Below are positions 1 to 64,000 of a DNA stretch of 64,000 nt, in pieces. Position 1 is the stretch's first letter. Every line of letters begins with the position of its first letter. The notes under the pieces are model-generated. The model saw nothing but the letters and a program-made list of their open reading frames with translations. It did no database searches and was not told the DNA's origin. This DNA comes from Gracilaria domingensis (Eukaryota > Rhodophyta > Florideophyceae > Gracilariales > Gracilariaceae): positions 460,471 to 524,470 of the forward strand of contig VCMS01000004.1 in NCBI GenBank assembly GCA_022539475.1, read 5' to 3'. The translations under genes were made by a program, and so were the position numbers.

Positions 1-1
1 G

Positions 2-409
2 CGCGCGCGGCGGCTGGGGCAGCAGCGGCTGCCCATCATCGCGGTGGGGACGTGCGCGCGCGAGGTGGTGGTGGCGGCGGACGTGGGGGGGGAGCTGGTG
101 TTCTGGGACGCGCGGTGGGGGGTGGGCGCGGGCGGGGCGGGGCGGGCGGAGGTGGAGGTGGCGCGCATCCGCGCGCACCGCAGCTGCGTGACGGCGATGG
201 CGGTGCACGACGGCGGGCGGTACGTGGCGACGGGGTCGACGGGGCGCTGCGTGAAGCTGTTCGGCGCGGAGCGCACGATGGAGCACATGGTGCTGGCGGG
301 CGAGCTGCGCGGCGGCGGCGTGACGGCGCTGAGCTTCCAGCCGCGCAGCAACGTGTTCGCCATCGGCTGCCGCGACGGCGGCGTGCTGCTGTACGGAGAT
401 TTGCATTGA
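2..409 (+). CDS. C-terminal WD40 repeats, Raptor-like (5' partial)
   Basis: The reading frame is already open at the left edge, so only about the last 135 residues are present. It holds two or three WD40-type blades. One blade starts at the His of RAHRSCVTAMAVHDGG and runs to VKLFG. The last blade reads VTALSFQPRSNVFAIGC and then a terminal Tyr before the TGA at 407-409. The order (His-rich blade opener, short linker, a final blade of LxFxP...G...D type, then the stop) resembles the C-terminus of Raptor, the TORC1 scaffold. No Raptor caspase-like or HEAT part is in view, so another WD40 protein remains possible. The GTG at 44 is an internal valine, not a start. Codon use is extremely GC-rich, like the neighbours. 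Confidence 0.55.
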   Translation, partial: RARRLGQQRLPIIAVGTCAREVVVAADVGGELVFWDARWGVGAGGAGRAEVEVARIRAHRSCVTAMAVHDGGRYVATGSTGRCVKLFGAERTMEHMVLAGELRGGGVTALSFQPRSNVFAIGCRDGGVLLYGDLH

Positions 410-509
410 GCGCGGCGCGCGGCGCGCGGCGCCCAATGGGCGGCGGCCAAACGCAATCGCGGCGCGGCGCCACTTAGGGCCAATCTGCGCAAATATCTGC
501 GCCAGATCG

Positions 510-533
510 GCGCGCGCGCGCGCGCGCGCGCGC
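510..533. repeat. (GC)n dinucleotide tract
   Basis: About 12 uninterrupted GC units are seen directly. Alternating purine-pyrimidine tracts of this kind can adopt Z-DNA. Shorter GC-alternating runs recur throughout 1.3-2.4 kb and at 26.36-26.40 kb. Confidence 0.9.
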
Positions 534-644
534 TTGTGCTCGTCTCGCGTGCGGACCGGCCGCCAGCAACGGCGCCGATTTTTGCCTTTATTCTTATTTG
601 TTATCAGTACACAAACAGTAAGCACTCGCTACAGTATACACACC

Positions 645-653
<9 letters not shown>

Positions 654-679
<26 letters not shown>
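654..679. repeat. (AC)n microsatellite
   Basis: An uninterrupted AC run lies about 25 bp beyond the stop of the zinc-finger gene, probably in its 3' UTR. Confidence 0.9.
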
Positions 680-682
<3 letters not shown>

Positions 683-701
683 CAAGTTCGCTCGCGCGCT
701 C

Positions 702-1024
702 TCAAGTGAGCAGCGCCGGCCGGCACTGCTCCGCCAGGAACTTGGCCAGGTCCAGCTCCATCGAGCTCCACTTGGCGCGATCCGACGCGCGCCTCTTGCC
801 GCCCAGCTTGGGCGCGCCGCCCGCCGCCGCGCGGTGCACGCCGCTGGCCGACAGGTGCCGCAGCATGTTGTACTTCTTGGCGAACCTTCTGTTGCAGCCG
901 TTGAACGGGCACACAAAATCCTTGCGGTGCTCGTGCCGCGTCGCGATGTGCTTGGACAGGTTGCCCTTGTTGGACGACGTCTGCGAGCAGTTGGGGTACG
1001 GGCACGGGAACAGCTTCTTGGCGC

Positions 1025-1069
<45 letters not shown>

Positions 1070-1226
1070 GCTTGGCGCGCAGCGCCGGCGGCGCGGGCGC
1101 GGCGCGCGGCAGGTACGACAGCGCGTCGGCGGAGAAGGGCGCGCGCAGCAGGAACGGCGCGCCGGCGCCGGCGCCGGCGGGCAGCACGCGGGGGGGGAGC
1201 TGGTGGTGGAGCCACATGGAGGCCAT
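702..1226 (-). CDS. Two-finger C2H2 zinc-finger protein
   Basis: A 174-residue protein, probably a nuclear nucleic-acid-binding factor. Finger 1 uses C75, C80, H93 and H98. Finger 2 uses C106, C111, H124 and H131. Both have the Cx4C-x12-H spacing seen in fingers whose Cys pairs are separated by four residues. A Gly run (about 55-68) encoded by GCC/GCG repeats precedes the fingers, and a basic patch with GGKRR follows them. The start is the ATG at 1224-1226, directly followed by a second in-frame ATG three codons on; the coding strand just upstream is C-rich. The stop is TGA at 702-704. No named family is recognised beyond C2H2. Target and role are unknown. Confidence 0.75.
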
Positions 1227-1843
1227 GGGGGGGTGGTTGCGGGAAGGGGGGTTTGGTAGCGGGTGGAGTACGGAAGCGGCGCGGGAGGGAGGGGGGTGGG
1301 GGGTGTAGGGGGGGGCAGGGGGGCGAGCGGGGGGGGGGACTCACGGGCGCTTAAACGCGAGGGCGAGCACGCGCGCAGCAAGCGGCAGCTGGAAAGCGCG
1401 GCCGCGCGGCGGCGCTGCGGGGGGCGGCGCGCGCGCGCGGGGGGCGCGCGGCGCGCGGCGCGCGCGCGCGCGCCACGCGCGGCGCGCCGATTGGCGTCCG
1501 TAAGGCGCGCGCGCGCGCGCGGTTCCTCTTCCCGCGGCGGGCGGTCGTGCGCTTTCCGCGCGCATGCCGCCGCGCGCCGCGCTGTGTGGCGCTGCACGTG
1601 TAACCGGTGCTCGCGCGCTCGGAGCACGCGCGCGCGCGCGCCAATGGGCGGCCGCGCCGGCGCGCGCGCCGCTGCGCTGTCCGCGCCGTTCCATCGCGCC
1701 GCCGCGCTTACTGTCGCGCTCGCGCCAGCCGCGCGCGCCGCGCGCCGCATGGAGCCGCACGCTCGCGCGCGCGCGCACGCGCGCGCACGCGCGCGCACGC
1801 GCGACGTCTCGTCGCGCGCTCTGAATCAGCGCCCGTTTTACTC
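1227..1843. promoter_or_regulatory. GC-alternating promoter region of the C2H2 gene; CCAAT boxes
   Basis: This lies upstream of the zinc-finger start and downstream of the histone gene. It is mostly GCGC-alternating sequence with CCAAT-box cores at 1490-1494 (minus sense, ATTGG) and 1641-1645 (CCAATGGGCGG context). Long Arg/Ala-rich open frames here are composition artefacts. No gene is supported. Confidence 0.5.
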
Positions 1844-2404
1844 TCACAGATAGTTGGCCGGGTCATTGCTGAGTCCGCGGATGCGCCGCGCGAGGTGGAT
1901 GTCCCGCGGCATGATGGTCACCCGCTTGCCGTGGATGGCGCACAGGTTGGCGTCCTCCATCAGATTCACCACAAACGACTCGGCCGCCGTCTGCAGCGCC
2001 TCAATCGCGTCCACGCGCCACCGCAGCTCGTGGTGAAATTTCTGTGTAATCTCCTTCACCACGCGCGCGAACGGCAGCCGCCGAATCAACAAATTCACCG
2101 AGCGCTGGTACTTGCGGATCTCCATGATGGCGCGCGTGCCGGCGCGCGGCCGGTACCGATGCGCGCGCCGCCCGGACGCGCGCACGCGCTTGGCCACCGC
2201 CGAGGTCAGCGCCGGCGCCGCGCCGCCGCGCCGCGCCGTGCGCCGCGTCGGCACCGTCTTGCGCGTCACGCGCCGGTTGGCCGCGCCGCCCACCGACCCG
2301 CCGCCCCGCGGCGTGCGCGGCGTGCGCGGCGAGCGCGGCGTGCGCGCGCGCGCGCCGCCGGAGGAGGACGCGCGCGCGCGCGTCGGCGTTCGCGGCGACG
2401 CCAT
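1844..2404 (-). CDS. Centromeric-type histone H3 (CenH3/CENP-A-like)
   Basis: A 186-residue histone H3 variant. The histone fold starts near HRYRP (about 83-87) and includes [16 protein letters not shown], the helix-2 region [16 protein letters not shown] and the near-canonical [19 protein letters not shown], then a longer tail, LSNDPANYL. The N-tail lacks the canonical ARTKQTARKS start. Instead it carries repeated SPRT/TPRS/TPRT motifs (about 3-33), which are SPKK-like DNA-binding or CDK-type sites. Loop 1 has W129 in LRW, as in many plant CenH3s, but no length insertion relative to H3. The start is the ATG at 2402-2404. It is divergent with TFIIE-beta across 453 bp. It could alternatively be another divergent H3 variant. 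Confidence 0.8.
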
Positions 2405-2857
2405 GGCTGCTGTCTTGCTTCGGGGGGGTCGCGCGGGGTGTGTGTGTTGGGTGGGGGGGGGTGTTGTTGGTTCGGCTGGGCGCGTCAGGACGTGCACCGC
2501 ATGCCGACGGAGAGGCACACGCCGGCGGCGGTTGTTGGGTATGGTAGGGGGTGGGAGGGGGGGGGGGGGGGGGGGGCGCGCGCGTAGAGCGGAGTGCGAA
2601 CACGAGCACGCTGACTTGGCGCCGCCGCGCGACACACCGCCTCCAGAAACCACAAACCGGCGCGCGCCGCCGCGACAACGCGTGCGCGCCGCCGAGTTGG
2701 CGCCCTTTTGCGCCCCCACACGTGGCCACGCGCCCACGTGCCCGCCTTCGTGTACTTGTCCTGGCCTCTACAGCTACCCTGCTCCCAACAATCTCCACCT
2801 TTGTACGCGCGTCCACCGGCTCGTCACCTCCCCTCCCCCGCCCCCAATTCCGCAGCC
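2405..2857. promoter_or_regulatory. Divergent promoter, CenH3 / TFIIE-beta
   Basis: A 453-bp head-to-head spacer. On the CenH3 coding strand it contains a C20 homopolymer (G20 on plus at 2557-2576) about 150 bp upstream of that start. On the TFIIE-beta side a pyrimidine tract (CCTCCCCTCCCCCGCCCCC) ends about 12 bp before its ATG. Each gene therefore has a C-rich leader on its own coding strand. Confidence 0.6.
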
Positions 2858-3529
2858 ATGACGGAGGACCTGCCCGTGGGACTGCAGCTGGCGCGCGTCC
2901 ACCACTTCCTGCGCGAGGAGCTGCTGCCGTTCACCTCCGCCCAGATCCACCAACACACCGGCGTCGACATCGACGGCAACCACGACGTGCTGCTGTCGCT
3001 CACCGGCGAGGCCAGCAAGGTCATCCGCGAGAAGGACGGCCGCTGGCGCTGGGCCTCCAAGTTCCAGCTGCGCAACTTCACCCACCTGCTCTCGCTCATG
3101 GCGCGCAGCGCCGACGGCGTCAACGAGAAGGACCTGTACGACTCGTACAAGGGCGTCAAGGACGACATCAAGAAGCTCAAGAAGCGCGGCGCCGTGTACC
3201 AGATCAAGAGCGGCTCCAAGGTCCTGCTTTTCCCGCACGACCCGCGCCTGGACACCCCCGTCGGCGACGAGGTGAAAAAGCGCTACAAGAACGTGCTGCT
3301 GCCGGACGCCATCGAGGTGCACCGCATCCTGGTCGCGCACGGCTTGAAGGACACCGATGACAAGACCGGCATCAGGATCTCGCAGCCCATTGCCAGGAAG
3401 CGCCCCAGCTCCAGACCCAACGCCCGCCGCAGGAACAAGCGCATCAAGCTCACCAACACCCACATGGCCAACTCGGCCGTAGATCTCACGCAGGACTACG
3501 ACGCGGGAAAGTCCTCCGCCTTCAATTGA
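2858..3529 (+). CDS. GTF2E2: Transcription initiation factor IIE, beta subunit
   Basis: A 223-residue protein recognised as TFIIE-beta, the RNA polymerase II general factor that acts with TFIIE-alpha in recruiting TFIIH. The sequence shows two winged-helix-type segments. The first spans about 8-75, with EELLPFTSAQIHQHTG and a KDGRWRWASKFQLRN strand region. The second spans about 78-130, with KDLYDSYKGVKDDIKKLKKRG, IKSGSKVLLFPHDPR and the following KRYKNVLLPDAIEV. A basic C-terminal stretch (RKRPSSRPNARRRNKRIK) matches the family's basic tail. The start ATG at 2858-2860 follows a pyrimidine-rich leader. The stop lies only 25 bp from the converging PRP16 stop. It is intact and intronless. Confidence 0.9.
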   Translation: MTEDLPVGLQLARVHHFLREELLPFTSAQIHQHTGVDIDGNHDVLLSLTGEASKVIREKDGRWRWASKFQLRNFTHLLSLMARSADGVNEKDLYDSYKGVKDDIKKLKKRGAVYQIKSGSKVLLFPHDPRLDTPVGDEVKKRYKNVLLPDAIEVHRILVAHGLKDTDDKTGIRISQPIARKRPSSRPNARRRNKRIKLTNTHMANSAVDLTQDYDAGKSSAFN

Positions 3530-3554
3530 CACAACTTGACAACCTGTCGGCCGC

Positions 3555-6326
3555 CTATTTCTTCCCCTTGAGCGCCGCCCAGCTGCCCACAATCTGCGCC
3601 TCAATTTTCGCGCGTCGCTCCTGCAGCCGCCGCGCAATCGCTACCCCTTCGTCAGCCACTTGCTTTAAAATGTACAACGTCGCGCCCGCCTCAGCCAGCC
3701 ACTGCGGCTCCACCGCCGTCACGCAGCTCATAAACTCCTTCTTGGTCATGATTAATTCGTGGTACACGACGTAGTCTGCGCTCAGTCCGCTCCCGTACAT
3801 GGCCGACGTGGGGTGCAATCCGCATACAACCCCGGAGCGAATGTTGATATATTCCCCGACACCTTTCCGTCTGGCCGCCTGGTAGAAGAACGAAAACCCT
3901 ATCGCCTTTCGGACCGTGTCCCAGTCGTCACACGAAGACTGCACCATTTTCTTCGTCCGCACAATGTCGAGTAGCTGCTCACGTACTTCTCGAGCCTTCT
4001 TCTCATGCTCTTGCTGCTGATGTAGTGCTTGGCGCACCACTCGGCGCGTGCACCGCCGGCAATCCATCTTTGGTAAACATGCAACAACGTGAGATGATCG
4101 CTTTCCGGCACAAAGAATTTCTCTCGAGCCGCGTCGCTTTCTTCCTCTCGCCCCTGCGGCCGCACGAAAACGTTGGGAACTGAGAGCATCGCCACAATCG
4201 TTACCGTTTCGAGTAGGCATCCGTTCTGTACGCCAGTGAATACCAGGCTGGACAGCGCAGGGTCAAGCGGGAACGTGGACATGTCGCGTCCCAGCGCGGT
4301 TAGATTCCCTTCTGCGTCAAGTGCCCCAAGTAGCCACAGTCCAAGCATGGATTTGAGAACGTTCTCCTTTGGCGGAGGGTCAAGAAACGGAAACTCTAGA
4401 ATGTCGTCCACACCAAGAGTTTTCAACAACAAAACCACATGGCTCAGGTTGGTACGCTGTATCTCCGGCACGTTTGTTTCGAGCAGTTCGCTAAGGTACG
4501 CAGTACTAGTGAAAAGGCGATAGCATTTACCAGGAGCTGTGCGACCGGCGCGGCCAGCACGTTGAGCAACGGATGATTGAGAAGCTGGACAGAGAAGTAG
4601 AGCGTCCATTCCCAGCCTGGGATTGTAAGTCTTCAATTTGCAGAATCCCGCGTCTACCACGTATCGAATGCCGTCTATTGTAAGACTAGTCTCCGCGATA
4701 TTGGTGGCTACTACAACTTTTCTCACTCCTTCAGGCGCTGGTTCAAAGATCTTCGCTTGCAGGTCAGTTGCAAGTTGCGAGTATATCGGAAGAATGATAA
4801 CGGGTCGCGGGTTCTGCAGACTTGCAATCTTTTCGGCCAGAGCTTCGCAGGTAGTTTCAATGTCCTCCTGGCCAGTCATAAATATCAGAATATCACCAGG
4901 CACCGGAGCTTGAATGTGCAGCTGAACAGTTTGCCATACAGCTTGATCAACATAGTCCTCAACAGGGGTCTTGGAGAAGAATATGTCTACGGGAAACGTT
5001 CTACCTGGAATGTTAAAGATCGGAGCAGCTCCAAAAAAGTTTGAAAAGCGTTCCGCGTTGAGTGTAGCGCTGGTGATGATCACGCGCAAGTCTCGGCGTT
5101 TCTTGATCACGTTTCTGAGTAAACCGAACAAGACATCTGTGTTCAAGCTCCGTTCATGAGCTTCGTCCATCACGACAACAGAGTAGCGATCGAGATCTGG
5201 GTCAGTAAGACTTTCTCGCAGCAAAATACCGTCTGTCATGTACTTGATAACGGTGTTCGGTCCTGTGGCGTCCTCGAAGCGAATGGCATAACCCACTTGC
5301 TCCCCCACCTGGACGCCACCGTGGAATTCTTCTGCCACGCGTTGTGCAACAGACACAGCGGCCACACGACGCGGTTGCGTGCACCCAATAATGCCGAAGC
5401 GTGCAAACCCCTCTTCTTCAAGATACTGCGTGAGCTGGGTGGTCTTTCCTGAACCCGTTTCTCCCACAACCACACACACCTGATGCTCTCGAACCAAGTT
5501 CAAAAGGTGACGCTTCACTTGATAAACAGGCAAAGATTTCTTGGCTTGTTCGAGTTGGAGCGCATGACGCGTCTGATCTGCCGCGCTCAGTTTGGGTCGT
5601 GAGAGGACGTTGGAGAACTTTGAGGCCTCTTTCCAATCATCAGCGCCAAGACGCGCAGTTTCAGCGGCGCCAATTTCGACCTCGCGTTCCCTGCTTTCTT
5701 TCGCCTTGGCACCTGCAGATTGACCGAGTTCCCAGTACCTCGCGCGTTGCTTGCCTCGTTCGCGTTTCAGACGGTACGATTCCACTGTGGCACTGCCCTT
5801 CCTAGCAATGACGGCCATATCACTGGTGGGATCCTTGACAGGCCAGTCCAGATGGCCGTCAGATATGGCGGTGTGATTGTGGGCGGCCGAAACGCCTTGC
5901 AGGAACGGGGGAATGATCTCCTGCACGACGAGAGCAACTCGCGGTCCGCAATCGTCTGGAAGCTCGTGGACGGCACGACGGGGCGCGCCGAGAGCGGCCG
6001 AGAGCTGGCGGTTCTCCCACTTTTGCGCATCGGCCTGTTTGGCAGCGGCAGCGGCACTGAGGCGACGGGACTGCCTCTTCGCCAACGCAGAATCATCAAG
6101 AGCAGCCTCAAAGGCCTGAGCGCGGTCAAAATCTTCGCCAAGGTACCACTGACGATCAAGCTGGTTCTGCTCGCGCAGATACGCCTCGTACGCAGGATCG
6201 CGACGAATGGACGGCGCGCGATGCGGTGCGCGAGGGGGCGCGCGATGCGGGGCGCTTCTGCTGGCGGGGGTGGTTCTGTCCCATCTGGACCGGCGTGGGT
6301 TGCGAGGCGGATTCGGCCTCTTCGGG

Positions 6327-6362
<36 letters not shown>

Positions 6363-6556
6363 AGTGGAGCGGTCGATGGGTGGGAGGGCGACGGCGACGA
6401 ATCCCGACGCGCGGCCCTGCGCTTCGAAGGGCGCTGGCGACGCGGCTTGAACGACGGCGCGCACAGCGATGGCGACGCAGCCGAGGACGCGCTGGCGCTG
6501 ACGCTGGCGCTGGCGCTGGCGCTGGTGCTCGGCGCGCGCGGCGGTGGCGACGGCAT
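3555..6556 (-). CDS. PRP16: Pre-mRNA splicing DEAH-box ATPase PRP16 (DHX38), with one frame break
   Basis: A DEAH-box helicase of about 1000 residues that remodels the spliceosome before the second splicing step. The N-terminal part has RRSRWDRT, a LDRQWY segment and a KWENRQL segment typical of PRP16. The helicase core shows GETGSGKTTQ (motif I), VMDEAHERS (II), ITSATLNAERF (III), GQEDIE and QRAGRAGRTAPGKCYRLF (VI). The OB-fold C-terminus ends in the VGEYINIRSG...ADYVVYHELIMT...AVEPQWLAE signature. Homology runs from one frame into another near 3995-4006, at the AGAAGAAGG stretch (coding sense) between SKSMR and KAREVREQLL. The interval is 2 nt over a multiple of three, so one base is missing or two are extra. 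No splice signals explain this. The start chosen is the first ATG, at 6554-6556; the longer frame upstream begins at GTG. Confidence 0.9.
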
Positions 6557-6996
6557 GGCGGCTGAACGAGGAAGCGGAAGCGCGCATCGCAATGAGGCAT
6601 ATGATGTGACATGATCGATGGCCACGCGCGTGCGGGATCATCAAACGGCCAGCACCGCAGCGAGCGACGGCAGCTGTGCGCGTCGCACACGTGGCGGCGT
6701 CGAAAAGGCGCAGTGTTGCGCTCCAGCAGCGCGCGTGGGGCGGCCTCATCACTGGGGCGGTGCCGCCTTACAGCGGGCACGACTGGCCACAGGCGCGCCG
6801 CGCTGTTTTGGCTCGTCGTGCACTTTGGGCGTGTGTGGCAATCACACGCACACCACGCCCGTTTGCTCGCCTGCTCCGGCGTGCGCACACGCGCTTTTCG
6901 GTTGTCGCCTTGTTCGTTCAGGTCCGTGCTGTCGGCCGGCTTGCTTGTCTGAGCGTTTCTCCTGCCGCTGCGCGCAGCCTCTTCACCCCTTGCACC
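6557..6996. promoter_or_regulatory. Divergent promoter, PRP16 / ArfGAP
   Basis: A 440-bp head-to-head spacer. The leader before the ArfGAP ATG is pyrimidine-rich (CTTCACCCCTTGCACC). No separate gene is seen. Confidence 0.5.
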
Positions 6997-8865
6997 ATGG
7001 CGCGCCGTATTAGCGCGCGCGAGGCCGAGGACGCCGAGAGGAAGTTGAGGCAGTTGACGCGCGTCGGCGCCAATCGCTACTGCGCCGACTGCGGCGACTC
7101 CGCGCCCAACTACGTCGTGCTGTCGTTGGGAACCTTTGTATGTCCTGTTTGCGCCAACATTCACCGCGACGCCAAGCGGAGGGGCGTTCGCAACCTTGAC
7201 AGCGCCACCTTCTCCATCGAGGACGCCTACAGAATGGAGGACCGTGGCAACGACCTTGCTCGCCAGAGATGGATGGCGCGATGGTCTCCGAGGGATTTTC
7301 CCGAGCCGCCGCCCGGTGACGTGGAGCGCATCAGGGAGTTTATCTGGCTCAAGTATGATGGCAGTTGGGCGTCGAGGAGTATGACCGCCCCGCAGAGGCG
7401 TGACGACAGAGCTCGACCCGATCCTGCGCGCGAGAGATACGACCGCGACCGCGACCGCGACCGCGACCGCGACCGTGGCCGTGGCCGTGACGAGCGCGAG
7501 TACAGGCCACCGGCAGCTCGCTCTCGTCCCGACAGGGACTACTATCTTGAAAGAGAACGACCACGCGACAGAGATTATCCGGATAGAGATCGAGACAGAG
7601 ACAGGGACAGGGACGACAGAGCACGAAGACCGCGTTATGACGATGACTACGAAGAAGAGGACGATCGCCGTCGTTCCAAGCCCGACAAGAAGAAAAAGAA
7701 GAAGAGCTCAAAGAAGAAAAAGTCCAAATATGACGACGATGACAGCGAGGATTCGTCCGAGGAAGAGTCTGAGTCTGATTCGGGAGAAGAAACTGATTCG
7801 GACGAGGATGACAAGAGGCGTTCTAAGAAGTCAAAGGCCTCAAAGAAGAAGAAGGACAAGAAGAAAGATCGCAAGAAGGGGAAAAAGACACCAGCCTTTG
7901 CGGGTACCATTGATGACCTTATTTCGCAAAACACCGCGTCTGCCCCTTCCATGGGTGCAGGACCTGCTTCGTTTGGAAACGTCATTCAAACCCCTATGGG
8001 TCCCGCTGTCATGACGCCCCAAGGTCTCATGCCGCCTGCCATGGCTGCCCAAATGATGCAACGGGGTGGAATGAACAGTGGTATGAGCGGCATGAGTACT
8101 ATGAACGGCATGCAAGGCGGTATGGGAGCAATGAAGGGAATGGGCATGCAATCGGGAGCTATGGGCGGAATGGGCGGTGGTATGGGAATGGGAGCTGGTG
8201 GCATGGGAGCTGGCGGAATGGGGGCTGGCGGCTTGGGGGCTGGCGGTATGGGAGCTGGCGGTATGGGTATGAATCAGATGGGTGGAGGAATGGGTATGGA
8301 TATGGGTCCAAACATGAACGGAGGAATGGGCATGGGAGCAGGAATGGGAATGGGTGGAGGAATGGGACCTGGAATGGGTATGATGGGAGGCATGGGTGGT
8401 GGTATGGGCGGCGGCATGGCTCCCCAACAGTCTGCTCCCTTGGCACTACCAGCTCCGCCTCCGAAGGACGGTGGAGGTACTTCAGGTATCGTTGATGATG
8501 ATGATGATGTATTGAACTCGTTAGGGCCGATTCAAACTCTGAATATCAGTGACAATCCACCGCGCCCAATGGGCACAAGCGGAATGAACGGCGGAATGAT
8601 GGGCAACGCAGGCATGGGAGCGGGCATGATGGGTGGTGGAGCTATGAATGGTACCATGGGGGCTGGTATGAATGGTGCAATGGGTGCTGGCATGAATGGC
8701 GCAATGGGTGCTGGCATGAATGGTACGATGGGTGCTGGTATGAATGGTGCTATGGGTGCTGGTATGAACGGCATGGCTATGGGCGCAGGAAACAGTGCTG
8801 CGAATCCATTTGGTGCGACTGCGGCATCCGGGGCGGCATCTACCAATCCATTTGACGACTTCTAA
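6997..8865 (+). CDS. ArfGAP-domain protein of the AGFG / plant AGD14 type
   Basis: A 622-residue protein. The N-terminal ArfGAP zinc finger reads CADCGDSAPNYVVLSLGTFVCPVC followed by an IHR motif that holds the expected catalytic Arg. The order TFVCPVC-IHR, then RVRNLD-like, TFSIED and GND, matches the AGFG/AGD14 branch rather than classical ArfGAP1. Downstream come an Arg-Asp repeat block encoded by a GACCGC hexamer array (about 7438-7490), a Lys/Asp/Glu/Ser-rich charged region (about residues 220-300) and a long Met-Gly-rich tail. The tail ends with two NPF tripeptides, including NPFDDF, a ligand for EH-domain endocytic proteins. The likely role is vesicle coat traffic, or nucleoporin-like as in AGFG. 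The start is ATG 6997-6999 and the stop TAA 8863-8865. Long opposite-strand open frames are shadows of the GGN/ATG repeats. Confidence 0.8.
   Translation: MARRISAREAEDAERKLRQLTRVGANRYCADCGDSAPNYVVLSLGTFVCPVCANIHRDAKRRGVRNLDSATFSIEDAYRMEDRGNDLARQRWMARWSPRDFPEPPPGDVERIREFIWLKYDGSWASRSMTAPQRRDDRARPDPARERYDRDRDRDRDRDRGRGRDEREYRPPAARSRPDRDYYLERERPRDRDYPDRDRDRDRDRDDRARRPRYDDDYEEEDDRRRSKPDKKKKKKSSKKKKSKYDDDDSEDSSEEESESDSGEETDSDEDDKRRSKKSKASKKKKDKKKDRKKGKKTPAFAGTIDDLISQNTASAPSMGAGPASFGNVIQTPMGPAVMTPQGLMPPAMAAQMMQRGGMNSGMSGMSTMNGMQGGMGAMKGMGMQSGAMGGMGGGMGMGAGGMGAGGMGAGGLGAGGMGAGGMGMNQMGGGMGMDMGPNMNGGMGMGAGMGMGGGMGPGMGMMGGMGGGMGGGMAPQQSAPLALPAPPPKDGGGTSGIVDDDDDVLNSLGPIQTLNISDNPPRPMGTSGMNGGMMGNAGMGAGMMGGGAMNGTMGAGMNGAMGAGMNGAMGAGMNGTMGAGMNGAMGAGMNGMAMGAGNSAANPFGATAASGAASTNPFDDF
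8640..8775 (+). repeat. 24-bp coding minisatellite (Met-Gly-Ala repeats)
   Basis: Five or so tandem units encode AMGAGMNG-like octapeptides inside the ArfGAP gene tail. Units differ by third-base changes (GCA/GCT, GGC/GGT), so the array is old enough to have diverged at silent sites while the protein pattern is kept. Confidence 0.75.
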
Positions 8866-9243
8866 AATAGCTAAGACCAGTTTTGCGTGGATGAAAGTAC
8901 GATGACACGATGATGGTCTCTCTGTGTACTTTGTGGGAAAACAATTTATATGGTGAACTGACTTGTGTGAAACACAAATGTTTGAACGCTCTTCAGCTGC
9001 AGTACGATTGGGGTGCATCATTCGTTCCCCAGCGCAGAGGAGCGAATGTAAAGCAATGATAGCGATGATGAAGAGCGGGTTGTGAAGATGTAGTTGTGTG
9101 GTTTGTCAAACAAGTCTAACTCTGAGGCAGTAGGTTTTACTTTACTCTTGAAACTTTTGAATGGCCGTTGATGATGGAGGACGGGGATAGGCGACATTGA
9201 GCATAGCACTTTTTAGTTGTTAATGAGTTGTTAGCTACAGACG
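8866..9243. other. Convergent 3' spacer, ArfGAP / PH-domain gene
   Basis: A 378-bp AT-richer spacer between two converging stops. I see no gene or strong structure in it. Confidence 0.6.
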
Positions 9244-9810
9244 CTATGCGGCGCCGCTCGCTTCTCTAACGTCTTCGTCCACCTTCTCCATGATGTATTT
9301 GTAAATGGAGTCAAACTCTGGGACGGCGCGAATCTCTAGTTTGGCACCATCCTTAAGGGAGATCACACAATCAGCTGCGCCGCCCATGCGACGGACATAC
9401 TTGATGTTGTCAATGTCGCGGTAGATAATCTCTGTTTGATCCTTGCCCTGAAAGCCACTTGAGATTGAAATGCGCCGGCTGGTGACCTTGTAGCGCACCC
9501 AGGCAGCCCTTGCCAGGGCGGCGACGAAGGGAATGATGCCTATGACGGTGAGAATCGAAAGAGTGGGTACGATGAGCTCGTACTTGCTGGGAGCAGTCTC
9601 CATGAAGGTGGTCTCTGGCTCAAGCTTCGTCTTCTGCACGGGCACGTTCTTGGTGGGCCGGTAACGACGCGGCTTCTTTCCCTTGTTGGGCGGCGACGTG
9701 CTCATGCAAAACGCGGCGCGGCGGGCGGCAGCACGGGCGGTAGACAGCTGGCATGCGGCTCGATTCCGTGCTGCTCGCGGAACGAACGATGTGACGGGGA
9801 TGAAAGCCAT
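9244..9810 (-). CDS. Bacterial-type PH-domain (YdbT/DUF304-like) membrane protein, probably plastid-targeted
   Basis: A 188-residue protein. The first 50-60 residues are rich in Arg, Ala and Ser and nearly free of acidic residues, like a plastid transit peptide. A hydrophobic segment (LIVPTLSILTVIGIIPFVAALARAA, split here for length as LIVPTLSILTVIGIIPF then VAALARAA) gives one or two membrane passes. A compact beta-rich domain follows, with RYKVTSRRISISSGF, TEIIYRDIDNIKYV, DCVISLKDG and a C-terminal helix, the pattern of bacterial PH domains. Similar small membrane proteins occur in plastid-bearing eukaryotes. The start is the ATG at 9808-9810; the longer frame upstream begins at GTG. The exact function is not known. 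Confidence 0.65.
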   Translation of the reverse strand: MAFIPVTSFVPRAARNRAACQLSTARAAARRAAFCMSTSPPNKGKKPRRYRPTKNVPVQKTKLEPETTFMETAPSKYELIVPTLSILTVIGIIPFVAALARAAWVRYKVTSRRISISSGFQGKDQTEIIYRDIDNIKYVRRMGGAADCVISLKDGAKLEIRAVPEFDSIYKYIMEKVDEDVREASGAA

Positions 9811-10912
9811 TGTGATAGACAAAGTGCTAAGGCGGGAAGGCGCCACAGGCGTAATGTCTGTGGTGGGGGCTGTTACGAAGTGAGGTGAAGTTGGCGGAGG
9901 CACGCATGATGGGGGGTGGACGACCGATGCTGTTCAAGAAGACGTGGACGTGCGTTGGTGTGAGGCTCTGGAACGAGCATGCACCCGTGACGTCGTGCGC
10001 ACATCCACACAGCACCGAACTCGTGAAAACGAGGAGTGCGCTCCACAGGACGCGTGTACACGCTGTACGTGCACTGTAAGCAGTGTTAGCGGTCTGTAAG
10101 CACAACAGCCGTTTGTCTTCAGCGCAACAAGACGAGACAGACCGCGTCGGGGTGTCCTCATCTATCGCAATTACCCTTACGGAAGTCGCATCTTTGGGAG
10201 GAATTCCTGCACTCGTGACGCGACGCTACCGTTGGATAACATCCAATAGATTCTCCTGTATCGTTTGCCAGACTCCGTCGTCACACGCAGCTTCGAGTTA
10301 ACCTTATAGAGTTGATAGGCGTGAGAGGCTAAGTATAGCAACGTAGCACAACTCCTTCGCGATGCAAAGCTAGCTAAGACTGTGTGTTTCACAGTGTTTG
10401 CCGAACACACGCAACAAGCGCCGTGCCATGCGGGAGACAGGAGATAGATATACCGAAGGTAGTGATATAGGCAAGATTCGGCGCAGACTCTGCACTGCTC
10501 TGCAAATGGCAATGCATGCAAGCAAACGCAGTGGAGAGAGCGGGCGGGTAAGATAGATATGCGCCAGATTGGTGGTGAAGGCGCGTGCAAAGACAAAAAA
10601 TCTGTGGCGCTGCGGTAGCGCTCAGAGGCGCCGTGGCGCCGCTCTCAGCCATTCAAATCTGTTTTGCCGTTAAATGTGAGCGCTGTTTGATCATTGCCAC
10701 GCTGGGCGTATGATCAAACGTTGCGTGACGCACTTCACAATCATGTGTTCAACGTCTCTCTAGATACTCATCATCAATCTGAATGCTGTTTGCTCGTCGC
10801 CGACTGCTTGTCTCCTTCCTCTTCCCACCGCTCTCGCGAACGCCGCTTCTTCCGAGGAGGCGCACTTGCTTGTATGTGCCGCTGGTCTGCGCCTTGACTC
10901 CTCTTCGCCATC
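9811..10912. promoter_or_regulatory. Divergent region between PH-domain gene and NB-ARC/WD40 gene
   Basis: A 1.1-kb head-to-head spacer, less GC-rich than most others here. The only standout is an inverted repeat at 10685-10719. Open frames such as 10177-10596 (-) show no family features and are judged non-coding. Confidence 0.5.
10685..10719. promoter_or_regulatory. Dyad-symmetric hairpin/operator-like site upstream of the NB-ARC gene
   Basis: GTTTGATCAT at 10685-10694 is repeated as its exact reverse complement, ATGATCAAAC, at 10710-10719. A short inner GCC/GGC match adds to the dyad. It lies about 195 bp upstream of the NB-ARC/WD40 ATG. It may be a dimeric factor site or a hairpin; the role is inferred. 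Confidence 0.45.
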
Positions 10913-13900
10913 ATGACGGAGGGATTGCTAAGAATGTTTTCCCATCCGTCGAGCTCCATTCGAGAGGCGCTGGGCGGCATAGAGCTTCGCCTCTTGCCCA
11001 AGCACCGCTTCAACCAGAGGCTTGCCCAGGTGTTCGATGCCGCCCAACAGCTCAAGAAGGAGCTTGAGTCTTTCTCAAATCAGCTCAAGGAAAAGAAGGA
11101 AGCTATTCCTCAAGAAATATGGAAAGCGCTCAATGTTCAGAGGGGCGACCTCAACTTGCGCTATCGAGCCATTATGGATGCTATCGTCCAAATCGGAGCC
11201 AATAAGCCTCATGAGAGGGTCGCCCGCATGTGGTTTGCACCATCCACAAAGAAGCGATGCCAGAAGCTTCATTCCGAAATTCGCGACGTTAAGCATACTT
11301 TGACAGAGCTCATCACCCGTCTCACCATTCTTTCCGCCACCGAGAAAATCAAGTATGAGCTTACTAGACTGGCATCACAAGACTCTCGCCACGCTCACAA
11401 CAAGCACGACTTGTTGGATGACGAATCTGTCAGTATGCGTTCAGCCAAGGTCAGCAGGGAAAGACTCCGTAGCTCCTTACATGATCTCTTCAACTACCGA
11501 GATATCACAACATCCGAATCTGAACGAAACCCCACTAGCCCAGCTACATCACAAGAGAAGTCACCAAAGCGATCCTTCAAGAACTCTTCAACAAGCTCTG
11601 CGCAGCAACAATCGTCCACCCAATCCGCCTCAACTACGTCACCCGTATTGCATTCAGAGCAGCGTGAGGACGAGCAAGATCTCTATTTCTGTTCACGTCT
11701 TGTACATCCTGTTGTCCCGCAGTCCATGTTCGATATCACCAAGCCCGACAGCATTGAATTCCAGACAAAAAGTAGAGTTCTGTCAGCGAGCCAACAGGGT
11801 GGGCACTTTGTAGCGCTGCAGGGACTGCCAGGGACAGGAAAATCAGCGCTGCTACATGCCCTCAAACACGATGAAGACATTACTGCCCATTTCACAGAAG
11901 GTGTTCATTGGTTGCCACTTCGCTCCGGAGTTGCTGAAATTCACGACGCAATAGATTGTGTTGCTTATTTGGTGTCCATTACTGGCAGCAAGGCTGAAGC
12001 AAAAGACATTAAAGAAATGAGTGACATTCAGGCTGCTGTTCAACGTTCGTCCAAGCACTTATCCTCCAAAAGAATGCTATTGCTGCTGGACAAAAGCTGG
12101 ACAGAAGGAAATGTCGGCTCGGCTTTAGTATTCAAACTTAAGCCGTTTGTCACTTCTCGTTCTGGAACGGTTATAGTATTCGTGTCTGAGGATTCTGAAG
12201 CCATATGGGACGCTCATCGTATTTCGATAACACCGCGTGATGTTCTCGGTGAGGATACATTGTACATATTCTTGAATCATGCAGGCTTCACAAAGGAAGA
12301 ACTCGTGGAGGCTGAAACCGTGGAGATTTTGCGAGTTCTGCTACTGCTATGCCATGGTTTACCGTTGGCACTGGCTATTGCCGGGAAGACGATTGCCAAC
12401 ACAACCAAGTGTGGAATGACTCGTAAAGAGGCTATGAAATTGTATCTTGAGCAGCATGACAGTATCTTTGATGATGACGAGATGAACATCCCGTGCATAT
12501 CTGATGTCATTGGTGATCACGTGCAAGCCGCTCTGCAAATCCTTGAGCAAATGTATGATAACAACCTACCGACAGGGATCACTTTCCGAGATCTCTTCTT
12601 GGCCCTCTGCGTTGTAGACAAGGGACATAACCTGCCCTTAGAAGTTTTACGCCAGCTTTGGAACCTATCTCCTGGTATTGCGCACACGGTGGCATCTCTT
12701 TTTAATGCTACTGGTCTCACAACATTGCTGATGAAGCATCATCAAGGTGTGGATGAGCTTCAGATTCATGACCTTGTACATGAGTACATTTGCAGCGAGT
12801 TGAGTTTAGTGGACTTCACCAACTACCACATGAAGCTAGTGAAGTCGTACGAGGCTGTACTGGGTGATGGAGAGCCACTGATTTCGGACGAATGTCGAGC
12901 ATGGTGGACGCTCAATGTCCGTGACGAAGGATACCATAACAGAAATCTTATTCGCCATCTTTATCATTCTGGGTTCCGCTCTGAGATGTTGAAGCTTGTT
13001 GTGCATCCCAAGTGGATATTGGCCCAACTTGATGAAGTTGGAGCGGATCAAGTGGACAATGATATAGGCTTTGTCACTGATTTTCTCACGTTTAACAATT
13101 CAACGGATACTCAAGCGCTGGAAATGACTGTGGAGGAATATGAGGAAATAGGGGCAGCAGCTCGAGTGGCAGCAAAGACTGCTGGACGCAAATCCAAGCA
13201 AGTCACGTTTCACTTTTATGATCGACTACTTGCTGTTAACAGGGTTCAAGGTATCCTCTCCGATTATCTTCAAAGCTTTGAAAACAAGGCCAGAGATCCA
13301 TGTCTGAGACCCGTTCAACCATGCCTTGGTTCGCCGAAGAACCAGTTACGCAGTATAATTCGCATTCTTTCGCGTCCTCAATGCATGGTTACTCTGGCCG
13401 GAGACAACTACGTCGCTTGTGGCTGTATTGATGGGAGAATTGTCATGCTTGACACAAGGCGAAAAAGGATTGTCGGACAATGGAGGGGCCATAGTGATGC
13501 GGTGACTTCCATGTGCCGCTCTCTTACTGGGAAAGTTATAGTTACCAGTTCCTCGGATATGACGATTAGGGTATGGGATTGTGCGTCAAGCGAACAAATT
13601 GGGGAAGTTGTACTCCCGGACGACCGACAAGTTGCGAGTACTGCAGTTACAGTCGATGAACTGTTTGTCATTGCGGGCTTCCACGACGGTTCGCTCCTGG
13701 TGTGGGATTTGGAAACCGGAGATCGAGTGGCTGAAGCGTTCAATGTGCGGAGCCCCAGTGCTTTCACGACGATTGATGTATTAGCCGGAGGCGATCGCAT
13801 GATCACATCCAGCGAAGACGGTTTCATTCGAATGTGGAAATTGGAAACAATGGCGAACGCGAATGAAGATCTTGTTCTTCATCTCAAGGAGGACAAGAAC

Positions 13901-15046
13901 TGGTCTGCAGAACCCTTTTCGGACGCAGTCGACTGTCTTGCCATCCACCATGAGAGTCAGATTTTTGCTGCAGCATCGAACGGTTTGATTTGTGTATCGG
14001 ACTTGCGCAGTGGGACAACAAGAAGCATGTGCGACACTAGTGGAAGTTTCGGAAAGATTACTGGTATGTGTTTCGACGAGAACGGAAAACACCTGGTTTT
14101 TGGCTCCGACGGGAGAGTTGTGCATATATTGGATGTGGAGAAGAATATGCTGACCGGGAAGCCCCTTCGAGGTCACACCCAAGGCGTCTGTGATGTGGCG
14201 TTTCTCTCAAGGGGAAGTGTGGTCATTTCAGCTGCAGGTGATGAGACTGTGAGAATATGGAACGTTGAAAATCCTCGCGGCTCGCTTACATCACCTTTGC
14301 ATTCAGGAACTGTAACGTCCCTCGCATTGACGGAAAAGGGTGATGTTGTAGTCTCTGCCTCACTGGATGGTTCACTTCGTTTGTGGGACGTGAAGACTGG
14401 AACTTCAATCGGAAAGCCCCTCACCGGATACAGAGAGAAGATAAGCGCCGTTGCGGTTTCGAACAATGGAGAACGTGTAATCTCCGGAGCGTACGATGGC
14501 AGTATTCGTTTGTGGAGAATTGATGGTGAAACTCATGAGAGCCTGAGCACTTTCCAAGCCCATTCGGACTGGATATCAAGTATAGATATTAGTCCCACGG
14601 GAAATAGAGCCGTGAGTGCTTCCTTTGATGGTTCTGTTCGCGCATGGGATTTGCTGAAGTGTGATGGTAACTATGTAACACTCCGAGGCCATAAGGGAAA
14701 GGTTAGAACCGTGAAGATCTCAAGTGATGGAGAGCGTATTATATCGGTATCAAGACATGAAGTTCGAGTTTGGGATCTTCTGCATAGTACCTGTATTCGA
14801 CGGTTTGAACAAGAGAACATCGGTCTGAAGCGAACTGTATCCATTCTTAGGTTTGCGGAAGAGGACACCGAGGAAGCTTATCCACATCCACCAATACAGT
14901 GCAAAGGGTTCCAAGTGCGATACGGAAAGGAAGTACTTGCAACGCTGCCATCTTCCATAGAATGTTACGAGTACTCTCGGGCTAACAGTACAATCTGTGC
15001 TGGACTGCTGAACGGGCAAATGGTGTTCTTGAGATTGACGTTATAG
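10913..15046 (+). CDS. NB-ARC / WD40 STAND ATPase (Apaf-1-like architecture)
   Basis: A 1377-residue intronless protein. Residues 1-155 are strongly helical and free of enzyme motifs, a possible signalling bundle. Residues 155-260 form a Ser/Thr/Gln-rich linker. The NB-ARC module follows: Walker A GLPGTGKS at 304-311, Walker B LLLLD with D393, the GLPLA motif at 482-486, a winged-helix-like segment and an IHD triplet at 618-620 in the MHD position. A helical stretch leads to a C-terminal WD40 region from about 820 to the end, with about 12 blades (for example GHSDAVTSM...IRVWD, GHTQGVCDV...VRIWN, GHKGKVRTV...VRVWD). Proteins of this class switch between ADP- and ATP-bound states and oligomerise to trigger death or defence signalling. 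The role here is inferred. The start is ATG 10913-10915. Confidence 0.88.
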   Translation: MTEGLLRMFSHPSSSIREALGGIELRLLPKHRFNQRLAQVFDAAQQLKKELESFSNQLKEKKEAIPQEIWKALNVQRGDLNLRYRAIMDAIVQIGANKPHERVARMWFAPSTKKRCQKLHSEIRDVKHTLTELITRLTILSATEKIKYELTRLASQDSRHAHNKHDLLDDESVSMRSAKVSRERLRSSLHDLFNYRDITTSESERNPTSPATSQEKSPKRSFKNSSTSSAQQQSSTQSASTTSPVLHSEQREDEQDLYFCSRLVHPVVPQSMFDITKPDSIEFQTKSRVLSASQQGGHFVALQGLPGTGKSALLHALKHDEDITAHFTEGVHWLPLRSGVAEIHDAIDCVAYLVSITGSKAEAKDIKEMSDIQAAVQRSSKHLSSKRMLLLLDKSWTEGNVGSALVFKLKPFVTSRSGTVIVFVSEDSEAIWDAHRISITPRDVLGEDTLYIFLNHAGFTKEELVEAETVEILRVLLLLCHGLPLALAIAGKTIANTTKCGMTRKEAMKLYLEQHDSIFDDDEMNIPCISDVIGDHVQAALQILEQMYDNNLPTGITFRDLFLALCVVDKGHNLPLEVLRQLWNLSPGIAHTVASLFNATGLTTLLMKHHQGVDELQIHDLVHEYICSELSLVDFTNYHMKLVKSYEAVLGDGEPLISDECRAWWTLNVRDEGYHNRNLIRHLYHSGFRSEMLKLVVHPKWILAQLDEVGADQVDNDIGFVTDFLTFNNSTDTQALEMTVEEYEEIGAAARVAAKTAGRKSKQVTFHFYDRLLAVNRVQGILSDYLQSFENKARDPCLRPVQPCLGSPKNQLRSIIRILSRPQCMVTLAGDNYVACGCIDGRIVMLDTRRKRIVGQWRGHSDAVTSMCRSLTGKVIVTSSSDMTIRVWDCASSEQIGEVVLPDDRQVASTAVTVDELFVIAGFHDGSLLVWDLETGDRVAEAFNVRSPSAFTTIDVLAGGDRMITSSEDGFIRMWKLETMANANEDLVLHLKEDKNWSAEPFSDAVDCLAIHHESQIFAAASNGLICVSDLRSGTTRSMCDTSGSFGKITGMCFDENGKHLVFGSDGRVVHILDVEKNMLTGKPLRGHTQGVCDVAFLSRGSVVISAAGDETVRIWNVENPRGSLTSPLHSGTVTSLALTEKGDVVVSASLDGSLRLWDVKTGTSIGKPLTGYREKISAVAVSNNGERVISGAYDGSIRLWRIDGETHESLSTFQAHSDWISSIDISPTGNRAVSASFDGSVRAWDLLKCDGNYVTLRGHKGKVRTVKISSDGERIISVSRHEVRVWDLLHSTCIRRFEQENIGLKRTVSILRFAEEDTEEAYPHPPIQCKGFQVRYGKEVLATLPSSIECYEYSRANSTICAGLLNGQMVFLRLTL

Positions 15047-15545
15047 TCCCTGTCATACCGCAGAGGCTCGAAGACGAAAACTGTGATGTCAAGGTGCAAG
15101 AATGCTTCATCCTGCTCCCTCAACATCTCTCATAAGAGAGAGAGACGTCTGTTTACTTTGTGCCTGGCACTCGCATTATCTCTCATTGACTTCGTGAAGC
15201 TCTCCTGTGTATGGCCGTATTTCAACAACCTGCTGAAGGGCTGCATGGACATATTTTAGGTAAGTACCGCTGATAGGGAAGACTTCAACCACGTGGGCTC
15301 AACAGGTGTACATTGTGAAAATCTTTAGCCCGGGAAACGTTTATGTTCCATTTCGTCGAGGTTGTCCAATGAGTTGAGAGCAGATTTTCAGCAGTACGAA
15401 ACTATTTTACCCGTAGCTTATCTTTTTATACTGTTGCTTGTAGAATCTACAATGTAGATAGAACTATGCTAATAGACATAGCCAAAGTTTTGGATAAACG
15501 AAACAAAAAATAATATCGAGGGCTCAATGCTCAAAGGCGTTTCCA
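15047..15545. other. Convergent 3' spacer, NB-ARC / GH43-like
   Basis: A 499-bp, relatively AT-rich spacer with GA-repeat (AGAGAGAGA near 15137) but no gene and no strong hairpin that I can support. Confidence 0.6.
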
Positions 15546-16730
15546 TCAGTTCTCAAGAGCCGTTCTTGAAAACCTTGTCCAATCCGTGCCAATGCTCTTG
15601 GCTAAACCAATAGCTGTACCATTCCCGGCGTCGATATCATGATTTCCACACTTGCCGACATAGTACAGAAGCGCGGAACCGTCGTCAAGGGCAACAGCGT
15701 ATGGATGTGATACACCTTTCTCATCCCAAGAGCCCTTTTCGCCGACATCCAACGCAACGGTGATTGGCCCCCAGTTCTCGCAATCGTTGCTCTGGCATAC
15801 TCCTATTCGTGTTGTGCGGGTAGAATCAAAAATCACAACGAACATGAAATATACACTTCCTTTCTTTATAACGAAAGCTCGCTGAGTTCCACGTTCATCA
15901 ATCGCCCCGGATTTTCCGGAACCTTTCAAGGCAATCCCCTTCTTTTCAAAGCATAGACCATCAGCGGAAAACGCTTTACCCACCATATACATTTTATGTT
16001 GGACATTAAATGTGTAGTAGTGCATCATGTACCCATTCTGAACACGTACAACGTGCGGACTCGATACAAACAAGGAGTCAAATTCTTGTTCACCACCCAC
16101 ATCAAGCACAGCAGATGAAGGATAGGGACCTTCAAATCTAGTGAAATGTTCACCATCCTTACTCAGAGCAAGACCAATACGCATGCGAATACCTTCCATA
16201 TCTGTGCCGCGAACGGAAACCGTTTCTTTGTCGCCGCCACTGTAATACATGAAGTACACGCCCGAATCTGCTCGTATGCGCGAGTTGGAATCAATTAATA
16301 CATCGCCGGCACTGACATGTACAGTATCGAATGCCCACCAATCCTCTGTATTATTCGGGAGGATGGCGCCGTTGTGAGGGCCGTCGACGCGACGCCAGGC
16401 TACACCGTCGTCAGACAGAGCGAGACCAATGAGACCAGTGAGGGTTCCAGGAGGCGTGTGAGGGCTGTTCTCCCAATGGCGAGGCCGATATGTGTACCAC
16501 ATTGCAAAACGATCATCTTCGTCAGATATGTATCGATGAACGATTGGGGTGGAAAGCGCACCTACATCTGTTTCGGCTGGAGCAAATACGCGGCCAATTG
16601 TGCTTGCAGGTGGGGTTGATGTCGGTGACGCGGCGCAGGCGCTCACTCTGGGCCGGGCGAATGATGTTGTTGAGCAGCGATGGGCAAAGGGACTGGCTGC
16701 GAAAACAGGGCTGAGAAAGGCGGTCGACAT
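15546..16730 (-). CDS. GH43-like five-bladed beta-propeller protein, probably plastid-targeted
   Basis: A 394-residue protein with repeated blade signatures: FAMWYTYRP, IGLALSDDGVAW, VYFMYYSGG, IGLALSKDGEHF, YMMHYYTFN, GKAFSADGLCFEKKG, IGVCQSNDCENW and ALLYYVGK. This cadence of YxxYY strands followed by S.DG.xW turns is that of arabinanase/levansucrase-fold (GH43/GH68/GH32-type) propellers. The first 45 residues are rich in Ser, Ala, Pro and Arg with no acidic residues until the propeller, as expected for a plastid transit peptide. The catalytic acid triad cannot be assigned with certainty by eye. The first ATG is at 16728-16730; the longer frame begins with GTG. The substrate is unknown. It is head-to-head with RAD23 across 1.1 kb. 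Confidence 0.65.
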   Translation of the reverse strand: MSTAFLSPVFAASPFAHRCSTTSFARPRVSACAASPTSTPPASTIGRVFAPAETDVGALSTPIVHRYISDEDDRFAMWYTYRPRHWENSPHTPPGTLTGLIGLALSDDGVAWRRVDGPHNGAILPNNTEDWWAFDTVHVSAGDVLIDSNSRIRADSGVYFMYYSGGDKETVSVRGTDMEGIRMRIGLALSKDGEHFTRFEGPYPSSAVLDVGGEQEFDSLFVSSPHVVRVQNGYMMHYYTFNVQHKMYMVGKAFSADGLCFEKKGIALKGSGKSGAIDERGTQRAFVIKKGSVYFMFVVIFDSTRTTRIGVCQSNDCENWGPITVALDVGEKGSWDEKGVSHPYAVALDDGSALLYYVGKCGNHDIDAGNGTAIGLAKSIGTDWTRFSRTALEN

Positions 16731-17837
16731 GGTTCGGGCACAGAGGTGTGCCGCTGAGTGCACACGCTGAGGTCAGTGATTGTGGCGGAGGTGAGAGGCT
16801 CCCTAATGTTGACGTATGTTATGGAGCAAAGGCCGCTGGGGAGAATGCAGACAGTGGCGAGATGCCGGCGATGGTGGTTTCGATGTCCAGAGATTGGAGA
16901 CAGCACTCGGCTGCGATCGAGCGCTGTGCTCCAGGCAGCCGGGGTGCTCGAGCAGCAGAAGTTTCAGGCGGTAGCCTTCGAACACACGCCACTGCGGAGG
17001 CTCAAGACACGCCCTAGCATGAAGATGTTGTTGAAGACTGATAACTAGAGAAAACGTCAGGAGATTGGAGGCGCAATGGGCAGTGCTGGGTGGCGAGATT
17101 TGGCCATTGGGGCGCGGGTGCGTTTTACAGTACAGAACCGTAAGCAGACGCAACAAGTTCAAAAGCTCGCAAGACATGAGCGCGTCGCCGGTCATGGTGA
17201 TGACCAAGCAGATAACAGGGAAGCAAATTCGGGCGGCGGCGAGTGGCTTCGAACACGCGCGACGCGCGACGGGAGACGGCGGTATGATCGACTTGGGGCA
17301 GCTGCATGATGCAAGCCGCATTCTGCCACGCGGCTAACTGGTCTCAGGCGGCGCGGCGGGACCAGCGCGTGACGGCGCGCTCGCGCCAGCGCGGGCAGCG
17401 CCAGCGCCTCGCAGCCGAGCGTCTCGCATGCGAGGTGTCGCAGGGCGCGCCGCAAGGCTGCCGTCGGCGCAGGTCGACGGCTGCGAAGGTATCAGCGAGG
17501 CGGCGCGGAGCTTCCAGCTCGCAGCAAGCGGCTGACGAGGCGGCGCACTTGCGCGCCTCAGCGCGGCGCGCGTCGCGCCGTTTTTCGCGCGCGGCGGCTG
17601 CGGCAGCATCGCCGTGGCTCGTTGCGATTGGCGCGGGCACGCCCCGAAAAGCGCGCTTTTTGGCGCGCGCGTCGTCTCGCGCTCCAGCCAAAATCTCATC
17701 CCGCACCCGCTCCACTTCTTGCCATCCGCCTGCCGCCGACGATACACCACCCCCCCTCCCCCCCCGCCACCATCCCCCCAAAACGCCCCCCACACACTCC
17801 CGCTCCGCCCGCTCTTTCGTCCCCCCTCCCCTCCGCC
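16731..17837. promoter_or_regulatory. Divergent region, GH43-like / RAD23
   Basis: A 1.1-kb spacer. The RAD23 side has TTTTTCGCGCG (E2F-like core, about 17581), an ATTGG (inverted CCAAT) at 17627-17631 and then a CCCCCCCTCCCCCCCCC tract at about 17749-17770 on the RAD23 coding strand. No gene is supported. Confidence 0.5.
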
Positions 17838-19162
17838 ATGGCCGTCCAAGTCACCTTCCGCACTCTCACTGGCGCCACCTTCAAACTCGCGGCCGAGCCC
17901 ACCGACACCATTCTCGACGTCAAGCGCAAGGTGGCCGACCGTGAGAGCAATTCCGATTACGCCTCCTATCGCCTCATTTTCAAGGGAAAGATTCTTGCCG
18001 ATGACGCCACAATCTCCTCCGCCGGAATTTCCTCCACCGGCTTTGTAGTCGTCATGCCCCCAAGAAGAAACCCGTCAAGCCAGCTGCCACATCCACCCCT
18101 GCACCCGCCCCGGCACCCGCCCCCGCTCCCACAGCTAAGCCCACTCCTCCACCTCCAGCAGAATCCACCCCCGCCCCGAAACCGCAATCTACCCCCGCTG
18201 ACACTCAGCAAGCCCCATCCTCCTCTGCCGACGCCTCGGGTGCCAGTTCGTTAGTTGTCGGTCAGGAGTACGAGCAAACCGTGCGCAGAATTTGTGAGAT
18301 GGGCTTCCCAGAGCCAGACGTCAAGAAAGCCCTGCGTGCCGCCTTCAACAATCCAGATCGAGCTGTTGACTACCTGTTTAATGGAATTCCCGAAAGCGCG
18401 ATACCGTCGGCCCCACCGGCTGCATCCCCTACTGCCACTGCACCTACTCAAGCTGCCGCTACACCGAATCCTACGTCAAATCAGCCGCCCGCTAATGCTC
18501 CTGCTACAGGTCAGCAGACGTCTTCCCGTTCCGCCCCCGGGGCTACACCGTTCAACATGTTTGAGGCTGCCGGCAACTCCCCCTCCGCTGGCGCTGGCGC
18601 TGGCGCTGGCGCTGGCACGGGCAGTCTCGACTTTCTCCGATCCGTGCCTCAATTTAACTTCATGAGGCGCTTAATTCAGTCTAATCCAGCGGTGCTTCCA
18701 CAGCTCTTGCAACAGCTTGAGAACGTCAACCCTCACCTCATGGCACTCATTGAAGACAACCAGGCAGAATTTACAAGGCTAATCAATGAGCCCATCCCGG
18801 AAGGCGAAGATGGTGGTGACGCCGCCATGGAGCAACTGACCCAGGCTATGGCCGGCGCAGGCGGTGGCGGTGGCCCTGCCCCTGGCCAAATAGTTGTCAC
18901 TGAAGAGGAACACGAACAACTGCATCGGCTGAATGAATTGGCTGCTGGGTTCGGCCTTGAACAGGCCCAAGTCGTTGAAACGTGGCTGGCTTGCGACCGT
19001 AATGAAAATCTTGCTGCTAACTATCTCGTAGAGAACGCCGAGCAACTTCGCGCCGACCAAGCGGCCAATGCCGCGGCCGCCAACGCTGCTGCCGAGCAGG
19101 ACAACGGTGGCCAGAACCAATCCGACCAACCTAACCAAGGGAACCAGGGCCCTCCTGCTTGA
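17838..19162 (+). CDS. RAD23: RAD23 ubiquitin receptor / nucleotide-excision repair factor, with one frame break
   Basis: A shuttle factor that delivers ubiquitinated proteins to the proteasome and stabilises the XPC/Rad4 damage sensor. All four family domains are present in order: an N-terminal UBL (MAVQVTFRTLTGATF... to FVVVM, about 1-76), a Pro/Ala linker, UBA1 (EQTVRRICEMGFPEPDVKKAL...DRAVDYLFNGIP), the XPC-binding domain (LDFLRSVPQFNFMRRLIQ...PQLLQQLENVNP) and UBA2 (EHEQLHRLNELAAGFG...NENLAANYLVEN). The frame changes right after FVVVM, in the run of five C's at 18057-18061. The minus-one frame reads PKKKPVKPAA and then a PAPAPAPAP linker into UBA1. The interval is 1325 nt, so one base is missing (or two extra). 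Start ATG 17838-17840. Confidence 0.9.
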
Positions 19163-19449
19163 AGCGGCTATCCAGCCGAGTTGTACTTCGAAAGACTACT
19201 TTCTTCGCTAACAGTCAGTACGGCACCGCTGGTTTGAACTGATCGTGTATGCCGCCCTCAAGCGTTTTGTGTGGTTGTGTATGTACGTAGTGTTCAGCAT
19301 GGTACACTACTAGTTGCGGCAAAAAGTTCGATTATGCTGTCAAACGCGATGCAACGCATCCATCTGCGCGGGGGTGGAGTTTAGACTTGCGTGTTACCTT
19401 CGTTTTAACTGGCTACCATGCTGACTTTTGCAGGTTTTAAAGCCCGAGC
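19163..19449. other. Convergent 3' spacer, RAD23 / ITFG1-like
   Basis: A 287-bp spacer between converging stops. Nothing distinctive is seen. Confidence 0.6.
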
Positions 19450-21477
19450 TTAGGTGTACCCAAAGTCAAACTTACCAGACTTTTCCTCTCTTCCCTCCAC
19501 TGTATGAATGTACAGGATAGCGAAGAAGAGCAGCACCAAAGTCGCGCACAGCACGAATACGATTCGTTTCATTTGTCCGTCTCGTCCCCGGGAGAGATAT
19601 GAAACTTTCCATCTTATTCCTCCTTGAGCCCTGCGCCCTTGTGGCCAGATCACCGCCAACGCGTTCGGCATTAAACTCGTCCACGTTCTCACTCCTCCAG
19701 ATCCACCCATGGCCATTTCTTCGATGTAGTTTGCGATGCGAGTTATTCCAAACAAACACGAACACGGTTGCAAGGAAAGGACACTGGTTTGCGGGCACTG
19801 CGTGCATGTGTGAGTTTCGCGCCCAAAGCGACCGCCGTATGAAACCTTGAAAGTGTTGCCTGGTAATGGCGAGAAGGCTTGAACCCCTTCTTTCTTTGAT
19901 TTCCAACCCTTGTGAGCGGCGTTTACTCCCGTTGCCTTGAAATACACGGCATCCTCCTTTTCTTGGTAGCTGTTCCATATCAACCTAGTTCCGTGACGCT
20001 GTGAAATCAGCAGATCCTGTCTTCCGCTTTCATCCAAGTCTATGAAGGTGGCTGCAATAGGATCCTCAAGATTATACAATATGGGATTCTCGTTGAATCT
20101 ACTGAAATGTAAGCGGCTCGCTTTGGGCTCATGCTCACGTCCAAGTCTTCCAGTCAGTGGGAAAAGAACGCGTTCAAGAAATTTGTCTGGTCTTGGGTAC
20201 CACATACCACTAGAATCAGTTGAAGCGCCTGCGTACAAGCTTAGAGTGCCGCTGTCGCCATCGATGAGAAGAAGGTCCAACTTTCCGTCGTAATTGAAGT
20301 CCCCGCTGCGAATACGGCTCTGCAGACGCATCGGACCGAACAAGGTATCCGAGACGTGAACATCTTCAAGGGCGACATGCGTTTCAAAATGCCACGAAGG
20401 GTCAACAGCGCAAAGCTTCTTCTCGTAGTATGGACGTCTAACGTTGTATGAAATCCTCACCTCACTCGTAAAGCGATTTGCGACAGCGATATCAATGGCT
20501 CCGTCCGCATTGAAGTCACCAAATGTGGCTTGGCCATCTCCGTGAGATGGATCCCATACAGATTCGTTAAGTATCATCACTTTGAAGGTATCTACTGCCT
20601 TCGAAGTGTTTGTAAAGTTATGCGGATCTTTTGTGAAGTACTGCTGACCATAAACCCAACGAGAAGAACTCTTATCGTGCAACCCGTGATTGAACCACAC
20701 TTCTAGCCCACATGAGGTGCTAACGACAAAATCTGGTTCACAATCGCCATCGATATCAACAAAGGCATTAGAGTTAAGTGCGGTGGTGGGAATGCAGTGA
20801 TTGTGCAATGGTCCCGGCTTCCAAATCATCTTGGTGAACCGTCCTGGTGGGCCATTTATGTAAAACACTCGCTCAGACTGATCAGAGACAAAGAAGATGT
20901 CACTATGCATGTCATCGTTAGCATCCATGATCAGCATGTTGGGTGTGAGCCCTGGTAGAACTCTGTCAAAGCGCAAACATCCAGAGCCATCACCTCGCAG
21001 AATTAGTCCAACATGAGAGTCATCTGGAAGAAGAACATTTACAAGAACGTCGAGAAATCCGTCAGAATTGGCATCGAAGGGAGCGGCAGAGACTATTCTG
21101 GCTTCGGACGATGCACCCGGAATTGAGTTAAGGTTCAGTATGCTTCTGAAAGTCGAATTAGATGGGCAAGCAACGCGAGAGAAAGAGTATTTGTGATGAT
21201 TCCATGCTAAAACCTGAAGTGAACGCATCAGTTTTGTATGAGGAACGACGAGGAGATCGACATAGCGGTCCGTGGTAAAGTCTCCGACTGCAACAACTGA
21301 ACCAGCAGCATCTCCGAGACCCAAGTACTCACTCTGGTCTGTGAACAATTCAGATGATAAGAGAGAGCCAGAATGCGGATTTGGAGGTGGACGCGGTATT
21401 TCTCGCGGTCGTGTGTCAAAAATGGCAGAAGAGGCCATATGCAAGATGATTAACACAGTGCAAACGAAAATGAACAT
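19450..21477 (-). CDS. ITFG1/TIP-like FG-GAP repeat membrane protein
   Basis: A 675-residue type I membrane protein. It starts with a hydrophobic signal peptide (MFIFVCTVLIILHMASSA). FG-GAP / calcium-loop-type repeats of the form D.N.DG..D..V follow: APFDANSDGFLDVLVN, FVDIDGDCEPDFVV, GDFNADGAIDIAVANR, GDFNYDGKLDLLLIDGD and FIDLDESGRQDLLIS. A Cys-containing module with NYIEEM and the C-terminal helix IVFVLCATLVLLFFAILYI match the layout of ITFG1 (T-cell immunomodulatory protein), a conserved protein of the secretory pathway. The first ATG is at 21475-21477; upstream in-frame codons begin with GTG. It is intact. Confidence 0.8.
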   Translation of the reverse strand: MFIFVCTVLIILHMASSAIFDTRPREIPRPPPNPHSGSLLSSELFTDQSEYLGLGDAAGSVVAVGDFTTDRYVDLLVVPHTKLMRSLQVLAWNHHKYSFSRVACPSNSTFRSILNLNSIPGASSEARIVSAAPFDANSDGFLDVLVNVLLPDDSHVGLILRGDGSGCLRFDRVLPGLTPNMLIMDANDDMHSDIFFVSDQSERVFYINGPPGRFTKMIWKPGPLHNHCIPTTALNSNAFVDIDGDCEPDFVVSTSCGLEVWFNHGLHDKSSSRWVYGQQYFTKDPHNFTNTSKAVDTFKVMILNESVWDPSHGDGQATFGDFNADGAIDIAVANRFTSEVRISYNVRRPYYEKKLCAVDPSWHFETHVALEDVHVSDTLFGPMRLQSRIRSGDFNYDGKLDLLLIDGDSGTLSLYAGASTDSSGMWYPRPDKFLERVLFPLTGRLGREHEPKASRLHFSRFNENPILYNLEDPIAATFIDLDESGRQDLLISQRHGTRLIWNSYQEKEDAVYFKATGVNAAHKGWKSKKEGVQAFSPLPGNTFKVSYGGRFGRETHTCTQCPQTSVLSLQPCSCLFGITRIANYIEEMAMGGSGGVRTWTSLMPNALAVIWPQGRRAQGGIRWKVSYLSRGRDGQMKRIVFVLCATLVLLFFAILYIHTVEGREEKSGKFDFGYT

Positions 21478-21863
21478 TTGATCGCCAAGAAAAGAAGTAT
21501 CGTTGATTTCCTGAAGCTTGCTACTGCTCACAAAAAGATCGAGAGTGGGTTCGGAATAGGGAGCTTAGGACCGCAGTAAAGAAGAAAACGAGTAAGAGAG
21601 AAGAAACCAATTTGAGTGACAGATTGATCATCAAAGTACCATGATGATAACACGAGGAGAAGAACCTTGACGTGAAAGCATCGATTGTTCTAAGAGTAGG
21701 TGCAATAGTGTCGCGAATGTGCGAGACAGAATGAGGCGCAACGGCGCACAAGTCTGCACCCAAAAACCACTGTCTTCCTTTCCTTGTTAATTCGAATTAG
21801 ACCTGAAGACTCGTCAGTGGAGGAGCTGCGCAACCTAGATACCAAAAAAAGAAAGACCATATT

Positions 21864-21902
21864 GCAGGGGTTGCTATGCAAAATGTGTATAGCAACCCCT
21901 GC
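21864..21902. repeat. Perfect 14-bp inverted repeat, 11-bp loop
   Basis: GCAGGGGTTGCTAT at 21864-21877 is followed 11 bp later by its exact reverse complement ATAGCAACCCCTGC at 21889-21902. Flanking AT/AT bases extend the stem imperfectly. Confidence 0.8.
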
Positions 21903-22266
21903 ATATTCATCAATCTCTATGGGACGACTACGAGAAGAACATCGCCATCAATGACGAACTAAATGGCGGTCTCGACCTGCAAAAGTGTCGTGCTTTGTAG
22001 GTTCCGACGAGAGAGAGAGAGCTTTGCCTCTGACAGATTTTGCGAGGACATGCAATTAACTACTTGAAGACAGAGAAGCGGCTGGTTCGGTCCGACGGTA
22101 CAAAAGTTGTTTACTTCGACCTTAAATAGTTCCTCATCTGGAAACGGATCAAGATAGTAAATGTCTTCGTGGCAGCGGACAGATCAAAGGAAGGGTGCGT
22201 AATTTTACTACGTCTTTCGTTCCTTTCCACGCCTCTTCATGATATCCTGCCATATGCCATACCCTT

Positions 22267-22319
22267 GATAGTGGATGTATGTTCATGGTGATGATCATCA
22301 TGAACATATATCCACTATC
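22267..22319. repeat. Near-perfect 53-bp palindrome
   Basis: Arms starting GATAGTGGATGTATGTTCATG and ending with the near-exact complement meet at a central TGATGATCATCA. Only two or three positions mismatch. A weaker repeat of the right arm (GATCATCATGAAATACATCC) follows directly. Confidence 0.75.
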
Positions 22320-22732
22320 ATGACGATCATCATGAAATACATCCATTAAATGGACTGCCCCACGGAACGGCCTGAGGGCTTGCAAGTCTTGGGAAAATCT
22401 GCCCAAGTCGACAGACTACATCACCGGACGATTATACAAGTTCAACAATCCAGAGATTGTTGCGCCGCTAACGATCCCATGACAGCTGTCGGAACTGTCA
22501 GCTGCGACTGCCAGATTTAGTTGCATTTTAATTCTCCCAACGTGTCCTACGTCAGCGCCGAATTTTGGCTGCGCTGGGCCACGCACGCCGCCGTGGACAA
22601 TAATACCATTCTTCCGTCTGGTTTGATCGCCTCTGCATTCGCGAGCACGCCGCATATTGCCTGGCGCTTGGAGCACGAAACAAACATACGGCTCACCCCC
22701 TCGCGTTGCACCCAACTCCGATTCGAAACAAA

Positions 22733-24331
22733 ATGGCTCCGATTACAGAACCTGCCCCTTCCTTGGGAGAAGGCGACTTCCAGAAGATGACGCTGGACAC
22801 CTTCGTCGCTATGTCCGAAGATGACCGCGCGAAGATGAGTGCAACTGCCCGAAAGAAATGGCTCAAGCTGGAAAAGAAAGCCCAGGATAAGTCGCGCAAA
22901 GAAGAGGAGGCGAAGGAAAGGGCTGCCGCTGAGAACGCAGCCCGTCTCGAACGCGCAAAGCAGATAAAGATTGAGCAAGACCCTTCTCTACCCGAGGCCA
23001 AGCAAGTAAAGATCCGAGATCTGCAAAAACATGTCGACCAGCGTGTGAAAGTGTATGGATGGGTCCACCATCTTCGTGCTGATGGTAAGAAGTTATGGTT
23101 CATTGACTTGCGCGATGGCACCGGTTTTGCTCAAGTTGTCCTTACCGGCGACATGTGCATGACGTACGAAGCTGCCACTTTGTATCGAGAAGCTGCAATT
23201 GCTGTGTACGGAAAGTGGATTAAGGATGAACAGGGGCGTGCTCAGGGATCTTTCCCAGGCTTTGAGCTTGCTGCTGACTATTGGGAGTTGGTGGGCCCTA
23301 GCTGTGCTGACATCGACATGCTTTTCACCAAAGACAGCAACCCTGATATTCTTATGAACCAGCGCCACCTTGTTCTTAGAGGCTCGAAGGCGTCGTCTAT
23401 AATGAGAATGCGCTCTATCATCACTCATTGCTTCAGGGAGCACTTCTTCGACCGTGGTTACACTGAACTCTCCCCACCGACTCTAGTGAACACTCAGTGC
23501 GAAGGAGGTTCTACTCTATTTGACTTCCAATATTTTGAGGACCAAGGCTATTTGACGCAAAGCTCCCAGCTTTACTTGGAAACTGGTATTGCTGCTGTCA
23601 ATGACTGTTTTTGTATTCTCCCCAGTTACAGAGCCGAAAAGAGTCAGACCAGACGACATCTGGCTGAATTTCATCATATTGAGGCGGAGCGCCCATTCAT
23701 TACCTTCGAAGACCTTCTGGAAACTATTGAGGACCTTGTCTGTGATGTAATTGACAGAGTAGGGAAGAAAATGGAGGGTGAAATGGATACTTTCTTGCGT
23801 GCCTCCGCGGGGAAACCTATTCCGAAATTGGAGAGGCCATTCTTGAGGATGACCTACGAAGATGCAGTTCAGTATTGTCGTGATCACCAGATCTACAAGG
23901 ACCCCGAAACTAAAGAACACTTCGAGTTTGGAGACGATATTCCGGAGAAGCCTGAACGTGAGATGACCGATCAAATTAACAGACCTATCATGCTCATCAA
24001 GTTTCCGGCATCGCTGAAGAGTTTCTATATGCAAAAGTGTGACGATGACAAGCGTTTGACTGAGTCGGTAGACCTCCTGCTGCCCGGTGTGGGAGAAGTT
24101 GTGGGTGGATCGATGCGTATGTGGAATGCGGATGAGCTCATGGAAGCTTACAAGAAGGAAAGCATGGACCCTGCTCCGTACTACTGGTTTACTGATCAGC
24201 GGAAGTATGGTTCTTGCCCTCATGGAGGTTACGGCCTTGGACTAGAGAGGTTCATTTGCGCACTTCTCGGCATTCACCATATTCGTGACGCCTGCCTGTA
24301 TCCTCGCTATCGCGGACGTATTTCTCCGTAA
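22733..24331 (+). CDS. NARS1: Asparaginyl-tRNA synthetase, cytosolic type
   Basis: A 532-residue class IIb aminoacyl-tRNA synthetase that charges tRNA-Asn. A Lys/Glu-rich N-terminal extension (about 20-85, typical of eukaryotic cytosolic enzymes) leads to the OB-fold anticodon-binding domain (VKVYGWVHHLRADGKKLWFIDLRDG). The catalytic domain has the AsnRS-specific SPPTLVNTQCEGGSTLF and YLTQSSQLYLE, motif 2 (SYRAEKSQTRRHLAEFHHIEAE, shown here as SYRAEKSQTRRH then LAEFHHIEAE) and motif 3 (GSCPHGGYGLGLERF). The ATG at 22733-22735 is the first ATG in frame; upstream codons begin with TTG. The C-terminus RYRGRISP is the family's usual end. It is intact. Confidence 0.96.
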   Translation: MAPITEPAPSLGEGDFQKMTLDTFVAMSEDDRAKMSATARKKWLKLEKKAQDKSRKEEEAKERAAAENAARLERAKQIKIEQDPSLPEAKQVKIRDLQKHVDQRVKVYGWVHHLRADGKKLWFIDLRDGTGFAQVVLTGDMCMTYEAATLYREAAIAVYGKWIKDEQGRAQGSFPGFELAADYWELVGPSCADIDMLFTKDSNPDILMNQRHLVLRGSKASSIMRMRSIITHCFREHFFDRGYTELSPPTLVNTQCEGGSTLFDFQYFEDQGYLTQSSQLYLETGIAAVNDCFCILPSYRAEKSQTRRHLAEFHHIEAERPFITFEDLLETIEDLVCDVIDRVGKKMEGEMDTFLRASAGKPIPKLERPFLRMTYEDAVQYCRDHQIYKDPETKEHFEFGDDIPEKPEREMTDQINRPIMLIKFPASLKSFYMQKCDDDKRLTESVDLLLPGVGEVVGGSMRMWNADELMEAYKKESMDPAPYYWFTDQRKYGSCPHGGYGLGLERFICALLGIHHIRDACLYPRYRGRISP

Positions 24332-24759
24332 GGAACGGATTATGCGACTAGTACAGTCATGACAGTGGACGGGAGCTCGGGCATCACCTGAAGGAGTACA
24401 TCAAACTCCTGCCCGACTTGCGGCTTTTGGCGCAGCGAGCTCGATAAATAGAATGAGCTTACGCTATGTGCAGAGAGGTAACTTGAGAAGTTAGTCGCTG
24501 TAAAACTCTGTAAAGTACGTCTTCCTCGTGCGGATCAGCTTGGCCCAGTTGTTCTCGAAAGCAATGAAGCGCTTCGTACACACGAATGAAAGGTTCAGTG
24601 AGATAATACATGTGTGTTTGATACAAGACGAGGTTGCGTGCTGCTACAAACAAGCTGTACTCAGCGAGAGGTGACTCTTGAGACCGGAAGCTTGGCACTG
24701 TCGTTGGCTTTTGTGCTGGCAGTGCCGGGATGTCAGGGCTGCTTGCTGGTAGCAAGTTG
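24332..24759. other. Convergent 3' spacer, AsnRS / guanylyltransferase
   Basis: A 428-bp spacer. Short open frames overlapping it show no family features. Nothing else is seen. Confidence 0.6.
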
Positions 24760-26109
24760 CTACACATCATCGACATACTCCACGGGAACACGATCACCAT
24801 CCATACCATCTGCAAGATCTCCATTTGGCACCGAATGTCTCCGGTGCCCTCTTCGCCCACCGTCTCGGCGCCGTGGGGGTGGTCCCATGTTAGGGATTTG
24901 AGTCATTGATATTGGGGTGGTTACAAGATAATCGTGGTTAGACTCATCAAAAAGGTCGTTTCGAAAGATACAGGCTTCAAGGTTCCGGGCGTTGGTTTGG
25001 ACAAACTGGCGCTCGTGATCCGGGATTGGTTTTCTAGCTTTCTCAAGGTGGGCGACGAACTCGTCCCTTTCCACAGATTCCACAATGGTCTCAAGAGTGT
25101 CAATAACCGTTGACGCAAAATTGGGACCTTCCTTGTCATCGCGAACGCGAAGAAATCTCCATTCCCCTGCTTGTTTATCATAGGATAGTTCAACTACGGC
25201 GCCATTGAAGCGATCGAAGTCTGCTGCCCATTTTATTTTTTGCTTTGATGGGATGATGACTTCTCTGAGCCTGATGAGGCCGCGCTCGCCCTTGTACGCA
25301 ATGAAAGGTTTTACGGTAGGTACATTGCGTCGTTCGTCGTGCGCTCGTTCCAATTGAAGGGTGAAATCGATAGAATTAAGGTGTGGAGGCTTCCACTTGA
25401 GCAGGGCCTCGCACTTCCTTGTCTTGTAGGGAATGCCGACTGGGGCGAGGATGACGCCATCGTTTTCGTTGCATAGCACGCCGTCTCTTCTGTCATTGTT
25501 AACATAGATGTACCTGCCATCGTGATCTTTTTTAATGTGCGCAAACAGGCGTCGGATATGTCTCTTTTCGTAGTAGTCCTTGATGCGCAGACGCAAAAGA
25601 CCGGCACAAAACGGGGCCCACAGACGCGGGGCGGCAACAAAGACGGCAGCGGCATCCATGCGGGCGCGGAAGCCCTTCTGGGCGATGCTGAGGTCGCCAT
25701 TGATGGAGATGCAGTCGTAGATGAGATACTCGTACTGCTGGGTCATCATGTTGTACGTCAGCTCGCCATCCAGTATGGTGTCCTGCTGCTGCTCCACGAA
25801 GCCGCGCGTGAGCACCTGCGGATAGGGCTCGACGGCATAGAAGTTCATGGAGCGATCTATGAGCAGCACGTTGTTGCTGACTGCGAACAGCATGTAGCGC
25901 GTGCCGTCCGACTTCTCGAGGGCGACGTAGTCGTTGCCCTCGATCATACCGAAATGGCGTCGCGACAGCGTGAGCGGCATGGTGCCCGGAAAGCGGTACA
26001 TGTGCTCGCGCGCGTTGGTGGCCTTCTGCATGAGGTTCTGGAAGTGATCATGGATCTGGCGGAGCAGCGGCTCGCCGCGGGGGACGGGCGCAAGTCCGAG
26101 CTCGGCCAT
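24760..26109 (-). CDS. mRNA capping enzyme, guanylyltransferase (monofunctional)
   Basis: A 449-residue GTP:RNA guanylyltransferase that adds GMP to the 5' diphosphate end of nascent mRNA. Motif I is EKSDGTRY with the GMP-accepting Lys at K66. Motif III lies in ILDGELTYN and YLIYDCISING. Motif IV is NDGVILAPV, motif V LLKWKPPHLNS and motif VI WRFLRVRDDKEGPN. There is no N-terminal cysteine-phosphatase (HCxxGxxR) domain, so the RNA triphosphatase must be a separate gene, as in fungi. The Arg/Gly/Asp-rich C-terminal 45 residues may bind the polymerase tail. The start is ATG 26107-26109; the long upstream extension of the frame is promoter-like GC sequence. It is head-to-head with MAEA. Confidence 0.93.
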   Translation of the reverse strand: MAELGLAPVPRGEPLLRQIHDHFQNLMQKATNAREHMYRFPGTMPLTLSRRHFGMIEGNDYVALEKSDGTRYMLFAVSNNVLLIDRSMNFYAVEPYPQVLTRGFVEQQQDTILDGELTYNMMTQQYEYLIYDCISINGDLSIAQKGFRARMDAAAVFVAAPRLWAPFCAGLLRLRIKDYYEKRHIRRLFAHIKKDHDGRYIYVNNDRRDGVLCNENDGVILAPVGIPYKTRKCEALLKWKPPHLNSIDFTLQLERAHDERRNVPTVKPFIAYKGERGLIRLREVIIPSKQKIKWAADFDRFNGAVVELSYDKQAGEWRFLRVRDDKEGPNFASTVIDTLETIVESVERDEFVAHLEKARKPIPDHERQFVQTNARNLEACIFRNDLFDESNHDYLVTTPISMTQIPNMGPPPRRRDGGRRGHRRHSVPNGDLADGMDGDRVPVEYVDDV

Positions 26110-26528
26110 GACGCGGGCGGGCGGGGCGCGCTGGGGTGCGCTGGGGGTGGAAGAAGGGGGCGGGGGTTGAGGGTGACGGAGACGGAGGGCGGCCACGTGC
26201 GGGGGCAGAGGGTGGGGGCAGGGCGAAAAGACGTCGCGGCGTGACCATGGCTGACGGGCAGCGCGGCGGCGCGCGCGGCGGCGCCATTGGCTGTTGCCAA
26301 AGCGCGCGCGCGCCGATTGGGCGGTGCGCGCGTGGGGGCATGTGTGTCGCTGCGCGCGCGGGTGGCGCGCGCGCGCGCGCGCGCGCGCGCGCTCGCGGCG
26401 TGGATGTCGTTGCGCGCGGCGCGGCGCGCGTGGCGTGCTCTCGACGCCCGCCCCACGCGCGCTTCCAGCGCTCGACAACCCCCCCGCCCGCCGCACGCCC
26501 CGTCTCGCGTGCCGCCGCCGCCGCCGCC
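26110..26528. promoter_or_regulatory. Divergent promoter, guanylyltransferase / MAEA; paired CCAAT boxes in GC repeats
   Basis: A 419-bp spacer with two inverted CCAAT boxes (ATTGG at 26286-26290 and 26316-26320), a GC-alternating run near 26360-26400 and pyrimidine-rich sequence (about 26471-26520) before the MAEA start. Confidence 0.6.
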
Positions 26529-27902
26529 ATGGACGACCTGCAGATGGAGCACGGCTTCCTCAAGGCGCCCTGGGAGGTGCTTGTGCGCAATTTCCGCGCC
26601 GGCCACAAGCCGCTGGCCAAGGAGGTCGACGTCTTCTCCAACGCCGTGTCGCAGCTCATGCAGAACGTCTCCGAGCGTGCCAACAACCCCGCCACCGCCT
26701 CCCAGCCCCTCATCAGGCCGGAGAGCATTTCCGCCCTGGAGAACAAGCTCACCGGTCTCAAGCGCAAGCTGGAGACCGCCAGATCCAACGATGAGCAGTG
26801 CATGCGCCGCTGCTTCATGCGCATCCGCCATCTGCAGACGCAGGCCCCTCCCACCCCGGAGCTCATGGAGTACCCGCCCCACGTCACCCCGCAACAAAAG
26901 CAGGAGGCCCAGCTCATGGATGTTGATTCGTCTGTGAAGACCGCCTCAAACGGCAACACCTCCGATGTGCCTGCTCCGAATGGCTCCCCCCGCGCGCTTC
27001 ACCACGCTGCCGAGGACGATGAGCACGATTCCGTCGCAGAGCAAGCTGAAAAGCAGTCGCGTTGGGAGAAGATGCGCCTCAATAGAGCGCTCGTGGACTA
27101 CATGTTGCGCGAAGGAATGTACGACACGGCTGAGACCTTGGCAAAGTCTCACGGCATTGAGCAGATTGTTGATATGAACATCTTTCGAGAATCCCGCGTT
27201 GTTATCGAAGCTCTGCGGCGACGCGACTGTTCGGAGGGCTTGAGATGGTGCAATGAGAACAAACGTCGTCTGCAAAAGGTGCAGAGCAAGCTCGAGTTTC
27301 GTTTGCGTTTGCAGGAGTTTGTGGAGTATGCACGCGCCGGTCGTAAAACAGATGCTATTACCTACATGAAGAAGTATCTGTCGTCCGCCAACTGCGATAA
27401 CGAGCGCTTGCTGGATATCCAAAGGTTCATGACCTTGCTATGTTTTGATCCCTCCACGTCGTGCCAGCCTTATAAAGACATGTTCTCTGAACGCAAATGG
27501 CACGAGCTCGAGGTTATGTTTAAGCACGACAATTATCGTTTACACGGTCTTACCAGAGAGAGTACCATTGAGATCATGCTAAAGGCCGGTCTAGCAAGCC
27601 TCAAGACCAGAAAGTGCGGGACCGAAGCTGAGCGAAAACCGAATTGCCCGACTTGCGTTGAACCCTTCCTGAGTTTGGCGCAGTCTTTACCCCGCGGACG
27701 GCACGAAAACTCTGTGCTGGTTTGTTCGATTAGCGGTGAGATTATGGACGAGAACAATCTCCCTATGGCTCTTCCAAATGGTAATGTGTACAGCACCAAC
27801 GCTGTACGGAAGATAGCCGAGGAGAACAGCGGCGAAGTTATTGATCCTCGTAATGGCGACAAGGCTCGCCTCAAAGATCTACGGAAGATTTTCATAATGT
27901 AG
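26529..27902 (+). CDS. MAEA: MAEA / Fyv10 (Gid9), RING-type subunit of the GID/CTLH E3 ligase
   Basis: A 457-residue protein. Its N-terminal helical region includes KLTGLKRKLETA. LisH-CTLH follows: LNRALVDYMLREGMYDTAETLA, then VVIEALRRRDCSEGLRWCNENK. A CRA-type helical segment comes next (LEFRLRLQEFVEYARAGRKTDAI). The C-terminal atypical RING reads SVLVCSISGEIMDEN, LPMALPNGNVYSTNAV and VIDPRNGD. This order and the degenerate RING (few zinc ligands) identify MAEA/Gid9, which forms the catalytic RING dimer of the GID/CTLH ubiquitin ligase with RMND5. It is longer than the human protein because of a poorly conserved acidic insert around 130-180. Start ATG 26529-26531. GC content falls markedly from 5' to 3'. 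Confidence 0.9.
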   Translation: MDDLQMEHGFLKAPWEVLVRNFRAGHKPLAKEVDVFSNAVSQLMQNVSERANNPATASQPLIRPESISALENKLTGLKRKLETARSNDEQCMRRCFMRIRHLQTQAPPTPELMEYPPHVTPQQKQEAQLMDVDSSVKTASNGNTSDVPAPNGSPRALHHAAEDDEHDSVAEQAEKQSRWEKMRLNRALVDYMLREGMYDTAETLAKSHGIEQIVDMNIFRESRVVIEALRRRDCSEGLRWCNENKRRLQKVQSKLEFRLRLQEFVEYARAGRKTDAITYMKKYLSSANCDNERLLDIQRFMTLLCFDPSTSCQPYKDMFSERKWHELEVMFKHDNYRLHGLTRESTIEIMLKAGLASLKTRKCGTEAERKPNCPTCVEPFLSLAQSLPRGRHENSVLVCSISGEIMDENNLPMALPNGNVYSTNAVRKIAEENSGEVIDPRNGDKARLKDLRKIFIM

Positions 27903-28110
27903 CCTCTAGCTAGACACCTATCTTTCTTCAGTTGCATGTGTACAAAATTCCTTGTATATCTACACGTATCCATCTACTTCTTATCTATAGCAGCCATACT
28001 CGCCTTGGTTACGTCCGCACCACTGATCTTAACCTTTTCTATTTTGATACTGCCTTGCTGCAAGAGTTTGCGTACGACAAACGTTCAGTAGAGATAGTCC
28101 TGACAGCCTT

Positions 28111-31100
28111 TTAGTCCAAATACAAGCTTTTGTTTCCAAGAATACCCGATCGTCGACCATTATCTGATCTAGAGACGGGCCCAAATGTCATGATTTCTAT
28201 CTCGCTCTTCCCAATTGCTTCATACTTCTCTGAATAATTTCTTTGCACCACGTTTGTCAAAAGCATGTGGAAACGTTGGTCAGTCCGAATCTCTGGTACG
28301 TTTTCCATCATACGAACTGCGCGCATCGCCCCACGAATAGAATCCTCGTGTCTTTCGACTTCCTGGCGAACAGCATTATCTTTCAGTTTCTCGCTAAAGG
28401 TAGCTCCAAGTTCTCTAACAATAACCTCCATAATCTCCACCATTTGAGGCGCCATTTCGGACGTTGCTGCAATCGCAAGAATTAGCTGAGCAATACAGCG
28501 GACGTCGGCGTGGTCTCTTAATCCTCTCATCACTTGGTCTAGCATCCCAATAAAAGGAATACGTAGATGCAAAGGACCACTCAGGAACGTGCGAACGCAA
28601 TCAAACGCAGACTTTCTCAGATCAAGACCATAGTCCTCCTCATGCTTGAATGGGCCAAGGTCAACAATTCGAACCAAGTCCTTGTCCTTCACCGTTCTCG
28701 CATATACGAGGGGCAATATGGTTTCCAGATGGGACGCCAACAACTGTGGTCGTGACTTTGCTACTGCATTGATTGCTTGTAGAGCATTCTTCGCGACAAT
28801 CACTTCACTATCACCAAGCAGCGCGATGAAAGCGTCCATATTGGACCTCAAATTGGCAAAAAGTGAATCATTCGCGGAGTTCGAGGTCACTGCAAACTTA
28901 ATCGCAGCCGCAACCACCGCCCGGATATCACTTGACGGTGACTTGGCAGCTTCCCTCATGCTACACAAGACCTCTTGAGGTGAGGCATGCGCAAGCAGCG
29001 CAAGACATTCCGCCGTCGCAGTTCGCACACTTTCTTCCTCGGAACTTGTCGTTCCGAGCTTCTCGTTCGGAGGACTGTGAACGCCATTTCCTTTCATGAA
29101 GGTAGTTGGTTGCAAGAGCAAGACCGAAATTAGCTGTTTGGTCATTGGGCCAATGTCAGTCTGTTGGGAAGACGATATGGCTTCTTTCAGGGAGTAGAGT
29201 AACAAATATTGCTGATGAGGTCTTTCGCTGAGATGGGCAAGTAGCGCAGGTAAACCGCTAGAACCATCTGCAGAAGATAGCGCCCCAAGAGCCAGAGCCG
29301 CAGTAGTTCTGACTTCTTCATGCTGTGAATCAAGAGCTGCAAGTAGGGCATTTTTGATTAGCTCCTTCTCCTCAGCATCATGCAACAGGGTGGACCCTCT
29401 TCCAAACTCTCCCAAACATGCCAACGAGAAAACCTTTGTCTGTAAATCCTCCGACGTAACGTTGGAGACAATACTTTGAGCGATTTGGGCTCGGAGCTCG
29501 GCGTCTGCAGTATCGCATATCGCAACCACGCACTTTGCAACGCAATACACCGAAGATGCCGCAGCACCCGAACCAGTAGCGCTTAACGAAGCTTTGGTGA
29601 TCTGTTTCTTCAAGTCTTCAAGCATCCTTTGGACCCTCAGTGGTTCCGCATCAACTTCCGCCAGTGACCGTAAGAACGAGAGCAGACTATAAATGGCCCG
29701 GCCTTGAAGAAGGAGAGAAGTAGATAATGAAATCGCTTTGGGATAAATCGAATTTGGAACCGCAACAAGACTAACAATCTGAGCCGTCCGCAACTTGACA
29801 AGATTACTCGTCAGCTTGAGTGCAAGATGAGTTACCGTCAAGTCTACATCAGTTATCAACTCACTCAAATTCGTAACTAAGTTGGTATCATTCTCTGCCG
29901 GCAGGTTAGGAACAATACAGAGGAACTCCAGCGCAGCTATGCGAAGAATCTGGTTGTTCTTGCGAAGAAACCCGCTCAATGTTAGAACAATCTCGCTCAT
30001 CTTGGAACTGAGAATTTCTGCCGCTTCGGAAAGCGCAATGACACCCAGAGCTCGAACAGTGGCCAATCGGGTTACCTCCACTCTCAAGCGATCACACAAA
30101 ACGTTTGCAATTTCGCCGAGACGTTGAGCACCAAGATCGCTTCCAAACTCTGAGACCGCGCTTCCAAGACATTGAATAGCTGCTTCCTTCACCTCCGAGT
30201 CCTGATCCTGTGCAGTAGCCCTTCGCATCGCAGCGTCGTAAATATGACAAACAAGTGGCGACATCATGGACTTGCATTCCGACGAGGCGCTTCCGAACGC
30301 AATCAGCGCCGAGCTACAGAACCTCATGCATTCGGCCGTGACCTTGTAATATCGATCATTGGTTCCCGACAACACGCGAGGGATGATAAGTTGGATGTGC
30401 TCTTTCAAAGCCTCCGCACCTCCCTTCTCAATCACCTCTCGAAGAAAGAGTAGCGCTTCTGTCTTCATCGCAGTGCCAGTATCCGCCAAACCCTGATCAA
30501 CCTCCTTCAGAACCTTTCCGACAAGGGAAGCTGTAATGGAAGGCATGGCGGACACAACCTCTCTCGTAACCGTCATAGCCTTGATACGAACCTTTGGCGA
30601 GCGTGAGCCAAGCTCAGTCTTAATTCTGCGAATGATCCGCGGGGCCTCGTCGTACAACGGAGCCAGTTCTGCTCGAGTTTCATGGGAGGAGTCAACGGCC
30701 ATGGGATCCGAAACCGCGCCCGCCAGAGATGGGGATGAAGAGGCTGCTTGCGATGCACACATTCTGAGCAGATCAATGAAGGCGCTGAATACGTCCAGTT
30801 TGACTTGCTCCTCCCTTTCACCGAAGCGCGATACCAAAAAGGGGCCGAAGGTAGAACAGATTTGATCGGCAGGGCACAGCTGAGAAGTAATAGCAGCATG
30901 CAAGCACTTGACGGCAGCTCTTCTCACCTTCCAACTGGTATCATCGTCATCCGAGTAATCGTCATCATCGAACTGGTCACTGATATGATCATCCTCCTCC
31001 ATGCCATCATGTTGAGCGTTTTCATCTTGTTGGTCATCTTCATCGGCAACATAGTTGGGATCATACTTTGCACGCATCATGACGCATTTTGAAAGCGTGC

Positions 31101-32034
31101 TCGCAAACGGAATCATTTCTCTGCGGCATCGCAGGCAAAAGGACTCCAAGGCCAGCAAGCAGTTTTCGTTGAGATCGTCGTCATCTTGCTGGTTCTCAAG
31201 CACGGCGTAATCAAACAAAATAGGGGCAAGCGTGTCCAGGTACGGACCCAAGCGGTGTCCAGAGTTCCTCGACAGGGCGCGAATGGCCTGCACAGCGGTT
31301 CGCACATGGTGGTCATCCTGGGGGCTTTGCAGCTGTTTCATGACGTTATCGACAATGGATTTAAACAGGTCGTTCTGACAGGCGGCTGTGAGGGCGCCGA
31401 TACAGGCGATTGCCCTCTTGCGGACCAAAGGGTTCTTGGAGGCCATTTGCTTAAAGAGCGCAGAGGTAATGCTTGGATGATATTTGGCACATAAAGGAGC
31501 CATGCGCGCGAGCATCTCGTACAAAATTTCCAAGGCCTCGATGAGGATGTCGGTGGAATCGGCGAGCGCATCGAGATTGGATATAGGCGAGACGAGACGC
31601 GGGATGACCAAGTCAATGACGGCGACGGCGTTGGAGCGAGCGGGGGAGAGTTGGTGGAGAATGGACTTCAAGGCGAGGGAGGACACATCGCGCATGGCCT
31701 TGAGACTGTCGGAGGCGGTGCGCTTGGATTTGGACTGGGAGGTTTGCAGAAGATGGTCGAGCAGCTTGTCGATGATGTAGGCCGAGTTGTTTGGGTCGAC
31801 GTAGAGCGTGAGATACGGGAGGCACTTGGTGGCCAGCGCCTGCACCTCGGTGTTGGTGTCCCTGAGCAGCTTGAGCACGGCCTTGGACAGGCGGCGCTGG
31901 GTGTCGTGATCGGCGCGGATGGAGGAGGTCTGCAGCTGCGTGAGCAGATCGGAGGTGGCCATGTAGCGGTAGTCGGAGTCGGAGCTGTCCATCTTGTCCA
32001 GGATGGCGCGAACGGAGAAGGTGGACGACGCCAT
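28111..32034 (-). CDS. CAND1: CAND1, cullin-associated NEDD8-dissociated protein (TIP120)
   Basis: A 1307-residue HEAT-repeat solenoid that binds unneddylated cullin-RBX1 and exchanges SCF substrate receptors. The N-terminus (ILDKMDSSDSDYRYMATSDLL) and the repeated pattern of paired helices match CAND1 throughout. An acidic insert (DDQQDENAQHDGMEEDDH near residue 330) sits at the position of the acidic loop in other CAND1s. The C-terminal part (ARTVKDKDLVRIVDLGPFKH, then VDDGLDLRKSAFDC-like) is the TIP120 domain. The ATG at 32032-32034 follows a C12 run on the coding strand, seven bases upstream. The longer frame begins at GTG. It is intact, and convergent with MAEA across 208 bp. Confidence 0.95.
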   Translation of the reverse strand: MASSTFSVRAILDKMDSSDSDYRYMATSDLLTQLQTSSIRADHDTQRRLSKAVLKLLRDTNTEVQALATKCLPYLTLYVDPNNSAYIIDKLLDHLLQTSQSKSKRTASDSLKAMRDVSSLALKSILHQLSPARSNAVAVIDLVIPRLVSPISNLDALADSTDILIEALEILYEMLARMAPLCAKYHPSITSALFKQMASKNPLVRKRAIACIGALTAACQNDLFKSIVDNVMKQLQSPQDDHHVRTAVQAIRALSRNSGHRLGPYLDTLAPILFDYAVLENQQDDDDLNENCLLALESFCLRCRREMIPFASTLSKCVMMRAKYDPNYVADEDDQQDENAQHDGMEEDDHISDQFDDDDYSDDDDTSWKVRRAAVKCLHAAITSQLCPADQICSTFGPFLVSRFGEREEQVKLDVFSAFIDLLRMCASQAASSSPSLAGAVSDPMAVDSSHETRAELAPLYDEAPRIIRRIKTELGSRSPKVRIKAMTVTREVVSAMPSITASLVGKVLKEVDQGLADTGTAMKTEALLFLREVIEKGGAEALKEHIQLIIPRVLSGTNDRYYKVTAECMRFCSSALIAFGSASSECKSMMSPLVCHIYDAAMRRATAQDQDSEVKEAAIQCLGSAVSEFGSDLGAQRLGEIANVLCDRLRVEVTRLATVRALGVIALSEAAEILSSKMSEIVLTLSGFLRKNNQILRIAALEFLCIVPNLPAENDTNLVTNLSELITDVDLTVTHLALKLTSNLVKLRTAQIVSLVAVPNSIYPKAISLSTSLLLQGRAIYSLLSFLRSLAEVDAEPLRVQRMLEDLKKQITKASLSATGSGAAASSVYCVAKCVVAICDTADAELRAQIAQSIVSNVTSEDLQTKVFSLACLGEFGRGSTLLHDAEEKELIKNALLAALDSQHEEVRTTAALALGALSSADGSSGLPALLAHLSERPHQQYLLLYSLKEAISSSQQTDIGPMTKQLISVLLLQPTTFMKGNGVHSPPNEKLGTTSSEEESVRTATAECLALLAHASPQEVLCSMREAAKSPSSDIRAVVAAAIKFAVTSNSANDSLFANLRSNMDAFIALLGDSEVIVAKNALQAINAVAKSRPQLLASHLETILPLVYARTVKDKDLVRIVDLGPFKHEEDYGLDLRKSAFDCVRTFLSGPLHLRIPFIGMLDQVMRGLRDHADVRCIAQLILAIAATSEMAPQMVEIMEVIVRELGATFSEKLKDNAVRQEVERHEDSIRGAMRAVRMMENVPEIRTDQRFHMLLTNVVQRNYSEKYEAIGKSEIEIMTFGPVSRSDNGRRSGILGNKSLYLD

Positions 32035-32283
32035 GGCGCGGGGGGGGGGGGGTGGCTCTGCGCTGCGCTGCGCGAAGTACGGCGGGTGCGGGCGGGTGCT
32101 GCGGCGGTGGAGCGGAGGGGGGTGCACGGGAAAACGGACGCCTAACAAAAGCGCCACGAAGGGGCGCTTGGGCGCGGCGCGTGGCCACGCAGCGCGGCGC
32201 GGGCTGACAGTGTAATAGCGCGATGCGTTTATGTATGGTACAGGGGGGGTGGGGGCGGCTCGCGCGCGCGCGCGCGCGCGCAG

Positions 32284-32426
32284 TCACGCGACGGGGTTGA
32301 GGGACACGTCGCGCGCGTCGGCGTCCGTGAGCAGCGCGTCGCGCAGCGCGGCGCGCAGCGCGCGCTGCTGGCCGAGCAGCTGCGCCGACGGCGCTGCCGC
32401 GCCCGCCAGCTTGTCGCCCAGCGCGC

Positions 32427-32472
<46 letters not shown>

Positions 32473-33285
32473 GCACCCGGCGCTGCCGCAGCTGCACGCG
32501 CCCGCCGCGCCGCCGCCGTCGCCGTCCAGCCCGCTGCGCGCCAGCAGCTCGTTGAGCTCGAACGGCACGCCGTCCGCGCCGCAGCCGCCGCCCACGCCCA
32601 GCGCGTCGAACGGCGCCACGTCCGCCGCCGCGTGCGCGTGCGCGTGCGCGTGCGGCGACGCAGACGTAGACGCAGACGCAGACGCAGACGCCGACGCAGA
32701 CGCCGACGCCGACGCCGACGCCGACTGCGGCGCCGACTGCGGCGGCGCCACCGCCACGGCCGGCGGCAGCAGCGGGTTGAGCTGCGGCGACAGCTCAATG
32801 CGCTGCTGCGACAGCACGGCCACCCGACTGCTGAGCCGCCGGATCTGGTCGTCCTTGTCCGACAGCAGCAGCACATGGCGGTACAGCACGTCCGACAGCC
32901 GGAACGCGTCGGCGATGCTGTCGCTCAGCAGGCGCTCGAAGCGCGTCACGATGAACTCCTGCTTGACGCGGCTGGCCACGGCGCTGGCGTGGTTGGCCAC
33001 CTTCTTCTTGGCCGTCTTGAGCAGCACGCGATCGCCGCAGCGCTGCGCGTCCGCCACCTTGCTCGCCAGCTGCTGCTGCTTCCTCTTCTTGGTGATACGG
33101 TACTCCTCCAGCGCGTCGTCGTGCACGCGCCGAATCAGCTGCGCGGCGTGGTCGGACGGCTGCACGCCGGCGTACTGGCGCAGCAGCGCGTACAGCTGCT
33201 GCGGCTGCGGCTGCGGCTGCGGCTGCGGCGCGGCGCTGGGCTCATGGCGCGGCGCGGCGGGCGGCGCGTCGGGGCGGGCGTCCAT
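32284..33285 (-). CDS. bZIP-like putative transcription factor with low-complexity tracts
   Basis: A 333-residue protein. A basic stretch (ITKKRKQQQ, then KTAKKKVANHASAVASR) contains N-x3-A-x2-S-R, the bZIP DNA-contact signature. The residue ten positions after the invariant Arg is Phe, and Leu recurs 14 positions later, so a zipper is possible but weak; a further helix (DKDDQIRRLSSRVAVLSQQRIEL) follows. Around this lie Pro-Gln, Ala-Ser, His-Ala and a 15-plus Ala run, all encoded by pure triplet or hexamer repeats (for example GCAGAC at about 32660-32720). The start is ATG 33283-33285, with C-rich coding-strand sequence upstream. It could instead be an unrelated basic coiled-coil protein. Confidence 0.55.
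32410..32475. repeat. GCC-repeat encoding poly-alanine
   Basis: An uninterrupted trinucleotide run codes for the poly-Ala segment of the bZIP-like protein. It is likely to be length-polymorphic. Confidence 0.85.
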
Positions 33286-33662
33286 GGCAGGGGGTGCGGG
33301 GGTGCGGGGGTGCGGGGGTGCGGGGGGGGGGAAGGGGAGGGGACGATGGCGGAGGGGAGGTGCGGGGCGGGGAAGAGAGGCGCGAGCGTACACGCCTAGG
33401 GGGGGGGAGGGGGGCCGCCGGGCAAATGTGCGGGGTTTAAAGGTGAAGTCACGCAAGCACGATAGCGCTGCACAGTAGCACGGCAGCTCGGCGCGGCGCG
33501 GCGCGGCGCGGCGCGGCGCGGGCCAGCGCGCAGCGGCGCCGCGCGCGGCCCCAAAAAGTGCCCAAAACGTGGCCGTGGCGCGCGCGCCGCGTCGATCATA
33601 CGCGCGTAGGCGCGCGCGCGCCGCCGCTGCCGCCGCCGCCGCCGCGCCGCGCCGCGCGCGGC
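33286..33662. promoter_or_regulatory. Upstream region of bZIP-like gene / 3' region of glutamine synthetase
   Basis: GGGTGCGGGGGTGCG tandem units (about 33291-33330), which are CCCGCACCC on the coding strand, directly precede the bZIP-like start. GCGGCGCGGC tandem units occur at 33494-33520. No gene is seen. Confidence 0.5.
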
Positions 33663-35099
33663 TCAGTGCAGCGGCAGCAGCCGGCGCAGCAGCGCGTCCA
33701 GCCCGGCGCGCTCGGCCGCCGCCACCTCCGCCGCCTTGGCGTGCAGCAGCGCGTCCACCACGGCGTCCGGCAGCACGTCGCGCACGGCGCCGCCGCTCGC
33801 CGCGTCGCGGAAGCGCTCCATGCTCTCCGCCAGGCTGGTGGGCAGCCGCTCGGCTCGCCGCGCCGCCGCCACCGCGTGCGGGTCCTGCTGGCACGGCGGC
33901 GGCAGCTGCATGCAGGCGCGCACGCCGTTGAGCCCCGCGGCCACCACGCCCGCCAGGGCAAAGTACGGGTTGGACACGGCGTCCAGCGTCTTGAGCTCCA
34001 TGTTGGAGCGGTCCAGTGCCAGCCGCAGCGGCGCCTCCTTGTTCGCGATACCCCACACCTTGTACACGCCCACCCAGTGCTGCGGCTGCAGCCGCTCGTA
34101 GCTGGCCACGCTCGCATTGGTCAGGAAGCTGAGCCACGGCAGCGCCTCCAGCACGCCGGCCACAAAGTGCTGCGCCAGCGGCGTCATGCCCACATGGTGC
34201 TCGTACAGCTCGGCGCTGCCGCCAAAGTGGCCAGCCAGGCTGAAATGCACATGCGCGCCGCTGCCCGCGCTGCCGACCTTGGGCAGGAAGCACGCGTGCA
34301 GCGAGTGGCGGCGCGCGACGGAGCGCACCACTTCGCGCGCTATCAGCAGCTCGTCCACGGCCGTCAGCAGCGGCTTGTGCGCCAGCACCAGCTCGAACTG
34401 GCCCGGCGCCGACTCGGCGTGCACCGTGCTCACGTCGATGCGCGCCTGCGCGAGCGCGGCCACCATGTGATCCAGCACCGGCGCCGCGGCGTCCACCTGC
34501 GACAGCAGCGCAAAGCCGCCGGCGGCGCCGAACGGGCGCAGCGAGTCGGCGTCGCGCGGATCGCCCTCCAGCAGCACAAACTCCATCTCGAAGCCGGCGC
34601 GCATGGTGAGCTGCTGCGCGGCCAGCAGCTGCACGGCGCGGCACACGCTCTCGCGCGGGCACAGCGGCCACGCGTTTCCGTTGGCGTCGTGCAGGTGGGC
34701 GACCACAAAGCTGTGGTTGCGGTGCGTGGGCCACGGCAGCACGCGCGGCGGCGGCAGCAGCAGCTTGGGCGGCGCGGGCGGCGGCGCGCGCTTGTGCGGC
34801 GAGTAGGGCCGCATGTACACCTCGCCGACGGCGTCGAGCGCGCAGCCGGGCGGCAGCTCGCCGTCCGGCGTGAGCACGACGCCGCACTTGACGAACAGCG
34901 CGTTGGGCGCGGCGGCGGCGGCGGCGTCGTAGCGCACCAGCTTGGTGCGGCGCAGCGCGTGGTAGTCCAGCAGCACGATGCGCAGCAGCCGCACGTGGCG
35001 CATGGGCGCGGCGCCGCCCGCGGCGTCGGCGGCGGCGTCGGCGGCAGTGTCGCCGCCGACGGCGTCGGCGTCGGCGCGGAGGCCGTTGGCGCCCATCAT
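33663..35099 (-). CDS. Glutamine synthetase type I-like protein (FluG C-terminal type)
   Basis: A 478-residue protein with the GS beta-grasp N-domain (RIVLLDYHALRRTKLVRYD, as in FluG/nodulin-type proteins) and the catalytic domain. Metal and substrate motifs include FEMEFVLLEGD, HAESAPGQFELVLAH, GSGAHVHFSL and NMELKTLDAVSNPYFALAG. The usual GSI-type Arg-rich segment appears as WVGVYKVWGIANKEAPLRL. The amidohydrolase half found in FluG and plant NodGS is absent, so this is a stand-alone GSI-like domain. Whether it makes glutamine or acts on another amine or carboxylate cannot be told from sequence. Two adjacent ATGs (35097-35099 and 35094-35096) mark the start; the frame stays open far upstream only because of GC-rich composition. 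Confidence 0.85.
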   Translation of the reverse strand: MMGANGLRADADAVGGDTAADAAADAAGGAAPMRHVRLLRIVLLDYHALRRTKLVRYDAAAAAAPNALFVKCGVVLTPDGELPPGCALDAVGEVYMRPYSPHKRAPPPAPPKLLLPPPRVLPWPTHRNHSFVVAHLHDANGNAWPLCPRESVCRAVQLLAAQQLTMRAGFEMEFVLLEGDPRDADSLRPFGAAGGFALLSQVDAAAPVLDHMVAALAQARIDVSTVHAESAPGQFELVLAHKPLLTAVDELLIAREVVRSVARRHSLHACFLPKVGSAGSGAHVHFSLAGHFGGSAELYEHHVGMTPLAQHFVAGVLEALPWLSFLTNASVASYERLQPQHWVGVYKVWGIANKEAPLRLALDRSNMELKTLDAVSNPYFALAGVVAAGLNGVRACMQLPPPCQQDPHAVAAARRAERLPTSLAESMERFRDAASGGAVRDVLPDAVVDALLHAKAAEVAAAERAGLDALLRRLLPLH

Positions 35100-35890
35100 T
35101 TTGGTGAGAAGAGGACGAACGATGCGCCCCGCCGCCACGATGCGCCCGCCGCCACCTCCGCGGGGCACGCGCACCACATGCGCATCAGCGCTCCAGGTGC
35201 TCCCATCGCGCGTGTGCGCGCTGGCCACGCGGCTCGCGCTGGCCACGTGCCCCCGTGGCCACGCGGCCACGCGGCGCGGCGCTGCATTGCGCGCGTGCGT
35301 GCGACTGCGCGCCATGCGCCATGTAGTCACCACACACGCAGCGCGCGCGGCGCGTTTCCGTTTGCGCACGCGACGTAGGCGCGCCGCCCGCGTCGCCCGC
35401 CCTGTCGCCCGTCCTTCCGCGCCCTCCTCCCCCCGTCCTCCCCCCCCCCCCCCCCGCGCCGCCTCCCCGCCGCCGCCGCCGCCGCTTCCGCCTCCGCCTC
35501 CGCCGCCGCCGCCGCCGCCGCCGCCTCCGCGCCCGCCCGCCGCGCCGCCGCCCGCCGCGCGCGCCGCCGAGTGTGTGTGCCCGCCGGCGCTTGTGCGCGT
35601 GTCCCGGCGCGCGCCGCGTTTTTCGCCCGCTGGCTGAATTGGCTCGCTTTTCGCGTTGCGTGAAAAAGCGCCAACGCCGCTGCGCGCCGGTCCGCGACGC
35701 TCTCGCTCGCGTGTCTTGACTGCCTTCCACCGCCCGTCCCGCCGCCTCCGCCGCGCGCGCGCGCGCTTCGTCCCTCCCCCCTCCTCCCCTCCCCTCCCCT
35801 CCCCTCCCCGCCCACCCCTTCCGCCGCGCCGCCGCCGCCGCCGCCGCTTTCGCGCCCCTCGTTTTGCGCTTTTTCGCCGCGTCGCACCCC

Positions 35891-35922
<32 letters not shown>

Positions 35923-35934
35923 CCCCCAGCCGCC
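35100..35934. promoter_or_regulatory. Divergent promoter, glutamine synthetase-like / Akirin
   Basis: An 835-bp spacer of extreme composition. It includes GCC/CCG repeats (35460-35560), an inverted CCAAT box at 35638-35642 and an E2F-like TTTTCGCG at about 35648-35655. CCCCT tandem units occur at about 35780-35810, and a C30 homopolymer at 35892-35921 ends 13 bp before the Akirin ATG. Confidence 0.6.
35892..35921 (+). repeat. C30 homopolymer just upstream of the Akirin start
   Basis: Thirty consecutive C's are seen directly. The tract could fold as an i-motif, with a G-quadruplex on the opposite strand. The true length is uncertain for any sequencing method. Confidence 0.85.
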
Positions 35935-36558
35935 ATGTCCGGCGTGGCCACGCTCAAGCTGCGCGGTGCGAAGCGTCACTTCGACGAGATGTCCGTCGAC
36001 CTTCCGCCGCAGTCCTGCTCGCCGTCGCGCTTCGTCATCCGCCCGCCGCCGCTCAAGCGAGGCCGATGCACGCCCGCCACCTTCACGTCGCCGTCCAGAC
36101 CGCTCAAGACGCACGCGCACCACCACGCGCACCACCACCACCACCACGCTGTGCTGCCGCCTGTTTCCGCCACGCAACCGCTTCCCTCCCCGTCCTCCTC
36201 GTCCTCCCCGTCGCCCTCCACGCCGCACCCCTCCTCGCCCTCCTCGTCGTCCGCCGTGAGAGAAAAGCTGTCCGATCAGGAGCTTGCCGCCTTGGCCAAG
36301 CACGTGCCCAAGCGACTCAAGAAGGTGGTGGACAAATTGGCCACCGGCCAGCTTGCGCTGTCCGAGACGCTGTTCACGGTTCATGACCTGCGCGACATCT
36401 GCCGCTCCGTGCTGTCGGAGAAGGAGGCCACCATGAACAATGAGTTTGCAACCATTCTCAATGACCGCTTGGCCGAACAGTTTCGTGACTTTACCAAGTT
36501 TAATGAAGATTATGTCACTCGACAGTTCAGGGGAAAGGACTACACCTACCTCAGCTAA
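35935..36558 (+). CDS. Akirin-like nuclear protein
   Basis: A 207-residue protein. The C-terminal half matches Akirin closely: ETLFTVHDLRDICRSVLSEKE, then NNEFATILNDRLAEQFRDF and TKFNEDYVTRQF, ending in Tyr-x-Ser (YTYLS; animal Akirins end in YVS or YLS). The N-terminus keeps the Akirin layout of ATLKL...KR.FDE and a basic nuclear-localisation patch (LKRGRCTP). The centre holds a His-rich run (HAHHHAHHHHHHA) and a Ser/Pro-rich tract in place of conserved sequence. Animal Akirins bridge transcription factors to chromatin remodellers and aid proteasome import into nuclei; the algal role is unknown. Start ATG 35935-35937. Length is close to human AKIRIN2. Confidence 0.82.
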   Translation: MSGVATLKLRGAKRHFDEMSVDLPPQSCSPSRFVIRPPPLKRGRCTPATFTSPSRPLKTHAHHHAHHHHHHAVLPPVSATQPLPSPSSSSSPSPSTPHPSSPSSSSAVREKLSDQELAALAKHVPKRLKKVVDKLATGQLALSETLFTVHDLRDICRSVLSEKEATMNNEFATILNDRLAEQFRDFTKFNEDYVTRQFRGKDYTYLS

Positions 36559-37317
36559 GTTTGTTTACTTGCATTTTGTGGTGCAGTAAATTTCGTTTTG
36601 TCGAGCCTTTTGTTAATCTCCTCTTGCTGATGTTGTGTTTTGTTGTGTTGTTGTTTGTTGTTGTTCGTGCTGCAGTAAAAAGAACAAAACGAGTATAAGA
36701 AACGACACGCTTGTGATCATGTGACATGACATGTTGATTCAACACAGCGGCCCGACGCGCAGCCGCCCTTGCACAACCGCCATCCCACAACAACTCTGTG
36801 GCGCGCGCCCTTGTTCGCGCCGCGATCAGCAGCGCGTGCGGCTACTCGCCGCCTCTGGCGCGCCGCTCGCAGTTGCGCGCCGTACGCCGTGGGCCGCACT
36901 TATGAATCGCGTCTGCGAAGGGTACCTTTTGGTACCGTCGTACCCCTGGTATTGGCGTGTCGCGCCGGCGTGTGGGACGCCGCGCTGCCAACTTTCTCGT
37001 GTGCACGTTACAAAAACATTTACAGCTGCGATCATCATGATGATGCGCCCATCAAAGTGCAGCGCTGCGGCAGCAGCTGGCGGCCAGCGCAATCACACGT
37101 GTTGCACGTACGCTCCGAATCGTTTGCACTTCTACCAAGTTGGTGCTACTAACGTATCCATCGCCATCTCCGCGCCCTTCAACGTCGCCCCGTTTTTGCA
37201 AGCGTGGCCCCCTCCTACCCCCTGTAGTACATCCATCTTCACCGCTCCCCGCCTCCCTCTATCCCACCCCCACCCTCCCCCCCCCCCCCCCCCCCCACCC
37301 CCCCTGCCTCCTCCTTC
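36559..37317. promoter_or_regulatory. Spacer between Akirin and the Tudor-like gene
   Basis: A 759-bp spacer. The first 150 bp are GT-rich (TGTTGTTGT) and look like the Akirin 3' UTR. A GGTACC-TTTT-GGTACC hairpin lies at 36921-36936. A C20 run at 37277-37296 sits 21 bp before the next ATG. No gene is seen. Confidence 0.5.
37277..37296 (+). repeat. C20 homopolymer upstream of the Tudor-like start
   Basis: An uninterrupted run of 20 C's is seen directly, with the same placement as the C tract before Akirin. Confidence 0.85.
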
Positions 37318-37875
37318 ATGCACAACATGACCGGAGTGCTCCGAAATCGCTCCGACGATCATTACCCACACCCACCCGAGTGGGGCAAGGCGCTGCAGGG
37401 ACGCGAAATCCTCATGTGCTGGAAGGACGCCACCTGGTACGAGGCCGTCGTCATCAACTACTCCGCGGAGACAAAGTGCCACACCATCGTGTACCGAGCC
37501 GACGACACGCTGGAAACCGTTTCTCTCGACAAGTGCCGCTGGATTCTGCTGCCAAAGAAAACAAGAGAACACGGCAGACCCATTTTAGATGGAGCCGTAA
37601 TCGACTTTAAGCATCCCACAGACCATATAAACTACCAGGCGGTCGTTTACGACGATTCGCAAACCGGACATAAGCTCAAGGTTGCCTATCTTAGCGAGAA
37701 TTCCACCGACGTGTTGAGGGGGCAAGGTTGGAGAATCGTTCGGCCATCCCCTTGTCAGCTTCAGTCGTGCGACACTGAAGATGACATTCGCCTCGAGCAC
37801 GATCCTGATTACCAGTCCAGCGCCTCGCCACCTCCCACCCCACCCCTTCCAAAACGAAGGCCCAAGCGTTTGTAG
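37318..37875 (+). CDS. Tandem Tudor/Agenet-like domain protein
   Basis: A 185-residue protein with two similar compact units. Unit 1 (about 25-80) reads LQGREILMCWKDATWYEAVV, then HTIVYRADDTLETVSLDKCRW. Unit 2 (about 85-142) reads GAVIDFKHPTDHINYQAVVYD, then HKLKVAYLSENSTDVLRGQGWRI. The pattern W/Y-x2-A-V-V-x-Y-D...H.V.Y...(D/E)..V.L....W is typical of Tudor-family folds that read methylated histone tails. The C-terminus is acidic and then basic (PKRRPKRL), a likely nuclear-localisation signal. Two candidate starts, ATG at 37318 and 37327, lie just after a C20 tract. The assignment rests on pattern, not a named orthologue. Confidence 0.6.
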   Translation: MHNMTGVLRNRSDDHYPHPPEWGKALQGREILMCWKDATWYEAVVINYSAETKCHTIVYRADDTLETVSLDKCRWILLPKKTREHGRPILDGAVIDFKHPTDHINYQAVVYDDSQTGHKLKVAYLSENSTDVLRGQGWRIVRPSPCQLQSCDTEDDIRLEHDPDYQSSASPPPTPPLPKRRPKRL

Positions 37876-37989
37876 AAACCAATCCTCCCCCGTCTCTCTC
37901 TTTCTCGCTCTGCCTATCTCCCGTGCCTGTGTGACATCTGCATGCTTTAGTAAACGTTACAGTCTGTAACTTACAGCGTACCATCTAGA

Positions 37990-38697
37990 TCAATCATCCA
38001 AGTCCTTCTTCAACTCGGCCTTCACATCAACTTGCTCTGCGCTTTGCTCCGGCATCGCCTCTTCCGCCGGAGGAGCGTCATGCGCCACCGGTTGCGGAGA
38101 TTGGTGTGCAGCAAGCTTTCGCCTCATAGCCAAATAACTCACGCCACATCCACCAATGGCCGCAATCGACAATGGGCCTCTCAGGCGCAGGTACCAAGGC
38201 GGCGTACTTCCTGGCACCCGGAACCGAACATAATCATACGCATAAGCGGCACAAAAACTAGTCGTCAGCAACGCAAGACCGTCCGCTGGTTGCATCAAAG
38301 CAGCCGTCCACCCGACCAACGAAGGCGTCACCCCGTACACAAAGTCCACATTTCTTGCGGACGAAGTGACGTCGCCAGAGCGCAGCGCTACGCCCCAATG
38401 CACGGCGCCCAGAAAGCTCAAGATGGATGAGCCGTACAGTTGCGTCGCCCGTGCGAAAAAGGTTGGATCGGACGTTATTGTTGATGCGAGTGCACCTGTT
38501 ACAAACGGAATTGTCCCTCCATAGCCCAGATACTGCACAATTGGGGGTGGTATCGTTTGATTCATGAGGCTGTCTGTCGCTTCAGAAGTCGGGGCGGTAC
38601 TCGTCGACGTGCTCGCCGTTCTGGCCGCCTGAATTGTCGTCCGAAGGACCTCTCGTCCGCGCAGGACGCCTGATGAGTAACGGCTCAATAGATTCAT
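37990..38697 (-). CDS. DUF3429 / TMEM69-like membrane protein
   Basis: A 235-residue protein. An Arg/Thr/Ser-rich N-terminus (about 1-40) suggests mitochondrial or plastid import. The membrane domain has the DUF3429 signatures YLGYGGTIPFVTGALAS, YGSSILSFLGAVHWGVAL, YGVTPSLVGWTAALM and AYAYDYVRFRVPGSTPPWYLRLR, in the usual order. An acidic tail follows (EEAMPEQSAEQVDVKAELKKDLDD, cut here to EEAMPEQSAEQVDVK). Bacterial and eukaryotic members are inner-membrane proteins of unknown function; human TMEM69 is of similar length. Start ATG 38695-38697. Convergent with the Tudor-like gene (114 bp) and head-to-head with the AAA gene. Confidence 0.85.
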   Translation of the reverse strand: MNLLSRYSSGVLRGREVLRTTIQAARTASTSTSTAPTSEATDSLMNQTIPPPIVQYLGYGGTIPFVTGALASTITSDPTFFARATQLYGSSILSFLGAVHWGVALRSGDVTSSARNVDFVYGVTPSLVGWTAALMQPADGLALLTTSFCAAYAYDYVRFRVPGSTPPWYLRLRGPLSIAAIGGCGVSYLAMRRKLAAHQSPQPVAHDAPPAEEAMPEQSAEQVDVKAELKKDLDD

Positions 38698-39050
38698 GGC
38701 GGAAACGACGTGAGATCGGCGTCTTATCGTAGACGCAAGAGGAGAAGAGCGGAGCGGGGTAGACGATGGGCCTGATGTGGCCGAGGCCTCGGCATCACGC
38801 AGCAGCTTTGAGTCTCCGTAAGGTCGCGACGCTACTAGCGAGGTAACGTCTGTTCGTCACTGTCACGTGCGTTTGTCACGCGGGCTTTGTCACTCATAGT
38901 CCGTGCATTGCTGATGCCCCACCGAGAACATCGCTTCACGACGGTCGAGGAAAGAGCTCCTTTGTCATGTGTTTAAGCATCGCTCGTTCAAGCTTCAACA
39001 TCTAAACTTACTTCCATCCACTACAATATGCATCAAAAAGCGCCAGAGTC
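38698..39050. promoter_or_regulatory. Divergent promoter, TMEM69-like / AAA ATPase
   Basis: A 353-bp head-to-head spacer of moderate GC content. No long homopolymer occurs here, unlike the spacers before 38 kb. Confidence 0.5.
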
Positions 39051-40568
39051 ATGATCGCGAACCTTTCGCTGTACAAAAATGTTCCCCATCCGCAGACCAT
39101 ACAGCAAATCATACTTGACGACCACATCTCATCACTGAGAAAGCTGCTGCTCACGCGCCCCACTGGAATCCTTCTCGTCGGTACTCACCAAGCGCGAAAC
39201 TGTCTGGTCGATGCAGTGCTCCCCGAAGTGCAAAGGTTCTCATGTGGACTATATCCCATAAGAGCAGCGCCAAAACTGCCCTCGTCACAACCTATCTGCC
39301 TGGATGATGTCGACACGCCGTGCGACCGAGGTGAGGTAGAGGCAGCCCTGAAAGGTATCTTTACACGCGCTCAAAACGTACCTATCATAGGTCTCGCCGA
39401 TTCCGAGCATCACATATCTAAATCATTGTTGAGAGTAGGGCGCTTCGAAAAACTTCTCACCATCACCACTGCACCGCCGGATGCAAGGAAACGTGCATGG
39501 AAACGTTTTCTTCTTTCTCTCGTTGCTGAAGATCCAAGATTTCAGTTTCCTATCGATGCGGACCAGATTCTCGCTGCAAAATCCCCTGGTTTTGATTTAT
39601 CCGACTTCAGTAGAGTTATTCACGCTTTCTTTGCGTCCTCCCCACACACCGCCACTGCTGAACAGAGTCGCTTCTCGTTTGACATACTATGCAATATGGT
39701 CGCCTCATATTCCCCTACGCAAGCCAGTACTGATCTAATGTTCATCTCAACAAGCTTGACAACGCAAGAACACTCCGCGGCAGACTGGGCTTCTCACGCC
39801 GGTTACGCAGCTGTGAAGAAACAGCTCATGCGCCTGTGCGAATGGCCTTTCGTACATCAACAAACATTCAAACGCCTGGGAGTGCGGCCTCCAAGAGGTG
39901 TCTTGCTCTACGGACCGCATGGCGTGGGGAAAACGCTTCTCGCGGAATCATTGCTGCGCAGGTTGACAAGCGTGAACAGTATCCGCATCAGCGCCACTGA
40001 AGTGTTTTCAAAGTATCTAGGGGAGTCTGAAGCTCGTGTGCGACGTCTGTTCGCCCGTGCCAGAATGCTAAGTCCATGTGTCGTGTTCATCGATGATATT
40101 GATGCGGTGGGGAAAAGGGGCGATGAAGAATCGAGCGGCGTTGAAGGGCGCGTTGTTGCTTCATTGCTCACCGAACTCGATGGGGTTCATGGCGAGGATG
40201 TGTTTGTTTTGACCTGCGCAACGGACTTGATGAGTCTGGATCCTGCGATGGTGCGTCCGGGGCGTATTGATAACACTATCAAACTTGAGTTACCAGACAA
40301 AGAGAACCGAAAATGTATACTAGAAATGGTTCTTAAGGATATTGCGGTCAATTACGCAGAAGGGGAAAGCTCTTTAATTGAATGGTTAGTTGATGAAACT
40401 GAGGGAATGACAGGCGCTGATCTGGTCTCGCTTTGTGATGAAGCCGGTATGATTGCCATCGAAGAAGAAGAAACGGGGTCGGAGTACGTATGCGAGAAAC
40501 ATTTTCGGGAGGCGATGGCGCAAAATGATCGAAAGAGGACGTTTCCGAATGCTATCGCGACCGGGTGA
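39051..40568 (+). CDS. Type II AAA ATPase of CDC48/AFG2 (SPATA5-like) affinity
   Basis: A 505-residue protein with a degenerate first AAA domain and a better second one. Domain 1 (about 20-200) has ILLVGTHQARN where a Walker A would be, so it lacks GKT, but keeps an RVGRFEKLL segment in the RPGR position. Domain 2 has Walker A GPHGVGKT (288-295), VFIDDID (346-351 region), RPGRID arginine finger, and EGMTGADLVSLCDEAG as the lid. The Walker B Glu is replaced by Asp (D349) and the sensor-1 Asn by Asp in CATD, so hydrolysis may be slow or altered. AFG2-family proteins act in ribosome maturation and protein extraction; PEX1/PEX6 kinship cannot be excluded. The start is the only nearby in-frame ATG. 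Confidence 0.7.
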   Translation: MIANLSLYKNVPHPQTIQQIILDDHISSLRKLLLTRPTGILLVGTHQARNCLVDAVLPEVQRFSCGLYPIRAAPKLPSSQPICLDDVDTPCDRGEVEAALKGIFTRAQNVPIIGLADSEHHISKSLLRVGRFEKLLTITTAPPDARKRAWKRFLLSLVAEDPRFQFPIDADQILAAKSPGFDLSDFSRVIHAFFASSPHTATAEQSRFSFDILCNMVASYSPTQASTDLMFISTSLTTQEHSAADWASHAGYAAVKKQLMRLCEWPFVHQQTFKRLGVRPPRGVLLYGPHGVGKTLLAESLLRRLTSVNSIRISATEVFSKYLGESEARVRRLFARARMLSPCVVFIDDIDAVGKRGDEESSGVEGRVVASLLTELDGVHGEDVFVLTCATDLMSLDPAMVRPGRIDNTIKLELPDKENRKCILEMVLKDIAVNYAEGESSLIEWLVDETEGMTGADLVSLCDEAGMIAIEEEETGSEYVCEKHFREAMAQNDRKRTFPNAIATG

Positions 40569-40612
40569 ATGCACAGCGACCTTTATCAAGCAAAATTTGA
40601 CCCAGTGTGACG

Positions 40613-41794
40613 CTAGCGTGCGACAGCGGGAACGGAGCGGTTTGGTAGCGGCGAGTTGGACTGCCTGCGCATTGTGATCCGAGAGTACTTGGCGTTGACG
40701 TATCGCAAAAAGTCTCGCCACACAAGCTCAAAATAGATGGATGTCTGGCAAGCTTTGGAGGCCTTCTGCAGCTCTGAATGAACACGCCTGGCGCTAAGGC
40801 ATCCAAACGAAAGCCAAGGAGAGATTCGGCAAGAAAAGTCGGAACCAAGGTGGTCCGCAACAGATCGTTCGCGCGGCACATTCTTGGCATCTTCGATGAT
40901 TTGAGAGAGCTTTGACAGTGCCTCTAGTTCGCCGCCTCGAAAGGCGACGCCACCTTCTTCTTTAGGTGGGGGTGAGAGTCCGAGATCTTTCAAGGCTGGG
41001 ATCTGACCGGCATCGATTGGTGGAAAACACGGTAGCTGCTCTGGAGGTTGAAGTGGTTGTCTTATTACACACGACTTTTGCACTGCTTCGCGAAAGACAG
41101 CGTATGCGTCGGGGATGTCGTGAATGGGGAAAGGAAGATCAGAAACGTGGTAAAGATAGTTGGAGAAGAGAGAACTGAAGGCCACTCCCGAGTGTTGGAG
41201 CGCTTCTTCCACTTTGTGTTCAAGACGGGTATCAGCAATCGCTCCCTCTTTGTGGCATACCACCGCGGAGGCTTTGAGTTGACGGGCCAGACGAGGCAGA
41301 ATCTTCTCCGGGTGACCACGCAAGACGAGCAAATTGGACCCGCGCTGGACAAGCGACTCTCTCAGGTTTGTGACGGACTGAACAAGGAAATTGGCTCGAT
41401 GACGTCCTGTCTTTTCAAAGCCATAGCTGGTCTTGCCGTAGCAACGAGGGTCAAAAATGTACAAGGGCGTGATAGAGCCTCCTTGACACTCGTCCACAGC
41501 ATGCAAGAGCGCAGGGTGGTCATGCAAGCGGAGATCAAGGCGAAACCAAACAATGACGTTGGAAGGAGGCGGCGCCGCAGGCGGCGGATATAATGGCCTG
41601 CTCAGCAGCGAGCGCGACGAGACAGGAAGTGCATCGGGAGTAGTGGAAGAAGAACGGGCGGGATGCGTGCGCGCAGGACTTATTGTCAGCGTGGTGATGG
41701 ACGGTAGAGAGGCGGATGCTGGTGGGAAGGATGCACGCGATGAGCGCGTGGCGTTGGGGAGACTTGGCTGCGATACGTAGGTGGTGCGCCTCAT
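40613..41794 (-). CDS. Photolyase/cryptochrome-family protein, short PHR2-like form
   Basis: A 393-residue protein with an N-terminal photolyase alpha/beta domain (VIVWFRLDLRLHDHPALL, PLYIFDPRCYG, ANFLVQSVTNLRESLVQRGSNL). A linker has GGVAFRGGELEALSKL. The start of the FAD-domain helices follows (RSVADHLGSDFSCRISPWLSFGCLS, then YFELVWRDFLRYV). The chain ends soon after that helix, so roughly the last 150 residues of a normal photolyase, including much of the FAD pocket, are missing. Plant PHR2 proteins stop at a similar point, so this may be the family form rather than damage. Ser/Ala/Pro-rich residues 1-75 look like an organelle transit peptide. An in-frame ATG at 41971 would add 59 residues. 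It is convergent with the AAA gene, 44 bp apart. Confidence 0.75.
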   Translation of the reverse strand: MRRTTYVSQPSLPNATRSSRASFPPASASLPSITTLTISPARTHPARSSSTTPDALPVSSRSLLSRPLYPPPAAPPPSNVIVWFRLDLRLHDHPALLHAVDECQGGSITPLYIFDPRCYGKTSYGFEKTGRHRANFLVQSVTNLRESLVQRGSNLLVLRGHPEKILPRLARQLKASAVVCHKEGAIADTRLEHKVEEALQHSGVAFSSLFSNYLYHVSDLPFPIHDIPDAYAVFREAVQKSCVIRQPLQPPEQLPCFPPIDAGQIPALKDLGLSPPPKEEGGVAFRGGELEALSKLSQIIEDAKNVPRERSVADHLGSDFSCRISPWLSFGCLSARRVHSELQKASKACQTSIYFELVWRDFLRYVNAKYSRITMRRQSNSPLPNRSVPAVAR

Positions 41795-42123
41795 CTGGGG
41801 GCAGCGGCGACGGGCACGGGGCGACCGCCGGGGGGGGTTGGAGGGGCGATAGGAACGCGGACAGGGCGGGCGGCGGATCGCGGCGAGATTGCGACGGAGG
41901 CGCGATGGCGCGTTCCGAGCTCGGATGGGCGGCGCGTGTGGCGGGTGTGCGCGCAGCGCCGCATGGCGCATTTTGGTCGTCAGCGGTGAATTGTTGCCGC
42001 AATCAACGCCGGGCGCTGCGCGCGTCAGCTCGGCCCGCGCTTGCGCCGCCTCTCCGAGTCTGATCCCCTCGGCCGCGCACGCTCCGTCGCGCCCGCCTCT
42101 TCGCCTTCTTCCCGCAGAGCGCC
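41795..42123. promoter_or_regulatory. Divergent promoter, photolyase-like / split-barrel protein
   Basis: A 329-bp GC-rich head-to-head spacer between two genes with plastid-type products, so co-regulation is plausible. The upstream photolyase ATG alternative at 41971 lies inside it. Confidence 0.45.
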
Positions 42124-43128
42124 ATGCCCGCCAACGCCTTCACGCCCAGCCTGCCGCTGGCCGCGTTCCACACACGCCCGCTTCTCGCGCCTGCGTTGTC
42201 GTCGCGTCTCTTCGCCAAGCCGTGTGTGCGCCGCGTGCGCGTCTCCCGAGCACGCCCGCTTGCCACCGCGTCTTCGCCGCCGTCTCACACCGCGCCGTCG
42301 CTGCAGGATACTTCTTCGCATCGTCTGACGCCTGCTGCTCGTGCGCGCACGCTCGTCAATGTGTGTAATACGGGCACGTTGTGCACGGCCAGCCATAAGC
42401 ACGACGGTGCCCCGTTCGGTAGTCACGTCGACTATATCTTGGATGCTGACGGCTGCCCGATTTTCCTGCTGGCCAATGGAGCGGCGCATACCAGGAACTT
42501 GAGTCTGGAGAAGCGCTGCTCGTTGTTTGTGCAGCCACCTTCTGACTTTGGGCAAGACGGATGTCGAGTCACTCTTGTTGGCGATATTGTGCCTCTGCCG
42601 GAAGACGAATTGGAAGCCTCGCGTGAGGCGTATATTCATATTCACTCTCACGCCGCAGATGCGTTGCAGTATCCGGATCTTTTCAAGTTCCACAGAATGA
42701 ATCTGCGTGACGTCTTCTTTGTGGCTGGATATGGAGTACAATCACAATGGGTCAACGTCGGCGAGTTCTGCGCAGCAGAGGCTGACCCTTTGGCACATGA
42801 TGCACCGGCCATTGTCAGGAACCTTAATGAAAGCAAGACCGAGGACTTGAGACGCTTGTGCAAGGTGTTCTTGGGAGACCCAGACCCAAAGGTGTGTAAG
42901 ATGACTGCACTAGACAGACTTGGGTTCGACATGCGTGTCAAGGATTCCGCTGGTGCGTATAGGGAGTATCGTGTGGCATTCAGGGAGGTGGTATCAAATC
43001 GCTTCGATGTTCAAAGCGCTCTAATTAAGGCTTTCCAAGAAGCCTGGGAAAGAGAAAATGGTTACGATGAGACATGGACCGGTGAAGACATGCGTCCCAC
43101 ATTGCTTTATTATGCCACTTCTTTGTAA
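42124..43128 (+). CDS. Plastid split-barrel FMN-type / DUF2470 protein (GluTR-binding-protein-like)
   Basis: A 334-residue protein. Residues 1-65 are rich in Ala, Pro, Arg and Ser with almost no acidic residues, a plastid transit peptide pattern. Residues about 75-215 form the pyridoxamine-phosphate-oxidase-like split barrel: NTGTLCTASHKHDGAPFGSH, VDYILDADGCPIFLLANGA, HTRNLSLEKRCSLFVQPP, CRVTLVGDIVPLP, and FHRMNLRDVFFVAGYG. Residues about 240-315 form the DUF2470 domain (DLRRLCKVFLGDPDPKVCKM, ALDRLGFDMRVK, YRVAFREVV). Plant relatives bind glutamyl-tRNA reductase in tetrapyrrole synthesis or resemble heme-degrading HugZ proteins; which role applies here is not decidable. Start ATG 42124-42126. 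Confidence 0.82.
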   Translation: MPANAFTPSLPLAAFHTRPLLAPALSSRLFAKPCVRRVRVSRARPLATASSPPSHTAPSLQDTSSHRLTPAARARTLVNVCNTGTLCTASHKHDGAPFGSHVDYILDADGCPIFLLANGAAHTRNLSLEKRCSLFVQPPSDFGQDGCRVTLVGDIVPLPEDELEASREAYIHIHSHAADALQYPDLFKFHRMNLRDVFFVAGYGVQSQWVNVGEFCAAEADPLAHDAPAIVRNLNESKTEDLRRLCKVFLGDPDPKVCKMTALDRLGFDMRVKDSAGAYREYRVAFREVVSNRFDVQSALIKAFQEAWERENGYDETWTGEDMRPTLLYYATSL

Positions 43129-43916
43129 GCATAGTAAACTCTACTATGCAGCTCAATTGCTGGAAGCCGAAATCATACGTTGCTTTTTGTTCGCGATGGC
43201 TCAAGCCTAACGGTTCATCTATTTCCTGTCGGCGTTCGCGAACATTCTTTCCTTAGAATCCTTTTTTTTTGACACAATACTACATGTCAAAGCTTGGTAC
43301 CACACTAATTTCCTTTCTACTTCATTAGGCTTCACAATACAGTCCCACACGCCTATCACTTCGAACAGTGTCAGACAATGATGCTTCTGTCTCCTTATTC
43401 AGTTAACTTCGTGTCGCCCCCGCGGGCACTGTAGATAGTGATCTTGGAACGACAGAAAATGCAAACGCATGAGAAGAGCTTCATGGCTAGCGACATTCAC
43501 AGTACAAAGGCTGCAATCGAAATTTCATTGGGTCTCCACGAGTACTTTTTGAGGTCACCCAGGAGGTAGCAACGCTCCCACCCTTCTAGACACACGTCGC
43601 AACATTGTCACACACAAGCGTTATCGTCGAATAAGTTTCGTTCACACGAAAGGAATAGCATGCAATAAATTTGTTGATGTCCGGAGTTGAAACTGAGCAA
43701 GCAAGCTGAAAGTGAAGTGAAGCTCGACGCAATACCCGCGCATAGTGCGTTCAAAAGTCACAATATCCACCTTCGGTATTATGCATCATAACGCAAGCCC
43801 GTATCCGCATTTCACGATTTCAGGAACGACTATGAGCACGTTTCTTCAGATTTGTCGGATATAAAAAGCGCAGCGCCTTTGTCTAATCTTCCTGCAGTTT
43901 CATCTTGCTCATCGAA
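43129..43916. other. Spacer between split-barrel gene and Nudix gene
   Basis: A 788-bp, roughly balanced-composition spacer with same-strand genes on both sides. I see no gene, RNA or strong inverted repeat. Confidence 0.6.
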
Positions 43917-44552
43917 ATGAGTACCAACGCTGCAGTGCTTTCTCATGTCGTTGCGTCCAGTGCCGCTGATCAAGCAGACGAGCAATTCGACGTTGTCGAC
44001 GAACGGAATCAACCTATCGGCGTTGCGTCGCGAAAAGAATGTCACCAAAAGGGCTTGCTTCACCGATCTACACATATTCTCTTATTTCGCAAGAGCGAAT
44101 CGCAATCAGAATTCCTCGAAGTTCTCCTTCAACGACGATCACCTCACAAAAAAGTCGGGGCTGGTTTATGGGATGTATCTGTTGCTGAACATTTGTCAGC
44201 AGGGGAGGATTACGCTTCCGCCACTCTCCGCGGTCTTGCCGAGGAGCTAAACCTGACGTTGACGAAGCCCGACCTTGTTCCTGTCCGCGCCCCGTATCTT
44301 TCAGAACAAGTGTATATGGAGGCCAACGTAACTGATCACATGTTCACTACGCTGTTTGCCGCCCACTATGACGAAAATGCGCATGGTAAGCCCGTTGTTG
44401 ACATGAAGGAAGTTTGTGAAATCGAATGGTGGTCTGTCGAAAGGGTACTTCGAGAATCAAAAGAAGATAGACGAACTTTCACAAGATGGTTTCTCATTGA
44501 ATTGGAGAATATTGATTTGAAGGAGTTAAGTAGAAAGATCTGCGAGGCATAG
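43917..44552 (+). CDS. Nudix hydrolase, IPP-isomerase-like branch
   Basis: A 211-residue protein with DEQFDVVDERNQPIG near the start, then RSTHILLF and LLQRRSPHKKVGAGLWD and the Nudix box region HLSAGEDYASATLRGLAEEL. Aligned to GX5EX7REUXEEXGU, the first Gly is Glu, E6 is kept, R14 is kept, E15 is Gly, and E18/E19 are kept, so metal binding is plausible. The layout (DEQ-x-DVVDE..., HRSTHILLF, W.VS..EH) resembles bacterial and plant Nudix proteins related to isopentenyl-diphosphate isomerase, but the isomerase Cys/Glu pair is not evident. The substrate is unknown. The first ATG in frame is at 43917; the frame upstream begins with TTG. It is the last intact host gene before the repeat-rich part. 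Confidence 0.82.
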   Translation: MSTNAAVLSHVVASSAADQADEQFDVVDERNQPIGVASRKECHQKGLLHRSTHILLFRKSESQSEFLEVLLQRRSPHKKVGAGLWDVSVAEHLSAGEDYASATLRGLAEELNLTLTKPDLVPVRAPYLSEQVYMEANVTDHMFTTLFAAHYDENAHGKPVVDMKEVCEIEWWSVERVLRESKEDRRTFTRWFLIELENIDLKELSRKICEA

Positions 44553-46672
44553 ATAAAAAAGACTTAGAAGAGTCAAAGCTCCGAGAAACTCTTGTGCAAA
44601 CGAGTGTAAGTTCATTAGTAGATTCTCATATTTCTGTCCTTTGTACAGCGCTTTTTAGCCTCTGGAAGGCAAACCGAACAATTTCCAGCTTTCTCCACCT
44701 AATATCACTGGCATATTCTTACCGGAGTGAGAATTATGTCTCGAAGAGTGTATTCACCTCGACTCGCTCAATAGATTTGTGGCGGCGGTAGTCCATGTTT
44801 TATACCCCTCGAGTATGGAGGACACGTCTACGCTATGTTTTAGCCGTCTACCGTTGTCTCTAACCGTTAAGACCGTACAGTCCTCGAAATCGCTTTAGAT
44901 CCAAAATATTTTTTGCATCCTATAGCAAAACCGATACCATTAGAGCGTAAATGAAGATACCTCCTCCTCAGCCAGGGAAACACAACTTCAATAAATTTAT
45001 AGCAAAGATAAAGGGCAGAGGAAGCACTGCGTTTTAAATCTAATCTAGAGCTATTCTGTAAAGAATATCTATTTTTCAATGCAATGATGCTGCTTTTTGG
45101 TAGTGATTGGCAGTCTCGACATCAAACGCAAAGTTTACCGCGTATAAATAGAACGTCTTGTTTTCTATCAAAGAAAGTATAGATTACCAATAAAAAGTTT
45201 TGAAAAAAAGCGCCGTGCAACACGGCGCATTTTCATTCGATTTTTGTCGTGTAGACTAGGGATTGAACCGGACAAATAATATCCACAGAAAACTCACGAA
45301 GCTCCTTCATATAATTAGTTTTAGCCTAGGACATAACCAGAATAGCATCAAATACAGACAGCTTGGAGAACCGAAAACATTCTCTATACACAAAAAATGA
45401 TTTCATGTAATGCTCAACGCCGTTTGTCTCAAACGTAAGCAAATAAAATCCAATTGGCCAATAAATGGCTGCAATCAAAGTTTTGAACAGAAGTTGTGAA
45501 GAACCGTGGAAAACAAAAGAATCAAAATCTAATTCAAATAAATTCAAACAAATTCTACTTCGAAAAAAAACGGATTGCTTCAAAAACCATAATGAAGTGG
45601 ATTATACTCTCCGTTTACTAACATCTTTGCCTGACACCTTATCCGTTCAAATTGCCACAACCGGGTTTTCTCGGATTCAGTATAAATGTACCAAGCAAAA
45701 AGCCGCAGATTGTCAATGAACTTCCCGATATGGAAACATTTAAAACGTTCAATACTTTTTCCATACGTTTTAAACGTTCTTAAGACGTTTAAAACCTGTA
45801 AAAGAGGTTCACAAAAGGCTCAATAAACTTTGAAGGTTTTCATCCGCTACTGTATTGCTATACACCAAAAATCACTTCCAAGATTTAATGAACCATTACC
45901 CGCGGCCATTTCATCTTCTCAAGACATATCCTCTGCCAAATGGGGCGTTCTGGTGCCAACAGATCGGCATTCTTTGACAAAAACGCTGCAACTACCAGCA
46001 ATCGAGCTACACCACCTCGTCACAGCAGTTGAACGAGACCCAGCAGCAAGCGCGCGTCCTCGCCTCGGGCTTAAGGGCTTTCATGTCCCTACAGCTGCGA
46101 CACGTTTTCGATGCGTGGCCAAGGCGGCCACGCTCGCAGCCGCAACGAAAAGGGAACAAAGGCCAAATATGAATAGATTTAATTTTTCCTCACAGTAGCT
46201 AGTTGACGGCTTGGCGCGATTGCGCGGTAGCGCGGCGACTCAGTACCGCGATAACGCGGCGGCGCGACGGCGATGGTTGCGGAACAGTCAAATATGGCAG
46301 ACTGGAAGAGGTCCAGCCAGTGTAAGAAACCGGCAAGAAGCGCAACGGGACTAGCGCAAGCGGCCGCGTGCAGGCAAGCGTGCGGCAACAAGCGCGCGAA
46401 CACGCATGGGGTCGCTGCGGAGCAGCACGGGCAATCGGAAGCCATCGCTAGCAGTCGTACTGCAGTTTTTGCGTGGCGGGGCTGCTTTCAGACGGTTTCG
46501 GACATATTTTATCAAATCGTCTTATCAAAAATGAGAGATAATGTCTGCTTGAAGTAAAATTTTGGCTCAATGTTAACCAATGAATTCACCATGCTCAGAA
46601 AAGTTAATTAAAGTACATGAAGATACACTGTATTGTTTTGAACGTGATTTGAACGTTGTCGAGTATTGAATA
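44553..46672. other. AT-rich intergenic stretch, no gene recognised
   Basis: About 2.1 kb of AT-rich DNA with only short open frames lacking any family features. A cluster of AAACGTTT-like repeats lies at about 45727-45797. A short GC-rich island at 46200-46460 (GCGGCGACGG-type) has no supported gene. Confidence 0.6.
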
Positions 46673-47255
46673 TGTAGTGCAACCCGTGAGTGGAAAAGAC
46701 ACCACGAAGACGTTTGAGATCTTCCTCTACGGAGAAAAGCAAAGCGAACAGACCCTCTTTGGAATGGCACAACAAGCCGGGTGTAAGACCGGAGCCAAAC
46801 CGTCACGACGGGGCGATGAGAGTTGAAATAGAAAGGAGGAGTGGAGTACGGAGTACCACGACACGTGGGTGTGCAATACTTCGGAAGAGGGTTGAAGGAA
46901 AGAAAGGAAAAAGGAAAAGGAGAGCGAGAGCACCACGGGGTGGGACTTCGCGACAAGGTGACAAAAAATAACGGCGTACTGCCGGGGCTTTCGTTATACA
47001 GGGGCGAACGCGACAAACAGCGGTAAAACACTACCACAGTTAGGCTCCTTTAGAAGACGCAGGGTGAATAAACGGACCGTGTCAACGGGAAGTCTCTCCG
47101 ATTAGGAGTCAAGCACCGCCGAAGGCGTGAACGATTAGAGCCAAGACCCGTCAGTAGGGTCACCCTGGTTAGGGCACTTTACTGGTGCGACGGCGGCGAC
47201 GCCGTCGCACTAAGTAGTGTCCTAACTAAAATTAATAAATAATATTAACTAAACT
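46673..47255 (-). repeat. LTR-like repeat, copy C (minus orientation)
   Basis: Read on the minus strand, this runs from an AT-rich tract (47220-47255) through a strong hairpin (47185-47210) to a 3' end reading GGGTTGCACTACA at 46685-46673. The last 60 bp resemble those of copies A and B (GTGTCT, a C-rich patch, GGGTT-GCACTACA). No open frame inside has domain features. Confidence 0.5.
47185..47210. repeat. Perfect 11-bp stem with tetraloop inside LTR-like copy C
   Basis: GTGCGACGGCG (47185-47195), loop GCGA, then CGCCGTCGCAC (47200-47210). Flanking GTTAGGGCACTT and AGTGTCCTAAC extend it imperfectly to about 28 paired bases. Confidence 0.85.
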
Positions 47256-48129
47256 TCCCACTAATTGTGGCAACCGCCCACGTGTAGTGGCCAACCTCCG
47301 ATCAGCTCCACCGTGTCCCACGTGTCCGAACGATCTCAATGGCAACCACTAGCAACTACTAGTCATATACTGGTGTGTACCAGGCAAACCCGTAAACGGG
47401 AAATATGACTAAGTCCTGTCAGAATACTCATAGATGAGCGTTGCACTACAGAATACGTATAAAACGCGTTTAAATCGTGTGATTTAATTCAAAACGTTTT
47501 TTGAACATTTCCATACTCCCCGATGGCGCGTGGCGTAATGGTGGGGTGGGGTAAGAGATTCCGAAGGTTGAGCGGGCGCCCTCGCCATTTGTCAGGGTTC
47601 AAAGCCGCTTTTGCAACTTCTTACAGTTTTTAATAATTTTATATAAATCACTCAAATATATCTAAATTAACTCGTGATTACTTCAGCCGACTCTCATGTA
47701 TTTGCGCACAGAACCGCAGCGACAAGTCTTCGAATCGCATGAACGCCAAACGTGTCAGCCTCGAGACGCATGCTGTGTGGCTTCATGCAAACCGTTAAGA
47801 ATAAAGTGCTGTTGCTGTGTTGCGCGCTTTTTGAATCCTACCATGCGAAGCAAAAACCCGTCGGGCAAGACGCGTGTTTGCTAAGCATGCCGCCGTCAAT
47901 GTATTGGCTTCACGGCAGAATTCAATCTCTCACAGTGTTTCTCGTTAAGGCATCCAGCTCGGAGTAGGCTACATCTGCCAGCACGAGTCGCATAAACTGG
48001 TGTAGGTTGTGGTATACGCCACATAGCTTCTGCGGCAGATATTTCTTTAACACAAAATCTCTGCTGCAAAAAATTGACTTTGCCCAGTAATTGCCGCCGA
48101 TGTTGTGGCTAGTAGTCGTCGCTTCCTAT
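47256..48129. other. AT-rich stretch, no gene recognised
   Basis: It contains a GC-richer patch at 47521-47610 that superficially resembles tRNA promoter boxes (rejected as a tRNA). Short open frames lack features. Confidence 0.5.
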
Positions 48130-50910
48130 CTGTTACGACTATAGAATGGTAACTTGTTTCAAGACCAAAGAAAGAATGTTACTTACTTTCTTTATCTTCA
48201 TTACATATTTCATCATGTTACTTACGAGAGCACCAGCAATGCTGGAGATCCCGATCTTCTCAAGCCCTACCCATCAACTTTTCTAGTCGCAACGCTTGGC
48301 CTTCACTGCCTTCATATCACGTGTCTATGCTGCTTATGGAATCTGGGAGATGAATACCAGACAGAGACCGTCGTCGCCTTGCAACGCAGTAGTCCATCTT
48401 CCTCACATGCAGATAAACATCACTCTTTTTCAGCAGCCATCATTGTCGACGATTCCAAAGTCCGAGCCCTCCACAAGAACAAGACTTTTGTCAATCATTG
48501 ATCTAAAACATACACCAGCACGCGATCCTTTCTTTTTCTTGAAGCACAAACCCGCAACTGTGCTCCCAAAAAGTACTGAAGGTAATGAAAAATGCTCCGC
48601 GCGGGAACACTTTATTGCCAGTCAGGTTCGTTGAAAATATCGGTATCCCCAATATCACTTATGGACATCACATGATCTAACAGCGACTCGAGCAAATGCT
48701 CTTTCTCATCAGGCTCAGCATCATCGTCAGTGGACCCGTTCAAAGTGCTTGGTGTATCATGCCCATGAAATTCGCTGTTTGACTCTACACCAGACGACTG
48801 CTGAAGCGAATTAGCAATGTGTTTCTGGAAACCTTCTTCTCACAATTGTCGAAAGGCTTTCTTAAGCATTCAGAAGTTATGGGAGACAGCCACCTGCTTC
48901 TCAATCTTGAGCTCTCCAGTACGCCCCCGTCGGCTCGTAAATATTGGCTTGGCAATCTTATGATTGCGCTTGACACCCGCAGATGACGCAGGGGGTTTGT
49001 ACACCTTAATAAGTGCATCTGCCAGATCTGGCAAAGAATCACGAAGCTGCCCCCAAACCTTGAGGCGTCTAAGAAGAGAATTCTCCGACACAAAATGTAA
49101 TAGAAAGTCATTGACAAGGCAAGTATAATCCGCGTCATCATTGGATAGTAGGCGCAGAGCATCATGGCATTGCTCTACCATCGTTCCGTTTCTAAGACCT
49201 GCACACTCCTCCCCATATGTCTGGATAAAATTTTGGCGCATCATGAAGAAGTAAGGATCACAGTAGAACGATAATGCTAGGAGTGGGGAGTATATACGGT
49301 TCCATTGGTAACAAACCCGATTGTCTCTGTGCGTAGCACATTCCGTTTGGCTGTTTTCTTTCAAATGGATTCGAATGTACAAGAAGCAAGCATAAACGAG
49401 AGATATAGGTGCACACTTCCCCTCTAGTATCCCAATACATTTGCAGATGGGATCCAAAGTCTTATGAGCATTGCCAACAGTGTCCCAGAAATCGGAGTTT
49501 GTGATAATATGGGACATTGCTTGTGGAATCTGAAAGTCTTCATCGATCCTTAGCCGCTCTTTCTCGTACATAGCGGCGTACGGAATGTAAGTTATCACGG
49601 CCTTTACCAGCAGAAGGCGTTCAAACATTCGATTGACTGTCGACCATCGCGTTTTTTAGTACAGAACCATGGCGTACGTTTTGGAGAGCTTTTCCGTGCA
49701 TAGTCCGTCGTATACTTTTCGCAGAAGACCATTTGTTTTAATGGTTCTTGAAAAAAGAAGACACTTGCGTATGGCGTCGGAAAACGTGGCTTCTTTTCCA
49801 AGGTCTTCGCTTAAATTATGCAAAGAAGCGTACTGCAGCCATACGAAAACTTGAAAAGCTTGTTTTCCATACAAAGTTCTCGAAGCTTCCTCATCGAGTT
49901 GCACGAATTTGTGACAAAACCATAACAGCTTTTAAGTCCCACCAGTTGTTCCACTCGCTTTAGGAGATCTTGCACTCTTACAAATAAGTTATGAGACGTT
50001 TCTTTCTTCAAGTCAGAACGAAGATATTCGATGAAGAATGGGATTGGTGTGTGTAACACGACGTTACTCATTGATTTTGATATCACATTAGTTGCTCCAT
50101 CCATGCCTAATACGCCGCCTCCTTCAACTTTAATTCTGTCAATGACGTAACACATAATGTTCTCGTATTCGGTGTGGAGTAGTTCGTTTCCAAGCTTACG
50201 AGGGCTAGGAGGATTCCATTTCGGGCGAGCAGCCGCCCACAAGCGATGCCCGCTGGGGTGGTCAAAGTGCTGGAAAGGTGTGGCTGTGTGATGTACTGCT
50301 TTGGAAAACAACTCATCAAGTAATTTTCGTTTCTGTGGCCTAATTGTTTCTATTTTCATGACGTGCAAGAAGCCTTGCAGTGCTTGGTTTGGCTTGCGAT
50401 CCGCCAAATCAGAGGATGTCTTAACGTTGGACGTCGATATTTTTGTTTGGCTTTGATCGTTTGTCAATGTGGTGTTGGTGTGAGAGCACATAAAGATTGT
50501 GGCGCAAGCAAGCAGTTGTTTAGGTGTGTTTTCAAGTTGTTTGGTTTTACCGATAGAGTTGCACCACAATAGTTGCATCTAGCGCGATCGATTTTGAATG
50601 ATGCCTTCAAACACTTTGTGAAGTGATTCCATACTTGGCTGGGTTTTCTTCCCATTGGTATGAGAATGGTAATGAAACACGGACTGTGACTCAAAATCTG
50701 TGAGAGGGTCAAGCTTCAAGATCTCTCGAAAGTTTCTTGACATATTGCTCTCGAAAATGCCGTCTGAACTATAGTCTGAACAACTAAGAATAGCGAGATC
50801 CTGTTTGTAACGGTTTTTTAATGTTTAGAAACGTTTTAGAACGTGACTTTCGTTACATAACGGTTACTTTCTTGTAAGTAACAAAAGTAACCATTCTATA
50901 GTTGCGACAG
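48130..50910 (-). mobile_element. hAT-type DNA transposon A with terminal inverted repeats
   Basis: The left end CTGTTACGACTATAGAATGG (48130-) is matched in reverse complement at the right end (...CCATTCTATAGTTGCGACAG, to 50910); at least 20 of the first 25 positions agree, sharing ACTATAGAATGG-T/A-ACTT. The 2.78-kb interior encodes a decayed hAT transposase on the minus strand. I could not find matching 8-bp target duplications, so the ends may be slightly off or the duplications have decayed. Confidence 0.75.
48870..50712 (-). pseudogene. Decayed BED-finger hAT transposase (DUF659-type) of element A
   Basis: Pieces in order from the N-terminus: a BED-type zinc finger (WNHFTKC, then CNYCGATLSVKPNNLKTHL, 50464-50712); a DUF659-like segment with GMDGATNVISKSMSNVV (49811-50578, different frame); and SDAIRKCLLF to KTYAMVLY followed by a TAG and TRWSTVNRMFERLL (49904 to 49628, third frame). 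The complete C-terminal dimerisation domain lies at 48870-49100 (WGQLRDSLPDLADALIKVY, PPASSAGVKRNHK). Two frameshifts and at least one nonsense codon mean that no functional transposase is encoded. Confidence 0.82.
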
Positions 50911-51600
50911 TACAAACAGAGCAGCCGGCAGATGGGCCCAATTGATCAGGTCTTCACACACGGTCCTTCTTTGTAAGCGACGCTTCAGCAGACGATGCCA
51001 ATCGTGAAACGACTTCGCGAAAAAAGAGCTGCATACATAGCTCAACGGATGTCTCGCCGCATTCTGATTTAAGAACGTAACATCATGCTTTAAGCTCGCT
51101 TGAGCTACAGAGCAATTCAAAGCACTTGCAGGAGAGAGCAGAATGTTCTCACATAGCCCAACAATATCGAGCCATGTGTAAAATAAAGTTCTTTGGTAAA
51201 AGCACCTCAGAGGGTTTAACTTAACGTGGCTTCATTCGATCCTACGGTGCATATCTCGAACAATAGTTCAGTACGAAAGCCGCTATTAACTTCTCGCCAA
51301 AGAATTTCAGAGAAAATGATCAGACCCTGGACAACCTCCTATCGAAGCGCTGTTGGCTGCGCTTCTGACTCTTTGAAGACCTCAAATCGGTTCGATTCGA
51401 GGGCCAAGGTGCGACTTTCCACTCCTTATTACGACCATTCGGTGCTTTTTATTCTTCAATCTCGAGGTGAAGGAAGCTATCATTGTGCTTCACATCTACA
51501 AATGCGAAACTGTTCTTATATCTGGAATAGTCTCTGTCATCAAGATGGGAGAGTTGAGTTCTATATCATTTGAGCTAACAGAATCCATGCAGGACTAGAT
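50911..51600. other. AT-rich spacer between hAT relics, nothing recognised
   Basis: The only open frame over 100 codons (51226-51573, +) has no recognisable domain and composition like its surroundings. Not called as a gene. Confidence 0.5.
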
Positions 51601-51639
51601 TGGGATGAAGTCAGATAACCTCAGTTTTTGGATGACTAG

Positions 51640-52160
51640 TAGTATGAACCAGAACCGGAGACACGTTCCAGAAGATCACTCCTAGCCCGAACCAGAATAC
51701 TATTCTGTAGAAGAGCCAGAAATTATTCCGCAACCGCTCTGTCATCCTCGTCGGAGGAAGATGATAATATTGATATCCTACGTTCTGGTCCTGAACCGGG
51801 GATTGATTCTGAGTTCGACGTGCGGCAGGCCAACATAACGAGCCACAGGTTGCGCCACAGAATAATCCTCTGGAAATCTATGGCGCCTGAGGTCCTATGC
51901 CAGGTATGTTGTACCCGGGTGCATTGGAGAACACCGTTGACGGCCGCGTTGCTAACGTTAAAGGAAACCAGCAAAGAAGTGCTTTCGCAGCCGATGGTTT
52001 GAACATGCAGTTGGCATTTTATGGATCGCAGGCAACTTCACAGCAGCAGGAGATGTATGAAACAATGTCTTCACAACAGCAACACTAAATGGCTACGTAT
52101 CAGACAAGGGCGGGACAAAACCAGCAGCTGTTAATGTAGCAAATGCAACATGCGGGTATG
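51640..52160 (+). pseudogene. Unidentified acidic / Gln-Met-rich protein remnant
   Basis: Across shifting frames the plus strand reads coding-like sequence: an acidic patch (ALSSSSEEDDNIDILRSGPE, about 51731-51800), then PMPGMLYPGALENTVDG, NMQLAFYGSQATSQQQEMYE and a TAA at about 52086, after which Gln/Met-rich sequence continues. Frame changes and stops suggest a broken host gene or a passenger inside a transposon. No family is recognised. Confidence 0.3.
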
Positions 52161-52681
52161 AAGATGATCTTGCTTTCGGCCCCCTCCCCCCATTTGATCA
52201 GATGAAGAAGACGGGAATTAGAATATAGAGCTAAAGAAGTGACAGGTAGTGATTACATATAAAGAGAGCTACAACAACTCTGTTCTCCGTAGGTTCTAAG
52301 CAACCCAGGCTCATCGTTTCAGCTAATTTACTGTATTGACTAAAGAAGCAGCTCCTCAGGGTTTCTTGAAGATCAATGATCTTGCTTAAATATTGTATTA
52401 CAAGGTGATGGTGGATTTGAACAGTCAGTTGACCAACAGCTCTTACACGTGAGAACCACGAACGAGAATAATGGGGCCTCTCTTCTTGACGTCACGTTAG
52501 CAATGTACACTTTCTTTTCTGCCTCGCTCTCAACTTCCACCACGTAGTCCTCACTGCCGCTTGCTTCATTATAATTATAGGACTCATTCGCCAACTCATA
52601 ACACCCTTCTGTTTCATCAGTTGGCAACTGACGTATACTAATACACAGGATTTCGCTGCTAGCAGCACGACGCAAATAGCT

Positions 52682-54802
52682 TTACTGCTCCATTGTACGA
52701 AGGAATAAAATATCTTCTACAAGACTGCTCTTCAACCCAGAGCGATCAGCTGTAATAATCCTATTCACTGCGCTGAAATTACGCTCACTACTACAAGAAG
52801 ACACCGGTGTGGCGTAAATTCGCAAAGCAACTTTCTTTAAGTCTGGATACACTCCTTCTTGACTAATCCAAAACTTGATAAGATTATCACCATGATCCGA
52901 CTCCTTCTTGATGGCTCTCATCTTGTGTAACGCGGGCGCTGAAAATTTTCGACCCATGTATTTTTCGAAAGAATCTTCATCACCAACACCACTCTCCGCA
53001 ACGTCAAACATTTCAGATAAAGAGAACTTGTCTTTTCCCGAATCATTTCCCGCTATTGCTTCGTTAACAACGCAAACCTCTGCTCTCTTGTCGTTGTTCT
53101 CATAATTTTTCAGCAAGCGACGAATCAAAATACTTCCTTTTCCCTTATACAGATTGCGCTTAGAACAATTTTTGACAAATCCAAGAGACGTCATCCGTGG
53201 ATACAGTAAACTTTCTGTTATTCACATACTGTGAACTTCAATGCTCGACAAAAAATGAAGAACTCTACTTGAAAACTGTTGCGACAAAACATGTGGAACC
53301 TGATACACAGGTCCCTTCGCCATCCCTCCGGCGATTTGCTTCAATTGACTTTATAACTTTTCGAGCATTGGCAATATCAAATACATGGTAGGGGTTTTTT
53401 GCGCTTCTAACTGCGTCTGAACTTGACAAACAGCGCGAAAACATTCCACAATTGCATCAAGAGCAGGATAGTTATCGTCACCCTTACTGTTCGTTTCCGT
53501 TAATAGAGAATCGAAAGCCACCTTCGCTGGCTCCGAATCCTTTGCGGATATGACAGACGCGACGTGCTTGCTAGAAAATAGAAATCTTTGAACAACGTTG
53601 AACGTGGTTCCGAAAATTGTCTCGATCTCTTTTATTAAAGCAGACCCGCTCGGTAGCAACAGATTCCAATTACCTTGTTTAAAAATGCGAACAATAGTTT
53701 TCACACTGTCAAGGTTCGTGGCAATGATTGTCTTCTTCGTTATCTGCTCCTCCATTGCATGCTTCATGGCTGTACTTAACTGATGTGAAATGCATCCCAT
53801 CAATTTTTCACTAAATGGAACTCTTTGACTTGAAGAGGATGCTCCAACAATACATGGCATGGTCGAGGCACAATCTGTTACGAACGTAAAGTTCCGCACA
53901 AAGTCGTCCAGTTCGACACCTACTCTGGTCAGCAGTGCATGATCGAATGCAGATCGTAGTGCCTCGGATGATGCTGCTCCCTTGTGCTCAATCAAGAAAA
54001 TATTTCTTGACACCAGTTGAAACTCTCTTGCCCTCGTGATAAGGTGCGCAGATCCAAGTTTGTAGTAATGCACTGTGAAGTCGTAGTATTTGTTTCCATT
54101 GACATCGTTTTTGAGACCATCACTGGTGACACCACCTCCAAGAGCCAAAACATTTTCGGACTCACTCACCAGATACTTTTCCCTATGTTCCTTTGCAATT
54201 CGCTGAATGCCTTCTGTCACCGCATTGTTCGAGGGTTACATATCTTGAATGTCGATTCGGGCCGTGATTGGAACAGACCTGCCTGCATCAACAAGAGATT
54301 CGGCGAATTTAGTCATTCCGGGATTCTGATACGCAAACGAAAGTGGAAACAGCCTTTTTGCAACTGCAAAGGCCGCGGCGTTAATAATCGCTTTCTTTTG
54401 CGTTTCTGTACTCTTCACTACAACTTCTGGAGCTGTTAACTTAAAGTTCTTATGCAGTTTGGTATGGTTTTTGAGAACACTGGTTCCCTGCTCCGGATCG
54501 AACTTCTTCACGGATGATTGTAGAGGACACTGGCCAGTTAATAGGTAAGATCAAACTAGCCAGCCAGCATCCTTTCGAGTGTTGATGTGACAGAGCACTG
54601 CGTAGTTGTTGTAGTATTCAGAGCGCATCTTGCAAACGGAACTCATTTCTCGCCAGTTAACCAGCTCATAGTTTGTATTCTCCTTAGTTAAGAGCTTTCG
54701 GACCACTTCTATGGCAGTCTCTTTTGTTTCAATTTGTATCAAGGAGCGGCGCGGAGCCGAACCGGATTGTGTTCTTCCTTTGTCGATTCTTGTTGAATCC
54801 AT
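52682..54802 (-). pseudogene. hAT transposase B: one frame, four nonsense codons
   Basis: A single minus-strand frame of 707 codons runs from an ATG at 54800-54802 to the TAG/TAA end at 52682. It is broken only by TGA (54551), TAA (54236), TAA (53351) and TGA (53222), with no frameshift. Content from N to C: a BED-finger-like segment (C..C region, then VLKNHTKLH); the hAT core with SDGLKNDVNGNKYYDFTVHYY, GCISHQLSTAMKHAM and GNWNLLLPSGSALI; and the C-terminal dimerisation domain KKVALRIYATPVSSCSSERNF...LVEDILFLRTM. The type resembles Hobo/Hermes-like hATs. Terminal repeats were not found by eye. Confidence 0.82.
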
Positions 54803-55164
54803 TTGTTTGCAACGGCAAGTTGTGGACGTGCTTTCGGACTAACGGGCAAAAGCAATTAGCACTTGAATCGGCTAGTAAACTGGAGCAGGGAATGCTGAAG
54901 GAGAAGCTATAACCACGGGTGTTGAATAGTCAACGGACACAGATCTAAACTGGAATATGAGTGTAGTCAAACGTTTTTGAGTGGTCGGTTTCGGATGATG
55001 AAAATCCGTTCACAGCTTAGATCTGGTCTAATTTTTGACACGTATCTATCTGTGGAGCAAACCCGATTCTGAGGGTGTTTGACGAAGAAGCTCTTCATAC
55101 ATGAGCGATGCGCCCGTGCACGTGGCACTTGACATTATGAAGTGCATCCCCTATGGGAGTCTTC
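54803..55164. other. Spacer between hAT B and LTR-like copy A
   Basis: No gene is seen. It should contain the 5' terminal repeat of hAT B if that element is complete, but I could not pair it with a left end. Confidence 0.5.
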
Positions 55165-56043
55165 AACCGTTGGTTAATTTAATCTTAATTAGCACCCGTA
55201 GAGGGGCGTGCATGTGACAAGGGCCCTTGCCGGGCGTGGACACGTGGAGGTGGATGGCTAGTGCACCAGTGGGGTATTTTGGGGAATATTTTAGTTTGTC
55301 TTTATTTTCTGCACCCTGACAGTGGGGTTGCGTACGTGTACCACCCGTACGGGTGTGCACTATCGTAATCAGTCAACCGGCCCTGGACCTGGGGTACTTA
55401 GAGGTGCAGAGGCGGCTGAACACCACCTGATGGTAAAGGAACCAAGCCTCTCCTTCGAGAACTGCCACTCGGATTAGAGGGCACTTGAGACTCATCTTGA
55501 GTGTGGGCTCTAGGCGCTACTGCCCTTGAAGGTGTACTACTCCGCCCGGACGGTCAGCTCAAGAGGTATAAGTACGCGTACTTCCCTTGGGACGCCTAAG
55601 GAATCTGTATATACCGTGTCGTATTGACGTCTACTATTTCTATTAATTCCTGATTGCAGGACAGATCTCCGCCCCGGTATTGGGTTCTTTCTTGGTTCTT
55701 TTCGTGTCTTTTCCCCGACGTCGGGCCTGTTGCCTGCGTGTGCACGGCCCACGTCTCCTCTTTGGACGTTTCTCTCTTTCCTTTGTTTCTTGGGCTACGC
55801 CTCCTTCCGGAGTGTCTGGCTCACCCCTTTTCGGGTATTCCTCGCTTCTACACCGTTCTTGGCTGGTAATTCTCCTGGTATTGGACTTTCTGCATTCACC
55901 TCTGTAGGTTTCTTCAGTACACTACTGGTCTTACACCCAGGTTCCCGGTGTCAACAGAGGCTCGTCCATCGAGTTACCATCCCCTAGGGAGCCGGACTTC
56001 GGACATCCTGTGCGTGTTTCACCCGTTCTGGGTTTGCACCACA
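55165..56043 (+). repeat. LTR-like repeat, copy A
   Basis: An AT-rich tract (TTGGTTAATTTAATCTTAATT) is followed by the perfect palindrome CACCCGTACGGGTG (55342-55355). A TATAAG-like site lies near 55567, a pyrimidine-rich body follows, and the 3' end GGGTTTGCACCACA is at 56030-56043. The last 80 bp align with copy B. Open frames inside are short and featureless. Confidence 0.5.
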
Positions 56044-58394
56044 CTATCGATGAGGTCAGAAGACAGATCTTCTTTTTTGTTGCAGGGAGGCAAACAGTAG
56101 ATGTCGGGCAAAACACCGCAAGTGACTTTTGGGGGAAACTAAAACTCGGTTTTTATTAGTGAACTTTCAGTTTTGTTCGCTCGGATATGAGTTCTTTTTA
56201 AGACGGGTATATTTGAACCGCTAGCCGTCCGAATAAAACACTATTGTAGACGTCAACGCAAGCAAAAGAATGAGATCCTCCAAGAATTGGGTACCGCGAC
56301 ACTAGCAAAATCCAACCAATCCCATGGCCGCATTTCAAGCGTTTGCTAGATAGACATGTCTTGAGAGTGCCGGCTTGCAGTGGGTCTACCAACCCCGCTG
56401 CAGTCCGGCACTCAATGTTCTTATATAATTTATTTGCAACTATTCTTCTTTACTTCTAAATCAGATGCTAACACTACGCACACACTAACTTCGTTGCCTT
56501 TTCCCACGCTCCCTATCAAACATGAATTCTGAGACGCGTATTTCACTACTTTTTGCCATCTTTCTCCTCATTGTTATGGTGAACCAGTGATTTACATTGC
56601 ACTCCTCACTCCCACCACGTAAAACCCAGACTCTCACGCACGCTCTAATTTCCGCAGACCGCATTACTGAGACCTCTAGAACAGATAACCTAATGGAACA
56701 TTATTGTCGCCTGCGGAACTCCCGAAAATTTTGCCACCGCGCTCAGTGTCAATGTCACATCTTTCTGATGTTCTACTACCCTCTTTCATTAGACTTCGCA
56801 GCAAAGTAGCGCACTCATCTTTCTATGTCTTGGAATCCCATGACTGTGTCATCAAGAGCTTTGTTGCGAAAATCAGACCGACAAGGTGTTCGAAACTTGC
56901 TCTCTATAGAGAAAGATGCAGCAGTATAACTCTCTGATAGGGCCAGCGCGATTCCGCGTGTAAGTCCGGGACGCCCTGATATGATCGGGCACTGGGAGAT
57001 AAAGAGGAAGAATCGGCGTACATATCCCGCTGCTCTGGTGTGCCACAGCGAGTGGATATATTTACCTCAACTGTATGGGGCAACCAAAGACCGGCAAACG
57101 AGACGCACTGAGGAGCACTCACTCGTGATAAATAGGAATGAATCCCTGGACTAGTGGGCCAAACTTGTAAACCAAGACAGAGGAACAAGAGCCGTATGAC
57201 AGAAATAATAACAAATAAGCAACAAAAAGATGCCGTAACGACGGTCTAGAACTTCTTGGTAACAACGATGGATAGCAACTCTTGAGATGCGGCGGTTAAG
57301 CCCGATTAAAGACAAAAACCTGTTCACACGCGGCAAGAAGCTAGAGACAAAGGTCTCCTTGAGGTTTAATTCGCGTTCAGTGGCGGCAATTGCCGCCACT
57401 TATATAGGACACTTGAAAATATCAACTAAAATATCCAACTATCCGGCACTGCCGGCCAAAACTCTACACTTGTGAAATTGTGGCAGGATTGCCACGGCGC
57501 ACCGGGCACCCGGCTAACTCAGCACACGTGTGCAGAAACACTGCCATCCCTACCCCCAAATTGAGCCAGACCACCAATGCATCACCTCCATCGAGGGCGT
57601 TACCGCGGAGACCCCATAGAAGTGGGCATCCCCGAGAGGGTGTTGCACTAAACCGCACGCGACAAAACGAACCAGAAGAGAACGCAAACCGTTCTTGAAC
57701 AGCGTAGATCTTCTTGGTCTAGTAATATGGTACATCAGAATTAGTAATGTAGGCTACCTCCTGTGTCCATACTTTGAAATAGTTCTTTCGTCGGTCAGTG
57801 ACTGGCTTTCGTATGAAATTCAGCTCTTTTGCATGCTTCTTACCTAAGACGCGATTCCAGTAGTTGAAATTCGGTAACCCACTGTAAATAAGATCACGTT
57901 GAGCGCAGAACATTTAGCAGCTGCAGAGCCGTAAACGGCGGCTTTGCTTAAAGGGGTTTTTGCTGTTACTGATGGTAGACGTCAATGTGCAGAGTACGAA
58001 GATCCAGACCTGCAAAATGCGTATTTCGACGGCAATACTCTACTTGTGCAGGTGACGAATATCTTCGTTTGGAACTTCTTTGCATAGATCTGTAGAGCAA
58101 ACGCGGAAGCGCGGTATCAGCGCTGATGATGCTCATAACTCGTGCGCCGAGGTGTGATCCTAGGAAAGGAAAGTATGAAACGTGTCCCAAAACTGGGATA
58201 TTTTGAGGTGATCGGATGTCGGAATGTCGGCTGGACTGGCCATGGTGTGGCACGTGGTATTGAGTGGTCGTGGGTACACGTGTTCTGATTTGGGTCTATT
58301 AACGGGGGAATTGTTTCGATAGTGGAATTATTTACTGGCCGCTGACGCGGGCTGGTCACGTACACCATGTGTGTGGCTTTGCACAAGCGTGCAC
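56044..58394. other. AT-rich stretch between LTR-like copies A and B
   Basis: About 2.35 kb with no recognised reverse transcriptase, integrase or other domain, so A and B are not an obvious LTR pair around a coding interior. The only notable structure is the palindrome at 57379-57400. Confidence 0.55.
57379..57400. repeat. Perfect 22-bp palindrome next to a TATA-like box
   Basis: AGTGGCGGCAA and its exact complement TTGCCGCCACT abut with no loop, followed immediately by TATATAGG (57401-57408). Confidence 0.85.
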
Positions 58395-59043
58395 TAGATT
58401 ATTTAATTTAGTTTAAGTAATATACGGGTTACGGTACAGGAGGTGACCTCGCGGTCACCTCTATCTTCAGTAAAGGGTAACCGGGCTCGGCTCTAGACTA
58501 GTTTCGCCTACGCGAAGTGCACCACTCGTCCCGGAGAGTCACCGCGTACGGTACGTTCTAGTTCCATCCCTCGGGATCATTCAGGCAATTCTGATCAGAT
58601 TTTGTGGCCATTGCCCTCAGACAAACTCCGTCTTCCGACACCTTTCATTGTGCAGATACCTGCTTAGTGACAAGTGGTAGAACTACCAACTCTGTATAGA
58701 GATCTTTGCCGCGTGGGCTTAATACATGTCACCGTCACCCGCCGCTGGGTCTGTTGCCGCTTTCCGCACGCCCCGCCAGGAGTTTCCTTAGTTTTTTCCC
58801 TCCTTTTCCCCTTTTTGCTTAGGGTTTCCACTGTTCACTGGTGCTGCCCACCACTGTGGTCTCTGTGTTCGGATCTTCACCTAGCCTGCTCCCCGTCAAC
58901 CTCCGAGGTATATCCCGAGGCACGGGCGGTGTTACACCGACCATTTGCCGTGCACAGAGGGCTCATTCCCTGAGTCTACCTCCCCTAGAGAGCAAGGACT
59001 CGAAAGCTTTGAGTGTCTCTCCCGTCTCCGGGTTTGCACTACA
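58395..59043 (+). repeat. LTR-like repeat, copy B
   Basis: AT-rich tract (GATTATTTAATTTAGTTTAAG), the perfect hairpin AGGTGACC-TCGC-GGTCACCT (58441-58460), a pyrimidine-rich body and the 3' end GGGTTTGCACTACA at 59030-59043. It abuts the Harbinger nuclease fragment directly, as if inserted into it. Confidence 0.5.
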
Positions 59044-59494
59044 AGATCATTCATGCGGGGATTAATTACCCGGGGTCATGCCACGATAGCCGACTCGCCG
59101 GTGTAACCGGACTGTATTGGCCACGGTTGTCAGACAATTCTGCACCACCCGGCTTTGGCATACTGGGCGACACGACATTCTGCAATAAGATGAATTTGAC
59201 CGACGGAAAAGTACTACGATATAGAAAAGCAAACGAGAAGCCACCGTACGAGGACAAGTTCGTTACTGATGTGGTCTATATGCTGCTACAAAGCGTCCAC
59301 CCGTTCGGCCAACAGACCGCCGAATGGGGTGTGAACCCGTTAAAAGTGCCCTTTCGGAGACTTCAGTCCGTACTGCTGGCGGACATCGCGAAGCGTTTCG
59401 ATATAGTCTGTGTTGCATGTCACTTGATGATTATCCGCACGAAAATTATGGGCCACAACCAGATTCGGAGCGTGTACGGGTTGCAAACTGGGTG
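59031..59494 (+). pseudogene. PIF/Harbinger-type DDE nuclease, C-terminal half
   Basis: It encodes HAGINYPGSCHDSRLAG (carrying a catalytic Asp), GFGILGDTTF, then QQTAEWGVNPLKVPFRRLQS (the conserved Glu region) and MGHNQIRSVYG before a TGA. These are hallmarks of the DDE_4-type nucleases of Harbinger elements found in fungi and algae. The N-terminal part is missing, replaced by LTR-like copy B. Its 3' end overlaps or abuts the converging DUF6818-type gene. Confidence 0.75.
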
Positions 59495-60459
59495 ATTCAT
59501 TCTCGGATGGGATGTTTCTTTGACGCTGAAGCGACTTCTCCAGGGTTGAGACGACTTCTTTGCGTAAATGCATTACGGTTTGTTGCAGCGCTGTTTCATT
59601 TTGAGCTCTCATACTACTCAGCTCCTCCCGATTAATGGTGCTTATGTCATCAGCAGTAACAATCGGACCGCTTTGCGATGGAATGTTCATCTTTGTAACC
59701 CACTTAGACATTTGCGATACACCTTCGCTGGTAAGTTCCATGTGCTTCACATTTTTTTGTTGAAACCGCTTCGCTACAGGCAGCCCGGTAGGCGCAATAT
59801 TTCTCTTTGACGCTCTCCAGCCACGCCGCTTACGTCGCGCGCCTTCTGTAGCTCCTCCGATAAGGGGTTGATATGGTCATCATGTTTGCCAAGGACGGCC
59901 GAGACAACCTTGGCCTGAATATCTCTGTTCATCTGCTTCGCACGGCGCACGAAAGGCGGACATGTGGGGTCCCCAGGTGGTTTATGAACGTGAATAAGGC
60001 GGTCAAACTTAGGCTCTCTGCGGTCCGAAACGCTTTATCGTCATCGGTAATATCATCGTTGAATTGGTGCGCTACTTTGGCCCCTTCATTGGCCCCTGTA
60101 GGTTCTAACTCAGCAACGGTCTCTAGAAGAAGGTCTACGTAGTTATCGGTGTAGATGATGCTTCCCTGGCATGAGTGGGGTTCGTCTGTCTTTGCGCGTT
60201 TGGACCTTTTCTTCATTGTCGATGTTGCTTGTGCTGCTTCTCTGTTTTTGGGAGTGGAGGTTCGTTTTTTCGCATGCTTGGCAAAGACAGAAGTTGTTGA
60301 GGACGGGACATTGTGGACGCTGGCACGGTGGTTCGCAGAAGAGGACGGCTGGATTTCGGTGTTTGTTGGCAGTGGTTGAGGACTAGGAGGTTCTGTGCGA
60401 CCGGTACCCTCTAGATCACTTCCGCTATCACTCGCGAGTATGTATTGGAGCGAATTCAT
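59495..60459 (-). pseudogene. DUF6818-type Myb/SANT-like partner gene of the Harbinger element, copy 1
   Basis: The N-terminal part (60459 to about 60020) has Ser/Pro-rich and basic NLS-like sequence, then YTDNYVDLLLETVAELEPTG and KVAHQFNDD...RTAESL. After a one-base shift near 60020 the other frame reads PPGDPTCPPFVRRAKQMNRD, the signature end of this domain. A coiled-coil-like C-terminal part follows in a third frame (MRAQNETALQQTVMHLRKEV). The gene converges with the DDE fragment, the usual two-gene Harbinger layout. Confidence 0.65.
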
Positions 60460-60933
60460 TCGTTGTCGGTATAAACCAAGTCGGCGAACGAAGAAAGGTA
60501 AACGTAAAAGCTGTGACCGTGCGTGTTACCGAAGGCGAGAGCGCGACGCCGGCGAAACTCCATGCCACCAAGAAAGCAAACGGACAGTTTGCTTTTCGTT
60601 GTGCATGGCTCTTTTGTACCTGTCTGACAGATACAGAAACTGTCTGTTTCCTACTTCGTCAGTGGATGCAGCTGAGGGGACCATGTCCGGGGAGCTGCTA
60701 GCCGGGTGTCGAATTTCTGGAAGATCTCAATACTTTGAAGCCATCTAAAAATTCCCATTTTCGGAGACGCCAAAGAGAGACTTCCTTGCTCCTTCGCAGA
60801 AAGCTTCCCAAGTGGTTACTGCAGTAGGTGTGTAAGCGACGTAGTTTTTATATTTCTATACAACTACTACAAGATAATATCTTATGCGTCCAATATCCCG
60901 GCTTCTGTTTAGCTACAAAACCGTTTCAAAAGC

Positions 60934-61803
60934 ATGAGAATTACTGTTCAACCGCATCCCAGCCTGTACCAAACAGTTTGTCTGAACATGAAGCAAGCGG
61001 ATAATTCAGTTATTCAACTACTCATCAGGAAGGACGGAGAGGTGGTAGAAGACAACGAGTCCGACAGTGCTTTTGGCGAAGAAGAAGAGCCGATCGTTTC
61101 GAAAATGGCAATAACTATAGAGAGGTGCTAAAACTATTCCTATGTAAATATCGCTAAATTATTAGACCTTGTAGAACAGTTTTAATTCAACAAGTTCAAT
61201 GGTTGGGCTAAAGTCTTGTGCCACTACAACATGTACTCAGGCAGCAATGACCTACTGCTTCGAATGCAGGCCAGCCTAAACAACAAATTTGTCCGTTTGC
61301 TTTACGTGCAGAAGGATACGGAAGATCCGTCTTGTTCACCGCTGGTTCGGCGCTCAAAGAACAAATAGAAGGAGATCCTGTCTATAATTGAGTCCAAGAA
61401 CATCAGCAGCAAAGTGGAATACAACGTAATAGAGCTTTTCGCTCAGACTAAGAAGAAGGGTGGTCCTACAAGCGAGGGAAAAGCAACATCTACATCTTCT
61501 AGGATAAACGTTCTGTTCAATCCCGTGGGACCCGATGCCAAATGCCGCAAACTGGATCTCGGGGCCGACTTAACTCGAATGACGCAAACACTAGCTGAAC
61601 TTGTGGCAGCGGGCCTACAGATCAAAACGCGTCATCAGGATATCGAACGGAGCCATCAAAATATCGATCAAAGACTGGTTGAGGGGATTGGTTAGATTGA
61701 GAAAAAACAGCAAGAGTTGGAAGAAAAGCTTTGGTCTACGATATCCGACACCGTGCGCGAGATCTTCAGTCGTGCAGCACGCACTGCTCGTCGGCAGAGA
61801 TAA
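60934..61803 (+). pseudogene. DUF6818-type Myb/SANT-like gene, copy 2
   Basis: The plus strand keeps the same domain with several stops: NIAKLLDLVEQF, stop, FNKFNGWAKVLCHYN, then NNKFVRLLYVQKDTEDPSCS and PLVRRSKNK before a TAG. A coiled-coil tail (DIERSHQNIDQRLVEGIG, stop, IEKKQQELEEKLW) ends at TAA 61801-61803. It is the inverted counterpart of copy 1, head-to-head with it across about 470 bp. Confidence 0.65.
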
Positions 61804-63651
61804 CGTATGATAGGGTGCAATACCGTAGGTGTCTTAGTGCTTCTTGCATCATTTGCTTTCTTCTGCTTTTCCAACACACGGCGAATGGGGGCGTCATCGA
61901 CGCAGTAGTCGACGAGGATTCTTTGCAGCTCGGTGAAATCGTTGCCGTTGAGCATCAACACGGCACAGTATCGATACAGAAAAACGATGGACGCCGTCGC
62001 TACCTTTCTTACATACACCTTGTTCATGGAATCAAAGTGGCTGTAACGGCAGCAGCCCGCTCTTGCCACGTGAACGTTAGCGGAGCACGGTGGCTACCTT
62101 CTGTCACGATACACGAGGAGGACACTGCGCTGCAGTTTGTAGCCCGGGCTGCGGTCATACGTGCTATCCCACCTCACAGTGGTGCTGCGCCACACCGTAT
62201 AGCCTCTCTTCTTGTCGTCGCGTCCAAGCACGGTTCGACCGCTGTAAAACCAATCGCCATGGACAAAAAGTCTGTCTTCGGAACGAATTTTGCGCGTGGG
62301 GAACGACTCGGCGACATCGCAAGCGGCGGCGGCAATGGCTTTGGCGATGCGAGCACACGACGTCGCGGGGCACGAAAACCAAGTTCTCTAAGCTGGTTTG
62401 TATTAGAGACGAGGGAACAATCCACCCATCCACGGTCAATACGTCGTTGCGAGACATGTTTCGTGCAAAAGGGGGCGTCGAAAACGACGCAATCACGCGC
62501 GACGCGTGCAGTATGTGGATATGGGCGTAGCCGACGACGGCTCGGAGCAGCATGAACAAGTACGCTTCCAGCCCGACGAGCAATATGCGCCGCATGTTCG
62601 TGGTACCGGCAAGCTCCTCGCGCATTTCGAGCGGCTGCGCGAGACGCATATCAGCAACATCGACGACAGTGTACTGAGGAGATGCGCAAACACAGACGGC
62701 GCAGCCGCATGTCGCGTTTACGAGCTGCAACCGCCAGATGGCGTATCTACAGAGCAGATGGCGGCTGCAGCATAACAGCCTATTCTAAAAGCGCGCCTTG
62801 GCGCGCGGCGCCATGCATCGTGTTCAGTCGCTTCAGAAAGCCCCGGTTGGCATGTTTGTCGTAAGCCCGGCCTCGTTGAAGTCGCTGTTGCGCCAGCGCC
62901 CAATCGCGTCAGAGCTCACTCGTGCCAGCCCGCACTCGTGCCCTTTCAATCACGCGCTGGTTGGCCTCCCCGCCGCGCGACTGTGCCCTAGCACCAGAAC
63001 GGCGCTTGTTTGAGTCGGCGCCGCCAACGTCCGCCGCCGCTTTACGTAGCGCGCGTATGAGAGCGATGGCTGCTCACGCCTTGACGCGCTTGTCTCCGTT
63101 GCGCGTGCTGCTCCGACGGCTGCTGTTTCTGGATCGCTTCATTCTGCGCTTCTTGGTGCTGCTGTGCGAATCTAAGAACGCGGCAGCGCCACTACCGACC
63201 GAGAATAACTCCCTTTGCATGCAAATGTCGTGATACGCTATGCCACTCTTTGAAGCGTCAGGGTTATGACGCCTTTCAGAAGTGCAGGGGGGACGACATG
63301 AGGAAGATTCGGAATGGGTTGCAACATGGTCTGCAATTATCTTGCGTCCTTCGAGAAGTGCCTCGCCGACCGATATAAGTGCGACAGCAGAATTGTTGCT
63401 TGTGTGTTCAATTAGAATATCCTACCCTCTAGACGAACCCCTCTTCGTGTGCCTCTGTCCGTACGAATTGCTGCATGAGTAGCTGAGCACGAAGCACCAA
63501 AACCTGTTGAGTGGTTCAAGCTTTGTGCTCAGATTGGAGTCAATTTGCTGTGAACTAACGAGATCCAAGCGAGAGTGGAGGTAGTGGCAATTGTGTGCTT
63601 GGCACTACAGATCTGGAGCACTGCTGACCTAAACTACCAGAGAAGCCCGCA
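61804..63651. other. Unidentified, partly coding-like interval between Harbinger relics
   Basis: It is GC-richer than its flanks. Coding-like fragments occur at 62260-62775 (+) in three frames (MDKKSVFGTNFARGERLG, then FSKLVCIRDEGTIHPSTV, then VQYVDMGVADDGSEQHEQ, ending TAA at 62773-62775) and at about 61850-62000 (-). GC-rich repeats lie at 62.8-63.1 kb. No family is recognised. It may be a captured gene or a third, unknown element. Confidence 0.35.
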
Positions 63652-63939
63652 TCACGAGCATTGATAATGGCTGTACACAGTCGCAACTTGGTTACGACCG
63701 ATACGCTGAGTTCGGTAGTTGACCATACGGCACGCGAGACCCAGCAAACGCATACTCTTATGATTGTTTGCAGGAAGCACTGGGGTTATTCGCCGAAATG
63801 GAGCTTTCAGGCCATGTACTCCCCACTCCGCGCTTTGGCGCTGGCTCGCATAAACGGGTTGGAGAACAGGATCAATCGCAGCACAACCGGTGGATACACT
63901 AACGTTTCGTGTTTCATTGATCTTTCGCGGTCGCAGCAA
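63652..63939 (-). pseudogene. PIF/Harbinger-type DDE nuclease fragment (second copy)
   Basis: The minus strand reads SQRQSAEWGVHGLKAPFRRI, then RIGRNQVATVYSHY before the stop, the same C-terminal segment as in the copy at 59.03-59.49 kb. Upstream sequence of the gene would continue beyond the right edge of the window. It converges on DUF6818-type copy 2, mirroring the other relic. Confidence 0.7.
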
Positions 63940-64000
63940 TTTGCCATGGGATCTTCTCGTATCGTTTATAAGAGCCTTGTGTCCAACAATAGCTTATCCC

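Follow-up and report, generated by a model that had tools for sequence, protein, structure and literature searches.

The gene under study lies at positions 10913..15046 on the + strand of the window, the whole 64-kb stretch of DNA that was analysed; all features below are on the same strand. It is a single intronless frame that combines a helical N-terminus, an NB-ARC domain, a winged-helix/helical region and one or more WD40 propellers. The open reading frame has 1377 codons and no internal stops, as originally predicted, which implies recent constraint on the gene. An in-frame TGA sits shortly 5′ of the ATG, and thus the N-terminus of the protein is well fixed.

The NB-ARC domain covers about residues 293–497 (11789..12403). 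Residues 294–497 match the Pfam NB-ARC model (PF00931) with an E-value of 7.3e-14 and 52.1 bits, above the cut-off of 23.5 bits. The three motifs that had been read from the letters, GLPGTGKS as Walker A (residues 304–311; 11822..11845), GLPLA (residues 482–486; 12356..12370) and IHD at the MHD position (residues 618–620; 12764..12772), were each located in the protein. A putative winged-helix and Apaf-1-type helical region extends over about residues 498–815 (12404..13357). The protein alone matches APAF1_C (E 0.0076) and APAF-1-like_WHD (E 0.085) only under the Pfam cut-offs, and the region is assigned from these matches together with a comparison of a family profile with APAF1, described below. 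The WD40 region, about residues 828–1377 (13394..15043), matches Pfam WD40 with an E-value of 2.4e-52. A unit profile built from paralogs, window gene excluded, found 11 stretches at residues 828–1295, nine of them scoring above 3 bits. Judged by sequence, 11–13 blades are plausible, nine of which are clear. This is compatible with the original estimate of about 12, the exact number not being established by the unit profile.

Two conserved nucleotide-sensing positions are altered. The predicted Walker B stretch LLLLD is present at residues 389–393, but the acid that should follow it is replaced by K394 (residues 389–394; 12077..12094). Thirty of 32 paralog frames have D-D here, and the remaining two gave no match to the pattern. 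The sensor-1/RNBS-B stretch, mostly YTTRD in the paralogs, reads FVSED (residues 423–427; 12179..12193), with Glu in place of an Arg that 90% or more of the aligned family cores keep. A hydrolysis-competent NB-ARC domain has two Walker B acids and the sensor-1 TTR Arg; the window gene departs from both features, whereas most paralogs keep both. With these two residues lost, the window protein most likely binds nucleotide yet is poor at hydrolysing or sensing it.

Residues 1–160 (10913..11392) form a helical region that is a putative executor or adaptor. In an AlphaFold2 model based on a five-row alignment (mean pLDDT 77.9) helices are predicted at residues 12–60, 67–95, 99–107 and 109–178, and a Ser/Thr-rich linker, recognised by inspection, follows at about residues 190–250 (11480..11662). 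A search of the same genome with residues 1–160 gave no convincing relative, all hits other than the query itself being at E 0.395. Pfam detected no CARD in the window protein up to E 5, a search that a CARD may escape, and none was present among the rows shown by fold searches, from which a family may be missing. Nor did Pfam find another known adaptor in the N-terminus. Pfam naming of the N-terminal domain yielded GldM_1st (0.0009), SesA (0.0052), MLKL_N (0.0078–0.026), Exonuclease VII (0.00014), LUC7, Guanylin and others; as these were under the cut-offs and mutually discordant, they were dropped as identification.

The gene belongs to a large family. The genome, assembled to 77.9 Mb, contains 88 NB-ARC matches and 33 TIR matches, 27 of the latter adjoining an NB-ARC match when coordinates are compared. 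Among 26 frames scanned, 10 of the 12 TIR-type frames carry the motif W-x-M-x-E-L, the Glu of which we take to be at the position of the TIR NADase Glu. The non-TIR paralogs mostly share one alignable N-terminal helical domain (25 of the 29 read), which forms a four-helix bundle in one structure model, with a predicted likeness to plant CC, MLKL or HeLo domains that goes no further than a suggestion. The N-terminus of the window protein fails to align with this domain (hhalign probability 0.9%), and N-terminal likeness to plant NLRs does not go beyond what the comparison yields for helical bundles in general.

A family profile built from 21 cores, with the window gene in row 2, aligns over positions 28–470 of 543 to residues 146–538 of human APAF1 (1z6t) with an E-value of 2.3e-25. 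We take the aligned part of APAF1 to begin at the P-loop, to include the winged helix and to reach into the helical domain. APAF1 is the best solved match of the profile and has the same order of NB-ARC, winged helix, helical domain and WD40, in agreement with the Apaf-1-like layout that had been proposed. Among the plant NLRs listed, the best was ZAR1, which scores below APAF1 (E 3.2e-15), and plant NLRs (ZAR1, Rx, NRG1, NRCs) have LRR sensors, unlike the WD40 sensors of the window family. As the Apaf-1 relative DARK from fly scores far under the plant NLRs (1e-4), profile rank is no proof of kinship. The window protein differs from APAF1 in its helical N-terminus with no CARD found and in its two changed conserved positions, and the algal members, unlike APAF1, form a large gene family. 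Another idea is that the gene is a housekeeping Apaf-1-like death switch, with metacaspases as its targets in the way that caspases are those of Apaf-1. The rank of APAF1 would fit this idea, as would the eight Peptidase_C14 matches in the genome, some perhaps fragments of one gene. However, the N-terminus has no CARD or other known adaptor by Pfam, and a large, partly variable family is found instead of a single conserved gene; we therefore consider such a role unlikely.

The host appears to be photosynthetic, as originally noted, with eight strong phycobilisome-family matches, all on one contig (C680). With eukaryotic genes in the window as well, a red alga, probably a seaweed, is the most likely host, and a glaucophyte or a contaminant contig is less probable. 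Related genes were also found in bacteria: a plasmid search gave two records and a scan of GTDB contigs three weak relatives, while two scans of viral contigs confirmed no viral carrier. The plasmid records, L060 and L061 from Acaryochloris, have cores matching the family profile over positions 17–537 and 17–541 of 543, with E-values down to 4.9e-39, and L061 matches APAF1_C (1.3e-11). L060 has 13 WD40 units with a mean identity of 85%, and its positions of highest entropy are 7, 25, 6, 27 and 9. L061 carries a CHAT domain, and CHAT and TIR genes adjoin L060, unlike in the algal family. The architecture common to these cyanobacterial genes could point to a bacterial contaminant or a very recent transfer, but the window gene is flanked within the same 64 kb by eukaryotic-type genes (DEAH helicase, ArfGAP, capping enzyme, CAND1-like). 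In addition, in a tree of 27 algal cores, five bacterial rows and human APAF1, a 100/99 branch unites the window gene with 26 same-genome paralogs to the exclusion of all other rows, with a warning that long branches meet. Contamination or recent transfer is thus extremely improbable. The phylogeny suggested alongside the original prediction was to include plant and fungal proteins as well. From the present tree we read only that the algal cores belong together and where labels change, and we draw nothing from it on deep origins.

Variation in the WD40 units was analysed in the paralogs. In the 17 paralogs with similar repeats, pooled variability is highest at unit positions 25, 7, 6, 9 and 27. 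Like HET-D and HET-E, the algal paralogs thus have peaks that include codons 7, 9, 25 and 27, which the portions available of two reports give as the selected WD40 codons of these fungal proteins (PMC1805685, PMC2873952). The same portions describe the fungal HNWD/NWD proteins as STAND-WD40 receptors with highly similar units, as in the algal paralogs, but built on NACHT and HET domains. Such similar repeats are absent from the window gene itself. With positions 5 and 6 set aside, the replacement rate at codons 7, 9, 25 and 27 exceeds that at other codons in all 17 similar-repeat genes, and 12 of the 17 have a pN at the four codons that is higher than the pS there. When L028 is left out as well, pN at the four codons is above the pS of the rest in 15 of 16 genes and above their own pS in 12 of 16; in the eight TIR-type genes mean pN equals pS there (0.61 and 0.62). 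Positive selection could account for the excess variation but is not formally shown by these counts, and relaxed constraint is possible. As a control, diverged pairs of repeats with less than 40% identity were taken from 27 genes; their seven most variable positions are 5, 1, 7, 4, 25, 3 and 9. Positions 7, 25 and 9 stay in the top seven, 27 and 6 fall out, and the contrast with other codons is smaller (0.70 vs. 0.49, against 0.58 vs. 0.12). Since codons 7, 25 and 9 are variable even in diverged pairs, the pattern is partly a general WD40 property. When the near-copies L015, L026 and L028 are excluded, the best DNA match of a unit comes from its own gene for 78 of 213 units (chance fraction 0.033). 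Homogenisation within genes is strong in L025 (11/11), L037 (10/10), L038 (10/10) and L012 (9/10) and weak or absent in many other paralogs.

The window gene lacks this pattern. Its WD40 repeats are not homogenised: seven units have a mean identity of 0.22, none of the seven has its best DNA match inside its own gene, and among codons 7, 9, 25 and 27 only 25 is in the top seven. Its terminal branch in the tree is 2.56 changes per site. The best solved structures for its core alone are two plant RPW8-type NLRs at non-significant E-values of 0.14 and 0.25, with no APAF1 match even at E 10. By its sequence, the window gene is a divergent outlier without a close paralog, probably a deep branch of the algal family. 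The very long branch, the dissimilar repeats and the Walker B and sensor-1 changes, unlike its kin, would also be expected of a gene that is decaying or repurposed, being translated without working as an ATP-driven switch; its product would then be a decoy, would regulate other members or would form a WD40 scaffold. This is possible, though we find it less than probable, as the stop-free frame and the retained Walker A, GLPL and IHD motifs argue against it, together with a codon-position GC resembling that of five paralogs, which is weak evidence.

The layout itself has precedents in red algae. The parts of the publications available report for Chondrus crispus 58 NB-WD40 genes (PMC7145615), of which 23 have TIR, TIR-NBARC-WD40 proteins in the same species (PMC9806590), and a table of seven Pyropia genes with NB-ARC and WD40, three of which are upregulated in both infection stages (PMC6928737). 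For Porphyra, these parts describe no NBS-LRR fusion (PMC6928737) and no canonical plant receptors (PMC8307928). Earlier publications thus cover NB-ARC-WD40 and TIR-NB-ARC-WD40 proteins of red algae, so that the core claim has no novelty. The proteins of Chondrus, Pyropia and Porphyra, compared by their published descriptions, have the layout of the window gene; these accounts mention neither a helical N-terminal domain common to the members nor homogenised repeats. In the same sources five Chondrus NB genes have a TBPIP domain, and this domain might coincide in part with the common helical domain of the window family. In the literature searched we found no report of a common helical N-terminal domain on non-TIR red-algal paralogs, of WD40 variability peaks at 25, 7, 6, 9 and 27 in red-algal paralogs, or of a cyanobacterial relative varying at these five positions.

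Taken together, the product of the window gene is in our view probably an intracellular STAND switch with Apaf-1 architecture that binds nucleotide and acts as a fixed-ligand sensor or helper. As in the original prediction, we infer that in an alga it would act in death or defence as an oligomeric switch gated by a ligand, and the same holds for the nucleotide state, ring assembly, output and immune role of the window protein. In the resting state, the WD40 propellers would be folded back on an ADP-bound NB-ARC/winged-helix core. Contact of a ligand with the propeller face would release the core, and the freed NB-ARC domains would then form a ring on which the N-terminal helices cluster and relay a death or defence signal. 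Within the family, one set carries putative TIR executors and the non-TIR members read carry putative helical ones. Some members have similar WD40 repeats in which a handful of positions account for most of the variation, a pattern like that of a recognition repertoire. The window gene, with its fixed propeller, may sense a fixed ligand or act as a helper.

A wider and rather doubtful proposal is that the family is a germ-line Apaf-1-type repertoire for immunity or allorecognition, with WD40 units homogenised within genes and diversified at the propeller-face codons that also vary in the fungal self/non-self receptors of heterokaryon incompatibility, with exchangeable TIR and helical executors, and with the window gene as its fixed helper or sensor. 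Parasitic red algae fuse with cells of their host and transfer nuclei into it; if the proposal is true, the repertoire could, for example, police such fusion and transfer. The family would combine an Apaf-1 core and a TIR or helical executor with a fungal-style variable WD40 face, which raises the possibility that bacteria, fungi and algae all diversify this face at the same positions. The family is a concrete, testable candidate for the means by which seaweeds recognise pathogens or kin.

The window gene occupies one uninterrupted frame of 1377 codons (10913–15046, + strand), and an in-frame stop codon stands directly ahead of its ATG. A Pfam profile search placed an NB-ARC domain at residues 294–497 (E = 7.3e-14, above the cut-off) and matched numerous WD40-type models from about residue 815 onward. 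With a unit profile built from paralogs, 11 WD40 stretches were found, 9 of them scoring >3 bits. Thus, the union of NB-ARC and WD40 in one frame, which the original prediction had read from the sequence alone, is confirmed.

The gene is adjoined by a 405-aa frame (15546–16763, − strand) without a Pfam match at 0.001. Ten more frames of the window were scanned, and their products include a DEAH helicase, an ArfGAP, an ITFG1-like protein, AsnRS, a capping enzyme, a CAND1-like protein, glutamine synthetase, an AAA ATPase and a photolyase. Glutamine synthetase lies within one of two sharp G+C islands (32001–36000, 0.76; the other is 1–4000, 0.71), the remaining 4-kb steps having values of 0.44–0.59. 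Elsewhere in the genome, eight strong phycobilisome matches were found, all on contig C680, and the DNA most likely comes from a red alga.

The core of the family resembles that of Apaf-1. A profile of 21 family cores, the window gene included, matched human APAF1 at 2.3e-25 (positions 28–470 of 543), followed by ZAR1 (3.2e-15), Sr35 (∼1e-13) and other plant NLRs; fly DARK reached just 1e-4. Two Acaryochloris plasmid proteins matched the same profile over nearly its whole length, the better one with 4.9e-39; such E-values, each for one record, cannot be ranked against the APAF1 search, but the bit score is higher (129 vs. 92). One of them (L061) has APAF1_C at 1.3e-11 plus WD40, and the other (L060) has 13 WD40 stretches. 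The Apaf-1-like layout is therefore real, and bacterial versions of it exist. On the conjugative plasmid pMB06 (L060, 3210–8318), a CHAT gene, the NB-ARC-WD40 gene, whose 13 units share 85% identity, and a CHAT-TIR gene follow one another, and on pMB04 (L061) a CHAT-NB-ARC-APAF1_C-WD40 gene adjoins a TIR gene. These groups look like a mobile defence cassette.

The reading as an Apaf-1-like STAND protein holds at the family level and in part for the window copy. Taken alone, the window protein is a poor member: it gave no match to the APAF1 core, and its APAF1_C and winged helix were both below the Pfam cut-offs. At the second Walker B acid the window gene reads LLLLD-K, whereas 30 of 32 paralog frames have D-D and the other two did not match the pattern; its sensor-1 stretch is FVSED, as against mostly YTTRD in the paralogs. 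Its end branch in the tree is 2.56 changes per site, with a top identity of 26%. The first 240 residues had no convincing match elsewhere in their own genome, and the N-terminus did not align by profile with the helical N-terminal domain common to the paralogs.

Searching the genome (77.9 Mb, 680 contigs) with the window protein yielded at least 33 further loci (34 of 334 candidates scored). The NB-ARC model gave 88 matches, all above cut-off; these are matches rather than a gene count, some having stops and some being duplicates (e.g., C104/C494). There were 33 TIR matches (31 above cut-off), 27 of them directly upstream of an NB-ARC match by coordinates. A TIR was in or beside the frame in 17 of the 33 loci and absent from 14; L028 and L041 were left unclassed. 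N-termini were sampled from these loci and from 15 extra stretches chosen for a long frame and a strong score, not randomly, giving 29 non-TIR N-termini (14 + 15) from ∼61 NB-ARC matches without TIR. One common domain aligned across 24 of the 29, L026 being an additional near-copy. The N-termini of L009, L035, L043 and L045 are divergent, helical by eye and 12–17% identical in alignment with the window protein.

Four TIR-NB-ARC copies lie at C28:271976–298307, each with an 808-aa frame, an identical TIR score and NB-ARC at 38.7–44.9 bits. The first three start at 271976, 278212 and 284448, exactly 6236 bp apart, and the fourth, spanned by L036 (C28:295500–302500), at 296895; they look like a recent tandem array with a frame ending early. 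C104:4000–11000 (L014) and C494:13500–20500 (L015) have equal frames and scores, with the TIR in a separate 121-aa frame, and are apparently one NB-ARC-WD40 locus, perhaps an assembly duplicate or haplotype. Peptidase_C14 (caspase/metacaspase) gave eight matches on C61, C297, C30, C154, C3 and C248, some possibly fragments of a single gene; these proteins are candidate partners of the switch family.

A fixed motif served to delimit the WD40 units, so that blades lacking it go uncounted. Within single proteins the units had a mean identity of up to 0.71 (L037), the value for the window gene being 0.22. Seventeen genes, a set that includes both L025 and its near-copy L028, have three or more unit pairs that are ≥60% identical; in these, unit positions 25, 7, 6, 9 and 27 had the five top replacement rates. 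With positions 5 and 6 set aside, pN at 7, 9, 25 and 27 exceeded pN elsewhere in 17/17 genes (position-label permutation, P ∼2e-5), and 143 different quadruplets occurred among 144 units. The same five positions were on top at thresholds from 0.5 to 0.8 (22 to 4 genes) and within the 8 helical-type genes; in the 8 TIR-type genes 7, 25, 9 and 6 led and 27 was sixth. Positions 7, 25 and 9 remained within the top seven in diverged repeat pairs; in the window gene, codon 25 was the only one of the four to rank there. In the cyanobacterial L060, 7, 25, 6, 27 and 9 were most variable over the 13 units. Codons 7, 9, 25 and 27 are reported to be under strong positive selection in the fungal STAND-WD40 receptors HET-D and HET-E; in both, codons 8 and 26 are under constraint (PMC1805685, PMC2873952). 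Codons 7, 9, 25 and 27 are among the top variable positions of the algal paralogs, in a numbering set by the motif cut whose constrained V8 and D26 agree with the fungal register. Highly conserved repeats are described as rare outside fungal NLRs at an 85% identity cut-off (PMC4986451), as against the ≥60% used here.

An Apaf-1-like NB-ARC/WD40 STAND protein in an alga is already published. Chondrus crispus is reported to have 61 NB genes, 58 of them NB-WD40, of which 23 have a TIR (PMC7145615), and its TIR-NBARC-WD40 proteins have an NB-ARC sister to that of plants according to a study cited in PMC9806590. Seven NB-ARC+WD40 genes are reported in Pyropia, three of them raised at both infection stages (PMC6928737), and rhodophyte proteins with NB-ARC/WH/APAF1_C/WD40 are on record (PMC8891106). 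In the available text of a mostly open-access literature, we found no report of a helical N-terminal domain or of repeat homogenisation in red-algal NB-ARC-WD40 proteins. What this analysis adds is a window copy in an aberrant state, the HET-like variable WD40 positions in the family and its helical N-terminal domain.
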